The position numbers and the translations under genes were made by a program. DNA of 64,000 nucleotides from Microvenator marinus (GTDB lineage Bacteria > Myxococcota_A > Bradymonadia > Bradymonadales > Bradymonadaceae), in assembly GCF_007993755.1 (NCBI RefSeq), contig NZ_CP042467.1, positions 2,938,001 through 3,002,000 of the forward strand, given 5' to 3'. Of this stretch, positions 1 through 64,000 are shown in pieces; the stretch's first letter is position 1; each line of letters starts with the position of its first letter. The notes under the pieces were generated by a model. It was not told where the DNA came from, did not search any database, and saw only the letters and a program-made list of their open reading frames with translations.

Positions 1-1
1 G

Positions 2-697
2 AGGTCCTCGGGCAGGCTCAAGCCGTCCGAGTACGACAAAACCTTTGTCCACGGCTCGGTGCTGGCGGTGGTTCAGACCGGGATGGTTCCGTACAAGCAG
101 GCCGAGCGAATTCCGATCGGTACCGCTGTGTATTATGCCTCGAGTCATCCGCGATATGCGTCTGCGGAGCAGATTCAGCAAGCGAACGAATTGGCGGTCT
201 CAGGGGCTTTGAAGTGGATCAACTTTCCGAGCCTGACGGTGGCGGGCCTGCCCTACCCGGCGGTGCCAGATTTGAAGGTTAATGGAGAGAGTTGGTCGCC
301 CGTCTATATGAGCGACGTCATCTCAGATGTGGAGGCCGCGTGGGACCGAATGGTGGGGCCGCTTATCGCATCAGCCCTGACGCGCATGGTGACTCGCGCG
401 ATCGCTGGTGCTGTCTCCAGAGAGGGCGCCAAAGCCCTCGCCCAGAGCGAAGGCTCAGGCACGGCCAGCGCCATTGGAATACTCGCACAGCTCGCCGTGG
501 AGGGCACGATGTCCGCTCTGGACAAGCCTGACACACGTTCTTGGACACTTTTGCCCGGTGCCATCCGGATTTATCGCTCTCGAGCGGAAGGTGGCACAAA
601 AACAATGGTTGCTCACGTCTATGGGCAACGTGAAGAAAAAACAGTGGAAGTACGTCCGACCTCAGTGACGGTCGTGAACTTCTCCCGACACAGATGA
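2..697 (+). CDS. COG3014-like protein, C-terminal part (truncated at window edge)
   Basis: The reading frame is open from base 2 with no start codon in view, so only the C-terminal ~231 residues are present. A GTG at 59 is in frame but lies inside the conserved part and is not a likely start. The segment has a run around VVQTGMVPYKQAERIPIG and an ending of the type DTRSWTLLPGAIRIYR followed by a short beta-rich tail. I associate this with the COG3014 family of large secreted or lipoprotein bacterial proteins of unknown function, whose members end with a similar R-x-W-x-L-P motif. The middle is Ala-rich and helical (about residues 115-165 of the visible part). The next gene starts 10 bases downstream with its own ribosome site, so the two are probably co-transcribed. 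Family assignment is from memory of the motif; no reaction is known. Confidence 0.6.
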   Translation, partial: RSSGRLKPSEYDKTFVHGSVLAVVQTGMVPYKQAERIPIGTAVYYASSHPRYASAEQIQQANELAVSGALKWINFPSLTVAGLPYPAVPDLKVNGESWSPVYMSDVISDVEAAWDRMVGPLIASALTRMVTRAIAGAVSREGAKALAQSEGSGTASAIGILAQLAVEGTMSALDKPDTRSWTLLPGAIRIYRSRAEGGTKTMVAHVYGQREEKTVEVRPTSVTVVNFSRHR

Positions 698-707
698 GGA
701 AATTGCC

Positions 708-1292
708 ATGAGAAAATACAAGTTGATTCAGATGTTTTTGTTTTTAGGACTCGTTTTTGGAGCGTCGCAGGCGTGGGCGCTCGACGGCTATAAGGACCGC
801 CGCGGGGTCTTTGGTGGCCTTGGCGTGGGCGGTGGAGTCGGTGCCTCGGAGCTCGACCAGGAAGGCGAGAGCACGGGGCTTGATGATGCCCGTGAGATGG
901 GCTTGACCCTGCGCGCTGAAATCGGTGGCGGCTACACCAAATGGCTGACCTTCTCGGGTCAGGGCAACTGGTGGATTCGCACGGTTGAAGTCGGAACGAG
1001 AAAGCTTGAGCACCACCACTTCAACTTGTTGGCGAACGGAAACGTGTACTTCCTGGACACGCTCTACGCCACCGGCGGATTCGGCCTGGCGTATGCGGCG
1101 TTCGACGCATCAACCCTGCTTGGGACGCGCGAGTACCGTGAGATGGGCTTTGCAGCCAAAGCTGGCGTGGGTGCTGAGTTCTTCGTCAATGGCACTGTTG
1201 CAGCGGGCGTTGAGGCCACGTATACGCGCCACTTCTACTCGAACTCGTACTTCGATACGGTCGGTGGTGGCCTCGTGATGCGTTGGTACTGA
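708..1292 (+). CDS. Outer-membrane beta-barrel protein
   Basis: A 194-residue secreted protein. Residues 1-24 form a classical signal peptide (KYK basic start, hydrophobic MFLFLGLVFGASQ, AWA cleavage site). The mature part alternates Gly/aromatic-rich strands (GGLGVGGGVG, TKWLTFSGQGNWW, GGFGLAYAAF, GVGAEFFVNG) and ends in a strand with terminal aromatic Tyr (GGGLVMRWY). This is the usual signature of a small 8-stranded outer-membrane barrel that the BAM complex inserts. The start ATG has GAGGA about 8 bases upstream. It sits directly after the COG3014-like gene and converges with the serpin gene 8 bases downstream. Function beyond an outer-membrane barrel cannot be read from the sequence. Confidence 0.75.
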   Translation: MRKYKLIQMFLFLGLVFGASQAWALDGYKDRRGVFGGLGVGGGVGASELDQEGESTGLDDAREMGLTLRAEIGGGYTKWLTFSGQGNWWIRTVEVGTRKLEHHHFNLLANGNVYFLDTLYATGGFGLAYAAFDASTLLGTREYREMGFAAKAGVGAEFFVNGTVAAGVEATYTRHFYSNSYFDTVGGGLVMRWY

Positions 1293-1299
1293 GAAAGCT

Positions 1300-2610
1300 C
1301 TAGATATCGACAACGCGTGCGACGAAGAGAATCTGGCCGGTAGGCTTGTCCATAATCATGAACGTGAAGGGGCGGTCTGCATTGAAGTCCGCCGTGGCGG
1401 GCGCCGGCATGCCGGTCACAGCCATCATCGCGGTTGCGGCAGCAGCCTCGGTGCCGGCCTCATCCACACGAATGAAGCCTTCGTGGACCACGGCGCTGAT
1501 GTGGACGGGCTCGTCCGACATAGCTGAAAAATCCGCTTTTTCCGGGTCGAAGAAGTCTTTTAGGCCCATGGTTCCGAGGGTCTCGGAAAGATCGAGCTGA
1601 GTTCGAAGCTCAAACTTTGGCAACCTCACGTTAACGCGCTGATAGTCCAGGGACCCGGTGAAGTGCTCAAGCTGAGAGAGCGTAAGGCCCGCGTCAATGT
1701 TTTGGTATTGGCCAGCCTCTGGCAAGATCACCAGCGCCACAACCTGCTCTCCCACGTACGGAATTTCCAGAACCTGGTAGCCGTCCTTTTGGGCATATCG
1801 CATCGTGTCGGTGGTGGACATGAACGAAGCCTGTTTGGCGTCTCTCTTGAGCGTGTTGAAGGTTCCTGATTTGGTAGCTTGTGTGGAAAACGGCTTTGAC
1901 CACGGTGCGTTGAAGTAGACGGCGTTGGTCAGAACGGTACGCGTCGCGGGCGTGATGACGCCTTGAGCAAGAAGCTCGGGAATCTTGCCTGCGGTGGACT
2001 CGCTGATCGAGGCGTTGATGGTCTTTCGAGCATCTTCGGGCGCACCTTTGAAGTCCAGGGATTTTGCCTGCATCAGGAAATCGGTCTCGGCGGTCCTCAG
2101 GAATGGCGTCAGGAACTTGAAGTCATTCGCACCCCAAATGGCATTGGAGCTTCGGAGCCTGAACGCCAGCCCGCGGTCGGAGTCTTTCTCACGCGAGGCT
2201 AGCGCATCGTGTAGTTCACGGTAGAGCGCATAGGCGGGCGGCTCGGCGCCGTAGTGCAGAATTGCGCCTAGCTCGTCCTTTGTCCGGCCGTTGGCGCCGG
2301 CATGTGCTGCCGCCAATAGAGTGGAGACGCTATGCGGTGAGTAGACGATGTTCTCTTGAGGAAGCGCGCGGTGCATATCGAGGGCGAAGGCGTTATTGCT
2401 CCTAGAAACTTGGGCAACGCTCGGCACTGGCTTTCCTTCTGCCGGCTTCTGTGCTCGCGCATCATCCGCGACCGAAGTCGAGCGCTCTTCGGCGCTCACC
2501 CCTTCTGCGACTTGTTCAACATTTGCTGAAGGCTCCTTGGTTTCTTTGGAGGCACAGCTGGTCAAGAAGCTGAGGACGGCGACTAGTGCGGCGAGTTTGA
2601 TTTTTTTCAT
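1300..2610 (-). CDS. Serpin-family lipoprotein (putative serine protease inhibitor)
   Basis: A 436-residue protein with a lipoprotein signal (LSFLTSCA, lipid-modified Cys at about residue 19), a ~65-residue Glu/Ala linker, then a full serpin fold. Serpin hallmarks visible are NAFALDMHRAL at the start, SISESTAGKIPELL, VLTNAVYFNAPWSKPF, and the C-terminal DRPFTFMIMDKPTGQILFVAR. The reactive-centre loop has an inhibitory-type hinge, GTEAAAATA, with Gly at P15 (residue 386) and small residues from P12 to P7. Aligning the loop length to antithrombin puts P1-P1' near Gly400-Met401. Inhibitory serpins trap serine or cysteine proteases by loop insertion. A lipid anchor would display this one on the envelope, perhaps protecting the cell from its own or foreign proteases (inference). 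The gene converges with the barrel gene; the upstream region holds the start of the MBL unit on the other strand. Confidence 0.93.
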   Translation of the reverse strand: MKKIKLAALVAVLSFLTSCASKETKEPSANVEQVAEGVSAEERSTSVADDARAQKPAEGKPVPSVAQVSRSNNAFALDMHRALPQENIVYSPHSVSTLLAAAHAGANGRTKDELGAILHYGAEPPAYALYRELHDALASREKDSDRGLAFRLRSSNAIWGANDFKFLTPFLRTAETDFLMQAKSLDFKGAPEDARKTINASISESTAGKIPELLAQGVITPATRTVLTNAVYFNAPWSKPFSTQATKSGTFNTLKRDAKQASFMSTTDTMRYAQKDGYQVLEIPYVGEQVVALVILPEAGQYQNIDAGLTLSQLEHFTGSLDYQRVNVRLPKFELRTQLDLSETLGTMGLKDFFDPEKADFSAMSDEPVHISAVVHEGFIRVDEAGTEAAAATAMMAVTGMPAPATADFNADRPFTFMIMDKPTGQILFVARVVDI

Positions 2611-2805
2611 GAGCCTTCATCTTATAAAGTTGTCTTAGCTTTGCACGTTTCGAGTCTCTTTTGGATCTAATTTCTCGCTTTGTACACGTTGGAACACCCT
2701 GTTCCAAAACAGAGCACGCAAGGCCTCCCACATCCAAAACAAGAAGCTCAAACAACCCCCGATATTGCTAGCGAAGAGACGATTCAGAGCACCATAAACA
2801 AACCT

Positions 2806-2821
2806 TGGCACCCAACTTGTA
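2806..2821 (+). promoter_or_regulatory. Candidate sigma-54 (-24/-12) promoter
   Basis: TGGCACCCAACTTGTA matches the TGGCAC-N5-TTGCA consensus at every fixed position except one: GC at -12 is GT here. It would start transcription near 2832, about 25 bases before the ATG of the MBL-fold gene. A sigma-54 activator gene follows in the same unit, which fits. The GT substitution in the -12 element lowers confidence. Confidence 0.5.
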
Positions 2822-2856
2822 ATACTCCGAGACAGAACCCAAAACCGGAGACCAAG

Positions 2857-3714
2857 ATGTTAAAACTTACCACATGGGGCACTCGCGGAAGCCTGCCAAC
2901 CACCTCGACTCGCTGCGTGAGATACGGTGGGGCAACCACATGCCTTGAAATCGAGCTCTTTGACACAGATTCAAACACGCCCAATCGAATCATCATCGAC
3001 GCCGGAACAGGGCTAGCCGAGCTCGGGCGCCGAAAATTCAGCGAGATTGACGGGGCGCTCTTTCTACAAACCCATCTGCACTGGGACCATATCCAGGGAT
3101 TCCCGTTCTTCGGCCCGCTCTTTAAGGCGGGGGCTGAGTTCCGATTCCTTGGCGCACCACGAGATTCCACGGGGCTCGAAGCGACTTTGCGCGAGCAGAT
3201 GCGAGCACCAAACTTCCCTGTGAGTTTGGATATCCTGCCCTCCAAACTGGTGTTCGATGACATTGAAAGGCAGGGCTCGATGCTACTCGGCGAGCTGAGG
3301 CTTAGTTGGGATGAAATGCACCACCCAAGTGATGGGTGTACTGCATGGGCACTTGAGTATCGCGGATTCAAGGTCGTGTTTAGCGGCGACGCCGAGCTGA
3401 ACCTCGGCGGTGCGAAGGCACTTGAAGCTCTGGCCCAGAACGCAGATATCCTCGTGGCCGATGCGCAGTATCTGGAACATGAGTATCCCGCTCGCGTCGG
3501 CTGGGGGCACTCCACTCCGAGTCAGGTCGTGGAAGTTGCGAAACGGGCCTCGGTGCAAAGGCTTTTGCTCACGCATCACGACCCGTCCCACGACGACGAT
3601 ACGCTAGACCAAAAGGCCGAGGGTGCAAGGTTGCTGGCCGGCCACATGCCGGTCTCGAACGCCCATGATGGCATGAGCATTTGCCTTGGGGCACCTCTTG
3701 CGCTGGCGTCGTGA
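2857..3714 (+). CDS. MBL-fold metallo-hydrolase (PhnP/cyclic phosphodiesterase-like)
   Basis: A 285-residue cytoplasmic metallo-beta-lactamase-fold enzyme. The frame is open further upstream, but the ATG at 2857 has GGAG six bases before it and opens with the conserved first strand LKLTTWGTRGS. The metal motif THLHWDH gives His73, His75, Asp77 and His78. Later ligands are probably the His in MHHPSDG, the Asp in FSGDAE, and a late His in LLLTHHDP. The opening GTRGS plus RYGGATTCLEI is typical of COG1235-type phosphodiesterase-like proteins. The substrate is unknown; a cyclic nucleotide or phosphodiester is a guess from the family. It is followed six bases later by a GAF/sigma-54 activator and preceded by a candidate sigma-54 promoter, so the activator may autoregulate this pair. 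Confidence 0.85.
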   Translation: MLKLTTWGTRGSLPTTSTRCVRYGGATTCLEIELFDTDSNTPNRIIIDAGTGLAELGRRKFSEIDGALFLQTHLHWDHIQGFPFFGPLFKAGAEFRFLGAPRDSTGLEATLREQMRAPNFPVSLDILPSKLVFDDIERQGSMLLGELRLSWDEMHHPSDGCTAWALEYRGFKVVFSGDAELNLGGAKALEALAQNADILVADAQYLEHEYPARVGWGHSTPSQVVEVAKRASVQRLLLTHHDPSHDDDTLDQKAEGARLLAGHMPVSNAHDGMSICLGAPLALAS

Positions 3715-3720
3715 GGCTCT

Positions 3721-5217
3721 ATGATGAGAGAAATCGTCGAACATTATTCCAAAGGCCCTATCCGCATGAAGGACGCATTATTGTTGACGCTCTGGGAGCT
3801 CGTGGGCAAAGAAATCAGCGCCGACCAGCTCTTAAGACGCATTGTGGACGTCATGGCGCAGGAGCTGGGCGCTGAACGCGCGACGATTTTCTGGCTGGAC
3901 CACGCGCGAAAAGAGCTCATCAGCATTGCGGGCCACCTTCCTGAAGTCGAAGAAATCCGCGTGCCACTTGACCAAGGCGTGGCTGGCGAGGTCGCCCGCA
4001 GCGGCAAGGTCATCAATATCTCTGAGGTCAACGCGGACAACCGAATCTGGCGCGCAGTGGACCAGGAGACCGGCTATCACACCCACACCATGTTGGCGGG
4101 CCCGCTCCTCAATCCAGAAGGCGGGGTTATCGGCGTGGTTCAGTTTCTGAACAAAGAAGGGCGTTTTGACCGAGCGGACGAGGAGAAGCTTGAGGAGCTT
4201 TCGCGCCAGGCGGCTCTACTCCTGAACGAGACGACCCTTAGTCGGGCCGGCAACCGAGCGGAGCCAGAGCTTGAGCTCGGGGCGCATTTTAATCGAATCA
4301 TCGGCAATTCCGAGCCGATGCGAAGAGTTTTCAAGGCGATTCGGCGGGTGGCTCCGACGCAGGCGAGTGTGTTGCTACGGGGAGAGTCGGGGTGCGGGAA
4401 GACCTTGATTGCGCGGGCTCTTCACCACAGTTCCACACGTTCGACCGGCCCGTTTGTGGTGCTCGATTGCACGACTTTACCGGAGAACTTGGTTGAGAAT
4501 GAGCTTTTTGGTCATGAGCGTGGTGCGTACACGGGCGCCACCGGGCGGGCCACGGGCAAAGTTGATGCGGCTATGGGCGGCACGCTATTCTTGGACGAAG
4601 TCGGTGATCTTCCGCTGACGATCCAGGGCAAGCTTCTGGGACTCTTGCAGGAGCGAACGTTCAGCCGTGTGGGCGGCAACCAAACGCACCGTGCGGATAT
4701 TCGAGTAGTTGCTGCGACCAACCGCGATCTCGAAACCATGGTCAAAAATGGGGCGTTTCGCCAGGACCTCTACTACCGTTTGAGGGTGGTTGAGCTCGCG
4801 GTTCCGCCGCTCAGAGAGCGGGGCCAGGACGATATCGAGACGCTCGCGCACTTTTTCCTCGGTGAGTTTTCGAGAAGACACGGGCGCTCGGTTCACAGAA
4901 TCTCCGCAGCAGCGATGCAGGCACTCGTCCACCATCCTTGGCCCGGAAACGTGCGTGAATTGGAGCATTGCATCGAGTCGGCCACGATCTTCTGCGAGGG
5001 CAACGAGATTCTAGAAGAAGACCTCTCATTGCCGCCTAGCACGAGGGTTTCCGGCAATCCGTTTGCTGACGAGCCGACCCTTTCCGAGCTCGAAGAGCGC
5101 TATATCGAATGGCTCCTTGAGCGGCACGACGGCAATCGCTCCGAATGCGCACGGATTTTGAACATCGGGCGCAACACGTTGATCCGCAAAATTTCGAATA
5201 ACCCGTTCGATTCTTGA
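3721..5217 (+). CDS. GAF-domain sigma-54-dependent transcriptional activator
   Basis: A 498-residue regulator. An N-terminal GAF domain (about residues 25-175) is followed by an AAA+ sigma-54 interaction domain (about 190-425) with Walker A GESGCGKT (221-228), the sigma-54 contact loop GAYTGA (268-273), and Walker B GGTLFLDEVGDL. A Fis-type helix-turn-helix lies at the C-terminus (NRSECARILNIGRNTLIRKI). There is no response-regulator receiver domain, so activity is presumably set by a small ligand in the GAF pocket. Near neighbours outside this window include NifA/FhlA-type activators. The gene starts 6 bases after the MBL-fold gene; the protein could activate the sigma-54-like promoter at 2806 (inference). 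GAYTGA in place of GAFTGA is a common functional variant. Confidence 0.93.
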   Translation: MMREIVEHYSKGPIRMKDALLLTLWELVGKEISADQLLRRIVDVMAQELGAERATIFWLDHARKELISIAGHLPEVEEIRVPLDQGVAGEVARSGKVINISEVNADNRIWRAVDQETGYHTHTMLAGPLLNPEGGVIGVVQFLNKEGRFDRADEEKLEELSRQAALLLNETTLSRAGNRAEPELELGAHFNRIIGNSEPMRRVFKAIRRVAPTQASVLLRGESGCGKTLIARALHHSSTRSTGPFVVLDCTTLPENLVENELFGHERGAYTGATGRATGKVDAAMGGTLFLDEVGDLPLTIQGKLLGLLQERTFSRVGGNQTHRADIRVVAATNRDLETMVKNGAFRQDLYYRLRVVELAVPPLRERGQDDIETLAHFFLGEFSRRHGRSVHRISAAAMQALVHHPWPGNVRELEHCIESATIFCEGNEILEEDLSLPPSTRVSGNPFADEPTLSELEERYIEWLLERHDGNRSECARILNIGRNTLIRKISNNPFDS

Positions 5218-5259
5218 GCAAAGCTCGGTCTCGGGGCCCATGTGACTCAGGGGTCATCG

Positions 5260-5288
5260 TTGACTTTTGTGTGGTGAAACGGTACACA
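5260..5288 (+). promoter_or_regulatory. Weak candidate sigma-70 promoter for the pssA run
   Basis: TTGACT, a 17-base spacer, then TACACA lie in the 142-base gap between the sigma-54 activator and pssA. The -35 is good and the -10 poor (3 of 6). It would give a leader of about 65 bases. Confidence 0.3.
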
Positions 5289-5359
5289 TGCCCCTGCATT
5301 GAAGACCGCGTGGTATCTTGCGGACACGAAGGTACCCGCCAAGGATGGACTAGGCTGCT

Positions 5360-6142
5360 ATGGATCTTAGCAAAGCTAAATATATTGCCCCGAACTCGCT
5401 AACGCTCACGAGCATTTTCTGCGGAATTTGCAGCATAAACTTGGCCCTGACCGGGGATACACCCACGGATATCATGTTTGCCGCCTGGCTGCTGGTAGTT
5501 GCGATGGTGTGTGACGCGCTCGACGGCCGCGTGGCTCGAATGACGAAGGCGGAGAGCGCGCTTGGTGTGCAGCTCGATAGCCTTGCCGATATGGTTTCAT
5601 TTGGTGTGGCGCCGGCCATGTTGCTCTACGCCTGGGGCATGAAAAGCCTCGGGACGTGGGGGCTCTTCTTCGGTTTTTGTTTCACGGCGTGCACGGCCCT
5701 TAGGCTTGCGCGATTTAACGTGATGGCATCCGAAAACGAAGGCGTGATGAAGTACTTCCTTGGCCTTCCGTCACCGCTTGCTGCCGGCACGGTGGTCGCG
5801 GTGGTTTTGGCTCACGTCTCGGCTACAGGTCAGATGACGACGGGTGCAGCCACAAGCGTTGCAGCCATGGCTGTACTCCTCGGAGCACTGATGGTGTCGA
5901 ATATCCGGTACCGCACATTTAAGGACGTGAACTTCCGCGGACGCGCAGGCGTCTTGGCGCTGGCCACAATCTTCCTTGCTGGTGCAGTGGCCTATACCTT
6001 CAAGCCTGGCGCCGCGTTGGTGCTTTTGATGGTGCTCTATATCGCCATCGGTCTCGTAGGCGGCGTGCTTCACTGGAGCCGCGCGATTCTCGGCGAGGAT
6101 GTCGAGTATTCAGACGATGACATGATGGACGAAGAAGCCTGA
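5360..6142 (+). CDS. pssA: CDP-diacylglycerol--serine O-phosphatidyltransferase
   Basis: A 260-residue integral membrane enzyme of the CDP-alcohol phosphatidyltransferase family. The catalytic signature DG-x2-AR-x8-G-x3-D-x3-D is complete, beginning at Asp55 (DALDGRVAR ... GVQLDSLAD). The following MVSFGVAPA, RLARFNV and FLGLPSPLAAG are the pattern seen in type II PssA. It condenses CDP-diacylglycerol with serine to phosphatidylserine, the precursor of phosphatidylethanolamine, at the inner membrane. About 7-8 hydrophobic segments are visible; the C-terminus is acidic (EDVEYSDDDMMDEEA). No decarboxylase gene (psd) is adjacent in the window. The next gene begins 2 bases after the stop. A second, shorter paralogue is at 31736. 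Confidence 0.9.
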   Translation: MDLSKAKYIAPNSLTLTSIFCGICSINLALTGDTPTDIMFAAWLLVVAMVCDALDGRVARMTKAESALGVQLDSLADMVSFGVAPAMLLYAWGMKSLGTWGLFFGFCFTACTALRLARFNVMASENEGVMKYFLGLPSPLAAGTVVAVVLAHVSATGQMTTGAATSVAAMAVLLGALMVSNIRYRTFKDVNFRGRAGVLALATIFLAGAVAYTFKPGAALVLLMVLYIAIGLVGGVLHWSRAILGEDVEYSDDDMMDEEA

Positions 6143-6144
6143 TC

Positions 6145-6459
6145 ATGGAAAAGCAGTACAAGCAGGTGGTCTGGCGAGCCGGGCTTTCGCTAGCGTTTTT
6201 CGCAATTTTCCTGGTTCTTGGGGTGATGCATGCCTTCGTGGACTACGCGTGGGTTTATTATGGCGTCGTGGTCCCAGTAGTTTTGGCGGTACTCATTTTG
6301 CCTCGCGCCGTCTACCCAAAAGGTGAGCCCCTGCCCGAAGAACGCGTGTACTTCGAGCGGCTAAACCGCATGGGAATCTGGCTTACCTACACTCGCGCTC
6401 TCTATCTCGTGGTGGCGCTTGCCGTGCTTTTCGGTCTTCCTAAATTGGTACATGGATGA
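6145..6459 (+). CDS. Small three-TM membrane protein, unknown function
   Basis: A 104-residue protein with three predicted membrane spans (around residues 13-30, 36-52 and 80-100) and a short charged loop containing PKGEPLPEERVYFERLNR. I do not recognise a family. It starts two bases after pssA and its stop overlaps the start of the next gene by four bases (ATGA), so it is translated as part of the same operon. Its constant position between a lipid enzyme and an exported redox protein suggests an envelope role, nothing more. Confidence 0.7.
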   Translation: MEKQYKQVVWRAGLSLAFFAIFLVLGVMHAFVDYAWVYYGVVVPVVLAVLILPRAVYPKGEPLPEERVYFERLNRMGIWLTYTRALYLVVALAVLFGLPKLVHG

Positions 6460-7880
6460 AAAAGAATATTTTTGCGGGTCTTTTGGCGTGTTTTGCGCTT
6501 TCGTGCGCGTCTTCTCAGCCAAGTGAGATGAAACTCGAAGATTGTGTGGGTCCCGATGTTCAGAAGGTTTTGACCTTTTGCGCCTCGCCGGATGCCGCGC
6601 TCCAGGCCACAAAAAACGTGGAATCTAAGAAGGCGTTCGCCAGTGGGGATGACTCGTTCAACCCGATTCCCGTTGGGGATTCGCATACTATCGGGCCGGC
6701 CACAGCTCCGGTGACAATCGTGATGTTCACGGACTTGCAATGTGGATTCTGCGCGCGTGCCCATAGCGAATTGAAGGCTGTTCAGGCCGCCAACCCGGAA
6801 GACGTGCGACTTGTGTTTAAGAATATGCCGCTTCCATTCCACGAGCAGGCCGTACCAGCGGCTCTAGCGGCCATGGCTGCCGGCAAGCAAGGGAAGTTCT
6901 GGGAGTTTGTGGAGCTCGCTTACGACAAGCAGACCGAGCTCGCGCCAGACTTTATCAAGGCCCACGCCGCAGGGCTCGGCCTTGATATGGAACAATTCCA
7001 GGCCGATTTTGGAAATGAGGCTGATATCGAAAAAGTCCAGGCCGACTTAAACCTAGGCGTTAAGCTCGGTGTCAATGGCACCCCGACCATGTTCATCAAT
7101 GGTGTGCGCGCAGTAGGTGTGCAAACTCAGGACGAATTGCAGCGACTTGTGGCTCAACAAAAGGCATTTGTGGACGTGATGCGAAACGCGGGCGTAGACC
7201 ACGAGGATATCTACTGGCGCATGGTTGCTGTGAATTATGAGGCTCCTGAAGAGCTACCAGAGCCAGAGCCAGAAGAAGAGATTCTTGAGGAGGCGCGCTA
7301 CGTGCCGGTGGGAACTTCACCAGTCAAAGGACCGATTGATGCGCCTGTGACAATCGTGGTCTTCTCGGAATTCCAATGTCCGTTTTGTTCTCGAATCCTC
7401 CCAGTTTTTGAGGAAATCCACGCCAAGTACCCAGACAAGGTGCGCTTTGTTTACAAGCATTTCCCGCTAGATTTCCACCCTCAGGCGATGCCTGCGGCGC
7501 TGGCGAGTATGGCGGCTCAGGACGCTGGAAAGTTCTGGGAATACCACGATATTCTGTTCGCAAACCAGGACGCGTTGGATAACGCGAAGCTCGCTGAGTA
7601 TGGGGCCGAAGTGGGTGTAGACGCTGCCGCAATCGAGGCCGCCCTGAGCAACGAGGCCTACCAAGCACGAGTCATTGAAGACCTCAAATTGGCGCAGGTC
7701 GTTGGGGTCAACGGCACGCCGACATCGTTCGTCAACGGCATCATCGTCCGAGGCGCAGTGCCGGACGGCTGGACCGAACTCATCGACTCACAAATCGAGC
7801 TCGCTGAGAGCATCAAAGACCGCGGCCTCAGTGGCGAAGACCTCTACCAGGCGTTGGTGGAACTCAATAACGCGGAGTGA
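6456..7880 (+). CDS. Lipoprotein with two tandem DsbA-like thioredoxin domains
   Basis: A 474-residue protein starting with a lipoprotein signal (LACFALSCA). It contains two complete DsbA/thioredoxin-4-type domains. The first (about residues 70-250) has the active site CGFC at 96-99 and the cis-Pro loop GVNGTPT. The second (about 285-460) has CPFC at 308-311 and another GVNGTPT. They are joined by a Pro/Glu linker (LPEPEPEEEI). Such proteins are periplasmic thiol oxidoreductases or disulfide isomerases. Having two active sites in one chain suggests relay or disulfide-isomerase behaviour (inference). The many Cys-rich lipoproteins elsewhere in the window are plausible substrates. It is co-translated with the upstream small membrane protein (ATGA) and followed after 3 bases by a YidD-domain lipoprotein. 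Confidence 0.92.
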   Translation: MKKNIFAGLLACFALSCASSQPSEMKLEDCVGPDVQKVLTFCASPDAALQATKNVESKKAFASGDDSFNPIPVGDSHTIGPATAPVTIVMFTDLQCGFCARAHSELKAVQAANPEDVRLVFKNMPLPFHEQAVPAALAAMAAGKQGKFWEFVELAYDKQTELAPDFIKAHAAGLGLDMEQFQADFGNEADIEKVQADLNLGVKLGVNGTPTMFINGVRAVGVQTQDELQRLVAQQKAFVDVMRNAGVDHEDIYWRMVAVNYEAPEELPEPEPEEEILEEARYVPVGTSPVKGPIDAPVTIVVFSEFQCPFCSRILPVFEEIHAKYPDKVRFVYKHFPLDFHPQAMPAALASMAAQDAGKFWEYHDILFANQDALDNAKLAEYGAEVGVDAAAIEAALSNEAYQARVIEDLKLAQVVGVNGTPTSFVNGIIVRGAVPDGWTELIDSQIELAESIKDRGLSGEDLYQALVELNNAE

Positions 7881-7883
7881 GCA

Positions 7884-8306
7884 TTGAGGCGATTTTGGCC
7901 CTTGATGTGTGTGCTCTTGTTGAGTTGTGCGGCGCCTGATTTACCGGGACCGCGTGGTGCTGAAGAGTATTCGGGCCAGATTCCATTTGGCAATTCGGCC
8001 AATCCGGCGTTGTTGGAAAGTCGCCTGGAGCACCAAAGAGAGGGAGGGCAAGCGGACGAGTCGTTGCTGAGTTCCGTGGCGAGTCTTTGGTTTGCAGTCT
8101 ACCAGCACACGTGGAGTCGAGCTGACGGGCCCACCTGCCGTTTCAAGCCGACGTGTTCAGCGTTTGCGCGCGAAGCCATACAAAAACACGGCTTCAAGGG
8201 GATCGCGTTGGCCTTTGCGCGCCTTCAGCGCAACCATTCGCATCCTGAATTCTACGGGACCTCGCCGGACGGGCGCCTGAAGAATCCCGTCGAGGATTAC
8301 GAGTAA
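7884..8306 (+). CDS. YidD-domain lipoprotein
   Basis: A 140-residue protein with TTG start and a lipoprotein signal (MCVLLLSCAAPD). The C-terminal half (about 70-120) is a YidD domain: FAVYQHTW, then CRFKPTCSAFAREAIQKHG and GIALAFARLQR. Cytoplasmic YidD aids YidC-dependent insertion. This copy instead carries an export and lipidation signal, and the usual Cys-His-Pro after the last Arg is replaced by Asn-His-Ser-His-Pro. So it has probably left the canonical role. A standard yidD sits in the rnpA-yidC cluster at 40480. The start is 3 bases after the tandem DsbA gene, and its stop overlaps the next ATG by one base. Confidence 0.82.
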   Translation: MRRFWPLMCVLLLSCAAPDLPGPRGAEEYSGQIPFGNSANPALLESRLEHQREGGQADESLLSSVASLWFAVYQHTWSRADGPTCRFKPTCSAFAREAIQKHGFKGIALAFARLQRNHSHPEFYGTSPDGRLKNPVEDYE

Positions 8307-9154
8307 TGCTGCACGCGAGCCCAAAGCCAGATTATCCGGTGGTCTCAAGGTATCCCGAAGGTTTTCCAGAGGGCACCCATTGGTACGAGGTCGGCCCAGA
8401 AGGCGCCCCGGTTTTGGTCCTAGTTCACGGCTATCTGGCTCAAGCGATGGCGTGGCGGTTTGTGGTGGCCGAGCTCAGCAAACACTGGCGAGTTTTGGTC
8501 TTGGACCTGCCGGGCCACGGGCTCGACCGGAGTTTCAAGGGGATAGCGCCGACCATTGTGTCACTCAGCCATTGGCTCGAGACGATCGTGCGAGAACTTG
8601 AGAGTCGGCACGGTCGCGTAGATGTGGTGGCGCACTCACTCGGGGCGCTAATGGCGGGGATGGCGGACTTCAACTCTGGGCGCTACGTCTTGGCGAGCCC
8701 TGGGATGAGGCTTCCAAGGGCCCCAGGTGCCCCCGAAATCATCTCGAGACTCCCACCCGGACTTAACCGGCTCGTGGCGCATCAAGTGACCCTGAGGCTT
8801 TTTGAGCCGCTGCAATGGGAACACGCACGCATGAGTCGAGACGAGCGAAAAACCTACATGGAGCCGCTCAAGGAACGCGACCGCATCAAGTTTTTGATCG
8901 ACCTCGGGGCCGATTTACTGCGCGAGCCCGACCGCCTAAAGTACTTAAAGCCCAAGACTAATCTGCTCTTCCTCTGGGGAGAAAAGGACCCGATGTTGCC
9001 GCTCAAGGACGCGATATTGCTGCGGGAAGCGTATGACGGCGCCGTCCTGCATGTCCTTGAAGGTGCCGGACACGCGTTGATGGAAGACTATCCGGGCCCG
9101 TTCCTAGAGCATGTTCTCGATCACTTGTTGTATACGAAACTTACCACCAAATGA
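8306..9154 (+). CDS. Alpha/beta hydrolase
   Basis: A 282-residue alpha/beta-hydrolase-fold protein without a signal peptide. The oxyanion region is LVLVHGYLAQAMAW, the nucleophile elbow AHSLGA (about Ser113), the acid is probably the Asp of WGEKDPMLP, and the His is in GAGHALMEDYP. This order is that of the epoxide hydrolase/lipase/esterase group. The substrate cannot be told from sequence. ATG overlaps the stop of the YidD-like gene by one base, placing it last in the tight pssA run. Confidence 0.85.
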   Translation: MLHASPKPDYPVVSRYPEGFPEGTHWYEVGPEGAPVLVLVHGYLAQAMAWRFVVAELSKHWRVLVLDLPGHGLDRSFKGIAPTIVSLSHWLETIVRELESRHGRVDVVAHSLGALMAGMADFNSGRYVLASPGMRLPRAPGAPEIISRLPPGLNRLVAHQVTLRLFEPLQWEHARMSRDERKTYMEPLKERDRIKFLIDLGADLLREPDRLKYLKPKTNLLFLWGEKDPMLPLKDAILLREAYDGAVLHVLEGAGHALMEDYPGPFLEHVLDHLLYTKLTTK

Positions 9155-9165
9155 ATCTGTCCCTT

Positions 9166-9193
9166 CTATCCTCGCATCTCTGAGGTAGGATAG
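9166..9193 (+). promoter_or_regulatory. Inverted repeat in the leader of the MshEN gene
   Basis: CTATCCT (9166-9172) and AGGATAG (9187-9193) form a 7-bp stem with a 14-base loop. The right arm runs into the AGGAG ribosome site of the next gene. It could gate translation or be the end of the upstream transcript; there is no T-run. Confidence 0.3.
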
Positions 9194-9207
9194 GAGATTG
9201 ATTCAAC

Positions 9208-10347
9208 ATGAAGAACCTTGCACTGATAAAGCTTGTAGACGAGTTAGGGCTCGTCCCCAAAGCTGAGCTTGAGCACGCGCTTGAGCGGTCGGAAAAGCGA
9301 GGTACGTCTCTGATCCAAGAGTTGGACGAGCTCGGACTGATCGAAGAATGTCTTCTGGCCAAGCTCCTGGCTGATCGTACGGGCCTCCCGATGCTTCCGA
9401 GCTTGTGTGCGGAGGAGTGTATGGCGCAGGCGCTCGATGAGAGCATTGCGACCGCCATCGGGGGTGTTGCGGTGGGCCAGAAGAACGGCTCGTTGGTCAT
9501 TGCTTTGTCCAATCCGCTGGCCACCTGCCCGATTGAACTAAAACGCATGGTTGGGCGGGACGTGACGATGGTTGTTGCACCTGAATCCGAAGTCCGCGCA
9601 TCTTTACATCGTCTGTATGGGGTGGGGCTTCACCACCCTGGAATCTATCGAGCCATCTTGGAGGAATCCATGAATTCAGAAGCTCAAATCAATGCGGAAG
9701 AAACCGCGACCCGAATCGTTCACGCACTCCTTGTGGATGCGATTCAAGTCGACGGCGACATTCATATCATGCAAACCAAACACGGCTGGCGCGCCTGTTT
9801 GTGTGTGGGCGATGAGACCCACGAACTCTGCCATTTAAGCCCTTCTCTCTACATCGCAGTGGCTGACTATTTGAAAAGCCTCTTAGCCGATCAGGGGGCC
9901 GAGTCGGGCGAATTCCTGATAAAACTTTCGGACCTCGAGTTTGTAAGCTTCTTCTTGGATATCGACCGCGATTATTCGGGCGAACAGCTTTTTCTGGCGA
10001 TGCTCGAGCATCGGATTTTGAATCCCGACACCACACGCGTCGACGTTAAGATCGAGCTTCCTGAGAGCGTGCATCAAGATTACGCGCGCGTTTCCCGCGA
10101 CACACAGGTGACAGTGGGCGAGTTGATTGAGCACGCGTGGAAACTGACGCGAGATGTGGTGGATACCCCGTGTATTTGTCCTTATGTGGACCGGAACGAG
10201 AGGCTTGTATCGTCCACCGTATCTCTGAGCGCGGAGTGCGCCGACGAGATGGAGGTCGCGGCACTGAGGGCTGGTCGCTCTATCGAGTGGGTCGTGCAGA
10301 AAGTGTTGTTGATGTCTCGCGAATGCGTGATTCGGTACGCGCCTTAG
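9208..10347 (+). CDS. MshEN (GspE/PilB N-terminal)-domain protein without ATPase
   Basis: A 379-residue soluble protein. Residues 1-140 match the MshEN/T2SS-E N-terminal domain pattern: LGLVPKAELEHALE, LDELGLIEECLLAKLLADRTGLPML and VAVGQKNGSLVIALSNP. In PilB/MshE this domain precedes an ATPase and can bind cyclic-di-GMP. Here the Walker-type ATPase is absent, and the remaining ~240 residues are an unrecognised mixed fold (contains QVDGDIHIMQTKHG and FFLDIDRDYSGEQLFLA). Stand-alone MshEN proteins are common in myxobacteria-like genomes and are thought to be regulatory. It is preceded by a 53-base gap with a hairpin and overlaps the converging next gene by 4 bases. Confidence 0.7.
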   Translation: MKNLALIKLVDELGLVPKAELEHALERSEKRGTSLIQELDELGLIEECLLAKLLADRTGLPMLPSLCAEECMAQALDESIATAIGGVAVGQKNGSLVIALSNPLATCPIELKRMVGRDVTMVVAPESEVRASLHRLYGVGLHHPGIYRAILEESMNSEAQINAEETATRIVHALLVDAIQVDGDIHIMQTKHGWRACLCVGDETHELCHLSPSLYIAVADYLKSLLADQGAESGEFLIKLSDLEFVSFFLDIDRDYSGEQLFLAMLEHRILNPDTTRVDVKIELPESVHQDYARVSRDTQVTVGELIEHAWKLTRDVVDTPCICPYVDRNERLVSSTVSLSAECADEMEVAALRAGRSIEWVVQKVLLMSRECVIRYAP

Positions 10348-11303
10348 GGCGTCAACTCGGAAACCACCTTCCCGGCGGCGCGCTCTATAAAATCATCAGT
10401 AATTCTGGGGATGCGCGGCATGCCGGCCACCATCTGGATGCAGTCGAACCGGTGCGGGCCACGTAAGAACCAACCAGGGAGATAGGCGACAGGTTTGAAG
10501 TCCAGATTTAACAGGTCGTCATAAGCGTCGTCGTGGTTGACGGGAACGGCCATTCGAATATCTGAGACGCCCTTCTCACGCACTTTCTCCACGAACTCAC
10601 GGATAATTTCAACCGGGTATCTGCCAGCTGAATTCTCGATGGTGATATAGTTGCCTTTGGAGTGGTACGTCGGCCAGATTCGCCCCGAAATCACTACGGT
10701 TCCGGTGCCTCGTGGCGACCCAACCGGGAAGTTTTTGGGGTAGGGAATCTCGTCGGCTTCTTGTTCAAGGGCTTCGATGATTCGGGCCGCGAATGGAAGT
10801 CGCGTAATCTCATTATCTGGCGGCCGAATGCGCACGCCCTGCCCGCCTTTGGCGTCTATGAATCCCATGATCATTTCAGCATCGGATATCTGACGCGAGC
10901 CTGGCATCGGACGAAATCCCCAGCAGGTGGCGCCGATATCTCGCCCGCGGCGAAACGCCGCCTCAGTTGGGGCGCGAAAATACGCGATGCCGTAGCGTTT
11001 TAGACCGAGTCGACGCAAAGCCTCAAAAAGTGCTTTGGCCACCTGGTTTCTTTCCGGGACATCATCTACCGAAAGCGCGCCGATCTCCAGAGTTTCATTC
11101 CAGGCCTGCGGAAACGCAAGGCCCGCTCCCACAATCCGCTGTTCTTTAGACGCCACAATCATAGCCAACTCACCATCTTGGAGCAGGCGCGCGACGGTAT
11201 CTTCGTCAAAGAGTTCTGGATGCGGGAAATCGGTGCCGTGGATCGCGTTGTAGAAGGCCGCGATATGCTTGGAGTGCTCAGGTTGTGCGAGGATCAACTT
11301 CAT
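10344..11303 (-). CDS. GNAT-fold N-acetyltransferase-like protein, two halves
   Basis: A 319-residue cytoplasmic protein. The N-terminal half (about 1-165) has a GNAT-like layout: MKLILAQPEHSKHIAAFYNAIHG, AMIVASKEQRIVGAGLAFPQ and LEIGALSVDDVPERNQVAKALFEALR. The last piece contains the expected beta4/CoA-binding helix, although the R/Q-x-x-G-x-G/A loop is weak. The second half is a probable degenerate duplicate (YITIENSAGRYPVEIIREFVEKVREKGVSDIRMAVPV). The acceptor substrate is unknown. The gene converges with the MshEN gene and has no obvious strong ribosome site. Confidence 0.6.
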   Translation of the reverse strand: MKLILAQPEHSKHIAAFYNAIHGTDFPHPELFDEDTVARLLQDGELAMIVASKEQRIVGAGLAFPQAWNETLEIGALSVDDVPERNQVAKALFEALRRLGLKRYGIAYFRAPTEAAFRRGRDIGATCWGFRPMPGSRQISDAEMIMGFIDAKGGQGVRIRPPDNEITRLPFAARIIEALEQEADEIPYPKNFPVGSPRGTGTVVISGRIWPTYHSKGNYITIENSAGRYPVEIIREFVEKVREKGVSDIRMAVPVNHDDAYDDLLNLDFKPVAYLPGWFLRGPHRFDCIQMVAGMPRIPRITDDFIERAAGKVVSELTP

Positions 11304-11347
11304 GGTGCGCTAGACTACACGCGGGTTTGGTTTGCGGGAAGACCAAA

Positions 11348-13201
11348 TTATGCCGTTCGCATTTCCATCGGCTGGTTCAAGAGCCAGAGGCTGATGAAAC
11401 TCATGACCATAAGCAAGAGTGCGGCTGCGACGAATGCACGCTGCACTTGCCGGCGATTTCCGAGCATCCGGAAGAGTGCGCGGCGAATCAGGAAGACGCC
11501 CGAGATTTGGGCGGCGAGCACCAGAATGACCTGCACGACCCAGAGAATCTCGATAGGAATCAGCATGGTGAGCGGGCTTTGTGCGGTCCCGAAGATATCC
11601 CAGCCCCAGCCGAAGGGGTCGCTGATGAGGCGGAAGAGCTTGCTTCCCTCGTAGAAAAAGTGAAGCGCGTTATGCGCCAGATGATACCCGAGCGCGAGCG
11701 GCAAAAGTGGGTACGCCATGCCGATGAAGAACTCTTTAAAGCCTAGTGTCAGGTTGCCGGAAGCCACGCGAATCAGGGCGCAGAACGCGGCGTAAATGAG
11801 CGCTAGTCCGCCGAGGAATGCAACCATGCCGATGGTGAACGTGGTCAGGTAGCCGGGGTCGAAACCGAGCGTCGAAAGGCTCCATTCACGCGCCGGCGGC
11901 ACCGTGTCGTGCGACCACACGGGAATCATCGCGAGGCCATGAAAGAGCGTGATTCCAAGGATGATGAGCAAAAACCATGCTTCGTCGAGGCGTTTTCGAT
12001 GCGGCCCCATGAGGTCCGCGAGCGGTGCTCGCACGTTGAGGGCGACGTTGTCGTGCGGGCAGGTTCGGATGCACTCGGTACACATGGTGCAATAGGTGTT
12101 TTCATTCATGGCGCCCATGAACTCTTCGGTGGGGCAAGGCAAGCCGCGCTCATTGCCGTGCAGGCAGTCTTTGGTTTGACAACCCGCGCAGATGTCTACG
12201 TCTCGGCGCCGAATCTCCAACATCCCGGTGGTGCCGTACTGACCGGTGACTCGCCCGACCGGGCACACCCAACGGCAGAACGACTTCTTTTCAAAGACCA
12301 CCAAGGTGAGCCCGGCTAGACCCACCATGCTCAAGCCCATAAAGGCTGTGAGCGCTGGGCGGTACGGGGCTTCGTAGGCGAGCTCGATCCAGGAGACGCC
12401 GAAGAAGAACGCGCTCGCGAGGTAGAGGTTTCGCATGGTGCGCGGCCATTTCTTGTGCAGTCCAATCGGCTTTACGCGGCCTCGGATTTTAGCGGCGAAG
12501 CGCGTGATCCAGTCTGGGACAGCCATCCAGGGGCAGACGGTGCACCAGACCTGGCCCGCGAAAAACGCGAAGAAGATGAGCCCCATCCACCAGATATTCC
12601 AGGTCAAGACCGGCGCGATATTTCGCGACGGGTCCTGATTTCCGATGAGCCCCGCCACAATTACCAATACAAAAAGCGCCACAACTGGCACCTGCAACGC
12701 GAATTGCGCCCCTCGCCAGCGCAAGAATCTGCGAATCCAGCCCCATTTTAGCTCCCACCGGGGATACTTCCAGCGCTCGCGCGTGCGGCGCAAGTTTCGG
12801 GTGGGCTCCTTGAGGACCATGCCGAGCAGGAAGGTGATCAGGAATAGACCTGCCACACCGGTGTAAAAATGCGCGGAGGTCAGGCCTGGCATAAGGGCTT
12901 TTTCGGGCGGTGGTACGATGGTTTCGGCGCCTTCAAGCAGGTCGTCCGAGAAAAACTCGGATTCTACGGCTACCTTGTGCGGCACGAGATGCATGCCGCA
13001 AATCGGGCAGTCGCCGGCCTTATCAAAGTGCAGGCCATCGCATTTCATGGGGCAGATCCACTCTTTGACCTCAGAGGCGCCTTCGGAACTAGGAGCTGAA
13101 TTGGATTGTGCGGGCTGGAGTTGAGCTGCGGCCGGGAAGAGCAATGTTAAGAAGACAAGCGACGCGACGAAGTAATTTCCTAAATTTCGAAGGTTGAACA
13201 T
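11348..13201 (-). CDS. NosR/NapH-like membrane polyferredoxin with N-terminal heavy-metal-binding domain
   Basis: A 617-residue membrane iron-sulfur protein. The ATG at 13201 is preferred because it has GAGG a few bases upstream and opens a signal sequence (LVFLTLLFPAAAQ). Next is a heavy-metal-binding domain of HMBD type, WICPMKCDGLHF ... CPICGMHLVPHK, probably outside the cytoplasm. Then come several TM helices around a cluster region with CRWVCPVGR, CAGCQTKDC, CP, and CTMCTECIRTCPHDN, enough for two [4Fe-4S] clusters as in NapH/NosR/CcoG. About ten hydrophobic segments are visible. The protein likely passes electrons from the quinone pool or a metal-related reductase to an exported acceptor (inference). 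No nos, nap or cco genes are in the window. Confidence 0.85.
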   Translation of the reverse strand: MFNLRNLGNYFVASLVFLTLLFPAAAQLQPAQSNSAPSSEGASEVKEWICPMKCDGLHFDKAGDCPICGMHLVPHKVAVESEFFSDDLLEGAETIVPPPEKALMPGLTSAHFYTGVAGLFLITFLLGMVLKEPTRNLRRTRERWKYPRWELKWGWIRRFLRWRGAQFALQVPVVALFVLVIVAGLIGNQDPSRNIAPVLTWNIWWMGLIFFAFFAGQVWCTVCPWMAVPDWITRFAAKIRGRVKPIGLHKKWPRTMRNLYLASAFFFGVSWIELAYEAPYRPALTAFMGLSMVGLAGLTLVVFEKKSFCRWVCPVGRVTGQYGTTGMLEIRRRDVDICAGCQTKDCLHGNERGLPCPTEEFMGAMNENTYCTMCTECIRTCPHDNVALNVRAPLADLMGPHRKRLDEAWFLLIILGITLFHGLAMIPVWSHDTVPPAREWSLSTLGFDPGYLTTFTIGMVAFLGGLALIYAAFCALIRVASGNLTLGFKEFFIGMAYPLLPLALGYHLAHNALHFFYEGSKLFRLISDPFGWGWDIFGTAQSPLTMLIPIEILWVVQVILVLAAQISGVFLIRRALFRMLGNRRQVQRAFVAAALLLMVMSFISLWLLNQPMEMRTA

Positions 13202-13263
13202 CTTAACCTCTCTGGTCCACACTCGGGCAGGACCATAGGCAGAACCCACTCGGAAGACCAGAC

Positions 13264-13671
13264 ATGATCGAACTACGAGACCTGATCAAGACCGCGAAGA
13301 ACGAGCCGACCACGGCCAATATCGAGGCGATGTGGAAAGCGGTATACCTGCTTGGAGCCTGGTATTTCGCGCCCGGTAAAAAGGCGCCGGGGGCCACCAC
13401 GCCGATGGTCATGCAGGAGGAAGATGGCGCGTGGTTGCTGGCGTTTACGAACTTTCGCCAGCTTTCGAAATTCGAGCGGGAGCACGACCTGCTTCTACCC
13501 GACGGCAACCTGAACATGTTGGTACTCGACCCGCTGAAGTCCACGCGTTTGGTTCAAGAACACGCGGCCCATATTATGGGCGTAGTATTTAACCCACAAT
13601 CCGACGAAACATTTCGCGCCCCTGTTGATGCGTTGGTGGCTTATGCCCGCCATTTTGGGTTGGATGTCTAA
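13264..13671 (+). CDS. Small SseB-like protein
   Basis: A 135-residue soluble protein divergent from the polyferredoxin gene. The pattern of an N-terminal helix (NIEAMWKAVYLLGAWYF), a central DGAWLLAFTNFRQLSKF strand-helix, and a later LVLDPLKSTRLVQ resembles the SseB N-terminal fold (enhanced serine sensitivity protein). The key segment is the readable 'DG..LLAFTN...L..F' typical of SseB domains. Function is unknown for this family. The ATG at 13264 has GGAAGA upstream. Confidence 0.5.
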   Translation: MIELRDLIKTAKNEPTTANIEAMWKAVYLLGAWYFAPGKKAPGATTPMVMQEEDGAWLLAFTNFRQLSKFEREHDLLLPDGNLNMLVLDPLKSTRLVQEHAAHIMGVVFNPQSDETFRAPVDALVAYARHFGLDV

Positions 13672-13683
13672 TTGTTCCGGGAC

Positions 13684-14034
13684 CTATCCGGCGGCAGAGG
13701 TAGTCGATTTTCCCATGGCTTGTAGGCCTCTTTGAATACACATCTGCGTGGTAACTTCCCATGTCGGCATGTGGGGCAGGTCCAGATTCTCGGTGAACTC
13801 AATGGTTCCTTGATACACCCCGCAACCTTGAGCCATCTCAAGGTGCAGTGTGCTTGAACCTTCCCGGTGGTCCCAACGTGACTCCTCAAAGTTGGAGAGC
13901 CCAACACCACATGCATCCGTGATGAATGAGCCATAGCTCGACGGCTCCCAAACATCTGCGACTGGCGGTGTAAAGGACTCGTCTCCACAGCCGAGTATTG
14001 CGCACAGGGCACATAAGAAGCTGAGCCGTCTCAC
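13684..14034 (-). CDS. Small lipoprotein, unknown function
   Basis: A 116-residue protein with a clear lipobox (LCALCAILGCGDES, Cys at about 16). The mature part contains four Cys (DACGVG, AQGCGVYQG, TQMCIQRG), so disulfides are likely outside the cytoplasm. No family recognised. Its start overlaps the stop of the upstream nuclease-fold gene by four bases (ATGA). Confidence 0.65.
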   Translation of the reverse strand: MRRLSFLCALCAILGCGDESFTPPVADVWEPSSYGSFITDACGVGLSNFEESRWDHREGSSTLHLEMAQGCGVYQGTIEFTENLDLPHMPTWEVTTQMCIQRGLQAMGKSTTSAAG

Positions 14035-14936
14035 GATTCGAATACGTCTTTCGAGTCCTCGGCACTGACGATCGCCTCAAGCCACTGCTCCAAACGGTGC
14101 TGGTCGTGGCATCCTTCCAAAATCTCCAAGTGTTTCTGGCTCAACGAGAGGCCACGAGCTTTGGCAACCCGCAAGACAGAGGCACGCAGGCCCTCTTCTT
14201 TGCCTTTCTCGATGCCCTTTTCGATGCCTTTCTCGACACCTTCTTCGATGCCTTTCTCGAATGCCTCTGCCTTAAATTCTTCCCAAAATGTGCGTGTTCT
14301 CATGTCGAGCTCCATAAAGTGTTGCCTGACTCTCTCAGTCACAACTTCTAGCATTGTATCAGAAATTTCGTCCATGTCCCGGTGTGATAGCTTTCCCGCT
14401 TCGTAGCTATCGATGCATTGATTCATCGTCGCTTTGTACAAGGGTTCGGCGTAGTCCTTCCTCGCGTGTATCATTGAGCAAAATAGCCCCCACCAGGGGT
14501 TTTCAGCCAACTGCTCCGACGTGAGCATCCTGGGCGTGGTGGAAGGCCCGATCACCGTTGGCGTCCAACTCCCACGACTCGTAAATTGAATTGGACTTCT
14601 TGCCCAAGCCTCAACCTCCGTGGAAAAGGTCACTACGATAAGCTCGACGGGCTTGCCCCGCCCCTTCATGAACGCGACATAATCTGTCCAGACATCGGGT
14701 TTTTCCGGATCAATCTCACGCTGTACCTCCCCGACGACATAGTATTCGTGTGATGCCTGAACAAGGAAAACGCAGTCTGCGCGTCTCACCGACGGTGTTG
14801 CCCTGGTGAACTCGGTCTTTCTATCTTCGATGCTGCTCCCGTCTTTGGGAGCTGGCAATCCAGTCAAACGCAACACAGAGGTCAGACTCCTTTCCAAGAG
14901 CTTCTCCATGGCTGCGTGGGTAAATGATAGCCCCAT
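14031..14936 (-). CDS. PD-(D/E)XK nuclease-like / Rpn-like protein
   Basis: A 301-residue soluble protein. An Asp in RRADCVFLV, then EVQ in YVVGEVQREIDPEKPDVW, and a following KPVELIVVTFS strand form the pattern of PD-(D/E)XK proteins related to Rpn (transposase-31) recombination-promoting nucleases, common in multi-copy families in myxobacteria-like genomes. The C-terminus has a Glu/Lys/Gly/Ile repeat (about residues 223-247) followed by a Leu-rich helical tail, as in many Rpn-like proteins. The ATG has AAGGAG six bases before it. DNA cleavage is expected for the family but not shown here. The small lipoprotein gene is co-translated. Confidence 0.6.
   Translation of the reverse strand: MGLSFTHAAMEKLLERSLTSVLRLTGLPAPKDGSSIEDRKTEFTRATPSVRRADCVFLVQASHEYYVVGEVQREIDPEKPDVWTDYVAFMKGRGKPVELIVVTFSTEVEAWARSPIQFTSRGSWTPTVIGPSTTPRMLTSEQLAENPWWGLFCSMIHARKDYAEPLYKATMNQCIDSYEAGKLSHRDMDEISDTMLEVVTERVRQHFMELDMRTRTFWEEFKAEAFEKGIEEGVEKGIEKGIEKGKEEGLRASVLRVAKARGLSLSQKHLEILEGCHDQHRLEQWLEAIVSAEDSKDVFES
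14194..14265 (-). repeat. In-gene repeat coding Glu-Lys-Gly-Ile units
   Basis: A run of imperfect 12-base units (gag/gaa-aag-ggc-atc type) encodes EKGIEEGVEKGIEKGIEKG. It lies near the C-terminus of the nuclease-like gene and may vary in copy number by slippage. Confidence 0.6.
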
Positions 14937-14994
14937 AGTGTCTCCTTAAAGAATCGCACCCGCAAAGTTTCGGGCGTCTAAGTTCTATTTTCGG

Positions 14995-15011
14995 ACACTT
15001 TGGGAAAGTGT
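14995..15011. promoter_or_regulatory. Perfect inverted repeat in divergent intergenic region
   Basis: ACACTTT-GGG-AAAGTGT, 7-bp arms and a 3-base centre, lies 59 bases upstream of the minus-strand nuclease-like gene and 145 bases upstream of the plus-strand TPR-like gene. This looks like an operator for a dimeric repressor. An additional AAAGTGTT half lies nearby at about 15029. Confidence 0.4.
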
Positions 15012-15049
15012 TGCGAATTTTGTTCAAAAAAGTGTTTTTACCCGACCGT

Positions 15050-15078
15050 TAGACTTTTGTGTTTTGAAGGAATACAAT
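15050..15078 (+). promoter_or_regulatory. Candidate sigma-70 promoter for the tandem TPR-like genes
   Basis: TAGACT, exactly 17 bases, then TACAAT (5 of 6 with TATAAT). It lies 77 bases before the ATG at 15156 and downstream of the inverted repeat at 14995. Confidence 0.5.
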
Positions 15079-15155
15079 GATGGATGCGGGTTGTTAGAGA
15101 CGTATAAGACCCGCAAAGGGCGCTATTAAGCGGAAAAAACCGAGAAGAGGAGAAC

Positions 15156-16100
15156 ATGGCCATCACACCCAAGACGTTGATCAAGAGCCCGGCAGTGCTC
15201 TTAGGCACCACCGTTTCAGTCCTTGCACTGGGAGCAGCATGGAGTGCATTCCAATGCCCCGTCCAAGTTGAGACGTACGAACCGAGGAACACGCAGCTTT
15301 TTGCTGAGTGTGCGCACATGGCATCTTCGCCGAACGTGCAACATTGGTCAGAGACTGATTTTGTTAACGTGGCGTTTTGCTATGACGACGCTGAGCAAGC
15401 GTTTATGGCGATCGACGTGGCGGACCTTGGCCTTCAAAGTTATCCGAAGTCAGAGACCCTCTACAATATCAAGGGCTATCACCTGATCGAGACCGGTGCT
15501 TACGAGGAGGCTGTGTCGGTACTTCGCGACGGCATCAACAAGGTGCAGCTCACGAGCGGCATCATGGAGAACAACCTCTCGTGGGCGAGCCTCTGGGTAC
15601 CCAGGGAAATGCCTCTTGAGACTTCGCGAACTCTTTATCAGTCAGCACTGAAGCGAGATACCAGCGGCATCAATTGTGAGGCTGTCCACACCGGTATGTG
15701 GGTCGAGTACGCGATGGCAGCATCTGGCTCCTCGCACGTGCGAAGTGACGCACTCAACCGCTACGATGCGCTTCGTGAGCAGTATGATGGTTGTGAGAAG
15801 CGCCTCAAGAGCGGTGAGCGTCATATCGTAGAAGAAGTGCTCGGCGCAGCGGTGCTCGATGTTGAGGTGGCGAAGCTTCAGACCGAGGGTCAACGGCCTG
15901 CATGGGCTCGGACGCATTCAGGAATCGCGCTCGCTAAGCAGGCCATGAATGCTAACACATCAAAGGTTGATCGCGCGGCGCTTTGCGAAGGGGCAACTCC
16001 AGTCGCTTCCACTCAGCACACGTGCCAGCGGCTTATGGCTGCTGCAACACGATGTGGGTCGGCCAAAAAAGCTCAGCCAAGAATTGATATCCGACGCTGA
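15156..16100 (+). CDS. Membrane-anchored TPR-like protein, first of a tandem pair
   Basis: A 314-residue protein with an N-terminal hydrophobic anchor or uncleaved signal (VLLGTTVSVLALGAAWSAF). The exported part contains a TPR-like pair of helices (YPKSETLYNIKGYHLIETGAYEEAVSVLRDG) and then ENNLSWASLW. It shares this core and the later ALKRDTSGINCEAVHTGMWVEY with the next gene, so the two are paralogues. Several Cys (about residues 29, 47, 71, 174 and others) could form disulfides. No function recognised. Start ATG preceded by GAGGAG. Confidence 0.75.
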   Translation: MAITPKTLIKSPAVLLGTTVSVLALGAAWSAFQCPVQVETYEPRNTQLFAECAHMASSPNVQHWSETDFVNVAFCYDDAEQAFMAIDVADLGLQSYPKSETLYNIKGYHLIETGAYEEAVSVLRDGINKVQLTSGIMENNLSWASLWVPREMPLETSRTLYQSALKRDTSGINCEAVHTGMWVEYAMAASGSSHVRSDALNRYDALREQYDGCEKRLKSGERHIVEEVLGAAVLDVEVAKLQTEGQRPAWARTHSGIALAKQAMNANTSKVDRAALCEGATPVASTQHTCQRLMAAATRCGSAKKAQPRIDIRR

Positions 16101-16143
16101 TTTTCGTAAACTTCAAAGAGCAACGAGTTAAACAGGAGAAGAC

Positions 16144-17028
16144 ATGGCTGTATCAGCGCGATCCTTAGTGACCTACCCTGCGGCGTTTGCCGTGGCGGCT
16201 TGGACAGTAGTGGGCTTGACCTTGATGATAAATCATTATGGCCAACCTGATGTAGACCCCATGGTTTCTCACGACTCGTGCTCGAACGTGGCTCAAGCCA
16301 ACGGTGACGGTGAAAATCCGGCGACATGGAGTGAGTACGAGTGGTACCGCTACATCACGTGTGTAGAGGATACCGGCGATACGCGTCGCGCCGCAGGCGT
16401 GGCGAGCATTGCTGCCAAGCACTATCCTTCAAGCGAGGCGCTGGTGAATACGGCCGGTATTCTTTTCCTGAAAGTCGACGACTATCCGCGCGCTGAGAAG
16501 GTCTTGATGGACGGCGTGCAATCTGTACAAACGACGTCGGGCACCTTGCATAATAACCTCGCGTGGGCGTCGCTCTACACCGGAAACTACAACACAGCGA
16601 TGCTTCGCAACTGGTATCGCCGAGCACTCTCACACAACCCGAATTCGTGCGAACTACTTCATACGGGCTTGATGGTTGAGTGGCGGAGCATCACTGAAGA
16701 GCGAGCACCTTTCCAGGTAGGCGAGCGAATTTCAGACTTCAGCGGGCTCTTTGACCGTTATCTGAACTGCACGGAGCGCACGACCTCGGACCGAAATCTC
16801 GTGACGGCTGAGTATTTCACGGCGCTTGTCGCCGCTGAGAGTGTGGACCAAGCACTCGGTGTGACGTTTAACACGGAGTTCAACCGTGCACTTGTGGACA
16901 TCGCGCCAGAAGTGAAGGATTTGGAGGCTCAAGGCTTGCGCGCAGAAAGCGTAATCTGCAACGAGATTCCAACCACCATCAACCGCACGAGCTGCTCGAA
17001 ATGGGTCAAGGCGGCACTCGCCCACTAA
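16144..17028 (+). CDS. Membrane-anchored TPR-like protein, second of a tandem pair
   Basis: A 294-residue paralogue of the upstream gene: an N-terminal hydrophobic anchor (AAFAVAAWTVVGLTLMI), a Cys-containing juxtamembrane segment, and a TPR-like region (YPSSEALVNTAGILFLKVDDYPRAEK), followed by LHNNLAWASLYTG. Then comes RRALSHNPNSCELLHTGLMVEWRS, matching the sister segment. Outside this core the sequences have diverged strongly, so the duplication is old. AGGAG lies six bases before ATG; the gap between the two genes is 43 bases. It converges with the kinase gene. Confidence 0.75.
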   Translation: MAVSARSLVTYPAAFAVAAWTVVGLTLMINHYGQPDVDPMVSHDSCSNVAQANGDGENPATWSEYEWYRYITCVEDTGDTRRAAGVASIAAKHYPSSEALVNTAGILFLKVDDYPRAEKVLMDGVQSVQTTSGTLHNNLAWASLYTGNYNTAMLRNWYRRALSHNPNSCELLHTGLMVEWRSITEERAPFQVGERISDFSGLFDRYLNCTERTTSDRNLVTAEYFTALVAAESVDQALGVTFNTEFNRALVDIAPEVKDLEAQGLRAESVICNEIPTTINRTSCSKWVKAALAH

Positions 17029-17042
17029 GCCTGGCTTAACAC

Positions 17043-18197
17043 CTAGATGGCCGTCGTAAGAACGTGTTGTTTGTAGAGCAAATACACGAGCGCGACGGCC
17101 ATTAGTATGATCACCACAATCAGGGCGGTCACCACCGACATCGGCGCCACCGATGCCGTCTCTTGGGCAGGTTGTGCCTGCGGCGCTGCAGCCAAGAACT
17201 CTTGAGACCTATTGGCGGCTATCATGCGGGGTGCGTGGAACGGGCGCAGGTGATCACGTAGAGGCGGGACGTAGCGTGGATGATCCATCATCTGCTTTTC
17301 CAAGTCACCGATGATCCTTTCCAACCTGTCTCTGACCGCCTGAGCGCTGTCTGGGCGCTCGCCCGGCTCCTTCTGCATGAGCTCGTAGGCCAACTCGATG
17401 ATCACTTCTGGCACTGAATCCCCCAGAAGCTCATAGAGATTCGGGATGTCCTCGATCTGATGCGCACGCATCACTTCAAAGTCGTTTCGCCCCTCGAACG
17501 GTGGCCTTCCGGTCAACGCGGTAAAGAGGAGTACGCCGAGGGAGTAAAGGTCGCTTTGCGCGCTCGGCTCCGAGGAATCCAGAAGTTCCGGAGCGATGAT
17601 TCCGGGTGTGCCGGGAACTTCCCCTGCTCGCGTGATTTCGGAGCGTTTCTCGAGCTCTCGTGCGACCCCAAAATCGAGAATTTTGACGTGAATTCGGTCA
17701 TCCTGGTGGCGCACCATCATGATGTTCTCGAACTTGAGGTCACGATGGATAATCCCAAGGTGGTGAGCCTCGATGAGGGCATCGCAGACTTGAACAAAGA
17801 CGTGCAAGATCTCCAGCAGCGATAGCCGAGCGGACTCAAGGGCATGCCGAAACGTCTCGCCGCGCACATACTCCATCACGATGTACGTAAGGCCATTTAG
17901 GTCGCGACCCGAGTCGATGAACTGCACGATGTTGGGATGGCTCAGCTTTCCAATCACACCGGTTTCTTGAACAAAACGCGCGATGAGGTCCGAGTCGCCT
18001 GCGAGGTCGGGCTTGATGAGTTTGATGGCCACGGCGCGGTTGACGCTGAGTTGTGTAGCCTTGAAGACCACGCCCATGCCTCCAGAGCTCAGGATTCGCT
18101 CAAGGCGAAACCGCTGATCGAGCACGGTTCCAGCGAGGTTTTCGAGGGAGAGTTCGGCGTTTTGCGAACTCATATTTCGGCGCGGCGGTGTGGTCAT
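17043..18197 (-). CDS. Eukaryotic-type serine/threonine protein kinase with C-terminal TM
   Basis: A 384-residue kinase from the ATG at 18197; an upstream TTG (18236) and a downstream ATG (18173) are possible and none has a strong ribosome site. The kinase domain (about 25-285) has GGMGVVFKA, catalytic VAIKLIK, HRDLKFEN, LDFGVA and the APE-like IAPELLDSS. One TM segment near the C-terminus (VVTALIVVIILMAVALVYLL) leaves only a short periplasmic tail, so there is no external sensor domain. Pkn2/PknB-type kinases of this kind are abundant in myxobacteria. The kinase precedes no clear substrate gene; the giant lipoprotein gene diverges from it. Confidence 0.93.
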   Translation of the reverse strand: MTTPPRRNMSSQNAELSLENLAGTVLDQRFRLERILSSGGMGVVFKATQLSVNRAVAIKLIKPDLAGDSDLIARFVQETGVIGKLSHPNIVQFIDSGRDLNGLTYIVMEYVRGETFRHALESARLSLLEILHVFVQVCDALIEAHHLGIIHRDLKFENIMMVRHQDDRIHVKILDFGVARELEKRSEITRAGEVPGTPGIIAPELLDSSEPSAQSDLYSLGVLLFTALTGRPPFEGRNDFEVMRAHQIEDIPNLYELLGDSVPEVIIELAYELMQKEPGERPDSAQAVRDRLERIIGDLEKQMMDHPRYVPPLRDHLRPFHAPRMIAANRSQEFLAAAPQAQPAQETASVAPMSVVTALIVVIILMAVALVYLLYKQHVLTTAI

Positions 18198-18348
18198 AGA
18201 CTCAAGAGTCTGCCACCGAGCGGGGGACTTTTGCAATTTCAGTTTCTTTCAGTTTCCAAACCGAACACCACTCTGATAATGCTCGCCAATGATCGCAAAA
18301 GGCGCGCGTACCTGCTTGTAATGCCTTGCTAAATTGCCGAGGGAGAAG

Positions 18349-21300
18349 ATGAAAATTTCCGTGTTAAAGAGTGCATTTGTACTGGTTTTGGCCAGTGCGC
18401 TGGGTTGTTCGGACGACCCGACGCCTAGACCTAACCCGACCAATAATAACAATAATGAACCCGATATGACTTCGGATATTGGAGGAACCAATAACGAAAA
18501 CGATATGGGCGAGAATAACACTCCAGACATGGAGACGGACCAGGATCCCGACCTCGACCCGGATATGGGCGAGGATATGGATCCGGATTTGGGACCCGGT
18601 TGCGAAGATGAGTGTCAGCCCGGCGAGCAGGTTTGTGATGGCACCGGCGCATTCCAGATTTGCGGCCAATTCGACGACGACGAGTGCGTAGAGTTCTCGC
18701 AGAGCATCGCGTGTACACAGGGCCATAGCTGCCTTGAGGACCGATGCGTTCCGCCATGCAGGGACGAGTGCCCAAGCGGCACAACGGTTTGTTTGGACGA
18801 GAACACCGTCGGAACTTGTGGCAACTACGACGCGGATTCTTGCCGTGAAGCGGGTGCGGGTGTGGCATGTGGCGCAAATGAGCGCTGCGAGCAAGGTGCG
18901 TGTGTAGACACTACTGAAGCCTGCACCGACGAGTGCTCCGCGGGCGAGTCGGTCTGCTTTGGCGACGCGACGCGCACCTGCGGACAGTTTGACTCGGACT
19001 CCTGTTTGGACCTCGGACCGGCTGAGCCTTGTGCATCAGGCGAATCATGTGCCAGCGGAACATGCGCGGTGCCTTGCTCGGACACGTGCTCCACGGAAGG
19101 TGCTGAAGAGTGTTCAGGAAACGGCGTCAGAACGTGTGAGCGCACCGCACAGGGCTGTTTAGCCTGGAGTCCGGTTGTGGCGTGCTCCGCCGCAGAAACC
19201 TGCTCCAACGGCGTTTGTGCGGCGAATTGTTCGGACGAATGCCCGACCTCGGGTGCCGCGATCTGCTCGCCGGATAACTCCGGGGTTTCGATCTGTGGGC
19301 AGTTTGACGGTGATGCGTGCCTCGATCGATCAAGCCCAGTGCCTTGTCAGGCTGGATTCGCATGTAGCCAGGGACAATGCGTGGCGACGTGCTCCGACGA
19401 GTGTACTCAAGGCGCGACCCAGTGCTCAGGCAACTCGCTCGAGAGCTGCGGAAACTACGATGCCGACCCTTGTTTGGAGTGGGGTGGCGCGGTGGCCTGC
19501 CCTGGCGGCGCAACCTGCACCAACGACACCTGCGACTTGCCTTGCTCAGACGAGTGCACCACATCGGGCGCGGTCGAGTGTTCTGGAAACGGAACGCGAA
19601 GCTGCGGTCAGTTCGACCTAGACAACTGCCTTGAGTGGTCCACCACCACCGCCTGTCAGTCCTATGAAGTCTGTGCCGCTGGCGCATGTGAACTTGGCGC
19701 AACGCCAGCCATCGTACTTATCAACGAGCTTGTCTATGACTCCATGGGCACCGATTCGGCAGCTGGAAATACGCTCTTCGTGGAGCTTTCTGGCCCTCCT
19801 GGTCAGTCGTTGGACGGCTACTCGGTCGTGGGCGTCAACGGGTCAGGCGGCGGCGATTACAATTCAATCCCCTTGACCGGCGAGACGATTGGCCAAGACG
19901 GATTCTTCGTGATCGCTCATCCGAACGGTGACGCGACACTGGTGGCGTCGGCAGAAATGACCTCAACCGCGGTCGACTTCCAGAACGGACCTGACTCTGT
20001 TCAAGTGCGCTGGCGAGGCCGCGTAGTGGACGCACTCGGTTACGGAAGCTTCGGGGCGAATGATACGTTTGCGGGCGAGGGAACAGCTGCCGGCTCGGCA
20101 CAAAACGGAGCGAGCTTGTCGCGCGACCTCGACTCAAATGACACGGACGACAACTCTGTAGACTTTACGGTACAGGCGTCTCCTACGCCCGGTGCCGCCG
20201 CGATCTCTTGTATGAATGACTGTTCCATGGGGCAGACCCGATGCGACGGCACACAGATTCAGAGCTGTGGGAACTTTGATGCGGACACGTGTCTTGAGTG
20301 GGGACCATCCATGGCATGTTCGGGCTCACAAACGTGTCAGGGCACCACCTGTCAGGATCCTTGCACCGATGAGTGTTCCGCCCAAGGCGCCACGCAATGC
20401 TCAGGCGAACAAGTCAGAACTTGCGGAAACTACGACACGGACTCATGCCTGGAGTGGTCAACTGCTGCGGACTGCCCTGGTACTCAGGTTTGCACCCTAA
20501 ACGTATGTCAGGACGCCACGGCTCCTGAGGTGGTTTTGATTTCCCCACAGGGAACCCTGCAGACGACGCAGGGCAATGTTCACCGCATGTTGGTGGACGC
20601 CACGCCGAACGCCGGGCGAACCATTTCGGAGGTTCGCTACTACGCTGACGGCGCGCTGCTTGGCAGCACCACATCAACTCCACACGAGTACTTCTACACT
20701 GTACCTGCGAATCACCCGACAAACACTCAGATCGTGCTTCAGGCGCAGGCCACGGATAGCACCGGAATCGTCGGAAGTTCGGCTTTTGCATACCTAGACG
20801 TTAGAAACGACGCGCCTGTTGCATCGTTCACGGCGACCATCACCAACACGACCACGGTGACCGTGGACGCCTCGGGATCCACCGACACTGAAACGGCTAC
20901 GCCAGACCTCGAAGTATGTTGGGACTGGAACAATGACGGCACCTGTGACACGCCGTTCTCTACTCAACAGATTCGAAGTCACGACTTTGGAGCTTCCGGC
21001 AACTATACTATTCGTATGGTGGTTCGTGATGCCGTTGGCCAAACTACGTCGACGACTCGGCAAGTGAGCTTCGCGGACATTCAGTACGTGGGCGGAAGCG
21101 ACGTGACCACCACACTCTGGTACGGCACGATCATCGTAACGGGCAACGTCACCGTGCCTTCTGGCAACACGCTGACCATCGCCCCTGGTACCGACATTCT
21201 CTTTGTGTACTCGGACGTGGCGGCGCCAAGCGGCGTTGGCGACTACCGAATCACGGTCAACGGTAATATGGTGGTCAACGGCACCGCGGCGGATCCCGTT

Positions 21301-23772
21301 GTATTCTCGGGACAAGACCAGACAGCCAAGGTACCCGGTGGTTGGGACCGAATCATCCTCAACGGCGCTGGGTCGGTGATCGATCATGCGATCATCGAGT
21401 ATGCGGATTTCGGCCTTGATATACGCAGCGATGCGCAGATCACGAACACCGAAGTCCGAAACACGCGGGACAACTGCATCGACATGAACAACGCGGACAA
21501 CGCGAGCTTGGAAGACGTGGTGACGCGAGAGTGTGGTGGAAACGGCGTCGAGGTTCGAAACGGTTCGAACCCTGTAGACATCACCTCATTGAGCTCCACT
21601 CAGAACGGCGAGAGCGGCATCTACTTGCGCCAGTCGTCCGTGGTGACCATGACCACAAGCACTTTGGCGGGCAACGCTGACGAAGGTGCATACGTGGACA
21701 CGAGCACATTGAACCTTTCGGATTCAGTGGTGGAAAACAACCTCAACCGCGGCCTTATTTTCAATGGAAACAGCGGTGGAGCCGTGACTCGAAACCAGAT
21801 CCGAACCAACGCTGCTGCGGGTATCGAGCTATTAGCAAGTACCACGCAGTCGGACTCGCCGTCTCCGGTTGTCAATCTCAACAACATCTACTCGAACTCC
21901 ACAGGCTCCACCGAGATTTACGAAGGGATCATTACGAGTTCGGTGCTTACAGCCTCTTACTCGGGCTGCTGCAGCTCGTCCGGAGTTACTTCCTCAGACT
22001 GGACTAAACCGGCCGGGTCGACGATCCGCCGAGTTAGGCTCAACTATAACGAAACCGACTACTCAACTAACTACGTGATCGGCTATCTCATCAATGCAGA
22101 GACAGGCAGTACGATTCAGCAATTCAACAGTGATTTCAATGGCTGGATCGAAATTCCCTCGGGAGTCAATAGCCTCCGGGTACGTGTCCGCGATAGTGGC
22201 TATGGTTCCGTGACTGACACCATCACGGTTTCGCAAGTTGAAGTCGTGAAGAGTGGGCAGGCCGACGTTGCCGCTTCATTGAACAGCGCAATCGACTTCC
22301 AGCGCAATTATCTTGGCACTTGGCCAAACGTCATGACGCGTACCTTTGAATCGTCAAGAAACATGCTGAACGTTCAGGGATTTGTGGGTGTCCCGTTCAC
22401 AAGCTCGTGGGACACAGGCATTTACATGGCGGGGAATGTGAGTGGAACGTGGTCTTCAACGATCTACGTAACCGGCAACACGACGGTTCCGGCGGGTCAG
22501 GTATTGAATGTCGATCCTTCCACACAGATCCTCTTCGTCAACCACGACCAGAACTTGGACAACGTTGGGGATTTTGAAATCAAGGCAAATGGTCAATTCA
22601 ACCTCAACGGCGCTCAAGGAAACGAAGTGTTGATTGCGGGACTTGGTGCTTCTGATATCGATATGTTCCAAGAGGTGAATCTGGACGGCTCTGGAGCGGA
22701 TCAAAGTACTTGGAATGACGTCAATCTTCGCAACGGGCAGACGGGAGTAATGTTGCGAGGATCGAGTACTTTGACTCGGGTTAACATCTCAACAGTCGGC
22801 CGCGACGGAATCTACGTGATTTCTGGAGCTCCGAGTTTGAGCTACGTCACCGTCGATGGTGCTGTGCGTTATGGTGTTCATATCGGCGCTGCATCTCCAG
22901 TTCTAAGCCGTATGACAATTCGCAACGGGTTGAGTCACGGTCTCTTCTACAACGGTGCAAACGGCGGAACTCTGGAGGACAGCACAGTTCGGGAGAACCA
23001 GGGTGACGGTGTGCACGTCAATGGACCTGCCGCACCAGGGGTGAATTACAATTTGATCACCTATAATGGAGCTACTGGCATTCGGGTAAACGGCAATAGC
23101 GCTATGGTAGGGAACAATAACGTCATAAAGTTCAATGATGACGCCGGTGTTGCACTTCGTTCAACTGTAAGTAGCCACCCCACAGCGAAGTTCAATTACA
23201 GCAATATCTACGGAAACGCAGTGCTTGGAACCACCATAGCTCAAGCGTTTACGACATCCTCGGTCCTCACGGCATCCTATAGTGGCTGTTGTAGTTCTAC
23301 CGGGGTTACTTCGAGTGATTACACGCTGCCAAACGGACGAGAAGCAAGGCTTGCGCGAATCGCCTACAACGAAACGGACTACTCCACGAACTACGTCATT
23401 GGGTATCTGATCAACGCCACAACAGGGTCCACAATTCAGCAATTCAATTCGGATTTCAATGGTTGGGTTGAGATTCCATCGGGGGTGACTTCTTTGCGAG
23501 TTCGGGTGAGAGATAGCGGTTATGGCTCTGTCACTGACACCATAACCGTCCATGAAGTCCTCTCAGACGAATACGCCACCTCAACCGCCTACGAGCTTGC
23601 TGCCATGACGGTTTCCGGAACATCGGACGCGAAGTTCAACTACTGGACACCAACTATTGGTGAGGTCCCGACCAAAATCCATCAGGCCCGAAATGGTTCT
23701 GTAGACTTCACGGGCTTTACCGGTGCCGAATACCCGAGTGGTCAAGTCACTCAGGTTGGTCCTCGCCCGTAA
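18349..23772 (+). CDS. Giant Cys-rich lipoprotein with lamin-tail, PKD and two beta-helix modules
   Basis: An approximately 1,807-residue surface lipoprotein. ATG 18349 follows GAGGGAGAAG and opens a lipoprotein signal (VLASALGCSDD). Then comes an Asn/Asp/Met linker, and nine Cys-rich repeats of ~50 residues (core pattern C-x-DEC ... CG-x-FD-x-D-x-CLEW); seven precede and two follow a lamin-tail-like domain (PAIVLINELVYDS ...). Next are an Ig-like segment (PEVVLISPQG ... DSTGIVGSS), a PKD domain (about 825-910), and two right-handed beta-helix-like modules, each with a leading VPxGxxLxxxPxTxILF strand pair. Each module contains one copy of a ~98-residue CC-containing insert. The C-terminus has no sorting signal. 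Likely role: surface binding or matrix, possibly prey or polymer contact (inference). Divergently transcribed from the kinase. Confidence 0.9.
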   Translation: MKISVLKSAFVLVLASALGCSDDPTPRPNPTNNNNNEPDMTSDIGGTNNENDMGENNTPDMETDQDPDLDPDMGEDMDPDLGPGCEDECQPGEQVCDGTGAFQICGQFDDDECVEFSQSIACTQGHSCLEDRCVPPCRDECPSGTTVCLDENTVGTCGNYDADSCREAGAGVACGANERCEQGACVDTTEACTDECSAGESVCFGDATRTCGQFDSDSCLDLGPAEPCASGESCASGTCAVPCSDTCSTEGAEECSGNGVRTCERTAQGCLAWSPVVACSAAETCSNGVCAANCSDECPTSGAAICSPDNSGVSICGQFDGDACLDRSSPVPCQAGFACSQGQCVATCSDECTQGATQCSGNSLESCGNYDADPCLEWGGAVACPGGATCTNDTCDLPCSDECTTSGAVECSGNGTRSCGQFDLDNCLEWSTTTACQSYEVCAAGACELGATPAIVLINELVYDSMGTDSAAGNTLFVELSGPPGQSLDGYSVVGVNGSGGGDYNSIPLTGETIGQDGFFVIAHPNGDATLVASAEMTSTAVDFQNGPDSVQVRWRGRVVDALGYGSFGANDTFAGEGTAAGSAQNGASLSRDLDSNDTDDNSVDFTVQASPTPGAAAISCMNDCSMGQTRCDGTQIQSCGNFDADTCLEWGPSMACSGSQTCQGTTCQDPCTDECSAQGATQCSGEQVRTCGNYDTDSCLEWSTAADCPGTQVCTLNVCQDATAPEVVLISPQGTLQTTQGNVHRMLVDATPNAGRTISEVRYYADGALLGSTTSTPHEYFYTVPANHPTNTQIVLQAQATDSTGIVGSSAFAYLDVRNDAPVASFTATITNTTTVTVDASGSTDTETATPDLEVCWDWNNDGTCDTPFSTQQIRSHDFGASGNYTIRMVVRDAVGQTTSTTRQVSFADIQYVGGSDVTTTLWYGTIIVTGNVTVPSGNTLTIAPGTDILFVYSDVAAPSGVGDYRITVNGNMVVNGTAADPVVFSGQDQTAKVPGGWDRIILNGAGSVIDHAIIEYADFGLDIRSDAQITNTEVRNTRDNCIDMNNADNASLEDVVTRECGGNGVEVRNGSNPVDITSLSSTQNGESGIYLRQSSVVTMTTSTLAGNADEGAYVDTSTLNLSDSVVENNLNRGLIFNGNSGGAVTRNQIRTNAAAGIELLASTTQSDSPSPVVNLNNIYSNSTGSTEIYEGIITSSVLTASYSGCCSSSGVTSSDWTKPAGSTIRRVRLNYNETDYSTNYVIGYLINAETGSTIQQFNSDFNGWIEIPSGVNSLRVRVRDSGYGSVTDTITVSQVEVVKSGQADVAASLNSAIDFQRNYLGTWPNVMTRTFESSRNMLNVQGFVGVPFTSSWDTGIYMAGNVSGTWSSTIYVTGNTTVPAGQVLNVDPSTQILFVNHDQNLDNVGDFEIKANGQFNLNGAQGNEVLIAGLGASDIDMFQEVNLDGSGADQSTWNDVNLRNGQTGVMLRGSSTLTRVNISTVGRDGIYVISGAPSLSYVTVDGAVRYGVHIGAASPVLSRMTIRNGLSHGLFYNGANGGTLEDSTVRENQGDGVHVNGPAAPGVNYNLITYNGATGIRVNGNSAMVGNNNVIKFNDDAGVALRSTVSSHPTAKFNYSNIYGNAVLGTTIAQAFTTSSVLTASYSGCCSSTGVTSSDYTLPNGREARLARIAYNETDYSTNYVIGYLINATTGSTIQQFNSDFNGWVEIPSGVTSLRVRVRDSGYGSVTDTITVHEVLSDEYATSTAYELAAMTVSGTSDAKFNYWTPTIGEVPTKIHQARNGSVDFTGFTGAEYPSGQVTQVGPRP
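21937..22230 (+). repeat. Intragenic repeat, copy 1 (98 residues)
   Basis: Copy 1 of a 294-base unit inside the giant lipoprotein gene, encoding SSVLTASYSGCCSSSG through VTDTITV. Copy 2 has the same length, 84-85 of 98 residues identical, but many synonymous codon differences. Confidence 0.9.
23257..23550 (+). repeat. Intragenic repeat, copy 2 (98 residues)
   Basis: Copy 2 of the unit in the same gene, encoding SSVLTASYSGCCSSTG through VTDTITV. The central YNETDYSTNYVIGYLIN and QQFNSDFNGW are identical in protein but differ in codons from copy 1. Confidence 0.9.
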
Positions 23773-23794
23773 ACTTTGCTCGAAAACAGAACGA

Positions 23795-24340
23795 CTATTT
23801 CATGCGGCCTTGCGATCTTAGCAAGGCCGCTCTTGCTTGTTCTGCGTCTTTGATCTCGAGGCCGTTGAACTGGTAGGTGGTTTGGTGTCGCCCGCCGCGT
23901 CCACGTCTGTGGCGCTGGTAGTAGTAGCGCACGTTGTAGAGTTTTCGCCCGTTTCTGATGAGGCGAATATCCTGTTCTGGCTCCACGTACATTCTCTGCA
24001 ATCTACCCGCGCCGAAACCCGCAAGAACGAGGGCTGAAGTGTTAGTCACAGCGTAGATGGTCACTAGGTTTCTTCGCTCCTGGAGAATTGGAAACCCGAA
24101 GAGAAAGAGGACGGTCAGGATCACGCCGAGCACAATGAAAAAGACCGCAAATCCCCATGAGTCGCCCATCTCATCGGCATTAGCCATCACGAGCATGGTA
24201 ATGACTCCGGTGGAGAGAAAGCATATGGCCCCCCAGACCTGAATCACCCAGGTCGCGGTGGACTTGAAGTCCGGGTGAGGCTTTCCCCACCAGAGAATTT
24301 CTTCGCCTGGTTCCAGAAATTGTTCGAGAACTTTGGACAT
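23795..24340 (-). CDS. Two-TM membrane protein with PH-like C-terminal domain
   Basis: A 181-residue protein from ATG 24340, chosen because GGAGGAG lies just upstream; the open frame extends further but without a ribosome site. It starts EQFLEPGEEILWWGKP, the opening of bacterial PH-like membrane proteins (YdbS/YdbT-type), then two TM helices (about 30-55 and 65-90). Next is a segment TIYAVTNTSALVLAGFGAGRLQRMYVE of the bPH type. The tail has a basic Arg/Tyr loop (YYYQRHRRGRGGRH). Converges with the giant lipoprotein gene, 22 bases away. Confidence 0.65.
   Translation of the reverse strand: MSKVLEQFLEPGEEILWWGKPHPDFKSTATWVIQVWGAICFLSTGVITMLVMANADEMGDSWGFAVFFIVLGVILTVLFLFGFPILQERRNLVTIYAVTNTSALVLAGFGAGRLQRMYVEPEQDIRLIRNGRKLYNVRYYYQRHRRGRGGRHQTTYQFNGLEIKDAEQARAALLRSQGRMK
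23804..23830. terminator. Perfect 10-bp hairpin at the converging gene ends
   Basis: GCGGCCTTGC, seven-base loop, GCAAGGCCGC. It lies 31 bases after the giant lipoprotein stop and within the last codons of the opposing gene. The plus-strand tail is T-rich (TCTTGCTTGTTCTG), so it may end the long transcript, although no clean T-run follows. Confidence 0.4.
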
Positions 24341-24549
24341 CAATCTCCTCCAGTCTACGCAGACTATGTCCGCATGGGGTGTATCGGCACGCAGATTATT
24401 ACCCAAACTCGCCGAGATTTTTAGGGAAAAAGGGGCAATTGGGTGTCTGAAACTTTCTCAAACTTTTAGTGTTTGGCTTGTTTGCCGGCTTGTCTTTGAC
24501 TAGGAAGGCGTGTGAAAAAGTTCAGCAAATCAATCGTGTTGAGGTCGTG

Positions 24550-25926
24550 GTGAGAGTACATCCATTTTTGGTCTTGATAGCATCTGTGTTCGTGATTTCG
24601 TGTGCCGATGACGTGGTCAAGAAGAACTCCACACCGAGTGGATTCAACAACACCACAGCGACAAACAACCCAGATTCCAATAACCGCGCGTCAAATAATG
24701 CGCTCAATAACTCCAACAACACGCAGACGAACACATCCAACAATCTCACGTTGAACAATCCCGACCCTGAGTTTTGCGGAAACGGTGTTTTGGATGAGGG
24801 CGAGGCTTGTGATCCGGCCATTCAATCCGGTGCTGGAGTGTGCCCGAGCAGCTGTCAAACACAGGACGCGTGCCTTCAACTCGAGCTTCGAGGAAGCGCC
24901 GAGGCCTGCACCGCACAATGTGTGGCAACTATCATCGCGCAGTGCGCTAGCGGTGACGGATGTTGTGCAGCGGGGTGCACCTTCGAGACGGATAACGATT
25001 GTTCACCAACATGCGGAAATGGCGTGGTTGATGCGGGCGAAACATGCGATGGGAATTGCCCAAGCCAGTGTACCCCGTCGTCGACATGTGCCACCGCGAG
25101 CCTTGCTGGCAGTGCCGCATCCTGCACCGCAATCTGCACAGAGACCCAGATCACCCAGTGTTCATCAGGCGACGGATGCTGCCCGGCTGGCTGCACATTC
25201 GCGAACGATAATGATTGTTCATGCACTCCACGCACCTGCACGGCAAACCAATGTGGAACCATCGACAATGGCTGCGGAGGGACTGTGAACTGTGGCGGCT
25301 GTGGGGCCGGCGAAGCATGCACCAACAATACTTGTGTGGCGACTGGTACGGGCTTTCCTGTAGGGTCGGCCTGTACCTCGCACTCGCAATGCAGCGGCAA
25401 CACCCCGAATTGCATCACGGACCCAGACTTCCACCAGGGCTACTGCAGCGCCAACTGCCAGTTTGACAACGATTGTCCATCGGGATCGCATTGTGGCTAC
25501 AAGGACCAAAACGGTCTTGGCGTCTGTCTGAAGAACTGCACGAACAACTCAGACTGCCGAACAAATTACTCGTGTCATAACGACGACGCGTCGCAAGACA
25601 ATTCGCGCGAATGCGCCCCTTACGGCGCGGGCTCTAGAGCCATCGGCTCGTCGTGCACCGGCGTGTATCAGTGTAGCGGAGGGGATGACGCATTGTGTCT
25701 GCGCGGAACATCTTGGCCAGGTGGATATTGCTCATTGGAATGTACTTCGATTATCTTTTTGGGCGACTCATGTCCTAGCGGAAATCGTTGTTACACCGAG
25801 TTCTCGCAGGACGGATTCTGCGTAGAAGAGTGTACCTTCAACTCGGAATGCAGACAAAATGAAGGCTACCAGTGCCTGGAAGGGTTCACGATTATCTCCG
25901 ACCCTTATAACGCGTGTTTGAAGTAG
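24550..25926 (+). CDS. Cys-rich lipoprotein with CGNG repeat units
   Basis: A 458-residue lipoprotein starting at GTG 24550 (GAGG six bases upstream; the frame is open from 24469 but upstream codons lack a signal). Signal VLIASVFVISCADD, then an Asn/Thr/Ser linker (residues 25-75). After it come two ~75-residue units starting CGNGVLDEGEACD and CGNGVVDAGETCD. The units contain GDGCCxAGCTFxxDNDCS and belong to the DUF4215/myxo disulfide-repeat type also seen in the 27612 gene. Then a CGGCGAGEACxNNTC unit and EB-like segments (SACTSHSQCSG, DCPSGSHCG, NNSDCRTNYSC). More than 40 Cys. A surface protein; the tandem DsbA-like protein could oxidise such substrates. Function unknown. Confidence 0.82.
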   Translation: MRVHPFLVLIASVFVISCADDVVKKNSTPSGFNNTTATNNPDSNNRASNNALNNSNNTQTNTSNNLTLNNPDPEFCGNGVLDEGEACDPAIQSGAGVCPSSCQTQDACLQLELRGSAEACTAQCVATIIAQCASGDGCCAAGCTFETDNDCSPTCGNGVVDAGETCDGNCPSQCTPSSTCATASLAGSAASCTAICTETQITQCSSGDGCCPAGCTFANDNDCSCTPRTCTANQCGTIDNGCGGTVNCGGCGAGEACTNNTCVATGTGFPVGSACTSHSQCSGNTPNCITDPDFHQGYCSANCQFDNDCPSGSHCGYKDQNGLGVCLKNCTNNSDCRTNYSCHNDDASQDNSRECAPYGAGSRAIGSSCTGVYQCSGGDDALCLRGTSWPGGYCSLECTSIIFLGDSCPSGNRCYTEFSQDGFCVEECTFNSECRQNEGYQCLEGFTIISDPYNACLK

Positions 25927-26016
25927 CCATAAAGAAGTCGTTCATCCTGATCGAAAGTTGTGATAGAAGGCGCGGGCAAATCTATTGTTGGTCTAGAATT
26001 TCGCAGGATTTCCCAA

Positions 26017-26955
26017 ATGAGTGTTGCTACCCCTACTTTGAAGCGTCCAGATGCGCTTCACACCCTTCACGACCATGAGGTCACCGAAGGGCTCTCGATC
26101 GTTATCCCCGCCTATAATGAGGAGAACGGAATCGCCCCGACGCTGAGCGAACTCAAGGAAGAGTTGCTCAAACTCGAGCTCGATATTCCGCTCGAGGTCG
26201 TGATCGTTAACGACGGTTCTACAGATAAAACGGCTGAGGCCATCGAGCCTTATCTGGATGACGTCCTTAGGCTGGTGAACCATCCCAGAAATAGAGGATA
26301 TGGGGCAGCGCTCAAGACTGGAATTGAGAATGCGCGCTATACTTGGATTTTGATCACGGATGCGGATGGGACCTATCCAAACGTGCATATCCCCGAGGTC
26401 CTCGAAGACCGCGATAGTTTCGACATGATCGTTGGCGCGCGTATCGGTGAGAAGACGCATATCCCGCTTATCAGGAGGCCGCCGAAATGGGCCCTTCGTA
26501 AGCTCGCTGAGATTCTAAGCCAGCAGACCATCCCTGACCTCAATAGCGGTTTCAGGCTGATGCGGCGCGACGTTGTGCGCGAGTTTTACAATATTCTCCC
26601 AAACGGGTTTTCGTTCACCACGACCATTACGCTCGCCATGTTCTCGGCGGGATTTCGGGTCAAGTACACGCCCATCAACTACAATAAGCGTGAGGGTAAA
26701 TCGAAGATCCGACCGATTTACGACACCCTGAATTTCACGAAGTTGATCATCCGAACGATCATGTATTTCGACCCCTTGCGCATATTCTTGCCATTGTCGG
26801 TCGCTTTCGTGGGGCTTTCGATATTGGTGGGATTGGGCACGTATCTGTGGCTCGGGCAGCTTTGGGATACGACGACCGTGCTCCTTTTTGTGACCGGTGT
26901 GCAAATCCTGATTACAGGCATGCTGGCTGATATGCTGAACCGTCGCCTTCCGTAA
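26017..26955 (+). CDS. Family 2 glycosyltransferase (DPM1/dolichol-phosphate-mannose-synthase-like)
   Basis: A 312-residue enzyme from ATG 26017 (AGGA upstream). GT-A fold: SIVIPAYNEENGI nucleotide-binding start, VVIVNDGSTDKT, NRGYGAALKTGI, metal motif DADGTYP, and the acceptor loop DLNSGFRLMRR. Two C-terminal TM helices (about 250-272 and 280-303) anchor it. This is the DPM1/GtrB-type layout that moves a sugar from a nucleotide donor to polyprenyl phosphate. No adjacent flippase or partner glycosyltransferase is present. It stops two bases before the converging gene. Confidence 0.9.
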   Translation: MSVATPTLKRPDALHTLHDHEVTEGLSIVIPAYNEENGIAPTLSELKEELLKLELDIPLEVVIVNDGSTDKTAEAIEPYLDDVLRLVNHPRNRGYGAALKTGIENARYTWILITDADGTYPNVHIPEVLEDRDSFDMIVGARIGEKTHIPLIRRPPKWALRKLAEILSQQTIPDLNSGFRLMRRDVVREFYNILPNGFSFTTTITLAMFSAGFRVKYTPINYNKREGKSKIRPIYDTLNFTKLIIRTIMYFDPLRIFLPLSVAFVGLSILVGLGTYLWLGQLWDTTTVLLFVTGVQILITGMLADMLNRRLP

Positions 26956-26957
26956 GG

Positions 26958-27536
26958 TCAGGCTTGGCCGGGCTCGTTGACCCAGAAACCCGCGCGCATC
27001 ATGGACTGGTCGTCGAGCTCGCCGCTCGCCCATTTGTCTACGAGGCTGTCTGAGCGTTTTCCTATGCCTACGAGGCGGAGCGCCGAGACCACGTCGTCGA
27101 ACTTCTGGTAGAGCTCATCGTAGACCACTTTGAAGACGCTTCCCGGCTCTCTAAAGCTGATCATCTCACTCAGGGAGCGGTACGCGGTGCGCCCAACCTC
27201 GGAGTAGTAGCGAGTTCCGACAGCGGAGCGCGAGAGTTTCTGCTCAAAGAACCCGCAGCTGTAGAGGCTTGTGTCTCCGAGTCGCCTGTAGACCTCGATT
27301 CGTCGGGCGCCTTCGGCGTTCATGGCTTCTTCGAGGAGTTTTGCCGCCGGGCGGTCAAATCCAACTTCGTCGATATGGTCCTCGCTCAGGCGTACGAAGC
27401 CATCGAGCAGGTTCACGATATAGTGTTCTGTTTCCTGGGTGGTTTCGCATCCGGTGATGCGCAGTGCTTGCGAGACTTCTTCGTAGAAGAACGCAAAGAG
27501 GCTCGGTACGGCTTGAATTCCTTCAGAGTTGGACAT
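26958..27536 (-). CDS. Hypothetical soluble protein of myxobacterial type
   Basis: A 192-residue, mostly helical protein with no signal peptide. The core YRRLGDTSLYSCGFFEQKLSRS and YYSEVGRTAYRSLSEM recur, in my memory, in proteins of unknown function in myxobacteria-like genomes, but I cannot name a domain. The start ATG is followed directly by a plausible reading frame and is preceded by AAGGAGG (reverse strand, about 27541). Not in an operon with the converging glycosyltransferase. Confidence 0.7.
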   Translation of the reverse strand: MSNSEGIQAVPSLFAFFYEEVSQALRITGCETTQETEHYIVNLLDGFVRLSEDHIDEVGFDRPAAKLLEEAMNAEGARRIEVYRRLGDTSLYSCGFFEQKLSRSAVGTRYYSEVGRTAYRSLSEMISFREPGSVFKVVYDELYQKFDDVVSALRLVGIGKRSDSLVDKWASGELDDQSMMRAGFWVNEPGQA

Positions 27537-27611
27537 TTCTCCTCCTTTAAGAAGACCGTCAACTTGACCTTAAGAATAGCAAATTACCAAGTCTGGTCCA
27601 ATAAGTCGGCA

Positions 27612-29456
27612 CTAGGGCGTCCACGGGACGCGTGCAGCCGGGAAATTGAAGTAGAACCACCATCCAACTTGTCCACCTGGCCCAACGTCTTTGTCACTAT
27701 GAGAGGCGCAGTTGCCGGTACCACCGGGAAGGAGACTGGAGAGTGGCTCCCCGCCTACCACGTCTATTGTAGCCGGAATGATGACGCTGTTGGCATCGGC
27801 CTCCGAGAGGAATCCACGCAGGAGCCCATTGGTCATGTTGTTCGCTGGATTGCCCGAATAGGTGGCCGCGACCCTGACGTCTTGGAGCGGAATCACGATG
27901 CCCGAAACCGTGACGTTGAGTGTAACGGAGTCGCTTGAGAAACATGGCCCAGAAGCCGACGTGATGGCGGGAGAATATGGGCGTGTTGTGTTTGGCAGGG
28001 GCGCCAAGCAGGTGGTGTTGGCGTTGGCGTACGTCCCAACTTGCGCCACGCCTCCGGAGGTGGGCGAGCATTGGGTAGACGATAGCGGTGCCGCGCAGTC
28101 GGCCTCAAAGACCGTTATCTGGCCGTTGGCGCCGTTTACTTGAGAGAAGGGAACAAACTCGAGAACGAAGCTTAAGTCGAGGAAACCATCGTCGTCACTT
28201 GTATCGGCACAGTCTCCGTCGCAAACGATCGTATCCTCCAGCAATTGGTTGATGGACGGTGCCAAATTGAACGGCACGGAGTCTGTGATGTCAGAGCAGC
28301 CAAGGAACGGGAGGTTCGCGTAGATGTGGGGGTCTCGAATATTCAAGTCATTCAGCCTGAAAGCCACCGATGCGCTCGTGCACGAGGTACTGCAAGTTGG
28401 GGAACCGTTGGGGCCGGCATCACAGTCCTCTCCTGGCTCTACGATGCCATTTCCGCACGTGGACGAGCAGTCCCCGTCCGTGTTGGCATTGCATCCGGCC
28501 GGACAACAGCCGTCGGTGGTGTTTGCTACGCAGCCTAGCGGAGTATCCTGACAGACCACGTTACATTGGGCAGGCGACCCGGTGAGCGTGTTGTTGGTGC
28601 ATACGTCACCATCATCGCAGTTGGTCGGGCAGTTTCCGTCGCAGGTTTCGTTCGCATCAACCACCATGTCTCCGCAAGTCGCCGAGCAATCGTTGTCCGT
28701 AGTTTGGTCGCACCCCATAGGACAACAACCGTCGTCATCCACGCAAGAGGTGATGGGAGTGTTCGAGCATGTCAAATCACAGGTGGCGGCAGAACCCGTG
28801 GCGAGGTCGGCGGTACAAGCGTTTCCATCATCGCAGCTTGGGCAGTTTTGGTCGCAGGTTTCTCCCGGTTCCACGACACCATTATCGCAAACGGAAGCAC
28901 AATCGTTGTCATTGTTGGCGTTACATCCAGGAGCACAGCAGCCATCGTCATCAGCACAGGCCGTTATTGCGTCAAAGACACATTCGGCGGAGCAATCGCT
29001 TCCCTGCAGCACATTTGTAGTACACGCATCAGCATCATCGCACGCGCTCGGGCACGCGCCGGGCCCCTCGGTGATTCCGGTGTCACACGTTTCGCCATCA
29101 TCAAGGGCGCCATTGCCACAGAGGAACATGCAGTCCACACAGTCCTCGGATTCATCGTCGCAATCCTCACCTTCTTCAACCACGCCATTTCCGCAAACTG
29201 CTGTGACCATATCCGGCTCGGAGTCGGGCTCCATATCGGTCTGCGCATCGGGCTCCATATCGGGCTCCTCCATATCGGGCTCAGCCTGATCGGGCGCGCT
29301 CATATCGGTCTGCCCACCTTCATCAGCGCCCACATCTTGAGCCTGGTCGGGCTCCTGATTCATGTCTGCGGATGGAAAAACCGAACCTGCTTCGTCCGCA
29401 CAAGCTGTCCAAAACAGGAGAGCGAGTAGCGGCGATACCTTAAGAAGTCGCTGCAT
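27612..29456 (-). CDS. Cys-rich lipoprotein with three to four CGNG repeat units
   Basis: A 614-residue lipoprotein (LLALLFWTACADE lipobox; GAGG before ATG). A long acidic Glu/Pro/Asp/Met linker (residues 30-85, units EPDM/EPDAQTDM) is followed by repeated ~70-residue units: CGNGVVEEGEDCD, CGNGALDDGETCD, CDNGVVEPGETCD, CGDMVVDANETCD and CGNGIVEPGEDCD, with DDGCCPxGCxxxxDNDCS between. These are DUF4215-type repeats, as in the 24550 gene. From about residue 375 comes a secreted beta-rich domain (SVAFRLNDLNIRDPHIY onward, with GQITVFEADCA), not recognised. Ends APW-like with no sorting signal. A surface protein. Confidence 0.8.
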   Translation of the reverse strand: MQRLLKVSPLLALLFWTACADEAGSVFPSADMNQEPDQAQDVGADEGGQTDMSAPDQAEPDMEEPDMEPDAQTDMEPDSEPDMVTAVCGNGVVEEGEDCDDESEDCVDCMFLCGNGALDDGETCDTGITEGPGACPSACDDADACTTNVLQGSDCSAECVFDAITACADDDGCCAPGCNANNDNDCASVCDNGVVEPGETCDQNCPSCDDGNACTADLATGSAATCDLTCSNTPITSCVDDDGCCPMGCDQTTDNDCSATCGDMVVDANETCDGNCPTNCDDGDVCTNNTLTGSPAQCNVVCQDTPLGCVANTTDGCCPAGCNANTDGDCSSTCGNGIVEPGEDCDAGPNGSPTCSTSCTSASVAFRLNDLNIRDPHIYANLPFLGCSDITDSVPFNLAPSINQLLEDTIVCDGDCADTSDDDGFLDLSFVLEFVPFSQVNGANGQITVFEADCAAPLSSTQCSPTSGGVAQVGTYANANTTCLAPLPNTTRPYSPAITSASGPCFSSDSVTLNVTVSGIVIPLQDVRVAATYSGNPANNMTNGLLRGFLSEADANSVIIPATIDVVGGEPLSSLLPGGTGNCASHSDKDVGPGGQVGWWFYFNFPAARVPWTP

Positions 29457-29565
29457 AATAACCTCAAATGAATTTGTCTTAAGTTTAGTTTAGCGTGTTT
29501 CGGTTGCTCCTCCTAGCCACAGATTCCACGTGGACATTTGTTCGGAGTCAGCCCATCATCAGGGC

Positions 29566-30981
29566 ATGCGATGGTTAATCTTTCTGATCATTTTTGCGTT
29601 TCAGGGCGTAAGCTTTGCCGAGACTCCGAGCTGGAGTTTTGAGAACTCCGCTCTCAAGAAATCGGGCGTAGAGACTGAGACTTGGACGTTTCCATCACCT
29701 ATTTTGGACGTCCGTCATGCCAACGATGGGACCGAAGTTCAGCTTGGTGTGGGGCTCTTTGGAGACCCTGGGCCTTGGGTGAAGGTTGGTGCTCCACACG
29801 TAGGAAGAGGTGCGTGGGAGAGTGCTGTCTATCCTCTTGAGAGCGAGACCACATATCGCTGGTTCGATGACTACAAGCTGGTTGGAAGATACGCGTTGAA
29901 AGGGGACCCTCGAATTGACGAGACCGTTGAACGCGCGCTGAGTCGTCTCGAAGCGGAAGGGCTAAAGGCGGAGCAACTCGAAGGCATCCTTGTCTCCGGT
30001 TTTGTTCGAGAGCTGGCGAAGGCTATCCGAATCGCGCACGAGAATGACGACGGTGCTGAGGTTGACCGCCTAGCGGACATCCTGTGGAAGCTCGCACCAA
30101 ACGGGATGGGGCACAAAGCGGATTACCAGAGGCTCTCGAACTGGCTTGAAGAGAAGGGCGAACATGAACTGGCAACGAAATGGGCAACCCGGGCGGATAA
30201 GCACGCGAATGTAGCTTCTTACAATGGCCTAAAGATCGACGTCTCCCTAATGCTCTGGATCGCAATCCTATGGGGAATCGTCCTGAGCGGATTTGCATTC
30301 GGGGCGAGTGGTCGACCCTACAAGAAGTCGTACGGTGTTGTGTTAATCCTCTTGTCCATTGCGGCTCTCGGAGCACGGGCTCAGTTCGAAAAATCAGCGA
30401 TAGAGGGGAGTAAACGCCAATCGATACCGGCCGAAGTCTTAGCTGGTGCCTTGGGTTCAACAGAGGGTCTTAAGTGGCTTGAGGAACTCGAACCGTCCGC
30501 AGAGCGAGATGCCCTCGCTGCCAAGGCTGAAGCCGAGCTCGATGCCGTGATGGAGGGAGAGAGTGAGTTGCCGCCAGCCGTCTCGCCCGCGGAGCTCGAA
30601 GCCCTGGTCCAGAGCTACAGCAACTACCGGATACACCCACAATCTTATCTTCCCGGAGTGGGTCTCCTTTTACACTTGCTGCTCTTTCTCTTCGGCAGGT
30701 TCTTATATGGGCGAGGACTTGGAAAATGGTTGAGATATTTTCCAGGCGCCACCGCGGGGATTGCGGCGCCTATTTTGGTGACCCTTTACGCGGCTGCGTT
30801 CTACTGGTCTCTGAGAGGTTCCACTTTCCAGAGCATGTTCATGGACCGCTCCCCTGTCTTTGAACACGCCAAGCCGTCTATCTTGGTACCCACGATTATC
30901 TTGTTCACTTTGGCGATTGGGGTTCATGTGGCCTCCATCGCGACGACTAGGTTGAAAACTCAAGAGGCAGAGCCCACGTAG
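29566..30981 (+). CDS. Membrane protein with signal peptide and ~5 TM segments, unknown
   Basis: A 471-residue protein. ATG 29566 opens a cleavable signal (FLIIFAFQGVSFA). A soluble part of ~200 residues (Trp-rich start, then helical) follows. Then come TM segments near VSLMLWIAILWGIVLSGF, VVLILLSIAALGARA, LPGVGLLLHLLLFLFGRFL, PGATAGIAAPILVTLYAAAFYW and PTIILFTLAIGVHVASIA. No family recognised. The next gene starts 35 bases downstream on the same strand. Divergent from the Cys-rich lipoprotein at 27612. Confidence 0.65.
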   Translation: MRWLIFLIIFAFQGVSFAETPSWSFENSALKKSGVETETWTFPSPILDVRHANDGTEVQLGVGLFGDPGPWVKVGAPHVGRGAWESAVYPLESETTYRWFDDYKLVGRYALKGDPRIDETVERALSRLEAEGLKAEQLEGILVSGFVRELAKAIRIAHENDDGAEVDRLADILWKLAPNGMGHKADYQRLSNWLEEKGEHELATKWATRADKHANVASYNGLKIDVSLMLWIAILWGIVLSGFAFGASGRPYKKSYGVVLILLSIAALGARAQFEKSAIEGSKRQSIPAEVLAGALGSTEGLKWLEELEPSAERDALAAKAEAELDAVMEGESELPPAVSPAELEALVQSYSNYRIHPQSYLPGVGLLLHLLLFLFGRFLYGRGLGKWLRYFPGATAGIAAPILVTLYAAAFYWSLRGSTFQSMFMDRSPVFEHAKPSILVPTIILFTLAIGVHVASIATTRLKTQEAEPT

Positions 30982-31016
30982 ACAGGCGGCAGAGACGCGG
31001 GTAGAGTTCCGGCCTT

Positions 31017-31739
31017 ATGTTTAGCCTGATACAGAAGTTTTTTGAGGCCATTTTTGGGATCTTCCGGCGACCGGGAGATTCTCGCATCATGCCGCCAATT
31101 CCGCTCGCCTTGAGCCATGAGAGCTTTGAGATTCGTGTGGAAACCTCACACGTGGTCAAGACCTCGGCGAATTCATGGCATATGGTGGCAGCCGCTAAAA
31201 ATATCGGGCAAGGCGCGTGGCAAGATTTGATGCTCGAAGCCGAGTTCCTAGACGGCGAAACTTCACTCAGCGTGGAGCGAGAAGAGTTACAGCGCGGCCA
31301 AGCGCCGCTCCTTCAAGGCGATACTCTGCCAATTGATATCCGAATGCCCTGCCCCGAGGGGGCAACCAAGGTGCGTGCCACTTTAAAGGGCGATAGTGGG
31401 CCAGCGGACCCGCCTCAGACCAAGCCAGTGCTCACGCACGAACGCGTCAGGATCAGCGAGCGACAACACGAAGTCCGTTGGTTCGGAGACGGCCAGAATG
31501 GGTTTGCACACCTGACTCTGGAAGTTGAAAATACCGGCCGCGCCCTTGGACTACTCAAGCTGCGCGTGAGTTCGACGCGTAAGGATGGTAGTGTCATTGA
31601 TGAACGCACAGCCCTTCCGACGTATCAGGGCGCACCCGCGTTGCTCAAGGGCGAGCGGCGTTTGGTGCATGTGATTACTCGCGTGCCCAAGGAATATGGG
31701 ACGTACACAGTGGTAGTTGAGGAGATAGAGCATTCATGA
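31017..31739 (+). CDS. Hypothetical protein upstream of CDP-alcohol transferase
   Basis: A 240-residue protein, probably cytoplasmic, with an amphipathic N-terminus (MFSLIQKFFEAIFGIF) that may touch the membrane. The rest looks like two beta-sandwich-like halves: about 30-130 (SFEIRVETSHVV, LEAEFLDGETSLSVER) and 140-235 (HLTLEVENTGRALGLLKLRV). No signal peptide or Cys-rich repeats. Its stop overlaps the next start by four bases (ATGA), so it is co-translated with the CDP-alcohol phosphatidyltransferase. Family unknown. Confidence 0.65.
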   Translation: MFSLIQKFFEAIFGIFRRPGDSRIMPPIPLALSHESFEIRVETSHVVKTSANSWHMVAAAKNIGQGAWQDLMLEAEFLDGETSLSVEREELQRGQAPLLQGDTLPIDIRMPCPEGATKVRATLKGDSGPADPPQTKPVLTHERVRISERQHEVRWFGDGQNGFAHLTLEVENTGRALGLLKLRVSSTRKDGSVIDERTALPTYQGAPALLKGERRLVHVITRVPKEYGTYTVVVEEIEHS

Positions 31740-32353
31740 AGAAACAACATTTCTCCATGCTCAGGGAGTTTGCGCTTGCCGACGTTCTGACCTTGTTGAA
31801 CGCGGCGTGTGGCACGGTCTCGATCTTCCTCTGCTTGAACTACCTCGAGGAGCGAGACCCCAAATGGCTTTGGATGGCGTTCGTGCTCCTTCCGACGGCC
31901 CTTGTTTGCGACGCGTTGGACGGTTGGGTGGCGCGCAAGCGGCAAAAGTGGTCTCGAATCGGCGCCGATTTAGACAGCCTTTCGGACGTGGTCTCGTTCG
32001 GCGTGGCGCCGGCAGTGCTCGGGTTTACGCTGGGTATGCGCGGCTTTTGGGACGTCGTCGTGCTAGTGTTCTTTGTGTGTTGCGGCATCTCACGCCTCGC
32101 CCGATTCAACGTCACGGCTGTAGAGATGGCGGACGATTCAGGCAAAGTCACGCATTTTGAAGGTACCCCGATTCCCACCTCGTTGGTCTTAGTGATCGTG
32201 CTCGGAATCTGGTTTTTTGGCGCCACACCTGGCACCGAGCTCTGGGGCGGCGAGTATACCTTTCTCGGCCTCGAGTTCCATCCGTTGGTCTTGATGTACG
32301 CAGCCAGCGGCTCGGCCATGATCAGCTCCACGTTGAGGATCCCGAAACCCTGA
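31736..32353 (+). CDS. CDP-alcohol phosphatidyltransferase, PssA-like paralogue
   Basis: A 205-residue integral membrane enzyme. It has the full catalytic motif DG-x2-AR-x8-G-x3-D-x3-D (DALDGWVARKR ... IGADLDSLSD), followed by VVSFGVAPAV and RLARFNV as in PssA. Compared with pssA at 5360 it is shorter, lacks the FLGLPSP motif form (it has FEGTPIPTS) and lacks the acidic tail. Two PssA-type enzymes in one region suggest different alcohol acceptors or conditions (inference). The gene is co-translated with the upstream 31017 protein and followed after 12 bases by a PfaB-like acyltransferase. Confidence 0.85.
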   Translation: MKKQHFSMLREFALADVLTLLNAACGTVSIFLCLNYLEERDPKWLWMAFVLLPTALVCDALDGWVARKRQKWSRIGADLDSLSDVVSFGVAPAVLGFTLGMRGFWDVVVLVFFVCCGISRLARFNVTAVEMADDSGKVTHFEGTPIPTSLVLVIVLGIWFFGATPGTELWGGEYTFLGLEFHPLVLMYAASGSAMISSTLRIPKP

Positions 32354-32365
32354 CCCGAGGAACGG

Positions 32366-34126
32366 ATGGGCACGTATATCCACAGTGTTTCTCTGATTTG
32401 CGGCGACTTTGAGCAGACTTCAGACGTTTTTGTGGCGTGGCTCACCTCGGCCTTGAAATTCGGGGAAGCGAGCTATGTCCGTGCAGATTTGAGCGCCGAA
32501 GCCGGACGCGATGACGCCCTCAAGAGCGCGCTTTTCGGTGAACTTGGGGCGTGGGACCGCCAATGTGAATGGACAAAGCGCGCGCCAGCAATATCCGAGC
32601 TAGAGCCCGGAGAGCGCCTCGCTGTGTGGGCGCTTTCGGCAACGCAGGATCTCGGGGTGGCCCTCCTTTTTTCAAAAGATCCAGGCCCCGCCGAACTCAT
32701 CGCCAAACCCGATGGAGAGACCGTTGTGTTTCCGGATTTCGAAGACGCGATCTTGCCGGCATTCTCCCTGGCTCTCGCATTCCTTGCAGCAAAGCACGGC
32801 TGGCTTCCCAGCCATTTGCAGCCGATTGAGCTAGGTGGTGAGCCGCGGCGGGTGCGAGCCGGAGACGTGAGTGTGGCAGCCTCGGAAGAACCGGCACCAC
32901 TGAGGTTGACCCGGCCAGAGATCGTAGAGACTTCGGCGGACTCCGTGGAGCGACTTAGCGGTCGAGTGGTCCTGAGGGCGGTTTCGGGGCTCGGTGAGCA
33001 AACGCTGAGGGAGGTGGTTGAGGAGATTCAGAACCACAGGACGTTTTCCGAGCGATTTGTCTATTCGGCCGAGCCTTTAGAAGGGCAAGTTGCGTTCTTG
33101 TATCCCGGCCCCTTCAATCATTATCCCGGGGCGGGGTCTGGGCTTGTGGCCCTTCGAAAACGCGCTCCCGAGCCCGGCGTGGTGCAGCGCACCGCATGGA
33201 TTCAGGCCGAGAATGAGCGAATTCTCAAACGCTGCGGGGTGATTCCGGACGTGTTCATCGGACAGTCGGTTTCCCAGGCTTGGATCGGCAAAGAGCGCGC
33301 GGCGTCAACACTCGCAGCGAGCCCCTTGCTGACTCAGGAGCTTGGCGGGGAATTTACGAGCGTGCGCGAAAGCCTGGCCGCGCGTGGGTTTGTGGACGAA
33401 GCGACGAATAATCTCAAGTGGCAGGCCTGGCTTGTGCTCGGCCCTCTAGACATGATTCGAGAGATCATTCGTCAAGAGCCATTGCTGGAGATCGCTCAAA
33501 TCCATACCGACCATGAGTGTGTGGTGGTGGGGCCGGAGGCATCGTTTGACCGAGCTTTGGTGGAGATTCTGAACTCCGCGCGGATGCACGCCGCTGAACT
33601 CGGATGGTCGAGCGCGTTGCACACATCGCATGCCGAGGGACGTGGATATATGGGATTTGACCTCAGTGAGGTCGACGATATGCGGCCTCGAGTTTTGGAA
33701 GCGTGGGAGTCGGGTGTGCGCCTCTTTGTGGACCTTGGACCGAGGTCCTGGTTCGCAGGTTGGGTAGGTCGTATTCTTGAGGGCAAGCCGCATGTAGCCC
33801 TGAGTATGGACAACCCGATGGCGTGGTCCACCACGAGCGCGCTGAGGGCGTTGATCGGGCTTTCCGCACATGGCGTGCCGGTTGATTTCGACTACGTGTT
33901 GAGCCTTTTCAAGGGCGTGGACAAGCCCTTAGTGGCTCTGCCGCCGCGCAAGGCGGGGCGCACCCAAAACGAACTCGTGTTCGGTATCGCCCACGCCATA
34001 CTTGAGGAGCAATCGGCCGCGACGCGCGTACACCTACAGTACATCGCGGATCAAACCGCGGCCTTTGAGAAGTACTTGGAACTATCGAACCAAGGGCTCA
34101 GAACACCTGAGCGCAAGGGCGTCTAG
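32366..34126 (+). CDS. Orphan PfaB-like polyketide-synthase acyltransferase-domain protein
   Basis: A 586-residue soluble protein. The C-terminal part (about 235-560) reads as a PKS/FAS acyltransferase domain: VAFLYPGPFNHYPGAGSGL (standard FPGQGSQYPGMG), then CGVIPDVFIGQSVSQAW with the nucleophile in GQSVS, SFDRAL, LHTSHAEGRGYMG, and the closing VDLGPRSWFAGWVGRIL. The PGPFNHY start and overall order recall PfaB of polyunsaturated fatty acid synthases. The first ~230 residues may be a remnant ketosynthase-like region, but I see no catalytic Cys. The standard GHSxG ends in Ser rather than Gly, and the active-site His of the SHAFH motif is not obvious, so activity is uncertain. No other pfa genes are in the window. 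The last 45 bases overlap the converging lipoprotein gene. Confidence 0.72.
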   Translation: MGTYIHSVSLICGDFEQTSDVFVAWLTSALKFGEASYVRADLSAEAGRDDALKSALFGELGAWDRQCEWTKRAPAISELEPGERLAVWALSATQDLGVALLFSKDPGPAELIAKPDGETVVFPDFEDAILPAFSLALAFLAAKHGWLPSHLQPIELGGEPRRVRAGDVSVAASEEPAPLRLTRPEIVETSADSVERLSGRVVLRAVSGLGEQTLREVVEEIQNHRTFSERFVYSAEPLEGQVAFLYPGPFNHYPGAGSGLVALRKRAPEPGVVQRTAWIQAENERILKRCGVIPDVFIGQSVSQAWIGKERAASTLAASPLLTQELGGEFTSVRESLAARGFVDEATNNLKWQAWLVLGPLDMIREIIRQEPLLEIAQIHTDHECVVVGPEASFDRALVEILNSARMHAAELGWSSALHTSHAEGRGYMGFDLSEVDDMRPRVLEAWESGVRLFVDLGPRSWFAGWVGRILEGKPHVALSMDNPMAWSTTSALRALIGLSAHGVPVDFDYVLSLFKGVDKPLVALPPRKAGRTQNELVFGIAHAILEEQSAATRVHLQYIADQTAAFEKYLELSNQGLRTPERKGV

Positions 34127-35791
34127 CACCTCGCCGTGACGAGCGAAGAAGCCGCCGGCCGCTGTACCTTGAGGGCACATATACGGTCCCGAGAACGTTC
34201 CTGACGTGTTGGTGCCAAGAGGATCTGGGGCGGAGGGAGCCCCATACGAAACGTCAAACCCAGTTGAGGGACTACCGGTCACCGAAAGTGGTGCACAGGC
34301 AATCTCGACCTGATCGACACGATCGCGCGCATAGACCGAGAGTCCGACCATGAACTCGTCATCAGGACACGTCTTGGTCTCACTAGAAGCAGCGGTACTC
34401 CAGCTTCCGAGCGAACCTTGAGCCGGAAGGGTGTCTCCGACATCAACTCGTGTGACAGTCCAACCACCGTTGCCATCATCTGTTGCAACGACCTGAGCGC
34501 ACTGCACCGAGAACTCAGTCAAGATTCCACTCCAGAAGCCAGCGGAGACACGACCCGTCACAGAATATGGAACCTGTCCGGCTGGGCAGTCGAGCGTAGA
34601 AACGCCTCCGGTGTTTGCGTTCCCGTTCGTAGGAGCTGTGGTGACGCGAGTAGCGAAAAGTTCGCCACAAAGAAGTCCAATCGTATCAAGAACTTCGCCC
34701 GAGGTTCCAAAAGTGCCGCGAGCCACGCTACCAGCCGGACAGTCGAGCGGCCCGAAGGCCGTTCCTGCGCTGCCGATAAGGCCGGCCACATCCGCGGCTG
34801 TGCCGATGCTGAAGGCATAGCCAGTTTCTGCATCTCCGGTGATGCTAAGAGGTGCACATTTTGGTGTGAGGGCGGAGACGTAGTTTGAGTTCGGACCACC
34901 ATCGATCCCGCCCGAGATTCCCACGACAACCTGATCTGCTGGGCAAAGGCGAGTTGTCACGGCGGTTGAGTTTGCCACGCCTCGCGATGGCAGATCGGAG
35001 GCTTCCACCACGGTAACCACGCCGCTATTGACCTGAATCTCACCGCAAACCGTAACGAATCGAGTCAAGTTATCGTCGTAGAAGGTGCTGGTGGCAAAGG
35101 CAGCGCGGAAGCCCATAGGGACTTGACCTTGTGGACATTCGTCAGTGAATGCCGCAACGTCATTTCCCCTTGAGGAGAGGGTGCTCGCGGTCGCGCGTTG
35201 GAACACGTTCAAGAGTCCGCAATCGCCTACGTAGCCTTCGGCGCAAGCACCTGCGGAGCAGGTATCCTCCCAACCGCAGAAGCTCTGGAAGTCGCAGGTC
35301 TCTCCATCTGGACCGGCCGCCACTTCGCACGCTCCGTTGACACAGATAGGAACCTCGCAGGCGCCGGTTGCTGTGCCTGAGCAGTCGAGTGCCGTGCCGC
35401 CACAGACGCCCGCTGTGCACAGGTCGTCTTGGGTGCATGCGTCCTCGTCGTCACAGGTTGAGCCGTCTTCCCGAGTTGAAACTTCGCATTGACCTGTAGC
35501 GGGGTTGCAGCTGACTTCTTCGCAGACATTTTCTGGTGCTGCGCAGTCGACCAATGCGCAAAGGTCCATGTCGGGCTCCATATCTGGCTCGGGCATGTCG
35601 GGCTCAGCCATGTCAGGCTCGGGCATGTCGGGCTCGGGCATATCAGGCTCGGTGGACATATCTTCGGTGCTATTGGCCATGTCGTCGCCGAGATCCCACC
35701 CGTTGTTATTGGTGTTGGGGGTCTGAACTGCTGGGTCGTCGGAGCATGCTCCGATCAGACCAAGAACGATGAGTAGTGCTGCGAACTTCAT
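34082..35791 (-). CDS. Lipoprotein with Asp/Met/Pro/Glu linker, Cys-rich domain and six VOMI-like repeats
   Basis: A 569-residue lipoprotein from ATG 35791 (GGAG upstream). Signal LIVLGLIGACSDDP; linker of MPEPDM/AEPDM units (about 35-75); a Cys-rich domain (CALVDCAAPENVCEEVSC, DACTQDDLCTAGVCGG). Then six units of ~55-70 residues beginning with CP-x-G or CP-x-D (DECPQGQVPMGF, RLCPADQVVVGISG, DCPAGSVARGTF, DCPAGQVPYSV, KTCPDDEFMVGL, MCPQGTAAGGFF) and each ending in a second Cys (ALTPKCAPL, LALRCSEPL). This Cys pair and Gly pattern resembles the vitelline membrane outer layer I fold (inference). A surface lectin-like role is possible. The C-terminal 15 codons overlap the converging PfaB-like gene. 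Confidence 0.8.
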   Translation of the reverse strand: MKFAALLIVLGLIGACSDDPAVQTPNTNNNGWDLGDDMANSTEDMSTEPDMPEPDMPEPDMAEPDMPEPDMEPDMDLCALVDCAAPENVCEEVSCNPATGQCEVSTREDGSTCDDEDACTQDDLCTAGVCGGTALDCSGTATGACEVPICVNGACEVAAGPDGETCDFQSFCGWEDTCSAGACAEGYVGDCGLLNVFQRATASTLSSRGNDVAAFTDECPQGQVPMGFRAAFATSTFYDDNLTRFVTVCGEIQVNSGVVTVVEASDLPSRGVANSTAVTTRLCPADQVVVGISGGIDGGPNSNYVSALTPKCAPLSITGDAETGYAFSIGTAADVAGLIGSAGTAFGPLDCPAGSVARGTFGTSGEVLDTIGLLCGELFATRVTTAPTNGNANTGGVSTLDCPAGQVPYSVTGRVSAGFWSGILTEFSVQCAQVVATDDGNGGWTVTRVDVGDTLPAQGSLGSWSTAASSETKTCPDDEFMVGLSVYARDRVDQVEIACAPLSVTGSPSTGFDVSYGAPSAPDPLGTNTSGTFSGPYMCPQGTAAGGFFARHGEVLDALALRCSEPLVR

Positions 35792-35929
35792 CAAGTCTCC
35801 GTTTTGGTGTGGATTTTCGCGTACTAAGCACGTTGTTTTGGAAGTTGGCAAGCAAATTCACACAGAATTCACACACACTTAGGCGGATGTTCACGACCTT
35901 CGTTCAAGATAGGGACATGGAGGTTCGTG

Positions 35930-36163
35930 ATGGTTGACGAAAAACTTTGGCAAGAAGACCCGGAAAAGGCCGCGAGACTCGCGTTTATGGAGCTTCAACT
36001 CGTCTGGGAAGAGCAGGTAGATGAAGGTGAGTACCTGGGAATCCCGAACTTCGATTTGAGTCTACGAGGTTGTTCGCCGTATTCACACGTGGAAGACACC
36101 TGTGGGAGCAAGACCGTGCAAACTCGTCCTTCGGAGAAGAATGAGAAATGGAGAGCCTATTAG
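35930..36163 (+). CDS. Small acidic hypothetical protein
   Basis: A 77-residue frame with GGAGG about eight bases before ATG 35930 (a GTG lies one codon earlier). The first half is a Lys/Glu/Leu-rich helix (KLWQEDPEKAARLAFMELQLVWEEQV), and the rest has three Cys around RGCSPYSHVEDTC. No family recognised. It ends 7 bases before the mnmE stop on the opposite strand. Modest confidence that it is expressed. Confidence 0.45.
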   Translation: MVDEKLWQEDPEKAARLAFMELQLVWEEQVDEGEYLGIPNFDLSLRGCSPYSHVEDTCGSKTVQTRPSEKNEKWRAY

Positions 36164-36170
36164 TTGAGCC

Positions 36171-37553
36171 CTACTTTCCAACACAGAACTCAGAAAAGAT
36201 CCGGTTCAAGATATCATCCGTAGAGACGCGGCCGACGATAGCGCCAAGCGCGTCAAGAGACTCTCGAATATCCAGCGCCAAAATCTCGAAGTCCATATCC
36301 AGATCCATAGACTGCCGCACCCTGCCCAACGCGCTCAGCGCCTCCAGAACGTGCTGAAGGTGTCGCGCACGACTGATGAGTACTCCTTCGGCCCTGGCGA
36401 GCTCCTGAGCCTTCTGGGCGAGCCGTGAGAGGAGTTTTTCCTGTCCATTACCGGCTTCAGGCGCCTCGGGCCCCAAAACCGTGGACACGGTCTCAAACTC
36501 ACTTAACCACTCGGGGTGCTCGGCCACAGGTAGATCCGCCTTATTCTTAACCAGCAATACGGGGCGTCTCTTCAAATCGCGCTTCAGCTCAGCCAAGAGT
36601 GCTTCGGACTCCTCTAGGAGCGGCTGGCTCTGATCCATCACCCAGATGATAAGGTCAGCCTGGTCTTTCAAAGCGCGACTTCGCTCGATGCCTATGGCCT
36701 CCACAACCTCTTCGGTTTGCCTAAGGCCAGCCGTATCCACCAGGCGCAGCGCCACCGAATCCAGCAAAATCTCTTCTTCAAGGTAGTCTCGCGTGGTGCC
36801 CGCAACTGGTGTCACGATGGCGCGCTCTGTGCCGTGCAGAAGATTGAAGAGCGTGGACTTACCCGCGTTGGGCTCGCCCAAAATCACAACACGCACGCCT
36901 TCGCGTTGCCTCCTTCCCTGATCGAACTTAGCCCTCAAGACCTTCAGGCCGACCTCGACTTCATCAATCCGCCTGAGGATTTCGTCCTTCTCGATCTGAT
37001 AGACATGCTCCTCATGCGAGAAGTCGATGGCCGACTCAACCAGTAAAATAGCCTGAAAGAGGAGCTCACGATACCGCTCGATGGTCTTTCCCAGCCCCCC
37101 GTTTAGATGTTCAACGGCGAGCTTATGGGCTGCCTCACTCGACGCATTGATGAGGTCGGCTACAGCCTCGGCCTGGGTCAGGTCGAGCTTGCCGTTTAGA
37201 TAGGCGCGCTCAGTGAATTCGCCGGGCCCCGCAATATGAGCCCCGGCGTCAAGACAGGCGTCGAGCACGTTTTGCAAGACCATTGGCCCGCCGTGACATT
37301 GAAACTCCACGGTGGGCTCGCCGGTATAGCTTCGGGTGTCCTGCATGAAGACCACTAGACCCTGGTCTAGAAGCTCCCCGGCGGTGTCAACGATCTTTGA
37401 AAGCCGCAGCAGATGCGACGGGGTTTCGGGCGGCCAATCCGGCACCAGAGCCTGCAAGACCTGAGGTGCCTCGGGGCCACTGACACGCACAATGCCCACC
37501 CCGCCGCGACCAGCAGCGGTTGCGATCGCAGCGATGGTGGACTTGGGCTTCAT
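36171..37553 (-). CDS. mnmE: tRNA uridine-5-carboxymethylaminomethyl modification GTPase MnmE
   Basis: A 460-residue cytoplasmic GTPase. N-terminal THF-binding domain (TIAAIATAAGRGGVGIVRVSG), a helical domain with the formyl/THF contact ATFEEY-like region (HGGPMVLQNVLD, ERAYLNGKLDLTQAEAVADLI), and the G domain with GEPNAGKST, DTAGLR and NKAD. The C-terminal catalytic tail is FCVGK, the standard Cys-x-GK. With MnmG it places a carboxymethylaminomethyl group on wobble U34 of certain tRNAs. mnmG is not in the window. The start abuts the jag stop (TAA-ATG). Confidence 0.97.
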   Translation of the reverse strand: MKPKSTIAAIATAAGRGGVGIVRVSGPEAPQVLQALVPDWPPETPSHLLRLSKIVDTAGELLDQGLVVFMQDTRSYTGEPTVEFQCHGGPMVLQNVLDACLDAGAHIAGPGEFTERAYLNGKLDLTQAEAVADLINASSEAAHKLAVEHLNGGLGKTIERYRELLFQAILLVESAIDFSHEEHVYQIEKDEILRRIDEVEVGLKVLRAKFDQGRRQREGVRVVILGEPNAGKSTLFNLLHGTERAIVTPVAGTTRDYLEEEILLDSVALRLVDTAGLRQTEEVVEAIGIERSRALKDQADLIIWVMDQSQPLLEESEALLAELKRDLKRRPVLLVKNKADLPVAEHPEWLSEFETVSTVLGPEAPEAGNGQEKLLSRLAQKAQELARAEGVLISRARHLQHVLEALSALGRVRQSMDLDMDFEILALDIRESLDALGAIVGRVSTDDILNRIFSEFCVGK

Positions 37554-38789
37554 TTATCGAGGAAGAATCCGAAGTTTACGGAAGATGCCGTACCCTTCGC
37601 TCTCAGTGGTTACCGGCGAGGTCTCGAGCGAGCGGTGAATGATTCGACGCTCAAACGAGTTCAGGCCTGCCACGATGAACGGCCGTTTGACCTGCTCTGC
37701 AGCCTTTGCGAACGACTTAGACGCGCGCTCAAGCTCCTGTGTACGGTTCTGCTTGAATCCATTGACGTCCACGACGAGGTCGATTCCGAACGTTGATTCC
37801 GAATCAAACGCACCAGCGGCGACCCAGGTCTGAAGAGCGTCAAGGCGATGCGGTGCACCACCTTTGCCGAGCAGACGTGCCGAAGCATCTTCGCCCTGAA
37901 GGTCGAAAGAAACGGTCTTACCGTCAACTTCAGCGCCGACCTTCACATCGAGATTCAACGACGCGGCGAGCCCTTCAAGCAAGGACTTACCCTTGTCCGC
38001 GATCTCTTGCGGAGTCGGGCCTTTTGGCTTCTCGACTTTCGGACGCTCTTGGCGCGGTGGACGCTCTTCGCGAGGCTTCTCAGTTTTGGCCTCTTTAGCT
38101 TCTGGGGCGTCTTGAGTCTTGGCAGCGCTGGCCTTTGAAGAACGCGTTCTGCGAGGCTTGGTCTCTTTTGGAGCCTCAACCACTTCAGCAGCAACCTCAG
38201 CAGGCTTCTCAACTTTGGCCGTAGTTTTGGTGCTGCGTGTGCGCCTTGGCTTGGTCTCTTTAGCTTCTGCCTCAGGCTTAGCGGCTGGCTTCTCGGCGGT
38301 TTTCGAAGCTGCAGCTTTGGTGGTCCTTGAACGGGTAGTCGTGGACTTAGCAGCTGGCTTTGCCTTGGTGGTAGTTGCCTTGGCTTTGGCGGCTGGCTTG
38401 GTGGCTTCAACGGTCTCCTCAGCAGCAGCTTTGGTCGCCTTAGCTTTGGTAGTGGTGGTCTTCGCTTTGGTAGCAGCCGGCTTGGCTTTGGTAGCGGTGG
38501 TCTTCGCCGCAGCCTTTGGCGCATCAGCCGTCGCTTTGGTCGCACGCGTGGTCTTCGCCTTGGTGGCGGTAGACTTCGTAGCGGTCGACTTCGTGGCGGT
38601 AGACTTCGTGGTCTTCGCGGCTGGCTTGGTCTCTACCTTTTCGTCAGCCTTGGCTGCTTTGGTAGTTTTCGCTTTGGAAGCCGTAGACTTTGTGGTCTTC
38701 GTGGTCTTAGACGCGGCTGGCTTAGCGGCGGTCTTCGTGGTCTTGGTCGCGGCTTTAGCCTTACCTGTTGTCTTTTTTTCTTCTGCCAT
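37554..38789 (-). CDS. jag: Jag/KhpB RNA-binding protein with histone-H1-like N-terminal tail
   Basis: A 411-residue protein between yidC and mnmE. The C-terminal ~150 residues are a standard Jag/KhpB module: KH-type part with GKGGAPHRL, and an R3H part with NRTQELERASKSFA and ERRIIHRSLE-x-x-x-VTTESEGYG. Residues 1-~255 are low complexity, made of Ala/Lys/Thr repeats (ATKTTKTAAKPAASKTTK-type) plus a Glu/Pro stretch (EKPREERPPRQERPK). The tail resembles linker histone H1, so it could bind nucleic acid non-specifically. Standard Jag is ~200-250 residues. It follows yidC by six bases and abuts mnmE. KhpB family members bind RNA and regulate cell elongation/division in other bacteria. Confidence 0.9.
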   Translation of the reverse strand: MAEEKKTTGKAKAATKTTKTAAKPAASKTTKTTKSTASKAKTTKAAKADEKVETKPAAKTTKSTATKSTATKSTATKAKTTRATKATADAPKAAAKTTATKAKPAATKAKTTTTKAKATKAAAEETVEATKPAAKAKATTTKAKPAAKSTTTRSRTTKAAASKTAEKPAAKPEAEAKETKPRRTRSTKTTAKVEKPAEVAAEVVEAPKETKPRRTRSSKASAAKTQDAPEAKEAKTEKPREERPPRQERPKVEKPKGPTPQEIADKGKSLLEGLAASLNLDVKVGAEVDGKTVSFDLQGEDASARLLGKGGAPHRLDALQTWVAAGAFDSESTFGIDLVVDVNGFKQNRTQELERASKSFAKAAEQVKRPFIVAGLNSFERRIIHRSLETSPVTTESEGYGIFRKLRILPR

Positions 38790-38795
38790 TTGACT

Positions 38796-40466
38796 CTATC
38801 CTTTGGCTTCGCGTTTTCGCTGAAACTGTTTCTTAATCATGATTTGCTGAAGGATGCCGATGAGCATACTTGCGAAGTAATACAACACAACCCCGGAAGG
38901 TAAAAAGAGCATAAATGCCGTAAAACCAATGGGCATTATCTTCATGACCGTTTTCATCTGAGGGTTTGGAGCCTCCACGGTCATCAAGGATTGTTGCGCG
39001 AACATCACAATCCCCATCAGGATCGGCAAGACGAAGTAGGGATCCGAGGCCGATAGGTCTGTGTACCACAAGAAGAAATCGGCCTTGTAGAGCTCCACTG
39101 AGTTCAGAATCATGAAGTAGAGCGCGAGGAAAATCGGGAACTGCAGGAACATTGGCGCACAGCCGAGCATGCTCACATTATTTTCCTTAAAGACCTTCAT
39201 CGTTTCTTCGGAGAGGCGCTGTTGGTCGTTCTTGTACTTCTCTTGGATCACCTTGATCTGAGGCTGAATATCCTTCATGCGCTCGCTGTTGACGTAGACT
39301 TTGTGGTTGATTGGCCACATCGCAAGGCGCACCAGAATTGTCAGAAGGATAATGGCGATACCCCAGTTGCCCGTGAAGCCGAAGAGCAACACGAGGAGCC
39401 AGCGCATTGGACGGGCGAGGAACGCGAAGAAGCCATAATCTATGGCCTCAACCAGGTCGTGGCCCGCCTGATCCAACACATCCTGGTCTTTCGGGCCCAC
39501 GTAGACGGCATACTCAATGGTTTTGGACTCGCCTGAACGCAACGAAATCTCGTCGTGAATGATTCGAGTCTGCAGGAAGTTATCGTCCACGCGCTCGAGC
39601 TGGCAGCGCGCTGCACCATCGAGCGGAACCGCCGCGAACAAGAAGTAGCGGCGGTCAATGCCCGCCCATTTGACTGGATCGGCGGCTTCTCCATACGTAA
39701 TCGGGCTCTCTACCGAGCCGTACATCTCGCGCTCCATCTCGTTCTGCGTCTTGCAGAGCGCCTCTACGAGGTCTGGACGCGGGTCGAGGAAGGAGGTCTC
39801 GAGGTTAGGATCTTTGTATCCCGTGATATCGAACACGGGTTGATTCGCCCAATGATCGCCAGAGATATTGCGGTAGGTCACCGAGACATCGAACTGATAA
39901 GGCTTTTCAGCGACCTTGTAGGTCTTGTTGATCTGAAACCGGCCAGCCGGGTCTATGTACTTGTAGGAAATCGCGGAGTAATCATTGCCTTTCTTGGTGC
40001 TGGCAGCCTCATCCACCTCCCAAAGGGCATCTGTCGGGACAACGAGCGTGTCCTTCAGAAAGTTTACACCGAACGGAAACTTCGTTGTCTCGCGCGGTGC
40101 CTCGCCAAGGAGGTCGCCTGCATCCTGATACTGAGCGGGTTTGAGGATCTTGACGCCCTGCATCTTACCACCACGATTACTCATGGTGAGCGTGACATCA
40201 TCGCGAACCAGGTTATCCGCCCTGAACTCGATGTTCTGTGCGGGTTTCGGCGCGTCTGGTAGTGGTTTGGGCGCGGCCTCTTGTTCTTTGGGGTCCGATT
40301 TTTCGGAGTCCGCCTTCTGTGCCGCGGTTTGCCCGTCCGCCTCTTGAGGTGGGGGCATCGGGGGCATAAAGAAATACTGCCAACCGAAGAGCAAAGTCCC
40401 GCTGATCAACATGGCGAGCAGGAATCGCTTGGGTTCTGGTTGGTGTTGTTGCTGTCTTTTGCGCAC
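38796..40466 (-). CDS. yidC: Membrane protein insertase YidC
   Basis: A 556-residue insertase starting at GTG 40466, chosen because AGGAG lies six bases upstream; the open frame runs on to 40568 but that region overlaps yidD. Layout: N-terminal TM (FLLAMLISGTLLFGWQYFF), a Pro/Glu linker, the periplasmic beta-super-sandwich domain (about 75-330). Then come the conserved 60KD insertase core with TMs and the motif QIKVIQEKYKNDQQRLSEETMKVFKE, and the last TMs LFLPSGVVLYYFASMLIGI. It inserts small membrane proteins from the inner leaflet with or without Sec. Adjacent to yidD and jag, the standard cluster. Confidence 0.97.
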   Translation of the reverse strand: MRKRQQQHQPEPKRFLLAMLISGTLLFGWQYFFMPPMPPPQEADGQTAAQKADSEKSDPKEQEAAPKPLPDAPKPAQNIEFRADNLVRDDVTLTMSNRGGKMQGVKILKPAQYQDAGDLLGEAPRETTKFPFGVNFLKDTLVVPTDALWEVDEAASTKKGNDYSAISYKYIDPAGRFQINKTYKVAEKPYQFDVSVTYRNISGDHWANQPVFDITGYKDPNLETSFLDPRPDLVEALCKTQNEMEREMYGSVESPITYGEAADPVKWAGIDRRYFLFAAVPLDGAARCQLERVDDNFLQTRIIHDEISLRSGESKTIEYAVYVGPKDQDVLDQAGHDLVEAIDYGFFAFLARPMRWLLVLLFGFTGNWGIAIILLTILVRLAMWPINHKVYVNSERMKDIQPQIKVIQEKYKNDQQRLSEETMKVFKENNVSMLGCAPMFLQFPIFLALYFMILNSVELYKADFFLWYTDLSASDPYFVLPILMGIVMFAQQSLMTVEAPNPQMKTVMKIMPIGFTAFMLFLPSGVVLYYFASMLIGILQQIMIKKQFQRKREAKG

Positions 40467-40479
40467 TCGAACTCCTGAA

Positions 40480-40821
40480 CTAGGGCACCGGGTCGAAACC
40501 GCCCGGATGCAACGGGTGGCAACGCCCAATGCGCTTAGCGCCCATCCACGATCCGCGCAAGAGCCCATAACGCTGAATCGCGATCAGCGTGTACTGAGAG
40601 CAACTTGGCGTGAATCGGCATGAGGGCGGAAGCATGGGAGAAATAAAACGTTGATAAAATCGAACGGCGAGCATGCCGGCCTTTGAAATGGGGCCGGGCT
40701 TTGGGCCGTCGAGCTGGTCTATCGGCACTAATTTCTGGTTTTGTTGAGCCCAGGCTTGCGCCTTCTGGGCATCTTCATGTTGCTCACACACGGGGCCCCC
40801 TGGCCTTTTGTGCAGCAGCAT
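40480..40821 (-). CDS. yidD: Membrane protein insertion efficiency factor YidD
   Basis: A standard YidD domain of about 65 residues ([20 protein letters not shown], then [14 protein letters not shown], and [16 protein letters not shown]) preceded by an unusual Gln/Pro-rich stretch of ~48 residues. The start is uncertain: ATG 40821 overlaps rnpA by 38 bases; GTG at 40791 is also possible. Most YidD proteins are ~70-85 residues, so the extra N-terminus may be partly untranslated. YidD aids YidC-dependent insertion. The gene is between rnpA and yidC in the usual order. It differs from the lipoprotein form at 7884. Confidence 0.88.
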
Positions 40822-41173
40822 TAAAGAGCCCGATCAACTCGTCGCGAAGTGCGTCGAATTGTGGCTCGGCTGATTCTTCTGAACGCCTCACGATCACCAC
40901 GTAATCAAAACCAGCTGGAAACTCATCGCGATGCCTTCGGAAGATCTCACGAATCCGCCGTTTGTACCGATTGCGTACAACAGCGTTTCCAACTTTGCGG
41001 CTAACTGTGGTTCCCAAACGTGGAAAGTCAAAGGAATTCTGACGTGCGATCACTACGAAGTGCTCAGAAACACGACGCGCACCACCGCGTTCAACGCGTC
41101 GAAAATCGACCCGCTTTAGCAATCGTGCGCTTTTAGGAAACGACTCTGAGTTGCTGGAGCCGGATTGGTTCAT
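40784..41173 (-). CDS. rnpA: Ribonuclease P protein component
   Basis: A 129-residue basic protein that pairs with the RNase P RNA (not in the window) to cut the 5' leader of tRNAs. Markers are [17 protein letters not shown], the phosphate-binding core [21 protein letters not shown], the [19 protein letters not shown] motif and VVIVR. The start lies 27 bases after the rpmH stop on the same strand, the standard order rpmH-rnpA. A short Ser-rich N-terminus ([12 protein letters not shown]) precedes the domain. Confidence 0.97.
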
Positions 41174-41200
41174 CGTGCGGCTCAGCGATTCGAGAAGAAA

Positions 41201-41353
41201 TTATTTCTTGTGACGCTGCACTGCAAGCCGCTTACGGCCACGTGCACGACGACGAGCGAGGACCTTGCGGCCGCCGGCATCAGCCATGCGTGCGCGAAAT
41301 CCGTGAGTACGACGACGCTTGACCTTACTTGGTTGATACGTACGCTTTGACAT
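41201..41353 (-). CDS. rpmH: 50S ribosomal protein L34
   Basis: A 50-residue gene that is too short for many ORF lists. It encodes [14 protein letters not shown], then HGFRARMAD and the very basic [14 protein letters not shown], matching L34. ATG on the minus strand ends at 41353, with GAGAGGTAGAAG just upstream. It begins the rpmH-rnpA-yidD-yidC-jag-mnmE block. A small inverted repeat, ACCGC-CATAT-GCGGT (41367-41381), lies in its leader. Confidence 0.97.
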
Positions 41354-41411
41354 CTTCTACCTCTCTACCGCCATATGCGGTGTTCAAATCAATCTTTTGC
41401 CACCGGGCGCA

Positions 41412-43409
41412 TTAACGCGCTCTCGGAAGGGCGCGCAAGAAAGCACACTCCCGTCGAAAGATCAAGAAGTAAACGAGTCCAAAGAGGATCAATAGGAATC
41501 CGCCAGGCCCCGAAGAAGCGGAAGAACAGGTGGATCCTTCTCCACTCACATTCGCTGGGGCATCGGGATTCACTGGATTATCCGTCAGAGTGAGCGTGAT
41601 ATCGGTGGCAGAGGGAGGGATCGTGACTTTGTTTTCGGTCATGGTCCAGATCTCGTCCGGATCAAGGCGCTCGTTATCGTTGGTGTCGATGAAGGCCACC
41701 ACGTTATAGTCGCCCTCTTCAACGTCCAGAATTGCGAATGGTCCCGGATCGTTGATGGTAATGCGTCGTTTCTCAAACTCCTGCATCTCGTCTGTAAAGG
41801 CCTCCACGTAGAGTTTGCCGGAGGTAAAGCCACCGTAATTGATGGTGCCTGCGATGGTGTAGGTGTTGATATCAAAGTCGAGGAGGGTGATCTCGTGCTG
41901 GTTTGGTGAGCCGACCGTGTAGCCTTGCCCTTCGTCAAGGGCGATGACGATATTCTCTTCACCTTCGACGACACCGTCGATGATCGGTTGGAGCTCGATG
42001 GTCGCGGAGAGTGCGCCCGCCGCGATATCCACGGAGGCTGGCCCTTCGAAGTCCTCACCGAGAACGGCGGAACCCGAATAAGTCAGGCCGATCCGCACGG
42101 AAGAGTCCAGATTGCCTCGGCGGCGCACCTCGAGCACGATGGGCTCAGACGAGGTCTCGGCCACACGCTCAAAATCCTCGCTCATCAGGAGGCTCGCCGT
42201 GGCCGGATTCGCCGGTGCGTTGGGGTTGAGCGCGGTTTCAGGGATCACTTCCTCGGGCTGCGTGGCGCTCGACCAGACGAGCTCGATGCGGCCCGCGCCT
42301 CCGCCATTGTAGTACTCCATCCAGATCTCGTACTCTTGGTCCGCCTGAAGCGTGATGTTCCCAGTGCGCGCAGTAGGGCCCTGGTCCTGCCAGTTGTCGA
42401 TGACGAGCTGCCCATCCACCCAGAGGCGCACACCGTCATCACTGGTGGTCTGGAACGTGAATTGTTCCGAGTAACGAGGCGTCACGGTGCCTGTCCAAAG
42501 CGCGGAGAAGGTCGCGTTGACGTCTGGCGCCGGGCTTTCACCGCCCTCCCACGTGAAGTCGATCGTAGGGTCCACGCGGGTATGCTGAAGCGACCCGAAA
42601 TTTCGGCCGTTGTAGTATCTACCTGTGAGTCCACTGGTCGCCTGGCCGATGGTATAGGTCGCGCTGGCCACGCTGCTCGCCGTCAGCCCTTCGGCGTAGG
42701 CTCGAGCGCGTACAGTGGTGGTCTCGGTGATCGTGAAACTGCCCGTGTACTCGGTGGACGTGTCGTCCGGGGCCGAGCCGTCGGTCGTGTAGTAGATGGT
42801 GGCGTCAGCGGTGGTGGTGCTGAGGCTTACGCTTACGGAGTTGGTATAGGTGCCGGCGGCCGGTGAGAACGTAGGCGTCGCCACGTTTGCGGGTTGGTCG
42901 CTTGGAAAGCCGCTAAAGGTTTCGCCCGCTGCCACCAGAATCGCCTCGTAGCGTGCCTCAACTGGAAGGTAGGTCGCGTCCGCATCAGCGATGGCGTTCC
43001 CGTCCATGTCGAGGAGCACAACCTCCATCTCCGTGAGTGGCATGGTGAGGTCGAGATTCGCGATATCCGTGAACGTGCCCAGAGCCTGAGTCGCCGTGTC
43101 ACTCACGTTGGAATTGAAGAGAAGCGCCGAGTAATCACTGCATGCGCGGTTCGCGTCCTGCACAAAACATAGCTGATAGCCCGTCATGCCACCTGCCGTG
43201 TTGGACACGGTGATCTTGTGGTGCAGCGTCCCGCCCGCGTAATCCATGGGCGTGGTGAGGTCGGCGGGGAAGCCCTGTGGCAGGGCACGCACAACGGTGG
43301 CGCTAGTGGCGTGGTTGATGGTGGCATCCACCAGAGTGATCTCCTGTGCCAAAAGGCTAGCAGGCATCAGCATCGCGCTAACCATTGCGCAGCTTAGCAA
43401 ACGACTCAT
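41412..43409 (-). CDS. Surface protein with chitobiase-like, PA14 and Calx-beta domains and C-terminal sorting-like tail
   Basis: A 665-residue secreted protein with signal (SMLMPASLLAQ). Order: beta-rich N-terminal domain of ~170 residues; a chitobiase/beta-hexosaminidase C-terminal-like domain (about 170-250, ATPTFSPAAGTYTNSVSVSL and IYYTTDGSAPDDTS). Next come a PA14 domain (about 257-380, GLTGRYYNGRNFG ... DDGVRLWVDGQLVIDNW), a Calx-beta domain (about 410-500), and a Cna-B-like part. The C-terminus has Cys-Ser-Ser, a TM (GPGGFLLILFGLVYFLIF) and RR, like the MYXO-CTERM or GlyGly-CTERM signals processed during export. Likely a cell-surface or polysaccharide-binding protein. Start ATG preceded by GAGGA; a 20-bp palindrome lies 63 bases upstream of the start. 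Confidence 0.85.
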   Translation of the reverse strand: MSRLLSCAMVSAMLMPASLLAQEITLVDATINHATSATVVRALPQGFPADLTTPMDYAGGTLHHKITVSNTAGGMTGYQLCFVQDANRACSDYSALLFNSNVSDTATQALGTFTDIANLDLTMPLTEMEVVLLDMDGNAIADADATYLPVEARYEAILVAAGETFSGFPSDQPANVATPTFSPAAGTYTNSVSVSLSTTTADATIYYTTDGSAPDDTSTEYTGSFTITETTTVRARAYAEGLTASSVASATYTIGQATSGLTGRYYNGRNFGSLQHTRVDPTIDFTWEGGESPAPDVNATFSALWTGTVTPRYSEQFTFQTTSDDGVRLWVDGQLVIDNWQDQGPTARTGNITLQADQEYEIWMEYYNGGGAGRIELVWSSATQPEEVIPETALNPNAPANPATASLLMSEDFERVAETSSEPIVLEVRRRGNLDSSVRIGLTYSGSAVLGEDFEGPASVDIAAGALSATIELQPIIDGVVEGEENIVIALDEGQGYTVGSPNQHEITLLDFDINTYTIAGTINYGGFTSGKLYVEAFTDEMQEFEKRRITINDPGPFAILDVEEGDYNVVAFIDTNDNERLDPDEIWTMTENKVTIPPSATDITLTLTDNPVNPDAPANVSGEGSTCSSASSGPGGFLLILFGLVYFLIFRRECAFLRALPRAR

Positions 43410-43471
43410 AACGAATTCCTCGGTTTTAGCTCGTAGTATTTGGTCCTTCGGCCATGATGTTAGACGGAGTT

Positions 43472-43491
43472 GAAGTCTTGTACAAGACTTC
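43472..43491. promoter_or_regulatory. Perfect 20-bp palindrome
   Basis: GAAGTCTTGTACAAGACTTC is self-complementary across 20 bases. It lies immediately after the sulfatase stop codon (43492) and 63 bases upstream of the start of the surface-protein gene, so it could be an operator for the latter or a hairpin terminating the former. No T-run follows on either strand. Confidence 0.5.
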
Positions 43492-45213
43492 CTATTGACA
43501 GGCTGGATCGGCTACCCCACCCAGATTCTTGGCTTCAGCGGGATCGGTCTTGCGGTCATAGACCTCAAAAGTCCGCGAGGAGAAGTTCCAGATCGCCTTA
43601 GTTTGGCTTGAGACAAAGGCCGTGCGCTCTATGCCACGAACCATCACCACCCGCTCATTCGGCGCTGCCAAAAGCGAGACGCCATCCATCGGCGGCCCTT
43701 GAATCCCCAAGAGCGCAAAGATAGTAGGTGCGATGTCCACCGTGGACACGGGCGCGGAATGCGTCCGAGGCTCGAGACCAGGTGCTCGAACCATCATCAC
43801 CAACCGAGCCGTACCGTCATAAACCCGCATCTGGTGGTGGTAGAAACCATGCTCCCCGAGCTCATCTCCGTGATCACTCATCACGATCACTGCCACATCT
43901 GGCGGAACCGCCTCTAAAAGTTTTCCAAGCTCGTGGTCAACCAACGCGACCTCGGCATTGTACCTCGCCTCCAGCCCCGCTCCGAAATCCACAAAATCAT
44001 TGGGCACGTAGTATTCATGCGCATCGTAATAGTGCGCCAGAAACACAAACCGCCCGTCGAGCTCGTCAAGTTGGGCCAAAACTCTGGAAGTCATATGGGC
44101 CGACGTCACATCAAACCAATGGTTAAATCCATCGATGCCGAGCGGGTGAGTCTTAAAGTTGGGGCCAAGCGGTTTTGCCACATACGGATGCGCCACGATG
44201 CCCTCGAAGGCCACTGAATTTGCGGCGAGCGTATCCCCGAGGGCGTGTCCCTCCTTTGCCAAATACTCGCCGGAGCCCATGGACGTAGCCGTGCCCGTGG
44301 TGGAAGGATAGACCGAGTAAGCGGACTCAAAGTTAAGAGATTCCGCAGCCAACTTGTTTAGGTTGGGGGTCAGCTCTCGGCCTTTGTAGGTCATGCCGAT
44401 TCGGTCTGCGCGCAAGGCGTCCACAAAGACCAGCAAGACGCCGCGCACCGGTTGAATCTCAGGTGAAGGCCCTGGCGACACGTGCAAGCAACTCTGCGCG
44501 TCCGGAAGCTCGGGCAATTCTCTTAAGAACGAGAACTGATGCGGCAGGTGGAAGAAAAGCCTGGTGCGCTCCGCGAGCGTGTGCGCAAGGCGGTGCGGCA
44601 TCACGCCAATAGACAAGACGGCGAGCAGGCCTGGCAAAAGTGTCAGGCCCATGCGGCGGGCGCTCGGAAGCCCTCGCACCACCGAAATACCCAGAAAAAC
44701 TACGCCCGCCAGATGCACAAGCTCAAACGAGGTGCGCGCCGCATCGTAGATGACCACGAGTAGCATCACGAGCCAGACCGGTGGGAATGCGTACTCCATC
44801 CAGCGCCTCGCGCTCGGGGATTTCACGGCCCAGAACGCCGCGGCAAAGGCGAGCCAGAGTGAGCCCCCGGTGAGCACATAGAACTCGGTGGTGCGTTTGG
44901 CGACCTCAGGCTCTTCGGCCGGCAGCACCGAAACCCCGAAGAAGGGCATCGCGTAAAATCCACCCATCCAGAAAAAGACGAAGAGCGTACCGAAGAGGTA
45001 CGCGCCCAAAAAGAGGACCCTTCCGCCGTCGGATGCCTTCTCCATCAGCGCGCTTTTGGCCAGAGAAATCGCGCCCAAGAGCGCCACCCCCACTGAAAAC
45101 GACCAGAGCCAGAGCAGGCCCCACTCTGAAGGGCTGAGCCAAGTGTCGGTCCCCAAGACCGCCAAAACTTCGATCACCGCCAGGACTGCGGCCGCCAGCA
45201 TCAAGAGTTTCAT
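43492..45213 (-). CDS. Membrane sulfatase-fold (alkaline phosphatase superfamily) enzyme, copy 2
   Basis: A 573-residue protein with about six N-terminal TM helices (residues 1-210), then a periplasmic domain of the alkaline phosphatase/sulfatase superfamily. Metal and active-site segments seen are VFVDALRADRIG, the putative nucleophile zone SAYSVYPSTTGTATSMGSG, LAHYYDAHEYYVP, and SDHGDELGEHGFYHH. No Cys/Ser-x-Pro-x-Arg formylglycine motif is present, so this is more like LtaS/EptA-type phosphoglycerol or phosphoethanolamine transferases than true sulfatases. The substrate is unknown. Its start overlaps the stop of the paralogue upstream by four bases. Last in an operon that starts with rimO. 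Confidence 0.82.
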   Translation of the reverse strand: MKLLMLAAAVLAVIEVLAVLGTDTWLSPSEWGLLWLWSFSVGVALLGAISLAKSALMEKASDGGRVLFLGAYLFGTLFVFFWMGGFYAMPFFGVSVLPAEEPEVAKRTTEFYVLTGGSLWLAFAAAFWAVKSPSARRWMEYAFPPVWLVMLLVVIYDAARTSFELVHLAGVVFLGISVVRGLPSARRMGLTLLPGLLAVLSIGVMPHRLAHTLAERTRLFFHLPHQFSFLRELPELPDAQSCLHVSPGPSPEIQPVRGVLLVFVDALRADRIGMTYKGRELTPNLNKLAAESLNFESAYSVYPSTTGTATSMGSGEYLAKEGHALGDTLAANSVAFEGIVAHPYVAKPLGPNFKTHPLGIDGFNHWFDVTSAHMTSRVLAQLDELDGRFVFLAHYYDAHEYYVPNDFVDFGAGLEARYNAEVALVDHELGKLLEAVPPDVAVIVMSDHGDELGEHGFYHHQMRVYDGTARLVMMVRAPGLEPRTHSAPVSTVDIAPTIFALLGIQGPPMDGVSLLAAPNERVVMVRGIERTAFVSSQTKAIWNFSSRTFEVYDRKTDPAEAKNLGGVADPACQ

Positions 45214-46961
45214 CCCGGCTCACACAACTCAGGAATCATCTCGTCTGCCAAGTTCTTGGACTCCTCGGGGTCGAGCTTTCGGTCATAAACCTCCATGGTG
45301 CGCGACTTGTAGTTCCAAATGACCTTGTATTCGTCCGAGACGATGGCGGCCTTCTCAATGCCACGCACAAAGACGCGGCGGTCCTGGGCGGGGTCTAGAA
45401 GGCTTATGCCATGCGCTCTTGGGAACTCGATTCCAAGGAGCTCGGCAATCGTGGGCGCAAAATCCACCGAGGAAACCGGCTCGTGGTAATCACCGGGCTT
45501 GAGCCCCGGAGCCTTCAGATAGGTCACAATTCGCGTGCTCCCGTCGTAAACCCTTATGCCATGGTAGTAAAAGCCGTGTTCCCCGAGCTCGTCACCGTGG
45601 TCGCTCATCACCAATACGGCGACATCGTCCGGAACGTGCTTGAAGAGGCGCCCAAGCTCAAAATCTACGAGCGCAACCTCGGCGTTGTAGCGGTCTTCAA
45701 GGCCTGGCCCAAAATCAAAGCGATCGTTTGGCACGTAGTGTTCATGCGGGTCGTAGTAGTGCGCCACGTACACAAAGCGCTCAGCCGTGTTGGACTGCAA
45801 ATACTCGATAGCCTTGTCGGTAGAGATATCCGAAGTCGTCTCGAACTCGTTCTCGGCGGACGGATCCCCGAGCGGCTCTCCATCAAACGCATCGCCAAGT
45901 GAGGTCTGCAAGTATTCATGCGCCCAATGCCCATCAAAGCTGACCCCGTGCTTCTTGAGATGCTCGCCAAAAAACTGCCCGTCAGGCGCGTCGTAGCGGC
46001 CCGAGCCCAGCGACGCGATCATGCCGATCGTGGAAGGAAAGATGGTGTAGGAGCTCGTAAAATGGACGGCGTTTTTGGAAAACTCTTCCAGGTTCGGGGT
46101 AAGTGGGTGCCCCTTGTAGACCATGCCGATTCTGTCAGCTCTCAGGGCGTCGATGAAGACCACGAGGACGCCACGGGCCCGCGCCTTTTCGGTATCGTCT
46201 GGAGGCGGGACATCTTCCACGAGGTCCTCCATCGTTTCCTGCGGGTCGGCCAGGATCTCACAGCCTTCAGGCTCAGAATCCCTCGCCCATGCCATCATGT
46301 ACTTCGCATGGAAAAAAAGCCGCGTTCGATCCACCACTGCGTGAGCCAGTCGGTGTGAAAACATCGTAGAAACCACCAGCGCGAGGGCCGCACACGCGAG
46401 CCCGATCTTCTTCATAGCATAAGGTTTCTTTGGCATGACTCGTACCAAAGCCACAAAGAGCAAACCTAGTCCCGCGAGGTGTACCAGCGCGTATGAACCG
46501 CGGGCGAGTCGGTAGAGCATCAAGGGTAAAAGCACCACCCAGAGGGCGAAGAGCACCCAGCCGAAAACCCGCTCCCACTGAGGTCTGATGTGGAGTAGCG
46601 CCATGGTCGAGGCGCAGAACACAAGGCTCAGAAACGTGATGAGCAAATAGCGCGTAGACGCGATTTCGTGCGCTACGAGGTGTAGCTCGGGCCACCACAA
46701 AAAAAGCCCGATCCAGCTCAAGATGAAGAGCGCGGAGAACCGGTAGAGGGATTCGAACATATGGCGGCCGCGCTGGCTCACCCAATCGTCCCAAATCGCG
46801 TATCCCCATGCTGCAGCGCTTAGCGCTCCCCAACTCATGGCGAACGCAAAAAACCAGAGACCGAGCCACTCTGCGGGCGCGAGCCAGGTATCCGTCCACG
46901 CCACGGCGGCCACCTCGAAGATGGCCAAGAGCGCTGGTGGCACCAGGAACTTGAGGTGCAT
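45210..46961 (-). CDS. Membrane sulfatase-fold enzyme, copy 1
   Basis: A 583-residue paralogue of the next gene with the same layout: N-terminal TM helices (VPPALLAIFEVAAVAWTDTW onward), then the AP-superfamily domain with VFIDALRADRIG, TSSYTIFPSTIGMIASLGSG, VAHYYDPHEHYVP and SDHGDELGEHGFYYH. The two copies share nearly all catalytic segments and the closing YKVIWNYKSRTMEVYDRKLDP. Like copy 2 it lacks a formylglycine motif. Both copies likely modify a phospholipid or surface glycan head group. The 4-base ATGA overlap shows co-translation. Six bases after the RCK channel gene. Confidence 0.82.
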   Translation of the reverse strand: MHLKFLVPPALLAIFEVAAVAWTDTWLAPAEWLGLWFFAFAMSWGALSAAAWGYAIWDDWVSQRGRHMFESLYRFSALFILSWIGLFLWWPELHLVAHEIASTRYLLITFLSLVFCASTMALLHIRPQWERVFGWVLFALWVVLLPLMLYRLARGSYALVHLAGLGLLFVALVRVMPKKPYAMKKIGLACAALALVVSTMFSHRLAHAVVDRTRLFFHAKYMMAWARDSEPEGCEILADPQETMEDLVEDVPPPDDTEKARARGVLVVFIDALRADRIGMVYKGHPLTPNLEEFSKNAVHFTSSYTIFPSTIGMIASLGSGRYDAPDGQFFGEHLKKHGVSFDGHWAHEYLQTSLGDAFDGEPLGDPSAENEFETTSDISTDKAIEYLQSNTAERFVYVAHYYDPHEHYVPNDRFDFGPGLEDRYNAEVALVDFELGRLFKHVPDDVAVLVMSDHGDELGEHGFYYHGIRVYDGSTRIVTYLKAPGLKPGDYHEPVSSVDFAPTIAELLGIEFPRAHGISLLDPAQDRRVFVRGIEKAAIVSDEYKVIWNYKSRTMEVYDRKLDPEESKNLADEMIPELCEPG

Positions 46962-46967
46962 TCCTTC

Positions 46968-48674
46968 CTACTTGGTTCTCTCGAAGCTCTGTACAAAGAC
47001 CTCGATTTGTTCCATCGACCCGATCAAAAGCAATTCCATACCGTCTTCGAGCACCATACTCGGATTCAGGTGAGAAATCACCTCGTCTTTGGTCTTGATG
47101 GCGACAACCGTCATCCCTGTAAGCGCGCCAATCCCGCTCTGCGCCAGTGTTTTTCCGGCGAGCGACTTAGGGAGTTTGCGGCTGAAGAGGTCTACTCCTT
47201 CGCCGAGAACGATGAGTTCTTTGCCGTTGAGAATGGCCATGATGGCGTCGAGGCCAAGCGTAGAGTAGCTCAGAACAAAGTCAGCGCCCGCGCGGTAGAT
47301 CGAGTCCAGGTTTCGCTCGTGTGTGATTCTGGATACGATACGAATCTCAGGATTAAGCCGGCGACAATACGCGGTCAAATAGACGTTTACGGCGTCATCA
47401 TTGGTGGTGATGAGCACCGATGGCGCCTTGTCGATTCCCGCCTCTTTGAGGTGCTGAATATCAGCGGCGTCCCCTTCGATGATTCGATTACAAATGCCCT
47501 GAAGCTGAGAACAGCGCACTTGATTTTCTTCGAGCAGATTGACCGGGACGTCTTTGGCCGCAAGAGCCTGCGCGGCCGCTGCTCCGACCGACCCGCCGCC
47601 GATGATCAAGACTGGATTGGGGTTCTTGTCATAACGGGCAAGGGTCTTGTCGAGCTTTTTGAGCTCTTCTTTCGGCCCCATCACCACGCAAACGCTGGAG
47701 TTGGTGATCTCGAGTTCTGGGCGCGCCGGCTCAAGCCTCCCCTGCTCCCAGACACCGATGATATTGATGCCGGTCTTCTCGCGCAGTTTAGTGCCACGCA
47801 CGGTCTTACCGGCGTAAGGCGTGTTATGAGCCGGAAGCTCGGCAATCTCCAGCGACTGGTACTGCCCGAGCTTATGAAGCCCGGCTCGCTGCGTGTTCAC
47901 TCGGTTGGCGAGCTGCTCGCCGAGCCATCTCTTGAGCGGGAGCACGTGCGAAGCACCGCTGAGTTCGAGGATATCGATCGCGTTGTCGTCCGTTGAAATG
48001 GCAGCTAGAGGCACATCAGGTGCGACTTCACGGACGGTCAGCGCGATATTGGTGTTGATGACATCGTTGTGGTTCGCAAGAACCAGGCGTGCTTTATCAG
48101 CCTTAACGTTGCGATAGGTCTCAGCGCTATCGTAATCCCCGACCACAACTTTAAGCCCGTCGGTGTGGGCGTGCCCTGCCGCCGTCGCATCGGGCTCAAG
48201 GATGATATACTTTATCTGGTCGCGCTTTAGGCGCGCCACGAGTCCCGCGGTCATCGAATCGCGCGCGGTGATGATGACGTGGCCTTCCATATCGTCAGGC
48301 ACTTTGCGTGGAACCCGCATACGCATCTGCTCTTCGAGCCACGGCGCGTAGAGGAAACGGATGAACGCAAATGGAAGCACAGTGAGCAGGAGAATCACGC
48401 CCGACAAGAGCACGATAACGCTGAACACACGCCCGAGATCGGAGTGGAAGGTGATATCGCCGAACCCGAGCGTGGACATCACCACGAGCACCCAATAGAG
48501 CCCTGAGAGCCAGGAATGGTCTTGGCCTTCGTAGATCGCCACAAAATGGAAGAGCACCGTAAAGAGCGCCACCACCAAAATGATCAGGACCACAAACTTC
48601 ATCAACGTCGGGAGATTTCGCTTAATCTCGTCGTTGTGCATCAAGTTCGCGATATGCGTGCCGAGCGTTTTCAT
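46968..48674 (-). CDS. Two-TM potassium channel with two RCK/TrkA domains
   Basis: A 568-residue membrane channel. N-terminus: TM1 (KFVVLIILVVALFTVLFHFV), a pore loop with VMSTLGFGDITF, TM2 (VIVLLSGVILLLTVLPFAF). Then two tandem TrkA-N/RCK domains (about 120-260 with VIITARDSMTAGLVARL and about 330-460 with VLIIGGGSVGAAAAQAL), each followed by a TrkA-C-like region (GKTVRGTKLREKTGINIIGV and GKTLAQSGIGALTGMTVVAI). The selectivity filter reads TLGFGD rather than the standard TVGYGD. Potassium or other cation conductance gated by a nucleotide is expected. Start overlaps rimO stop by four bases (ATGA). Confidence 0.88.
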   Translation of the reverse strand: MKTLGTHIANLMHNDEIKRNLPTLMKFVVLIILVVALFTVLFHFVAIYEGQDHSWLSGLYWVLVVMSTLGFGDITFHSDLGRVFSVIVLLSGVILLLTVLPFAFIRFLYAPWLEEQMRMRVPRKVPDDMEGHVIITARDSMTAGLVARLKRDQIKYIILEPDATAAGHAHTDGLKVVVGDYDSAETYRNVKADKARLVLANHNDVINTNIALTVREVAPDVPLAAISTDDNAIDILELSGASHVLPLKRWLGEQLANRVNTQRAGLHKLGQYQSLEIAELPAHNTPYAGKTVRGTKLREKTGINIIGVWEQGRLEPARPELEITNSSVCVVMGPKEELKKLDKTLARYDKNPNPVLIIGGGSVGAAAAQALAAKDVPVNLLEENQVRCSQLQGICNRIIEGDAADIQHLKEAGIDKAPSVLITTNDDAVNVYLTAYCRRLNPEIRIVSRITHERNLDSIYRAGADFVLSYSTLGLDAIMAILNGKELIVLGEGVDLFSRKLPKSLAGKTLAQSGIGALTGMTVVAIKTKDEVISHLNPSMVLEDGMELLLIGSMEQIEVFVQSFERTK

Positions 48675-50053
48675 GAGCGCAAGGTACCCGAAATCAAGCT
48701 GATTGGCTCGGAAGGAATGACCTCGCCCACGAGGTCGTATTCCGTGGCATCGGTGATTTGAACGTCCACAATTTGGCCGGGAACCAGATGCGCGTCGGAT
48801 TCAAGGGATTGTGAGAGGTAGACCACGCCGTCGATATCCGGCGCCTGGCCGTAGTGGCGGCCTTCGAAGACGAGCTCGTGCTCCTCGGAAATGCCGTCGA
48901 TGATGACTTGTGTGACATCACCGATCCACGCGCGGTTCTTGCGGAGGCTGATCTCCTGCTGCAGGCTCATCAGCGCGTCGCGGCGCTCGTCCATGACGTG
49001 CTGAGGAAGCTCGCCGTCGAGTTTTGCCGCCTCGGTGCCTTCCTCGGGGCTGTACGTAAAGACGCCCACGCGGTCGAACTCCACTTCTTTGACCCAATCA
49101 TAAAGGTCTTGGAATTCTTCGTCGGTCTCGCCCGGATAGCCCACGATGAACGTGGTCCTCAGGACCATATCGTCGATGGCGCGGATACGCTCGATGAGCT
49201 CGCGCTGGCGGTCTCGTTTGATATTGCGGCGCATCGACTTCAGGATCCGGTCGCTGATGTGTTGGAGCGGCATATCTACATAAGGCACCACGCGCTCGAG
49301 GTTTTGGAAGCAGTCCAAGAGCTCGTCGGTGAAGTTCCACGGATACATATAGAGCGGGCGAATCCACGAGAGGTCCGGCACATTCGAGTCCAGCTCGCGA
49401 AGCAGTCGCACGAGGTAATCGCGGTTTTCTTTCGGGTCCAAGTCGATGCCGTAGCTCGTCATGTCTTGGGCCACGAGCACGACCTCGCGCACGCCCGAGG
49501 CCGTGAGCTTTCGGGCCTCGCGCACAACATCCTCAATCGGGCGGCTGACCTGTTTGCCGCGGATCTTCGGGATGATGCAGAACGAACATGAGCGCGAGCA
49601 GCCCTCCGCAATCTTAAGGTAGGCGGTGCCGCCTCGGATCGTGTTCGTACGAGCAACCTCGTTGTCCATGATGAACGAACCAGGCTGAATATACGTGCGC
49701 TGCGGCAAGGTCCCGGCGAGCGCGTCACGAATCGAGGTGAAGGTCTTGGTGCCGAGGAACGCGTCAACTTCAGGGATTTCCTGCTCGAGCTCGGCCGAGT
49801 AGCGCTGCGAAAGACAGCCGGTCACGACCACCTTCTTAACCGCGCCCTTATTCTTGAGCTCCACCATCTCCATGATCGTATCGATGGACTCTTCTTTGGC
49901 GGCGTCGATGAATCCACAGGTATTCACCACCACGATATCGGCGTCTTCGGCCGATTCTACCACCTGATAGTCGCTCTGAATCATCCCCAGCATCACCTCG
50001 GAATCCACGCGGTTCTTGGGGCATCCGAGAGAAATCATATGTACACGTTGCAT
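48671..50053 (-). CDS. rimO: Ribosomal protein S12 methylthiotransferase RimO
   Basis: A 460-residue radical SAM enzyme from ATG 50053 (AGAGG upstream; an ATG in frame 24 bases earlier lacks a site). N-terminal UPF0004 domain with VHMISLGCPKNRVDSE, VVNTCGFIDAAKEES and VTGCLSQRY (three cluster Cys). The radical SAM motif is CSRSCSFC in AEGCSRSCSFCIIPKIRG. A C-terminal TRAM domain is visible (WIGDVTQVIIDG, GRHYGQAPDIDGVVYL). It methylthiolates Asp88 of S12. First gene of an operon with the channel and the two sulfatase-fold genes. Confidence 0.96.
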   Translation of the reverse strand: MQRVHMISLGCPKNRVDSEVMLGMIQSDYQVVESAEDADIVVVNTCGFIDAAKEESIDTIMEMVELKNKGAVKKVVVTGCLSQRYSAELEQEIPEVDAFLGTKTFTSIRDALAGTLPQRTYIQPGSFIMDNEVARTNTIRGGTAYLKIAEGCSRSCSFCIIPKIRGKQVSRPIEDVVREARKLTASGVREVVLVAQDMTSYGIDLDPKENRDYLVRLLRELDSNVPDLSWIRPLYMYPWNFTDELLDCFQNLERVVPYVDMPLQHISDRILKSMRRNIKRDRQRELIERIRAIDDMVLRTTFIVGYPGETDEEFQDLYDWVKEVEFDRVGVFTYSPEEGTEAAKLDGELPQHVMDERRDALMSLQQEISLRKNRAWIGDVTQVIIDGISEEHELVFEGRHYGQAPDIDGVVYLSQSLESDAHLVPGQIVDVQITDATEYDLVGEVIPSEPISLISGTLRS

Positions 50054-50069
50054 GTTCAAAACCTCTGAG

Positions 50070-50086
50070 CGGCCCAACCTGGGCCG
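50070..50086 (-). promoter_or_regulatory. Inverted repeat upstream of rimO
   Basis: CGGCCC-AACCT-GGGCCG, 6-bp arms, in the 62-base gap between the TetR gene and rimO. It could end the tetR transcript (GGTTTT follows on the minus strand) or shape the rimO leader. Confidence 0.35.
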
Positions 50087-50115
50087 AATAGGGCGCGGAC
50101 TCTAAGGGATGCGTC

Positions 50116-50739
50116 TCAGCGCGTCAAATCCGAGTGCTTCTCCCAAACTTCCGGTTTGAAATATGGGCGAGCCATTTCGACCGCAAAATCCGGGTCGATC
50201 TTCAGGCCACCGTGAGTTTGTTTGACTAGGGCCAAGATGAGATAGGTGCCGTAATAGAGCCACGAACCCGTCTGTTGGTCCAATCCGTCAACGAGGTAGC
50301 CCTTGGATTCCCAGTAACCAAGCGTGTCCGCGATGATCTTGAGCGTGCGCTCCTGTTTCGGCAGATACGCCTCACGTACGTCGTCCTGGTCGAGCTCCGA
50401 AATCACAAGAAAGATCATCTTCGCCAGATCTTGGTGCTTCTCGAGGTAGAAGGCGTAGAATTTAAAGCACTCTTTGAGTGCCACGATCGGATTGTCGCGG
50501 TGGGTGGTGAGGAGCTCTTCGAGGCCTCGAACCAGGCGCTCCGAAGTCAAGACGATGGCCTCGGTAAAGAGCTTACGCTTACTCCCAAAGTACCGGTATA
50601 TCAGGGCTTCCGTGATTCCGGCTTCCTCTGAAATCCGCTTCGTGGTGGCACCGTGGTAGGTGTCCTGCGCAAAGACCGAAATCGCACTTCGTAGGATCTG
50701 TTTTCGCCGCTCTTCGGCGCTCAATCGCTTCGTGCTCAA
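50116..50739 (-). CDS. TetR-family transcriptional regulator
   Basis: A 207-residue regulator read from TTG 50739, which has GGAG eight bases upstream; an in-frame TTG at 50760 lacks spacing. The helix-turn-helix lies in residues 9-57: RRKQILRSAISVFAQDTYHGATTKRISEEAGITEALIYRYFGSK. The rest is a helical ligand domain (VLTSERLVRGLEELLTTHRDN, WLYYGTYLILALVKQ). Two palindromes upstream of the gene (50767 and 50813) are candidate operators. The nearest target is itself; the rimO operon lies downstream. Ligand unknown. Confidence 0.88.
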   Translation of the reverse strand: MSTKRLSAEERRKQILRSAISVFAQDTYHGATTKRISEEAGITEALIYRYFGSKRKLFTEAIVLTSERLVRGLEELLTTHRDNPIVALKECFKFYAFYLEKHQDLAKMIFLVISELDQDDVREAYLPKQERTLKIIADTLGYWESKGYLVDGLDQQTGSWLYYGTYLILALVKQTHGGLKIDPDFAVEMARPYFKPEVWEKHSDLTR

Positions 50740-50766
50740 CGTGTTTTCTCCGGGGGACAAACCTTC

Positions 50767-50782
50767 GTAAGCGTTTACTTAC
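50767..50782. promoter_or_regulatory. Inverted repeat at the tetR start (candidate operator)
   Basis: GTAAG-CGTTTA-CTTAC, 5-bp arms around a 6-base centre, 28 bases upstream of the preferred TetR start. TetR dimers bind palindromes of this size, so this is a plausible self-operator. Confidence 0.45.
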
Positions 50783-50812
50783 TTATGAAAACCCGGTCAA
50801 GGGTCCGTGCCT

Positions 50813-50828
50813 CTGACATCCATGTCAG
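50813..50828. promoter_or_regulatory. Second inverted repeat upstream of tetR
   Basis: CTGACAT-CC-ATGTCAG, perfect 7-bp arms around two bases, 30 bases beyond the first site and different in sequence. It may be the operator of TetR or a site for another regulator. Confidence 0.4.
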
Positions 50829-51005
50829 GGGATTTGGTGCAAATCTAGGAAATCTGAGAGGTCTCACTAGAGGGTGGATCCGCAAAAACCCTGATGAAAC
50901 CGAGAGAACGAAGCAGATGCAAGGTTTGGCACACGACGTGCAAAACAAAGAGGTGATGGAAGCCTAAGGTTCCCCAACCGTTTAAGTTGCGCTTCCCGAA
51001 AACAC

Positions 51006-51035
51006 AAAAGGCGGACTCGTGAGAGTCCGCCTTTT
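51006..51035. terminator. Bidirectional rho-independent terminator
   Basis: AAAAGGCGGACTC, GTGA loop, GAGTCCGCCTTTT: a 13-bp perfect stem with A-run before and T-run after. It lies 6 bases from the 3' end of the minus-strand tRNA-Arg gene and ends the tRNA transcript; the T-run on the plus strand would end any transcript from the left. Confidence 0.9.
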
Positions 51036-51041
51036 GTTTTA

Positions 51042-51115
<74 letters not shown>

Positions 51116-51177
51116 GCGGCGATGGTGTATCAGAAAGTTTAGGGCTCGTCACTAGGTTTTGAGCGTTGAGCCATCCA

Positions 51178-53322
51178 CTAGAGCTCTACACCAAGCTCTT
51201 TGAGCCGCTCAGCGATTTCCTCACGCTTGGAGGCATCTACGAGGAACGCCTTGGGCCCAAGCCGCATCTCCACAGCCTTGTTGGACGAGGTCAGGTCGGC
51301 AAACGCATCGGCGACTTCTTCGTCATCGAACGAAACCACGGTGACCTTTTCCATGAACCTCGCGCCCGGGGCGCCGTGAATCGCGCTGAGCAACAAGATC
51401 TTCTGCTCGGGTGGAAGCCCGTTCACACTGCGTGATTCAAAGAAATGAATCGCGCTCTTGAGCGGAGTTTCAGGCCAGCGTTTCTGAATCTTGTCGGCAT
51501 CGAGTTCAAACTCTCGGTAACCCGCTTTAGGTTGCTCAACAGGCTTCGAAATCAACGAGAGTTCATAAAGCGTGAGCACGTCTGAGAGGGCGTGAAGCAC
51601 GCGCACGTGCAGCGGCCCAGCGAACTCGATACACGGCGGGAGCTCGCCCAAGTAATCCAGAATGATGCCTTCGCCGCGCTCGGTGAGACGGCGCAACGAA
51701 TTGGCACTGAGCTCGGTCACAAACGCCGAATAGGGGCCAAGGCGCACAACCTCAGCACCATCGTCGTGTTTAACCTGCCCGATGCTCATATCGAGCGTGT
51801 CCGGATCCGGGTGCCGCACCACGAAACCCTTTGTATAGAGCGTGATTCGGCGATGCAGGCGCTCCCAATCGTCGAGCTGGAACGCTACCGACTCCGGCAG
51901 AGGAATATGCCCCTGAGTCAGGAGCTCTTTGACCATCTCTGCCGTCAAGCCGCCCGCGTAGCCACGCTGGGTGGAGCCGCTTGTGAGCTGGAAGATCGCC
52001 ACGCGGTCGGCGAGCGAGCGACGCTTACCCACGCGGTAGATGGTGAAGAGCGTGGAGAGCGTGACGCCGTCCAGGAAAGCCATAATCTCGAGATTTGGCT
52101 GGACCACGAGCCCCATTCCTTTGGGTTGAGGCTCCTCAGTGGATGAATCGATGCCGAGAATTCGGCGCCCCCTTGGGGTCAGACGAACGACCTCGTCACC
52201 ACCGCTCTCCGCGTTGTCCATCACGCCCAGCCAATGCAGTCCGCGATTGAGCAACGCGTTGATGAAATCGGAAGGATCGGCGCCCGAAGATTTGAGCGTC
52301 TCAGCCATAAATCGCGCGTCGAGGCGCTGACAGAGCCCCTCCACGTCCTTGATCCGAATCCAGCCCGCCGTCTGGGCGCGGCGAAGGATACTCAGCACGT
52401 AGCCGCGCGCAGCGATGAACTTCTTTCCAGAAGTCGCTGTGAGCGAGAGGTGAATCTCGTCATCCGGCGTGTCGAGCTCCACCGAGTCGACCTCGCTCCA
52501 GGTCTTAAGGCTGCAGAATGCCTCGTTGAGCTGGCGGTTTCGTTTTTCGATCGGCGACTCGAAGAACGCCTTCATGCCAGCCATATTGCCGCGGGCGTAC
52601 TCTTCGTCCACGTGAACGAGGTCGAGCTCAACCCCAAGGCCAATGATAAAGCCGAGGTAGTCGATCTGATGCGCCACACTCGGATCAAACGTGTCTGCCA
52701 ATTCCTGCTTCTGACCAGGAAGCACCAGACCACGCCCGACTTTCTGAACATTGCGCTTATTCGGAGCGCCTGATTTGTTCAGCTTGAGAGGGATGTAGAG
52801 CAATGAAGTAGAGACGTGGAGAAGGTTCAGCTCCAGCATGGATGCCGAGGCCGGAACTAGATCTTCGACTTCGAGCTCGGCGCCCTCAAGCCCCATGGTG
52901 TTCTCAAGCTCATCAAAGAGCTCGGAGAGACCTTCAGGAAGCAGAAGCTCGCGCTGCAGAATCGTCGTGGCGTCGAGGACTTGATCGAGTTCGAAGTCCA
53001 TCTCACCTACGTTGGGAAGCACGATGAGCAAGCCACCCGTGATCATCCCGCGAAGTGTGGACGTCAAGTCACCGTGCCCTTCTAGGACGAGGTCTCGGCG
53101 CAGATTTTCGCCGCGAACCTGCCCACCCGCTTTATTGATATGCGAGAGGATGAGGTTTTCGAGATCGCCTAGATTTTTGTACTTCTCAGCGTGTTCTTCC
53201 GAGCCCCATTGCTCAAGGATCGCCTCTGGAGAGATATCCTTGATGCCGAGGGCCTCAGCGAGCAGTCGGCGAGAGGTGATAGAGTAGACCCGTGTGAGCA
53301 GGTCGAGCATTTCTTCATTCAT
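51178..53322 (-). CDS. XPB/Ssl2-like helicase-associated-domain protein
   Basis: A 714-residue protein from ATG 53322 (AGGAGG upstream; the frame extends to 53382 without a site). N-terminus of winged-helix type (EEMLDLLTRVYSITSRRLLAEAL, SPEAILEQWGSEEHAEKY). A mid-to-late part matches the 'helicase conserved C-terminal domain 3' of XPB/Ssl2-like bacterial proteins: GMGLVVQPNLEIMAFLDG, RVAIFQLTSGSTQRGYAGGL and VRHPDPDTLDMSI. No Walker A or DEAD box is seen, so it is not a helicase by itself; in related genomes such proteins sit next to an XPB helicase. Here the only partner is the small gene upstream, which overlaps by eight bases. Confidence 0.72.
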   Translation of the reverse strand: MNEEMLDLLTRVYSITSRRLLAEALGIKDISPEAILEQWGSEEHAEKYKNLGDLENLILSHINKAGGQVRGENLRRDLVLEGHGDLTSTLRGMITGGLLIVLPNVGEMDFELDQVLDATTILQRELLLPEGLSELFDELENTMGLEGAELEVEDLVPASASMLELNLLHVSTSLLYIPLKLNKSGAPNKRNVQKVGRGLVLPGQKQELADTFDPSVAHQIDYLGFIIGLGVELDLVHVDEEYARGNMAGMKAFFESPIEKRNRQLNEAFCSLKTWSEVDSVELDTPDDEIHLSLTATSGKKFIAARGYVLSILRRAQTAGWIRIKDVEGLCQRLDARFMAETLKSSGADPSDFINALLNRGLHWLGVMDNAESGGDEVVRLTPRGRRILGIDSSTEEPQPKGMGLVVQPNLEIMAFLDGVTLSTLFTIYRVGKRRSLADRVAIFQLTSGSTQRGYAGGLTAEMVKELLTQGHIPLPESVAFQLDDWERLHRRITLYTKGFVVRHPDPDTLDMSIGQVKHDDGAEVVRLGPYSAFVTELSANSLRRLTERGEGIILDYLGELPPCIEFAGPLHVRVLHALSDVLTLYELSLISKPVEQPKAGYREFELDADKIQKRWPETPLKSAIHFFESRSVNGLPPEQKILLLSAIHGAPGARFMEKVTVVSFDDEEVADAFADLTSSNKAVEMRLGPKAFLVDASKREEIAERLKELGVEL

Positions 53323-53563
53323 TTTCTTCCTCCTCTGGCGCGTCAACCTCAGTGGGGCCGATGACCCGTGGGAAGAAACCACGCTCGTAGAGCGCAGAAC
53401 GAATAGTCTCGATGTACGTGGCCGGGACCAACATGGCGCGGGCGCCCACCCTTTCGTGTGGGATTTCGCTCAGATCAACCTGGGCAAACGTTTCTTCGAA
53501 GACCGCCGCATTATCGCATAAAACCAATGAAAGTCCTTTATGGACCGCATGAAAATGTCGCAT
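53315..53563 (-). CDS. Small protein coupled to the XPB-like gene
   Basis: An 82-residue protein of alternating hydrophobic strands and helices (GLSLVLCDNAAVFEETFAQV, PATYIETIRSALYERGFFPRVIGP) ending in a Glu-rich tail (EEEENE). The ribosome site and ATG of the next gene lie inside its last codons. This overlap supports it being a real co-translated gene. No family recognised. The ATG lacks a strong ribosome site. Confidence 0.6.
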   Translation of the reverse strand: MRHFHAVHKGLSLVLCDNAAVFEETFAQVDLSEIPHERVGARAMLVPATYIETIRSALYERGFFPRVIGPTEVDAPEEEENE

Positions 53564-53653
53564 GAAAGCTCGGTGAGCGGGTCAATGACTCCGGCGTGAT
53601 AATTCAAACCGGACCAAGGAGAATATCAAAACATTAGCTACTCGTAAACGAGT

Positions 53654-55264
53654 CTAGTCTTCGAAGCTCAAGGCCCACGAATTCAGTCTGCCAACGTCTT
53701 GTTGCGCGCGATCCTCGATCACTAGCGTCCATTCTCCAGCCCTCTCGCGGCCTGCAAAGGCCGAGATATCAAACTGGCGCTTGAGCCCTTGCGCGTTGCC
53801 ACCAGCCTGATCCTGAAGCACCAGGTACTCGCCGTTGTGCTCGATGTAGACGACGAGGTCGCCCACGTAGCTATGGTCGATATCGAGTTCGAGGAAGAGG
53901 CGATTTACCGTGCCCTGCTCTTCTACGAAGATTGAGTCTTGCACGGTTTGGAGATCTACAATGCTCAAGGCAGGCTCAGATGCGTAGACGTCTGACGTAG
54001 GCTCGGGCTGCGGCTCGGGCTCGGGCTGCGGCTCAAAGGGTTCTGCCGCGGCAAGGTTGCCGGTTGCGAATCCCATGGTCGTGCAGTGAACTGCGCCGCC
54101 GAGCTCGATGACCCCGTCCGAATCAACCGTGACGATCCGATAGTTCGGCATGGTCTGTCGGTAGATTTCAAGAGCCTCTGCCTCGTAGCGGCGGTCGCTC
54201 GGGTAGATCGGAACCACCACAGTATTATTGGCGATCACGGAGTTCGTGTACGAGCGATAGACCGGATAATCCGGCTGAGGCATCGGGATACGGACGACTC
54301 GCAAGTTCCGGCCGTTGGCGAGGCGGACCTGTGAAAGGCGCTGTGCATTTCGGTCCAGGATCGCGGCGTTTGTGCGATCGTCGCGAGTCGTATACTGGCC
54401 GACGAGAACCGTGTCCTCGGAAACGAACTTCGCGAACATATCCACGTGGCCGGTGCCCTCGCCGTCCATGCGTTCGAGCACCACGGTCTGAGCACATCCG
54501 AAATAATCCCGCTTAATCTGCTGAGCCTCACTTGCCGTCAGCCCCGGGTTTTCCTGAAGGAACCACTCGGTCACCACGCAGAGGCCTTCTCCGTTGGACA
54601 TGAAGTTGCCGCCTTCTGTGGCAACTGGCGGGCGATAAACCGGCACATCAAAATAGCGTGACATGAATGTCGGTATCGCGTCATCGCGAGTTCTGTCGGG
54701 GTAATAGCGGGCGTCCACAAAGGCCGGGGCGCCCGTGGAATCCGCGATCATGATCGGGCCGTAATCACGGGTCCAAAAGGTGTCGTTTTGGTACTCGAAA
54801 AACTCAAGTCGGCTTGTGTTGACGCCGATATCTGCAAAATACGTCTTGAGTTGGCGGCTCTCGGACTCGTCCCAGGTCACAATGTAGATATTCGTCGCCT
54901 CGTCGAGCGCGTCCACGAGCTCGATCAGGAAGGTCGCCACACCGTTGTCCCAAGACATCAGAACACCGTCGGAGCGTTCAAACTCCGCAACGGCTCTCGC
55001 GATGGGCGGTGCTGATGTAAATCCGAAAATATCCTGGTAGTTCCCACGGATATCGAAGCGGTCGGCCTTAACGCGCTCTCGCTCGGCCTCGGTCTGGTAG
55101 GCAGGGAGCGTGGCTACGCGCTCGTTGACGGGGAGGTCAAAACCGGGGGCGAGCTCTATAGACGGATTGCCTTCGTCTTGGGCTTCGGCGCACGCGTTCA
55201 ACAAAAGGAGAGCCATTACGGCAAGACTAAGGTTCTTCGATTCGACTTTCATCTTGGAGTCCAT
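53654..55264 (-). CDS. Lipoprotein agmatine deiminase-family enzyme with C-terminal P-domain
   Basis: A 536-residue lipoprotein (MALLLLNACAEA). The central domain (about 80-400) is a guanidino-group-modifying enzyme of the agmatine deiminase/PPAD type: FERSDGVLMSWDNG, FWTRDYGPIMI with the active Asp, DGEGTGHVDMFAKF with the active His, and LGGAVHCTTMGFA with catalytic Cys394. A Glu/Pro/Gln linker follows, then a ~100-residue proprotein-convertase P-domain (PALSIVDLQTVQ, RLFLELDIDHSYVGDLVVYIEH, AGEWTLVIEDRA). Such surface enzymes deiminate arginine groups. The P-domain usually belongs to secreted proteases, so the fusion is unusual. Start ATG 55264 or 55252. Confidence 0.88.
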   Translation of the reverse strand: MDSKMKVESKNLSLAVMALLLLNACAEAQDEGNPSIELAPGFDLPVNERVATLPAYQTEAERERVKADRFDIRGNYQDIFGFTSAPPIARAVAEFERSDGVLMSWDNGVATFLIELVDALDEATNIYIVTWDESESRQLKTYFADIGVNTSRLEFFEYQNDTFWTRDYGPIMIADSTGAPAFVDARYYPDRTRDDAIPTFMSRYFDVPVYRPPVATEGGNFMSNGEGLCVVTEWFLQENPGLTASEAQQIKRDYFGCAQTVVLERMDGEGTGHVDMFAKFVSEDTVLVGQYTTRDDRTNAAILDRNAQRLSQVRLANGRNLRVVRIPMPQPDYPVYRSYTNSVIANNTVVVPIYPSDRRYEAEALEIYRQTMPNYRIVTVDSDGVIELGGAVHCTTMGFATGNLAAAEPFEPQPEPEPQPEPTSDVYASEPALSIVDLQTVQDSIFVEEQGTVNRLFLELDIDHSYVGDLVVYIEHNGEYLVLQDQAGGNAQGLKRQFDISAFAGRERAGEWTLVIEDRAQQDVGRLNSWALSFED

Positions 55265-55375
55265 GGTTCTTTCGGGCCAGCCAGACCTACATATACCTAC
55301 ATCATAACTCTTGACCCAGACAAGATGCTTCTCATTTCCAAAAAATTCCCAAGTCTGCTCAAAAGATGCGCTTTT

Positions 55376-55960
55376 CTACCACCAATCTTCGGGAGCCGGC
55401 GCGACACTTTGAACACGTTCGGCAAGTCGGTCGAGCTCAGTGATCATCATGCGGACTACGTCACCTCTGAGATGCCCGTGGACCTGCTTGTGAATCTCCT
55501 GATGGGCGATCGTGATGGACGAATCCGACATCACCTCTTCTAAAGCCTGACGCAGTTCGGGGTGTTTGAGCCCATCCATCACGTCTGTCTCCTCGCCCTT
55601 GATCATAAACTTTCGGTCGAAGTCCTCATCTCCCGCCTGGATATCCTGCATTCCAAAAAGCTTCCCCGCCTTGTGCAAGATATTCTCTCTGGTCATCACA
55701 AGCGTCACCGGCAGCGCATCAACAGTGATGGACCCACACGTCCACGTCTGCTTATTTTTGCCACTGCCACGCACTTCCTTTCGAACGCGAACATGTCTTC
55801 CGGACGGAAGTTTTCCCAGAATCTCTGACCCGGTAAACTCTAGGCCTAGCTCATCGGCAACGGCCAACCACTCGGCGATTACCTTCTGCTCGTGCTTGTG
55901 CGCAAAGTAGAAAATGCCTGCGAACAAGAAACCCATAAAGATAAAGAAGGCAAAGTCCAA
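55376..55960 (-). CDS. Membrane-anchored hypothetical protein
   Basis: A 194-residue protein with one N-terminal TM (FFIFMGFLFAGIFYFA) and a cytoplasmic or periplasmic part. The segment IQAGDEDFDRKFMIKGEETDVMDGL is of the type found in DUF3137-like proteins. No Cys-rich repeats. It starts 12 bases after the prfA stop on the same strand, so it is probably co-transcribed with prfA. Function unknown. Confidence 0.65.
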   Translation of the reverse strand: MDFAFFIFMGFLFAGIFYFAHKHEQKVIAEWLAVADELGLEFTGSEILGKLPSGRHVRVRKEVRGSGKNKQTWTCGSITVDALPVTLVMTRENILHKAGKLFGMQDIQAGDEDFDRKFMIKGEETDVMDGLKHPELRQALEEVMSDSSITIAHQEIHKQVHGHLRGDVVRMMITELDRLAERVQSVAPAPEDWW

Positions 55961-55972
55961 GGTCTCTCCTCT

Positions 55973-57043
55973 CTACTTTTCTTCAAGATGCTTGAGTTTC
56001 TCGGTTTGTTCGTGAGTTTGCAAGGGCTGGATCAACTCTTCGAGTTGGCCCTCCATCACCTGGTCGAGCCGGTGGGTGGTGAAGTTGATTCGATGGTCGG
56101 TGATTCGCGACTGCGGGAAGTTGTAGGTGCGGATCCGCTCGGAGCGGTCACCGCTTCCCACCTGGCTTCGCCTCTCGCTCGCCTCGGCCGCGTGCTGTTC
56201 TTCGCGCTGCATCTCAAAGAGTTTGGACTGCAGAACCTTGAGCGCCTTCGCCTTATTCTTATGCTGGCTCTTCTCATCCTGACACGTGACCACAAGGCCG
56301 GTGGGCAGGTGGGTAATACGAATGGCTGAATCGGTTCGGTTGACGTGCTGACCACCTGCACCCGAGGCGCGGTAGGTGTCTATCCGAAGGTCCTGGTCCT
56401 GGATGTTTACCTCCACGTCTTCGGCCTCGGGCAACACTGCCACCGTGGCTGCGGACGTATGAATGCGGCCCTGCGTCTCCGTCTCAGGCACGCGCTGCAC
56501 GCGATGCGTTCCCGCCTCGTACTTGAGCTGCGAGTAGACCTCATCACCCTCGATTAGGGCGACGAGCTCGCGGAATCCACCCATATCGGTTTCATTCGTG
56601 CTGACGATCTCGACCTTCCAGCCCACCTTATCCGCATAACGTTTGTACATGCGGTAGAGCCGGGCAGCAAAGAGTGCCGCCTCCTCTCCGCCTGTACCGG
56701 CGCGGATTTCCAAGAACACGTTCTTTTCGTCGAGCGGGTCCTTGGGGATGAGCATGAGGCGAATGCGGTCTTCGAGGACTTCCTTTTCCTCACGAAGGCG
56801 CACCAACTCGTCTTTTGCCATTTGGCGAATCTCGGGGTCCGAATCCTCCGCCATCTCTTGATTATCGGCGATTTCTTCGCCGATCTGATCGTAGCGGTCG
56901 AGCGAGTGCACCAATTCCTGAAGCTTGCCGTGCTCGCGCGCGACCTTCTGGTATTCGGTGGGATTCCCCGCGATTTGTGGGTCGCCGAGTTGGCTCTCTA
57001 GCTCGGAGAAGCGTGCTCGGATCTCATTGAGCTTATCAAACAC
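55973..57043 (-). CDS. prfA: Peptide chain release factor 1
   Basis: A 356-residue class I release factor. Markers are KVGWKVEIVSTNETDMGGF, EAGTHRVQRVPETETQGRIHTS (the RF1 codon-recognition region includes PAT-like PET), and the peptidyl-hydrolysis motif GGQ at 230-232 in ASGAGGQHVNRTDS. It releases peptides at UAA and UAG stops. The gene starts two bases after the rho stop. The usual partner prmC is not adjacent. Confidence 0.97.
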   Translation of the reverse strand: MFDKLNEIRARFSELESQLGDPQIAGNPTEYQKVAREHGKLQELVHSLDRYDQIGEEIADNQEMAEDSDPEIRQMAKDELVRLREEKEVLEDRIRLMLIPKDPLDEKNVFLEIRAGTGGEEAALFAARLYRMYKRYADKVGWKVEIVSTNETDMGGFRELVALIEGDEVYSQLKYEAGTHRVQRVPETETQGRIHTSAATVAVLPEAEDVEVNIQDQDLRIDTYRASGAGGQHVNRTDSAIRITHLPTGLVVTCQDEKSQHKNKAKALKVLQSKLFEMQREEQHAAEASERRSQVGSGDRSERIRTYNFPQSRITDHRINFTTHRLDQVMEGQLEELIQPLQTHEQTEKLKHLEEK

Positions 57044-57045
57044 AA

Positions 57046-58299
57046 TCAGCCGCCGCCGCTCATCGACGCAAGGAACTCGTCGTTCGTTTCAGTACGTCCA
57101 AGTTTGTCGAGCATGAACTCCATGGAGTCCACCACGTTGAGTGGGTGCAGGAGTTGACGCAGGATCCAGACGCGGTTGAGCTGGCCTTCGCCCATGAGCA
57201 ATTCTTCCTTACGTGTGCCCGACTTGTTGATGTCGAGGCATGGGAAGATACGCTTTTCCATGAGCTTGCGGTCGAGGTGGAGCTCGGAGTTACCGGTTCC
57301 TTTGAACTCCTCGAAGATCACCTCGTCCATGCGGCTACCGGTGTCGATAAGCGCGGTGGCGATGATGGTGAGGCTTCCGCCTTCTTCGATATTACGGGCG
57401 GCACCGAAGAAGCGCTTCGGCTTATGCAGCGCGTTTGAGTCCACACCACCGGAGAGAATCTTTCCGGATGGAGGCACAACGGTGTTGTAGGCGCGAGCGA
57501 GGCGCGTGATGGAGTCCAGAAGGATGACCACGTCGCGCTTGTGCTCCACAAGGCGCTTGGCCTTCTCAATCACCATCTCAGCCACCTGAACGTGGCGAGT
57601 TGCTGGCTCGTCGAAGGTGGAGCTGATGACTTCGCCTTTGACCGAGCGCTGCATGTCGGTGACTTCCTCAGGACGCTCGTCGATGAGCAGAACCATGAGC
57701 GTGACTTCCGGGTGGTTCTCCGCAAGCGCGTTCGCGATCTCCTGCATGAGCACGGTCTTACCGGTACGTGGCGGCGCCACGATGAGCGCGCGCTGGCCCT
57801 TACCGATGGGGCAAAGCAGGTCCAGAATCCGCATGCTTGGGTACTTTCGGCCCATCTCAAGCTTGAGGCGTTCTTCTGGGTAAAGCGGCGTGAGGTTATC
57901 GAAGAGCACCTTGTCGCGAAGCGATTCTGGCGACTCGTGATTGACTTCCTCGACCTTCAGAAGGGCGAAGTAGCGCTCGCTATCTTTGGGCGGGCGAACC
58001 TGACCACTCACGGTATCACCTGTGCGCAGGTTGAAGCGGCGGATCTGGCTCGGCGAGACGTAGATATCGTCGGGACCTGGAAGATAGTTGTAGTCAGGTG
58101 CACGCAAGAAACCGAAGCCGTCCGGCAGACACTCGAGCACGCCCTCGCCGTAAATCGGCTCGTCTTTGTCCGTCTGTGCTTGGAGCATAGCGAACATCAA
58201 CTCCTGCTTGCGCAAGCTGGCAGCGCCTTCGACGCCGGCGTCCAACGCGAGCTTGATAAGCTCGGTCATCTTCTTTGCTTTAAGTTCCTTCAAATGCAT
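57046..58299 (-). CDS. rho: Transcription termination factor Rho
   Basis: A 417-residue RNA-dependent ATPase. N-terminal Rho-N fold ([23 protein letters not shown]), cold-shock-like RNA-binding domain ([30 protein letters not shown]), then the ATPase with P-loop [14 protein letters not shown], Walker [17 protein letters not shown], and Q/R loops ([41 protein letters not shown]). Typical length, no long insertion. Start ATG has AAGGGA upstream. It follows rpoZ after 198 bases and precedes prfA by two bases. Confidence 0.97.
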
Positions 58300-58497
58300 C
58301 GTGTTTTCCCTTCAGGGCTATGACCACATTCCTTGCGCCTTTCGCGTCTTTTAGGTGGGCCAGTGTTCAATCGGAAGTTTTGATTCGAATGGGTGTGTCG
58401 GCTGAATCTATTGGGGTATCCGAGACTCAAATTGACGAGGTAGGAGCAGATATTGCACGCCAAAAGAGATGAGTCAAGAGCAGGAGAGAGCGAGTTT

Positions 58498-58746
58498 CTA
58501 GAGTCCGCGGGACTCGCGCTCACCCTCAAGCGTCAGCACGCTGTGGAGCTTGGCTTTGGAGTTCTCGTCAAACTTGACGTAGTCAGCCGCAATCTCGCGC
58601 AATGCGTGGACCGCCTCTTTGTTCTTCGAAGGGAAAACGCGCTCGCTACCTTTACGTAAATCGCGTGCACGCTGAGTTCCAAGCGTGACAAGCGCAAAAC
58701 GGTTTTCCACTCTTTCAAGGCAATCTTCTACGGTTACACGTGCCAT
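58498..58746 (-). CDS. rpoZ: RNA polymerase omega subunit
   Basis: An 82-residue protein with the omega start ARVTVEDCLERVENRFALVTLGTQRARDL and a second helix AVHALREIAADYVKF. It is the small assembly subunit of RNA polymerase and a ppGpp contact site in some bacteria. ATG is preceded by AGGAG. The ribosome site lies inside a small palindrome (58753-58765). Downstream is a 198-base gap before rho, with no gene. Confidence 0.96.
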   Translation of the reverse strand: MARVTVEDCLERVENRFALVTLGTQRARDLRKGSERVFPSKNKEAVHALREIAADYVKFDENSKAKLHSVLTLEGERESRGL

Positions 58747-58752
58747 TTCTCT

Positions 58753-58765
58753 AACTCCTGGAGTT
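58753..58765 (-). promoter_or_regulatory. Palindrome around the rpoZ ribosome site
   Basis: AACTCC-T-GGAGTT, with arms covering the AGGAG Shine-Dalgarno of rpoZ. As RNA it can form a 5-bp stem with a 3-base loop that would hide the site. It may be chance or a translational control. Confidence 0.3.
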
Positions 58766-58939
58766 ATTTAGCTGGGCTGCGCCATCAATAAACTGGGCGC
58801 GGGTCGGGCACACTAACGATCTCAAAGGCTTTCGTCAAGTTCGCCACGGATTGATTTGAATGCACGACTTGCGTCTGAGGAGGACAGGAACCTCTTCTGC
58901 GTGTATGGTGCGCGCACGACCCATAATGAGGAGAAATCA

Positions 58940-60088
58940 ATGATCGGATACGAACTCACAGAAGACCAGGCAATGTACCAGAAGACGGCCCGCGATTTCG
59001 CGCGCGACGTGATTCGGCCAGCAGCTGCGCATCATGACGAGACCGGCGAGTACCCCTGGGAGATTTTGCAGAAGTCGTGGGACCTGGGGCTGATGAACAC
59101 CATGATCCCTGAGGACGCGGGTGGTCTTGGGCTTGGCTGCCTTGATGCGTGCATCATCGCCGAAGAGACCGCGTGGGGTTGTTCGGGAATCGGCACCGCG
59201 ATCGAGGCCAATGGCCTTGCGCAGGCGCCACTCATCATGTTCGGCACACCCGAGCAGAAGAAAAAATTCCTCACGCCGATGACCGAAGAGCTGCAGATGG
59301 CCGCATACTGCGTGACCGAGCCCACCGCGGGCTCCGACGTGCAGGGCGTCAAGACTTCGGCTGTCAAAAAGGGCGACGTCTACGTGCTCAACGGCCAAAA
59401 GATGTGGATCACCAACGCCAGCAAAGCCACGTGGTACTTCGTGCTCGCCTATACCGACAAGGACAAAGGCTACAAAGGCCTGACAGGCTTCATCGTGCCT
59501 GCGGACACCCCGGGCATCACCGTCGGCAGAAAAGAGCAGAATATGGGGCAGCGGGCGAGCGACACGCGTGGCGTGACGTTCGAGAACGTGGAGGTTCCGG
59601 CGGCCAACGTTCTGGGTGGTGCCGAGGGCACCGGCTGGTTCCAGGCCATGGGCGCGTTTGATAAATCGCGACCATTTGTGGCATCGGCTTCTGTGGGTGT
59701 GGCGCGCGCAGCTTACGAGCACGCGAAAGCCTACTCATTGGAGCGCACCACCTTTGGCAAACCCATCGCCCACCACCAGGCCGTGAGCTTCATGCTCGCC
59801 GATATGGCCATGAACATTCAGGCTGGGCGCCACCTTGTGCGTGAGTCCGCGTGGCGGCACGATGCCGGCCTCAAGAACACCAAAGAGGCCGCGTTCGCCA
59901 AGGCTTTTGCGGCTGATATGTGTAACAAGGTCTGCACCGACGCCGTTCAGGTCTTTGGTGGTTATGGCTACTCTAAGGAGTACCCAGTGGAGAAGCTCTA
60001 CCGCGACTCGAAGATTTTCCAAATCTACGAAGGAACCTCACAAATCCAGCGCATGATCATCAGCCGCGAAATCCTCAAAGAGGGCTAA
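58940..60088 (+). CDS. Acyl-CoA dehydrogenase
   Basis: A 382-residue FAD enzyme from ATG 58940 (GAGGAG upstream; the open frame extends to 58856 without a site). Order: helical N-domain ([26 protein letters not shown]), FAD-contact [15 protein letters not shown] and [15 protein letters not shown], and the C-domain with [24 protein letters not shown]. The C-terminus has the active Glu in [18 protein letters not shown]. It oxidises acyl-CoA to enoyl-CoA, with electrons to ETF. The closest subgroup is medium/short-chain type; chain length cannot be set. No ETF genes nearby. Confidence 0.94.
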
Positions 60089-60385
60089 TCACCCGGCGAT
60101 TTAAGTCTCCCAGCGCACCCCTTTTGAACATTGGCCTATGTGACGATCTCGAGCCTTCTTCCGTTGACTGCATGAACCAAAGGGGTCGCATCGACTAAAG
60201 TTATCTTCTGTTTTCGCTCTAATCAATGCGGCAAGTTTTCGTTGCTCATCGATATTCATAGACTCAACTTCTTCCAGACGACAACATACCTACTCTGTTC
60301 AGCTCAAAGAGCGCAAAACGAAGGTAGTGCTGCGATTTGAATATGAGAGCCTGACGGGATTTCAACTCTCAAGAGACGTCGACCC
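60089..60385. other. AT-richer intergenic stretch, possible gene remnants
   Basis: Base use drops clearly below neighbours. On the minus strand a small frame (60101-60259, 52 residues from MNIDEQRKLAALIRAKTEDN) is coding-like only at its start. On the plus strand the stretch before 60410 encodes KTKVVLRFEYESLTGFQLSR, with no start codon. Neither is convincing; both could be remnants of an older insertion. No terminator or repeat seen. Confidence 0.3.
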
Positions 60386-60703
60386 GTGCGTAATGTTATG
60401 GATAGCGTCTTAGCCACCATGGCAAGTATTGAACGAGAAAAACGAGAAAGAGCGGAAAGACAAAGAAAGAGACTCGAAGAGAAACTCATTGAGGATCTCG
60501 AACGCCGTTTGCAAGCATTCGAGAGAGCCGAAAAACTCAGAAATTTCCTGTCTAGCTTTCGTGACAAACACGGAGACATCGTCGAACAACGTTCAGACTG
60601 GTTTGAGTGGACCGATGACTATGTCGCGAGACTGGAGCACCAGGCATTCGAGACGCCAATTCCATCAACCGAACTTCCAGACGTGGACCGATGGGGTTAC
60701 TGA
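60386..60703 (+). CDS. Small coiled-coil protein in accessory patch
   Basis: A 105-residue protein starting at GTG 60386 (ATG 60398 is also possible; ribosome sites are weak). Residues 14-60 are a charged coiled-coil (EREKRERAERQRKRLEEKLIEDLERRLQAF), and the tail is DWFEWTDDYVARLEHQAFE and ends GY. Codon use is AT-richer than the genome around. No family recognised. It lies 192 bases before the DUF4365 gene on the same strand, so it may belong to the same accessory unit or be an unrelated passenger. Confidence 0.5.
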   Translation: MRNVMDSVLATMASIEREKRERAERQRKRLEEKLIEDLERRLQAFERAEKLRNFLSSFRDKHGDIVEQRSDWFEWTDDYVARLEHQAFETPIPSTELPDVDRWGY

Positions 60704-60895
60704 TAACTCCCGTCTCACCACGCCGATGAGTCAGAGTTGTTTGTCACTCGGGCAACTCTTCCAAAGAGAAAGTAGGTGTTGAGCCCAAGAATAGAGATGT
60801 GGTACTTTCCGGCGTTAGCCAAAAAGTAGAGGGCGTTCTGAAGTTTTTCGAACAGGTTTCGAGTCGCTCCAGTTCTGGTGATGAGTGGGGATTTC

Positions 60896-61402
60896 ATGTC
60901 AGAAATGTATATTTCACAACAGCAGGAAGAATTCTGCCGTGCCTATGTTTATGCCGTGGTCGCAGCAGCGGGTTTGCGCTCGGGTAAGCCGGAACCAGAT
61001 GATGATAGTGTCGACCTCACCATTAGTTCGCGTGGGTTAAACGGCACGAGACGTTCGCCGAAGCTTGACCTGCAACTCAAGTGTCAACTTGGCGGCCAAA
61101 TAGCTGAAGATCCGTGGCCATACGACCTCAAGGCAAAGAATTATGAGGACTTGCGCCACACGGATTATCAGGTACCCAGAATCTTGGTCGTGGTCCGCGT
61201 TCCAGAAAATGTGGAAGATTGGCTGGATCAGGACGAAGAGCGTTTGTTGTTGAAACATTGTGGTTGGTGGGTTTCGTTGCACGGGATGGCGGAATCACAG
61301 AATTCGTCGACGATTCGTGTTAAAATTCCGAGGACGCAGATCTTTGACGTTTCTGGCCTTAGTGGGATCATGTCAAGGATAGGACGTGGAGAGTTACCAT
61401 GA
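60896..61402 (+). CDS. DUF4365-domain (PD-(D/E)XK-like) protein
   Basis: A 168-residue soluble protein from ATG 60896 (GGGGA upstream). It reads as DUF4365: Q-x-x-EEFCRAYVYAVVAAAGL, then PEPDDDSVDLTIS with Asp40, and LDLQLKCQ with Gln60 and Lys62. That is the D ... Q-x-K form of the PD-(D/E)XK nuclease fold. A Trp-rich loop (HCGWWVSLHGM) precedes the C-terminus. The stop overlaps the next start by four bases (ATGA), tying it to the 376-residue partner. DUF4365 proteins appear beside several antiphage effectors in other genomes; nuclease action here is inference. Confidence 0.8.
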   Translation: MSEMYISQQQEEFCRAYVYAVVAAAGLRSGKPEPDDDSVDLTISSRGLNGTRRSPKLDLQLKCQLGGQIAEDPWPYDLKAKNYEDLRHTDYQVPRILVVVRVPENVEDWLDQDEERLLLKHCGWWVSLHGMAESQNSSTIRVKIPRTQIFDVSGLSGIMSRIGRGELP

Positions 61403-62529
61403 GTATAACGGCAGCCACATTGAGGGCGGTTTTACCCCGACAGGTCGCAACCTGGATGCGGTCGCGTGGTTGGGAACACTTGTCCACTACACCCGAACGG
61501 TATGCCCAGTGGAAAAAACGTGTTGAGGAAGGCGAGTACGTCTTGGAACAACCTATCAATCCGAATCTGCGAGATTATCCTCAACGGTTGATGGAAGTTT
61601 TGGAGACCCTCTCGGTCGCAGAAGAGATGTCCATTGACCTGGTTCTGCAAGAGGTGCGGGACTCTACGTTTGACATCGTTCGGCTGCGGACAACTGGCCC
61701 TGGGATTGGGGAGGGGCGCCTTCCGCTTGAACTTGGACCTCGACTCTTCCAGTGCACACGCGATCTTCTTCTGGCGGCGTCTTGTTCTGCTCACGACCCA
61801 CGATCCGTATATCGGTCTCGGAAGCCAACCTCCGCTACTGAGTTTATGGGTAAGCTCAAGATTTCTCCGCCTGAAGCAGGAAGTTTCATAATCACGGTCC
61901 ACTCACCGGTCCCACCCCAGTTGCAGACTACGCTAGCTCCTGACCTCTCTGAGGTTCCTTTCGAGAGGAAATCTACACTTATGCTTGCGTCAGGCATCTC
62001 CGAGGCCCTCAGGGCGGCAGAAAGGGCTGGAATCGAGGGTGATGGAAGTTCGTTTTTTGAAGCTGCCGATAAAGGCGTTAGCGCGAATCTGTGCGAAGCT
62101 CTCGCTGGATTCGTCGATGGTGATGATATCACGGGGCTAGATGTCAGGTTCGGCTGGGCAGCGTCGCGAAGTGTATCGAGAGAAACTCCCACACAACTTC
62201 ACCTCGGGGCTGATCTTTCACCTTACCTGCGTGAAGCGGCATCACGGTTGAGACAGCTAGCACCGACACCGGACTTCGAACTCTTTGGGGTGGTGACAAA
62301 ACTTCAGAGCGAACAACCGTCCGAGGGAGGCAGTGTTGTGGTCACAGGGAGTGTCGACTCGCGGATGCGCAGAGTGATTGTAGAATTGGATGGAAATGCT
62401 TACGAGCGCGCAATCCGTGCTCACGAGGAAGGTGCATTAGTGCGATGTGAAGGTGAATTGAGACAGGAACGAGGACGCTGGGAGCTCGCTCATTGTCGAT
62501 CTATCTCGGTCGTGGCGGACCAAGAGTAG
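61399..62529 (+). CDS. Partner of the DUF4365 protein, unknown family
   Basis: A 376-residue soluble protein with no signal or TM, co-translated with the DUF4365 gene. N-terminal part (1-60) is helical (LRAVLPRQVATWMRSRGWEHL, YAQWKKRVEEGEYVLEQP). A middle region (about 60-300) alternates strands and helices (IVRLRTTGPGIGEGRLPLE, LMLASGISEALRAAERAGIEG). The C-terminal ~80 residues (FELFGVVTKLQSEQPSEGGS, VVVTGSVDSRMRRVIVELDG, ALVRCEGELRQERGRWELAH) look OB-fold-like, as in single-strand nucleic-acid binders. I do not recognise the protein. The pairing suggests a two-protein complex. Confidence 0.75.
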   Translation: MSITAATLRAVLPRQVATWMRSRGWEHLSTTPERYAQWKKRVEEGEYVLEQPINPNLRDYPQRLMEVLETLSVAEEMSIDLVLQEVRDSTFDIVRLRTTGPGIGEGRLPLELGPRLFQCTRDLLLAASCSAHDPRSVYRSRKPTSATEFMGKLKISPPEAGSFIITVHSPVPPQLQTTLAPDLSEVPFERKSTLMLASGISEALRAAERAGIEGDGSSFFEAADKGVSANLCEALAGFVDGDDITGLDVRFGWAASRSVSRETPTQLHLGADLSPYLREAASRLRQLAPTPDFELFGVVTKLQSEQPSEGGSVVVTGSVDSRMRRVIVELDGNAYERAIRAHEEGALVRCEGELRQERGRWELAHCRSISVVADQE

Positions 62530-62554
62530 CGTCAACCGATCAAAGAGCAATACG

Positions 62555-62571
62555 ACCTGTGGTCGACAGGT
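62555..62571 (+). repeat. Inverted repeat after the DUF4365 pair
   Basis: ACCTGT-GGTCG-ACAGGT, 6-bp arms, 26 bases after the stop of the partner gene. It has no T-run. It may mark the end of the unit or an edge of the insertion; GGTCGAC recurs 13 bases later. Confidence 0.35.
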
Positions 62572-62645
62572 TGCGGATTGGTCGACTCGTTTTCAAAGCG
62601 TTTTAGGAGCAATGGCCGAGAGAACAGCTAATCGTTTTCGCAGAG

Positions 62646-63701
62646 TCATCCCTTCAACGACGCCATATCGATCACAAACCGATACTTCACATCGCCAGCT
62701 ACTGTGCGGTCGTATGCCGTGTTCACGTCCTGAATGTTGATTCTTTCGATATCGCACACGATGTTGTGTTTTCCACAGAAGTCCAACATCTCTTGAGTCT
62801 CAGGAAGCCCGCCAATCAACGATCCGGCCATGTTTCGGCGTTTGAAAATGAAGGGAATTCCGCTGACGTGCTTTAACGACTCGACGGCGCCAACGATCAC
62901 CATGGTGCCGTCGCGCTTGAGCAGATTCATGTACGGGTCCGTATCGTGCCCAACCGGGATCGTATTCAGCAGAAAATCAAAGCTGGTCCCAGCCGCTTTC
63001 ATCGCGTCTGAGTCCTTGGAGATCAACACGTCGTGCGCGCCAAGCCTCTGCGCATCCTGCGCTTTTTCCGGCGACGTTGTGATCATCACCACGTGTGCGC
63101 CCATCGCGTTGGCGAATTTCACGCCCATATGACCGAGTCCACCAAGGCCGATGACGCCGACTTTGTGGCCGGGTCCAACCTTCCAATGTTTGAGCGGCGA
63201 ATAGGTCGTGATACCTGCGCACAAAAGGGGCGCGGTCGCAGCAAGGTCGAGGTTTTCCGGGATACTCAGGACAAAGCGCTCATCCACCGTAATCGTGTTG
63301 GAGTACCCACCCATGGTGTACTTATGAGGTGTTCCCCCGATCTTGTCTTGGCCACCGTAGGTGCCAGTGAAGCCGTTGTCGCAGTACTGCTCCAGCCCGG
63401 AATCGCAAGATGGGCAAGATCGGCAGCTGTCTACCAGACATCCCACGCCCACCAGATCTCCCGCCTTGAATCGGGTGACCGAGCTTCCCACCGCGGACAC
63501 GCGACCCACGATTTCGTGCCCTGGCACAAACGGGTATTTGGTCCCGCCCCATTCGTTTCTGGCGGAGTGGATATCGGAGTGGCAGATGCCACAGAATAGA
63601 ATCTCAATGACCACGTCTTGGGCGCGAGCTTCTCGGCGCTCAAAGCTAAAGGGGACGAGAGCGTCTTCGGGCGAGTGATTGGCGTATGCGTAGGCTTTCA
63701 C
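62646..63701 (-). CDS. Zinc-dependent alcohol dehydrogenase (YahK/cinnamyl-alcohol type)
   Basis: A 351-residue NAD(P)-dependent enzyme of the medium-chain family. Catalytic zinc ligands are in FCGICHSDIHS and GHEIVG; the structural-zinc lobe is CRSCPSCDSGLEQYC; the Rossmann motif is VGVIGLGGLGHMGVKFA. The arrangement and GTPHKYTMGGYSNTITVDERF fit cinnamyl-alcohol/YahK-type aldehyde reductases that prefer NADPH. It faces the DUF4365 partner and has an unannotated upstream region. Start is ATG on the minus strand (63701). Confidence 0.93.
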   Translation of the reverse strand: MKAYAYANHSPEDALVPFSFERREARAQDVVIEILFCGICHSDIHSARNEWGGTKYPFVPGHEIVGRVSAVGSSVTRFKAGDLVGVGCLVDSCRSCPSCDSGLEQYCDNGFTGTYGGQDKIGGTPHKYTMGGYSNTITVDERFVLSIPENLDLAATAPLLCAGITTYSPLKHWKVGPGHKVGVIGLGGLGHMGVKFANAMGAHVVMITTSPEKAQDAQRLGAHDVLISKDSDAMKAAGTSFDFLLNTIPVGHDTDPYMNLLKRDGTMVIVGAVESLKHVSGIPFIFKRRNMAGSLIGGLPETQEMLDFCGKHNIVCDIERINIQDVNTAYDRTVAGDVKYRFVIDMASLKG

Positions 63702-64000
63702 GGGTTACCTCTTTGAACTTTGAATTGTGAGTTTAAGGCCCTTTCTAAGACCTCATCTTGGCCTTGACGAATTCCAGCGAGCGTTCGTTCGACCAAGACT
63801 ATTAGTTAGCTGACATATAAAGCCATTATGCACATCATATGATATTCAAATTAGGATTATCTGCCCATGAAGTGATAGGCAACGAACGTCAAAGGGTAAG
63901 TCCGAATTGAAAGTAGCTAAGGAGGCGGCTCCCCATAGCCGTCATGAGGACTAATCTCGATGCATACCTGTGGGCGAACCTCAATCGTCCTCAGGTCGCC
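63702..64000. other. Upstream region of the alcohol dehydrogenase, no gene seen
   Basis: About 300 bases, AT-rich in the centre, with no convincing coding frame. A 10-base palindrome ATCATATGAT is at 63834-63843. The promoter for the minus-strand dehydrogenase should lie in the first ~150 bases; a clear -35/-10 pair was not found. The right edge of the window cuts off whatever follows. Confidence 0.4.

Follow-up and report, generated by a model that had tools for sequence, protein, structure and literature searches.

Twin inserts of a beta-helix protein family in Myxococcota-type bacteria evolve in concert and match most tightly at one predicted domain end

RESULTS

Architecture of the window protein

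The window analysed here is a stretch of 64,000 nucleotides from Microvenator marinus, and window coordinates count from its first base. On its forward strand lies a gene (18349–23772, +) whose translation has the 1,807 residues originally predicted and whose product we refer to as the window protein. It starts with a signal peptide carrying a lipobox-like ALGC (the lipobox being judged by eye), continues with seven cysteine-rich repeats of ∼48 residues each (18601–19689, +; found by pattern match, some also detected as DNA repeats) and two further ones (20209–20508, +; pattern match), nine in total, and then with a PKD domain (20806–21057, +; Pfam PF18911, 31.1 bits against a cut-off of 27), ahead of which lies a Big_7 match scoring under the Pfam cut-off (20524–20709). 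As read from the sequence at the outset, the second half consists of two tandem modules, which are 42% identical over 408 aligned positions; either module is formed by a beta-helix carrying a 98-residue insert close to its end, and both have the leading VPxGxxLxxxPxTxILF element that had been described (21154–21204 and 22486–22536, +). The right-handed beta-helix family PF13229 matches the protein with 104.6 bits (curated cut-off 25.9). Beta-helix 1 (21106–21909, +) is seen both by PF13229 and in the structure model, beta-helix 2 (22444–23229, +) in the structure model, and the AlphaFold2 prediction of the C-terminal 990 residues, PKD domain included, has a mean pLDDT of 90.8 and a pTM of 0.76. 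The predicted insert domains occupy 21910–22263 (insert 1) and 23230–23583 (insert 2), both on the forward strand, and enclose the shorter segments first delimited (21937–22230 and 23257–23550); the spacing from insert to insert is almost fixed, at 439–447 residues in six family proteins. The window protein is probably located on the cell surface.

The adjoining gene is divergent and encodes a Ser/Thr protein kinase (17043–18236, −; Pkinase, 168.2 bits). When 11 flanking window proteins were compared by tblastn with 29 relative loci (27 distinct, as L016 and L018 repeat two, and several of them short), only the kinase was matched, in 3 of the 29, and the gene context is therefore not conserved as far as seen. 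Further along the window are large open reading frames of 485, 614 and 483 residues (24469–25926, 27612–29456 and 29530–30981), which have no Pfam match at E up to 0.001 and no NCBIfam match at 0.01.

Predicted fold of the insert

Modelled alone by AlphaFold2, the insert is a nine-strand beta-sandwich (pLDDT 93.0, pTM 0.87), the strands of which we labelled A to I, naming each loop by its flanking strands. In the jelly-roll topology the BC, DE, FG and HI loops lie at one end and the CD, EF and GH loops at the opposite end; judging by strand order, the BC, DE and HI loops of the insert would cluster at one end, here called the tip. In insert 1 the loop regions are SGCCSSSGVTSS (BC, 21961–21996, +), ETDYSTNYVIG (DE, 22051–22083, +) and DSGYGSVTD (HI, 22192–22218, +). 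Insert 2 has identical protein sequences at DE (23371–23403, +) and HI (23512–23538, +), and its BC region, SGCCSSTGVTSS (23281–23316, +), differs by one residue. Both BC loops contain adjacent cysteines (CC; 21967–21972 and 23287–23292), which six other family members have in the HI loop.

The statement that no known domain name fits the insert holds: nothing scores above the Pfam cut-off for the window inserts, no Pfam family comes near significance among 55 inserts (best E 0.013), NCBIfam gives nothing above cut-off for the whole window protein, and a PDB sequence search with the insert returned one weak match (Afp2, E 0.056). Fold matches by VIA-align reach a Z of 8.4 (rmsd 3.0 over 112 residues), which by the tool's own note is about the level reached by models lacking a clear relative. 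CBM51 and CBM36 are among these middling matches, and no Pfam CBM family matched the 55 inserts at E up to 0.1. A BFVD structure search gave only low-TM matches of mixed kinds, and with matches of this middling quality we claim no more for the predicted fold than a generic beta-sandwich. PDB neighbours of the helix region, found by profile and by Foldseek, include mannuronan epimerases and phage tailspikes, with Foldseek TM-scores over the query of 0.21 or less among the matches listed.

Residues and silent sites of the two window inserts

The original prediction of equal-length inserts with ∼85% identity is confirmed by a gap-free alignment over 98 codons in which 84 of 98 residues are the same. 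At the DNA level (21937–22230 against 23257–23550) 192 of 294 bases are identical, the differences falling 20, 17 and 65 times on codon positions 1, 2 and 3. The many silent differences noted at first sight are real: 56 of the 83 degenerate codons for identical residues differ, as do 34 of 42 fourfold sites. Because these 56 differing codons compare with 52.7 expected under independent choice from the gene's own codon usage (silent z +0.7), the silent third positions keep no visible memory of a common origin. The same is found in the loops, where 29 of 30 residues are identical and 18 of 29 codons differ silently against 18.3 expected. Recent gene conversion with matching silent sites, which had been named as the outcome that would speak against old, selected copies, is thus excluded for this pair, whose silent sites do not match. 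The dN/dS comparison suggested at the time gives an NG86 dN of 0.20, while dS is saturated and yields no usable value. In its own 5.85-Mb genome the insert has no further copy at E up to 10, the sole other match being 36 residues long (E 0.316) with an internal stop.

Distribution of the family

Searching 57 genomes of the class, including that of M. marinus, with one insert found six genomes, in all of which one reading frame contains two matches, and an insert profile found 11 of the 57. Across 377 sampled genomes of the phylum the insert occurs in 20 with the first profile and in 23 with a larger one, which answers the earlier call to search the insert alone for its spread. Exactly two insert matches are present in 20 of these 23 genomes (split over two contigs in G065); G100 contains five, in one two-insert and one three-insert protein, and G063 and G179 have one each at the profile threshold used. 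A family protein usually has two inserts. The PKD-plus-helix stretch is matched in 13 of the 57 class genomes, two of which, G010 and G035, lack the insert and match the stretch only distantly (best E 5.5e-17 and 2.4e-23, respectively).

A scan of named genomes with the region alignment, of which we took the best 80 of 126 matched stretches, gave 75 loci. At least 27 of these (L072–L098) belong to the family, each with an insert match, and their record titles name Myxococcota, Myxococcales, Deltaproteobacteria, Archangium, proteobacterium or bacterium and, in one case, Bdellovibrio; in the remaining 48 the match does not go past residue 201 of the query, covering the PKD domain and little beyond. 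With a single insert as query, neither phages, plasmids and viral contigs nor genome contigs gave a match, the latter scan being of a kind that reaches close relatives only. Judged by titles and the starts of abstracts, none of the open-access papers listed describes the protein.

Inserts evolve in concert while their helices do not

For comparisons between the two copies of one protein (twins) we used 27 proteins, namely the window protein and L072–L098 minus the one-insert L093; proteins of G179, G179b and G283 lie outside this set. The second copy of L097 is on another contig and presumed to be of the same gene, and this protein was left out of the trees and of the helix identity comparison, whereas the third copy of L091 is in the alignment and trees and outside the twin counts.

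In the trees, 1 of 26 proteins (the three-module L091) has helix modules that are sisters, whereas 24 of 26 have sister insert copies, so the inserts have been made alike again after the helices parted. The helix copies group mostly by position, the largest single-position clades holding 22 and 16 of 53 leaves with no clean split. Pairwise identities agree: the twin is closer than the best same-position orthologue for the helices of 1 of 26 proteins and for the inserts of 20 of 27, and over a 118-residue stretch the window insert shares 75% of its residues with its twin and 48% with L072, its best same-position orthologue. These sequence comparisons argue for an old duplication of the module within the family and for concerted evolution of the inserts. 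A tree of the loop columns pairs twins in 23 of 26 proteins and a tree of the framework columns still does so in 18 of 26, from which it follows that the whole insert is in part concerted. Of the two marks of concerted evolution by gene conversion, copies within a genome being closer to each other than to orthologues is found here, and silent sites being alike between copies is not found overall, as 19 of 27 proteins have a silent z above −2.

Twin matching is concentrated at the predicted tip

With segments defined by the predicted structure, twin identity over the 27 proteins is 189/190 in DE, 177/180 in HI, 68/75 in BC and 63/81 in FG, against 143/243 in CD, 74/128 in EF and 71/170 in GH, the loops expected at the other end. 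The tight matching extends into the strand ends that adjoin the tip loops, identity being raised in strands C (141/166), E (131/180), B (78/108) and H (152/218) and lower in D (132/291), F (69/135), G (79/160), I (164/351) and A (38/187). Between proteins the same loops vary widely, with position matching of 0.18 for BC, 0.39 for DE and 0.23 for HI, compared with 0.43 for CD. Length follows the same pattern: DE ranges from 3 to 11 residues and HI from 5 to 9 across proteins, and twins mismatch in length in 0 of 27 proteins for each, in 1 of 27 for BC, 4 of 27 for EF and 7 of 27 for GH (0 of 27 for CD, whose length never varies). L094 has a loop-length mismatch between its twins.

Loop matching is independent of framework divergence, since twin loops stay matched as framework identity falls. 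In three bins under 0.50 framework identity the loops are 0.916–0.951 identical between twins and 0.204–0.337 between proteins, and at framework identity under 0.30 they match at 0.951 within proteins (n = 3) and at 0.204 between them (n = 993). The loop columns of this test and of the loop-codon counts were picked after viewing the data, and the test was repeated with structure-defined columns (above) and with held-out ones: over 200 split-half runs the held-out chosen columns average 0.941 between twins and 0.327 between proteins, and the unchosen columns 0.552 and 0.248. Random pairing of tips (2,000 shuffles) gives a mean DE+HI identity of 0.269 and a maximum of 0.413; the observed value is 0.989.

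Three same-genus pairs, picked for an insert that, taken as a whole, resembles the orthologue more than the twin, separate tip from base. Tip residues differ at 13 of 147 positions between twins and 50 of 146 between orthologues, whereas base residues differ at 233 of 365 between twins and 158 of 367 between orthologues (Fisher P 7.6e-9, or 5.4e-6 without L097, for residues that are not independent). L087 of genus g76 is not among these pairs. In g32 (L082/L083) it is the twin that the framework resembles more (54/74 and 53/74 within proteins, 46/74 and 46/74 between), and in g22 (L090/L098) neither is clearly nearer (21/68 and 29/70 within, 21/70 and 18/67 between), so this mosaic of tip and base is not universal.

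The tip columns are enriched in Ser (0.211), Gly (0.147), Tyr (0.105) and Asp (0.084) relative to the rest (0.139, 0.072, 0.044 and 0.031). Adjacent cysteines occur in the tip of 10 of 28 proteins, in BC in four and in HI in six and never in both loops, and in all nine two-copy proteins that have them they are present in both twins; such a pair could form a vicinal disulfide.

Silent sites reveal copying

Fresh conversion of the whole insert is seen in L076, L077, L081 and L073 (silent z −9.5, −7.2, −6.0 and −4.8), and gene conversion is plain in G006 and G021, whose inserts differ at 1 of 99 and at 5 of 92 silent codons. Four further proteins have a silent z of −2.0 to −2.9, and the 19 above −2, the window protein included, are mostly slightly negative. 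Two proteins combine silently identical loops with diverged frameworks: in L098 0 of 26 loop codons differ (7.2 expected) against 10 of 28 framework codons (11.2 expected), and in L082 1 of 23 loop codons (5.6 expected) against 17 of 52 (17.4 expected), which looks like short-tract copying of the loops.

Matched serines lie in differing codon boxes in 9 of 101 cases in DE+HI (45.8 expected), 10 of 42 in BC+C (19.7 expected), 6 of 30 in FG (13.5 expected) and 30 of 140 elsewhere in the insert (64.1 expected). Twins thus share a codon box well beyond what independent origin would give, so most matched residues have been copied and not re-invented, and purely independent, convergent matching is ruled out as the main route; 25 of the 173 matched serines in BC+C, FG and DE+HI do differ in codon box. 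In the 23 proteins other than the four freshly converted ones, DE+HI has 99 silent differences against 133.1 expected (z −4.5) and the other segments 259 against 278.8 (z −1.8), or observed-to-expected ratios of 0.74 for DE+HI, 0.80 for BC+C+DE+HI and 0.93 for the other segments. With its silent sites less diverged, the tip may be under tighter constraint or be the product of later copying. A retroelement diversifying the tip loops is a possible but unsupported candidate; the genome has one RVT_1 match below cut-off (27.2 bits against 29.6) ∼0.6 Mb away and no third insert copy.

Variants and exceptions

L091 (open reading frame 1–5103) has three modules and three inserts with near-identical tips (36 to 39 of 41 residues), and the two-insert L092 of the same assembly has a different tip sequence. 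The G179 paralogues L069 and L070 have the two-module layout with tips that are unmatched by eye, each copy resembling the same-position copy of the other paralogue; an earlier partner search had found only a weak partner for one and none for the other. They serve as a natural negative control. In G283 the tips are matched only in part. L093 (2101–4782, the same locus as L060) has one module and one insert in an 894-residue open frame, and two heads are therefore not obligatory.

DISCUSSION

Tips that are matched within proteins yet change between species are not easily explained by conversion acting on loops that are otherwise independent. They may reflect selection for matched tips, very frequent copying in tracts of a few dozen bases, or both. 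On balance we lean, by a modest preference, towards twin recognition heads that are held to one specificity by selection, aided by short-tract conversion. The protein would be an exported, probably membrane-anchored stalk of cysteine-rich repeats and PKD domain that presents two beta-helices, each carrying a jelly-roll-like domain whose BC, DE and HI loops would form a recognition tip of greatly varying sequence and length between species. The two tips of one protein would have to stay alike: selection would favour the copying of a change in one head to the twin by short-tract intragenic conversion, or an equal substitution in the twin, and the two heads would thereby share a single specificity for bivalent binding to one kind of partner. 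The sequence patterns suit a tip that binds something, with both heads recognising one target that changes between lineages, and the matching was presumably selected and did not simply arise from frequent copying. For the ligand our leading guesses are a repeated glycan and a copy of this protein on an adjacent cell, the polysaccharide-acting structural neighbours of the helix giving a mild hint of glycans. Standing against selected twin heads are the unmatched tips of the G179 paralogues and the partly matched ones of G283, the copying indicated by serine codon boxes and low DE+HI silent divergence, the 18 of 26 proteins whose framework alone pairs the twins, the one-insert L093, and a neighbourhood in which no conserved gene was seen.

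Gene conversion alone, with occasional homogenisation followed by ordinary purifying selection on each loop and no demand for matching, is a possible though doubtful account. It draws on the four fresh conversions and the four proteins with a silent z of −2.0 to −2.9, on the tip-only silent identity of L098 and L082, and on the same serine and DE+HI evidence that counts against selected twin heads. It fares badly with loops that are near-constant between twins and, from protein to protein, about as variable as the framework, with the three same-genus pairs in which the tip has changed in both twins though the base is nearer the orthologue, and with the 0 of 27 proteins that show a one-copy tip switch (loop identity is at least 0.846 in each; the G179 paralogues differ). 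That the two tips contact each other within one molecule as a pseudo-twofold pair, with residues matched across a symmetric interface, would suit matching that holds for single residues and for loop length alike, a CC that is placed in BC or HI yet in both twins in 9 of 9 proteins, and the insert spacing of 439–447 residues in six proteins; we consider it quite improbable, as the three-insert L091 keeps all its tips alike, the one-insert L093 exists and the second helix lies between the inserts. Finally, of the original prediction of an old duplication held by strong protein-level selection, selection with saturated silent sites and 84 of 98 identical residues stands, whereas a simple old duplication under uniform strong purifying selection on the insert has next to no chance of being right, as helix copies are sisters in 1 of 26 proteins and insert copies in 24 of 26, and the insert shows no strong conservation between species, the window insert being closer to its twin (75%) than to its L072 orthologue (48%).

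Within the reading of selected twin heads, the tip loops might more specifically be a self-recognition code, insert 1 of one molecule or cell docking head to tail with insert 2 of another, and such docking would require identical tips. We regard this as rather unlikely; if true, each species or lineage would carry its own code, and Myxococcota would have a second homotypic recognition system apart from TraA, with a matching rule that is readable from sequence.

Domains that are paralogous would be expected either to drift apart or to be made uniform over entire DNA tracts. In this family one predicted domain end is matched in 27 proteins of many genera, and the remainder of the domain drifts, as mostly do the silent sites. 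The matching marks a likely recognition surface without knowledge of the ligand, and the family is a natural data set on how binding specificity can shift if two sites have to change jointly. It allows a test of whether two parts of a single protein, as if both had to recognise the same thing, evolve in step.

Among known systems, jelly-roll and CBM-like beta-sandwiches (BcsB, the Kex2 P domain, CUB, CBM36) would have the same overall fold as the insert, but at middling fold Z only, the insert having no significant Pfam or PDB sequence match. Right-handed beta-helix proteins acting on polysaccharides share the Pfam Beta_helix-type helix with the window protein, but TM-scores are low. TraA, according to PMC6372800, is a polymorphic self-recognition receptor of myxobacteria whose variable domain, at the N-terminus, is a distant relative of PA14 and which carries a MYXO-CTERM signal. 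As there described, it resembles the insert protein in coming from myxobacteria or Myxococcota-type bacteria and in having a variable recognition part (putative here) and cysteine-rich repeats, and a TraA-like self-recognition role is a possibility by analogy. In the window protein Pfam finds no PA14 at E up to 1, a weak test as the TraA domain described there is only a distant PA14 homologue, and MYXO-CTERM (TIGR03901) is not matched either, NCBIfam giving no match at E up to 0.01. Matching that is concentrated at one domain end with mostly diverged silent sites was not found described in titles and abstract starts of the open-access papers listed. Recurrent concerted evolution of prokaryotic genes is already known: PMC6053082 reports it as long-lasting in 26 paralogous genes, in most of which silent sites are alike, conversion being judged the main force. 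As in the genes of that account, same-genome copies here resemble each other over orthologues, recurrently and over deep time. Unlike those described there, in which the units are genes, the units here are domains within one protein, most proteins have near-randomised silent sites, and close matching is concentrated at one predicted domain end.
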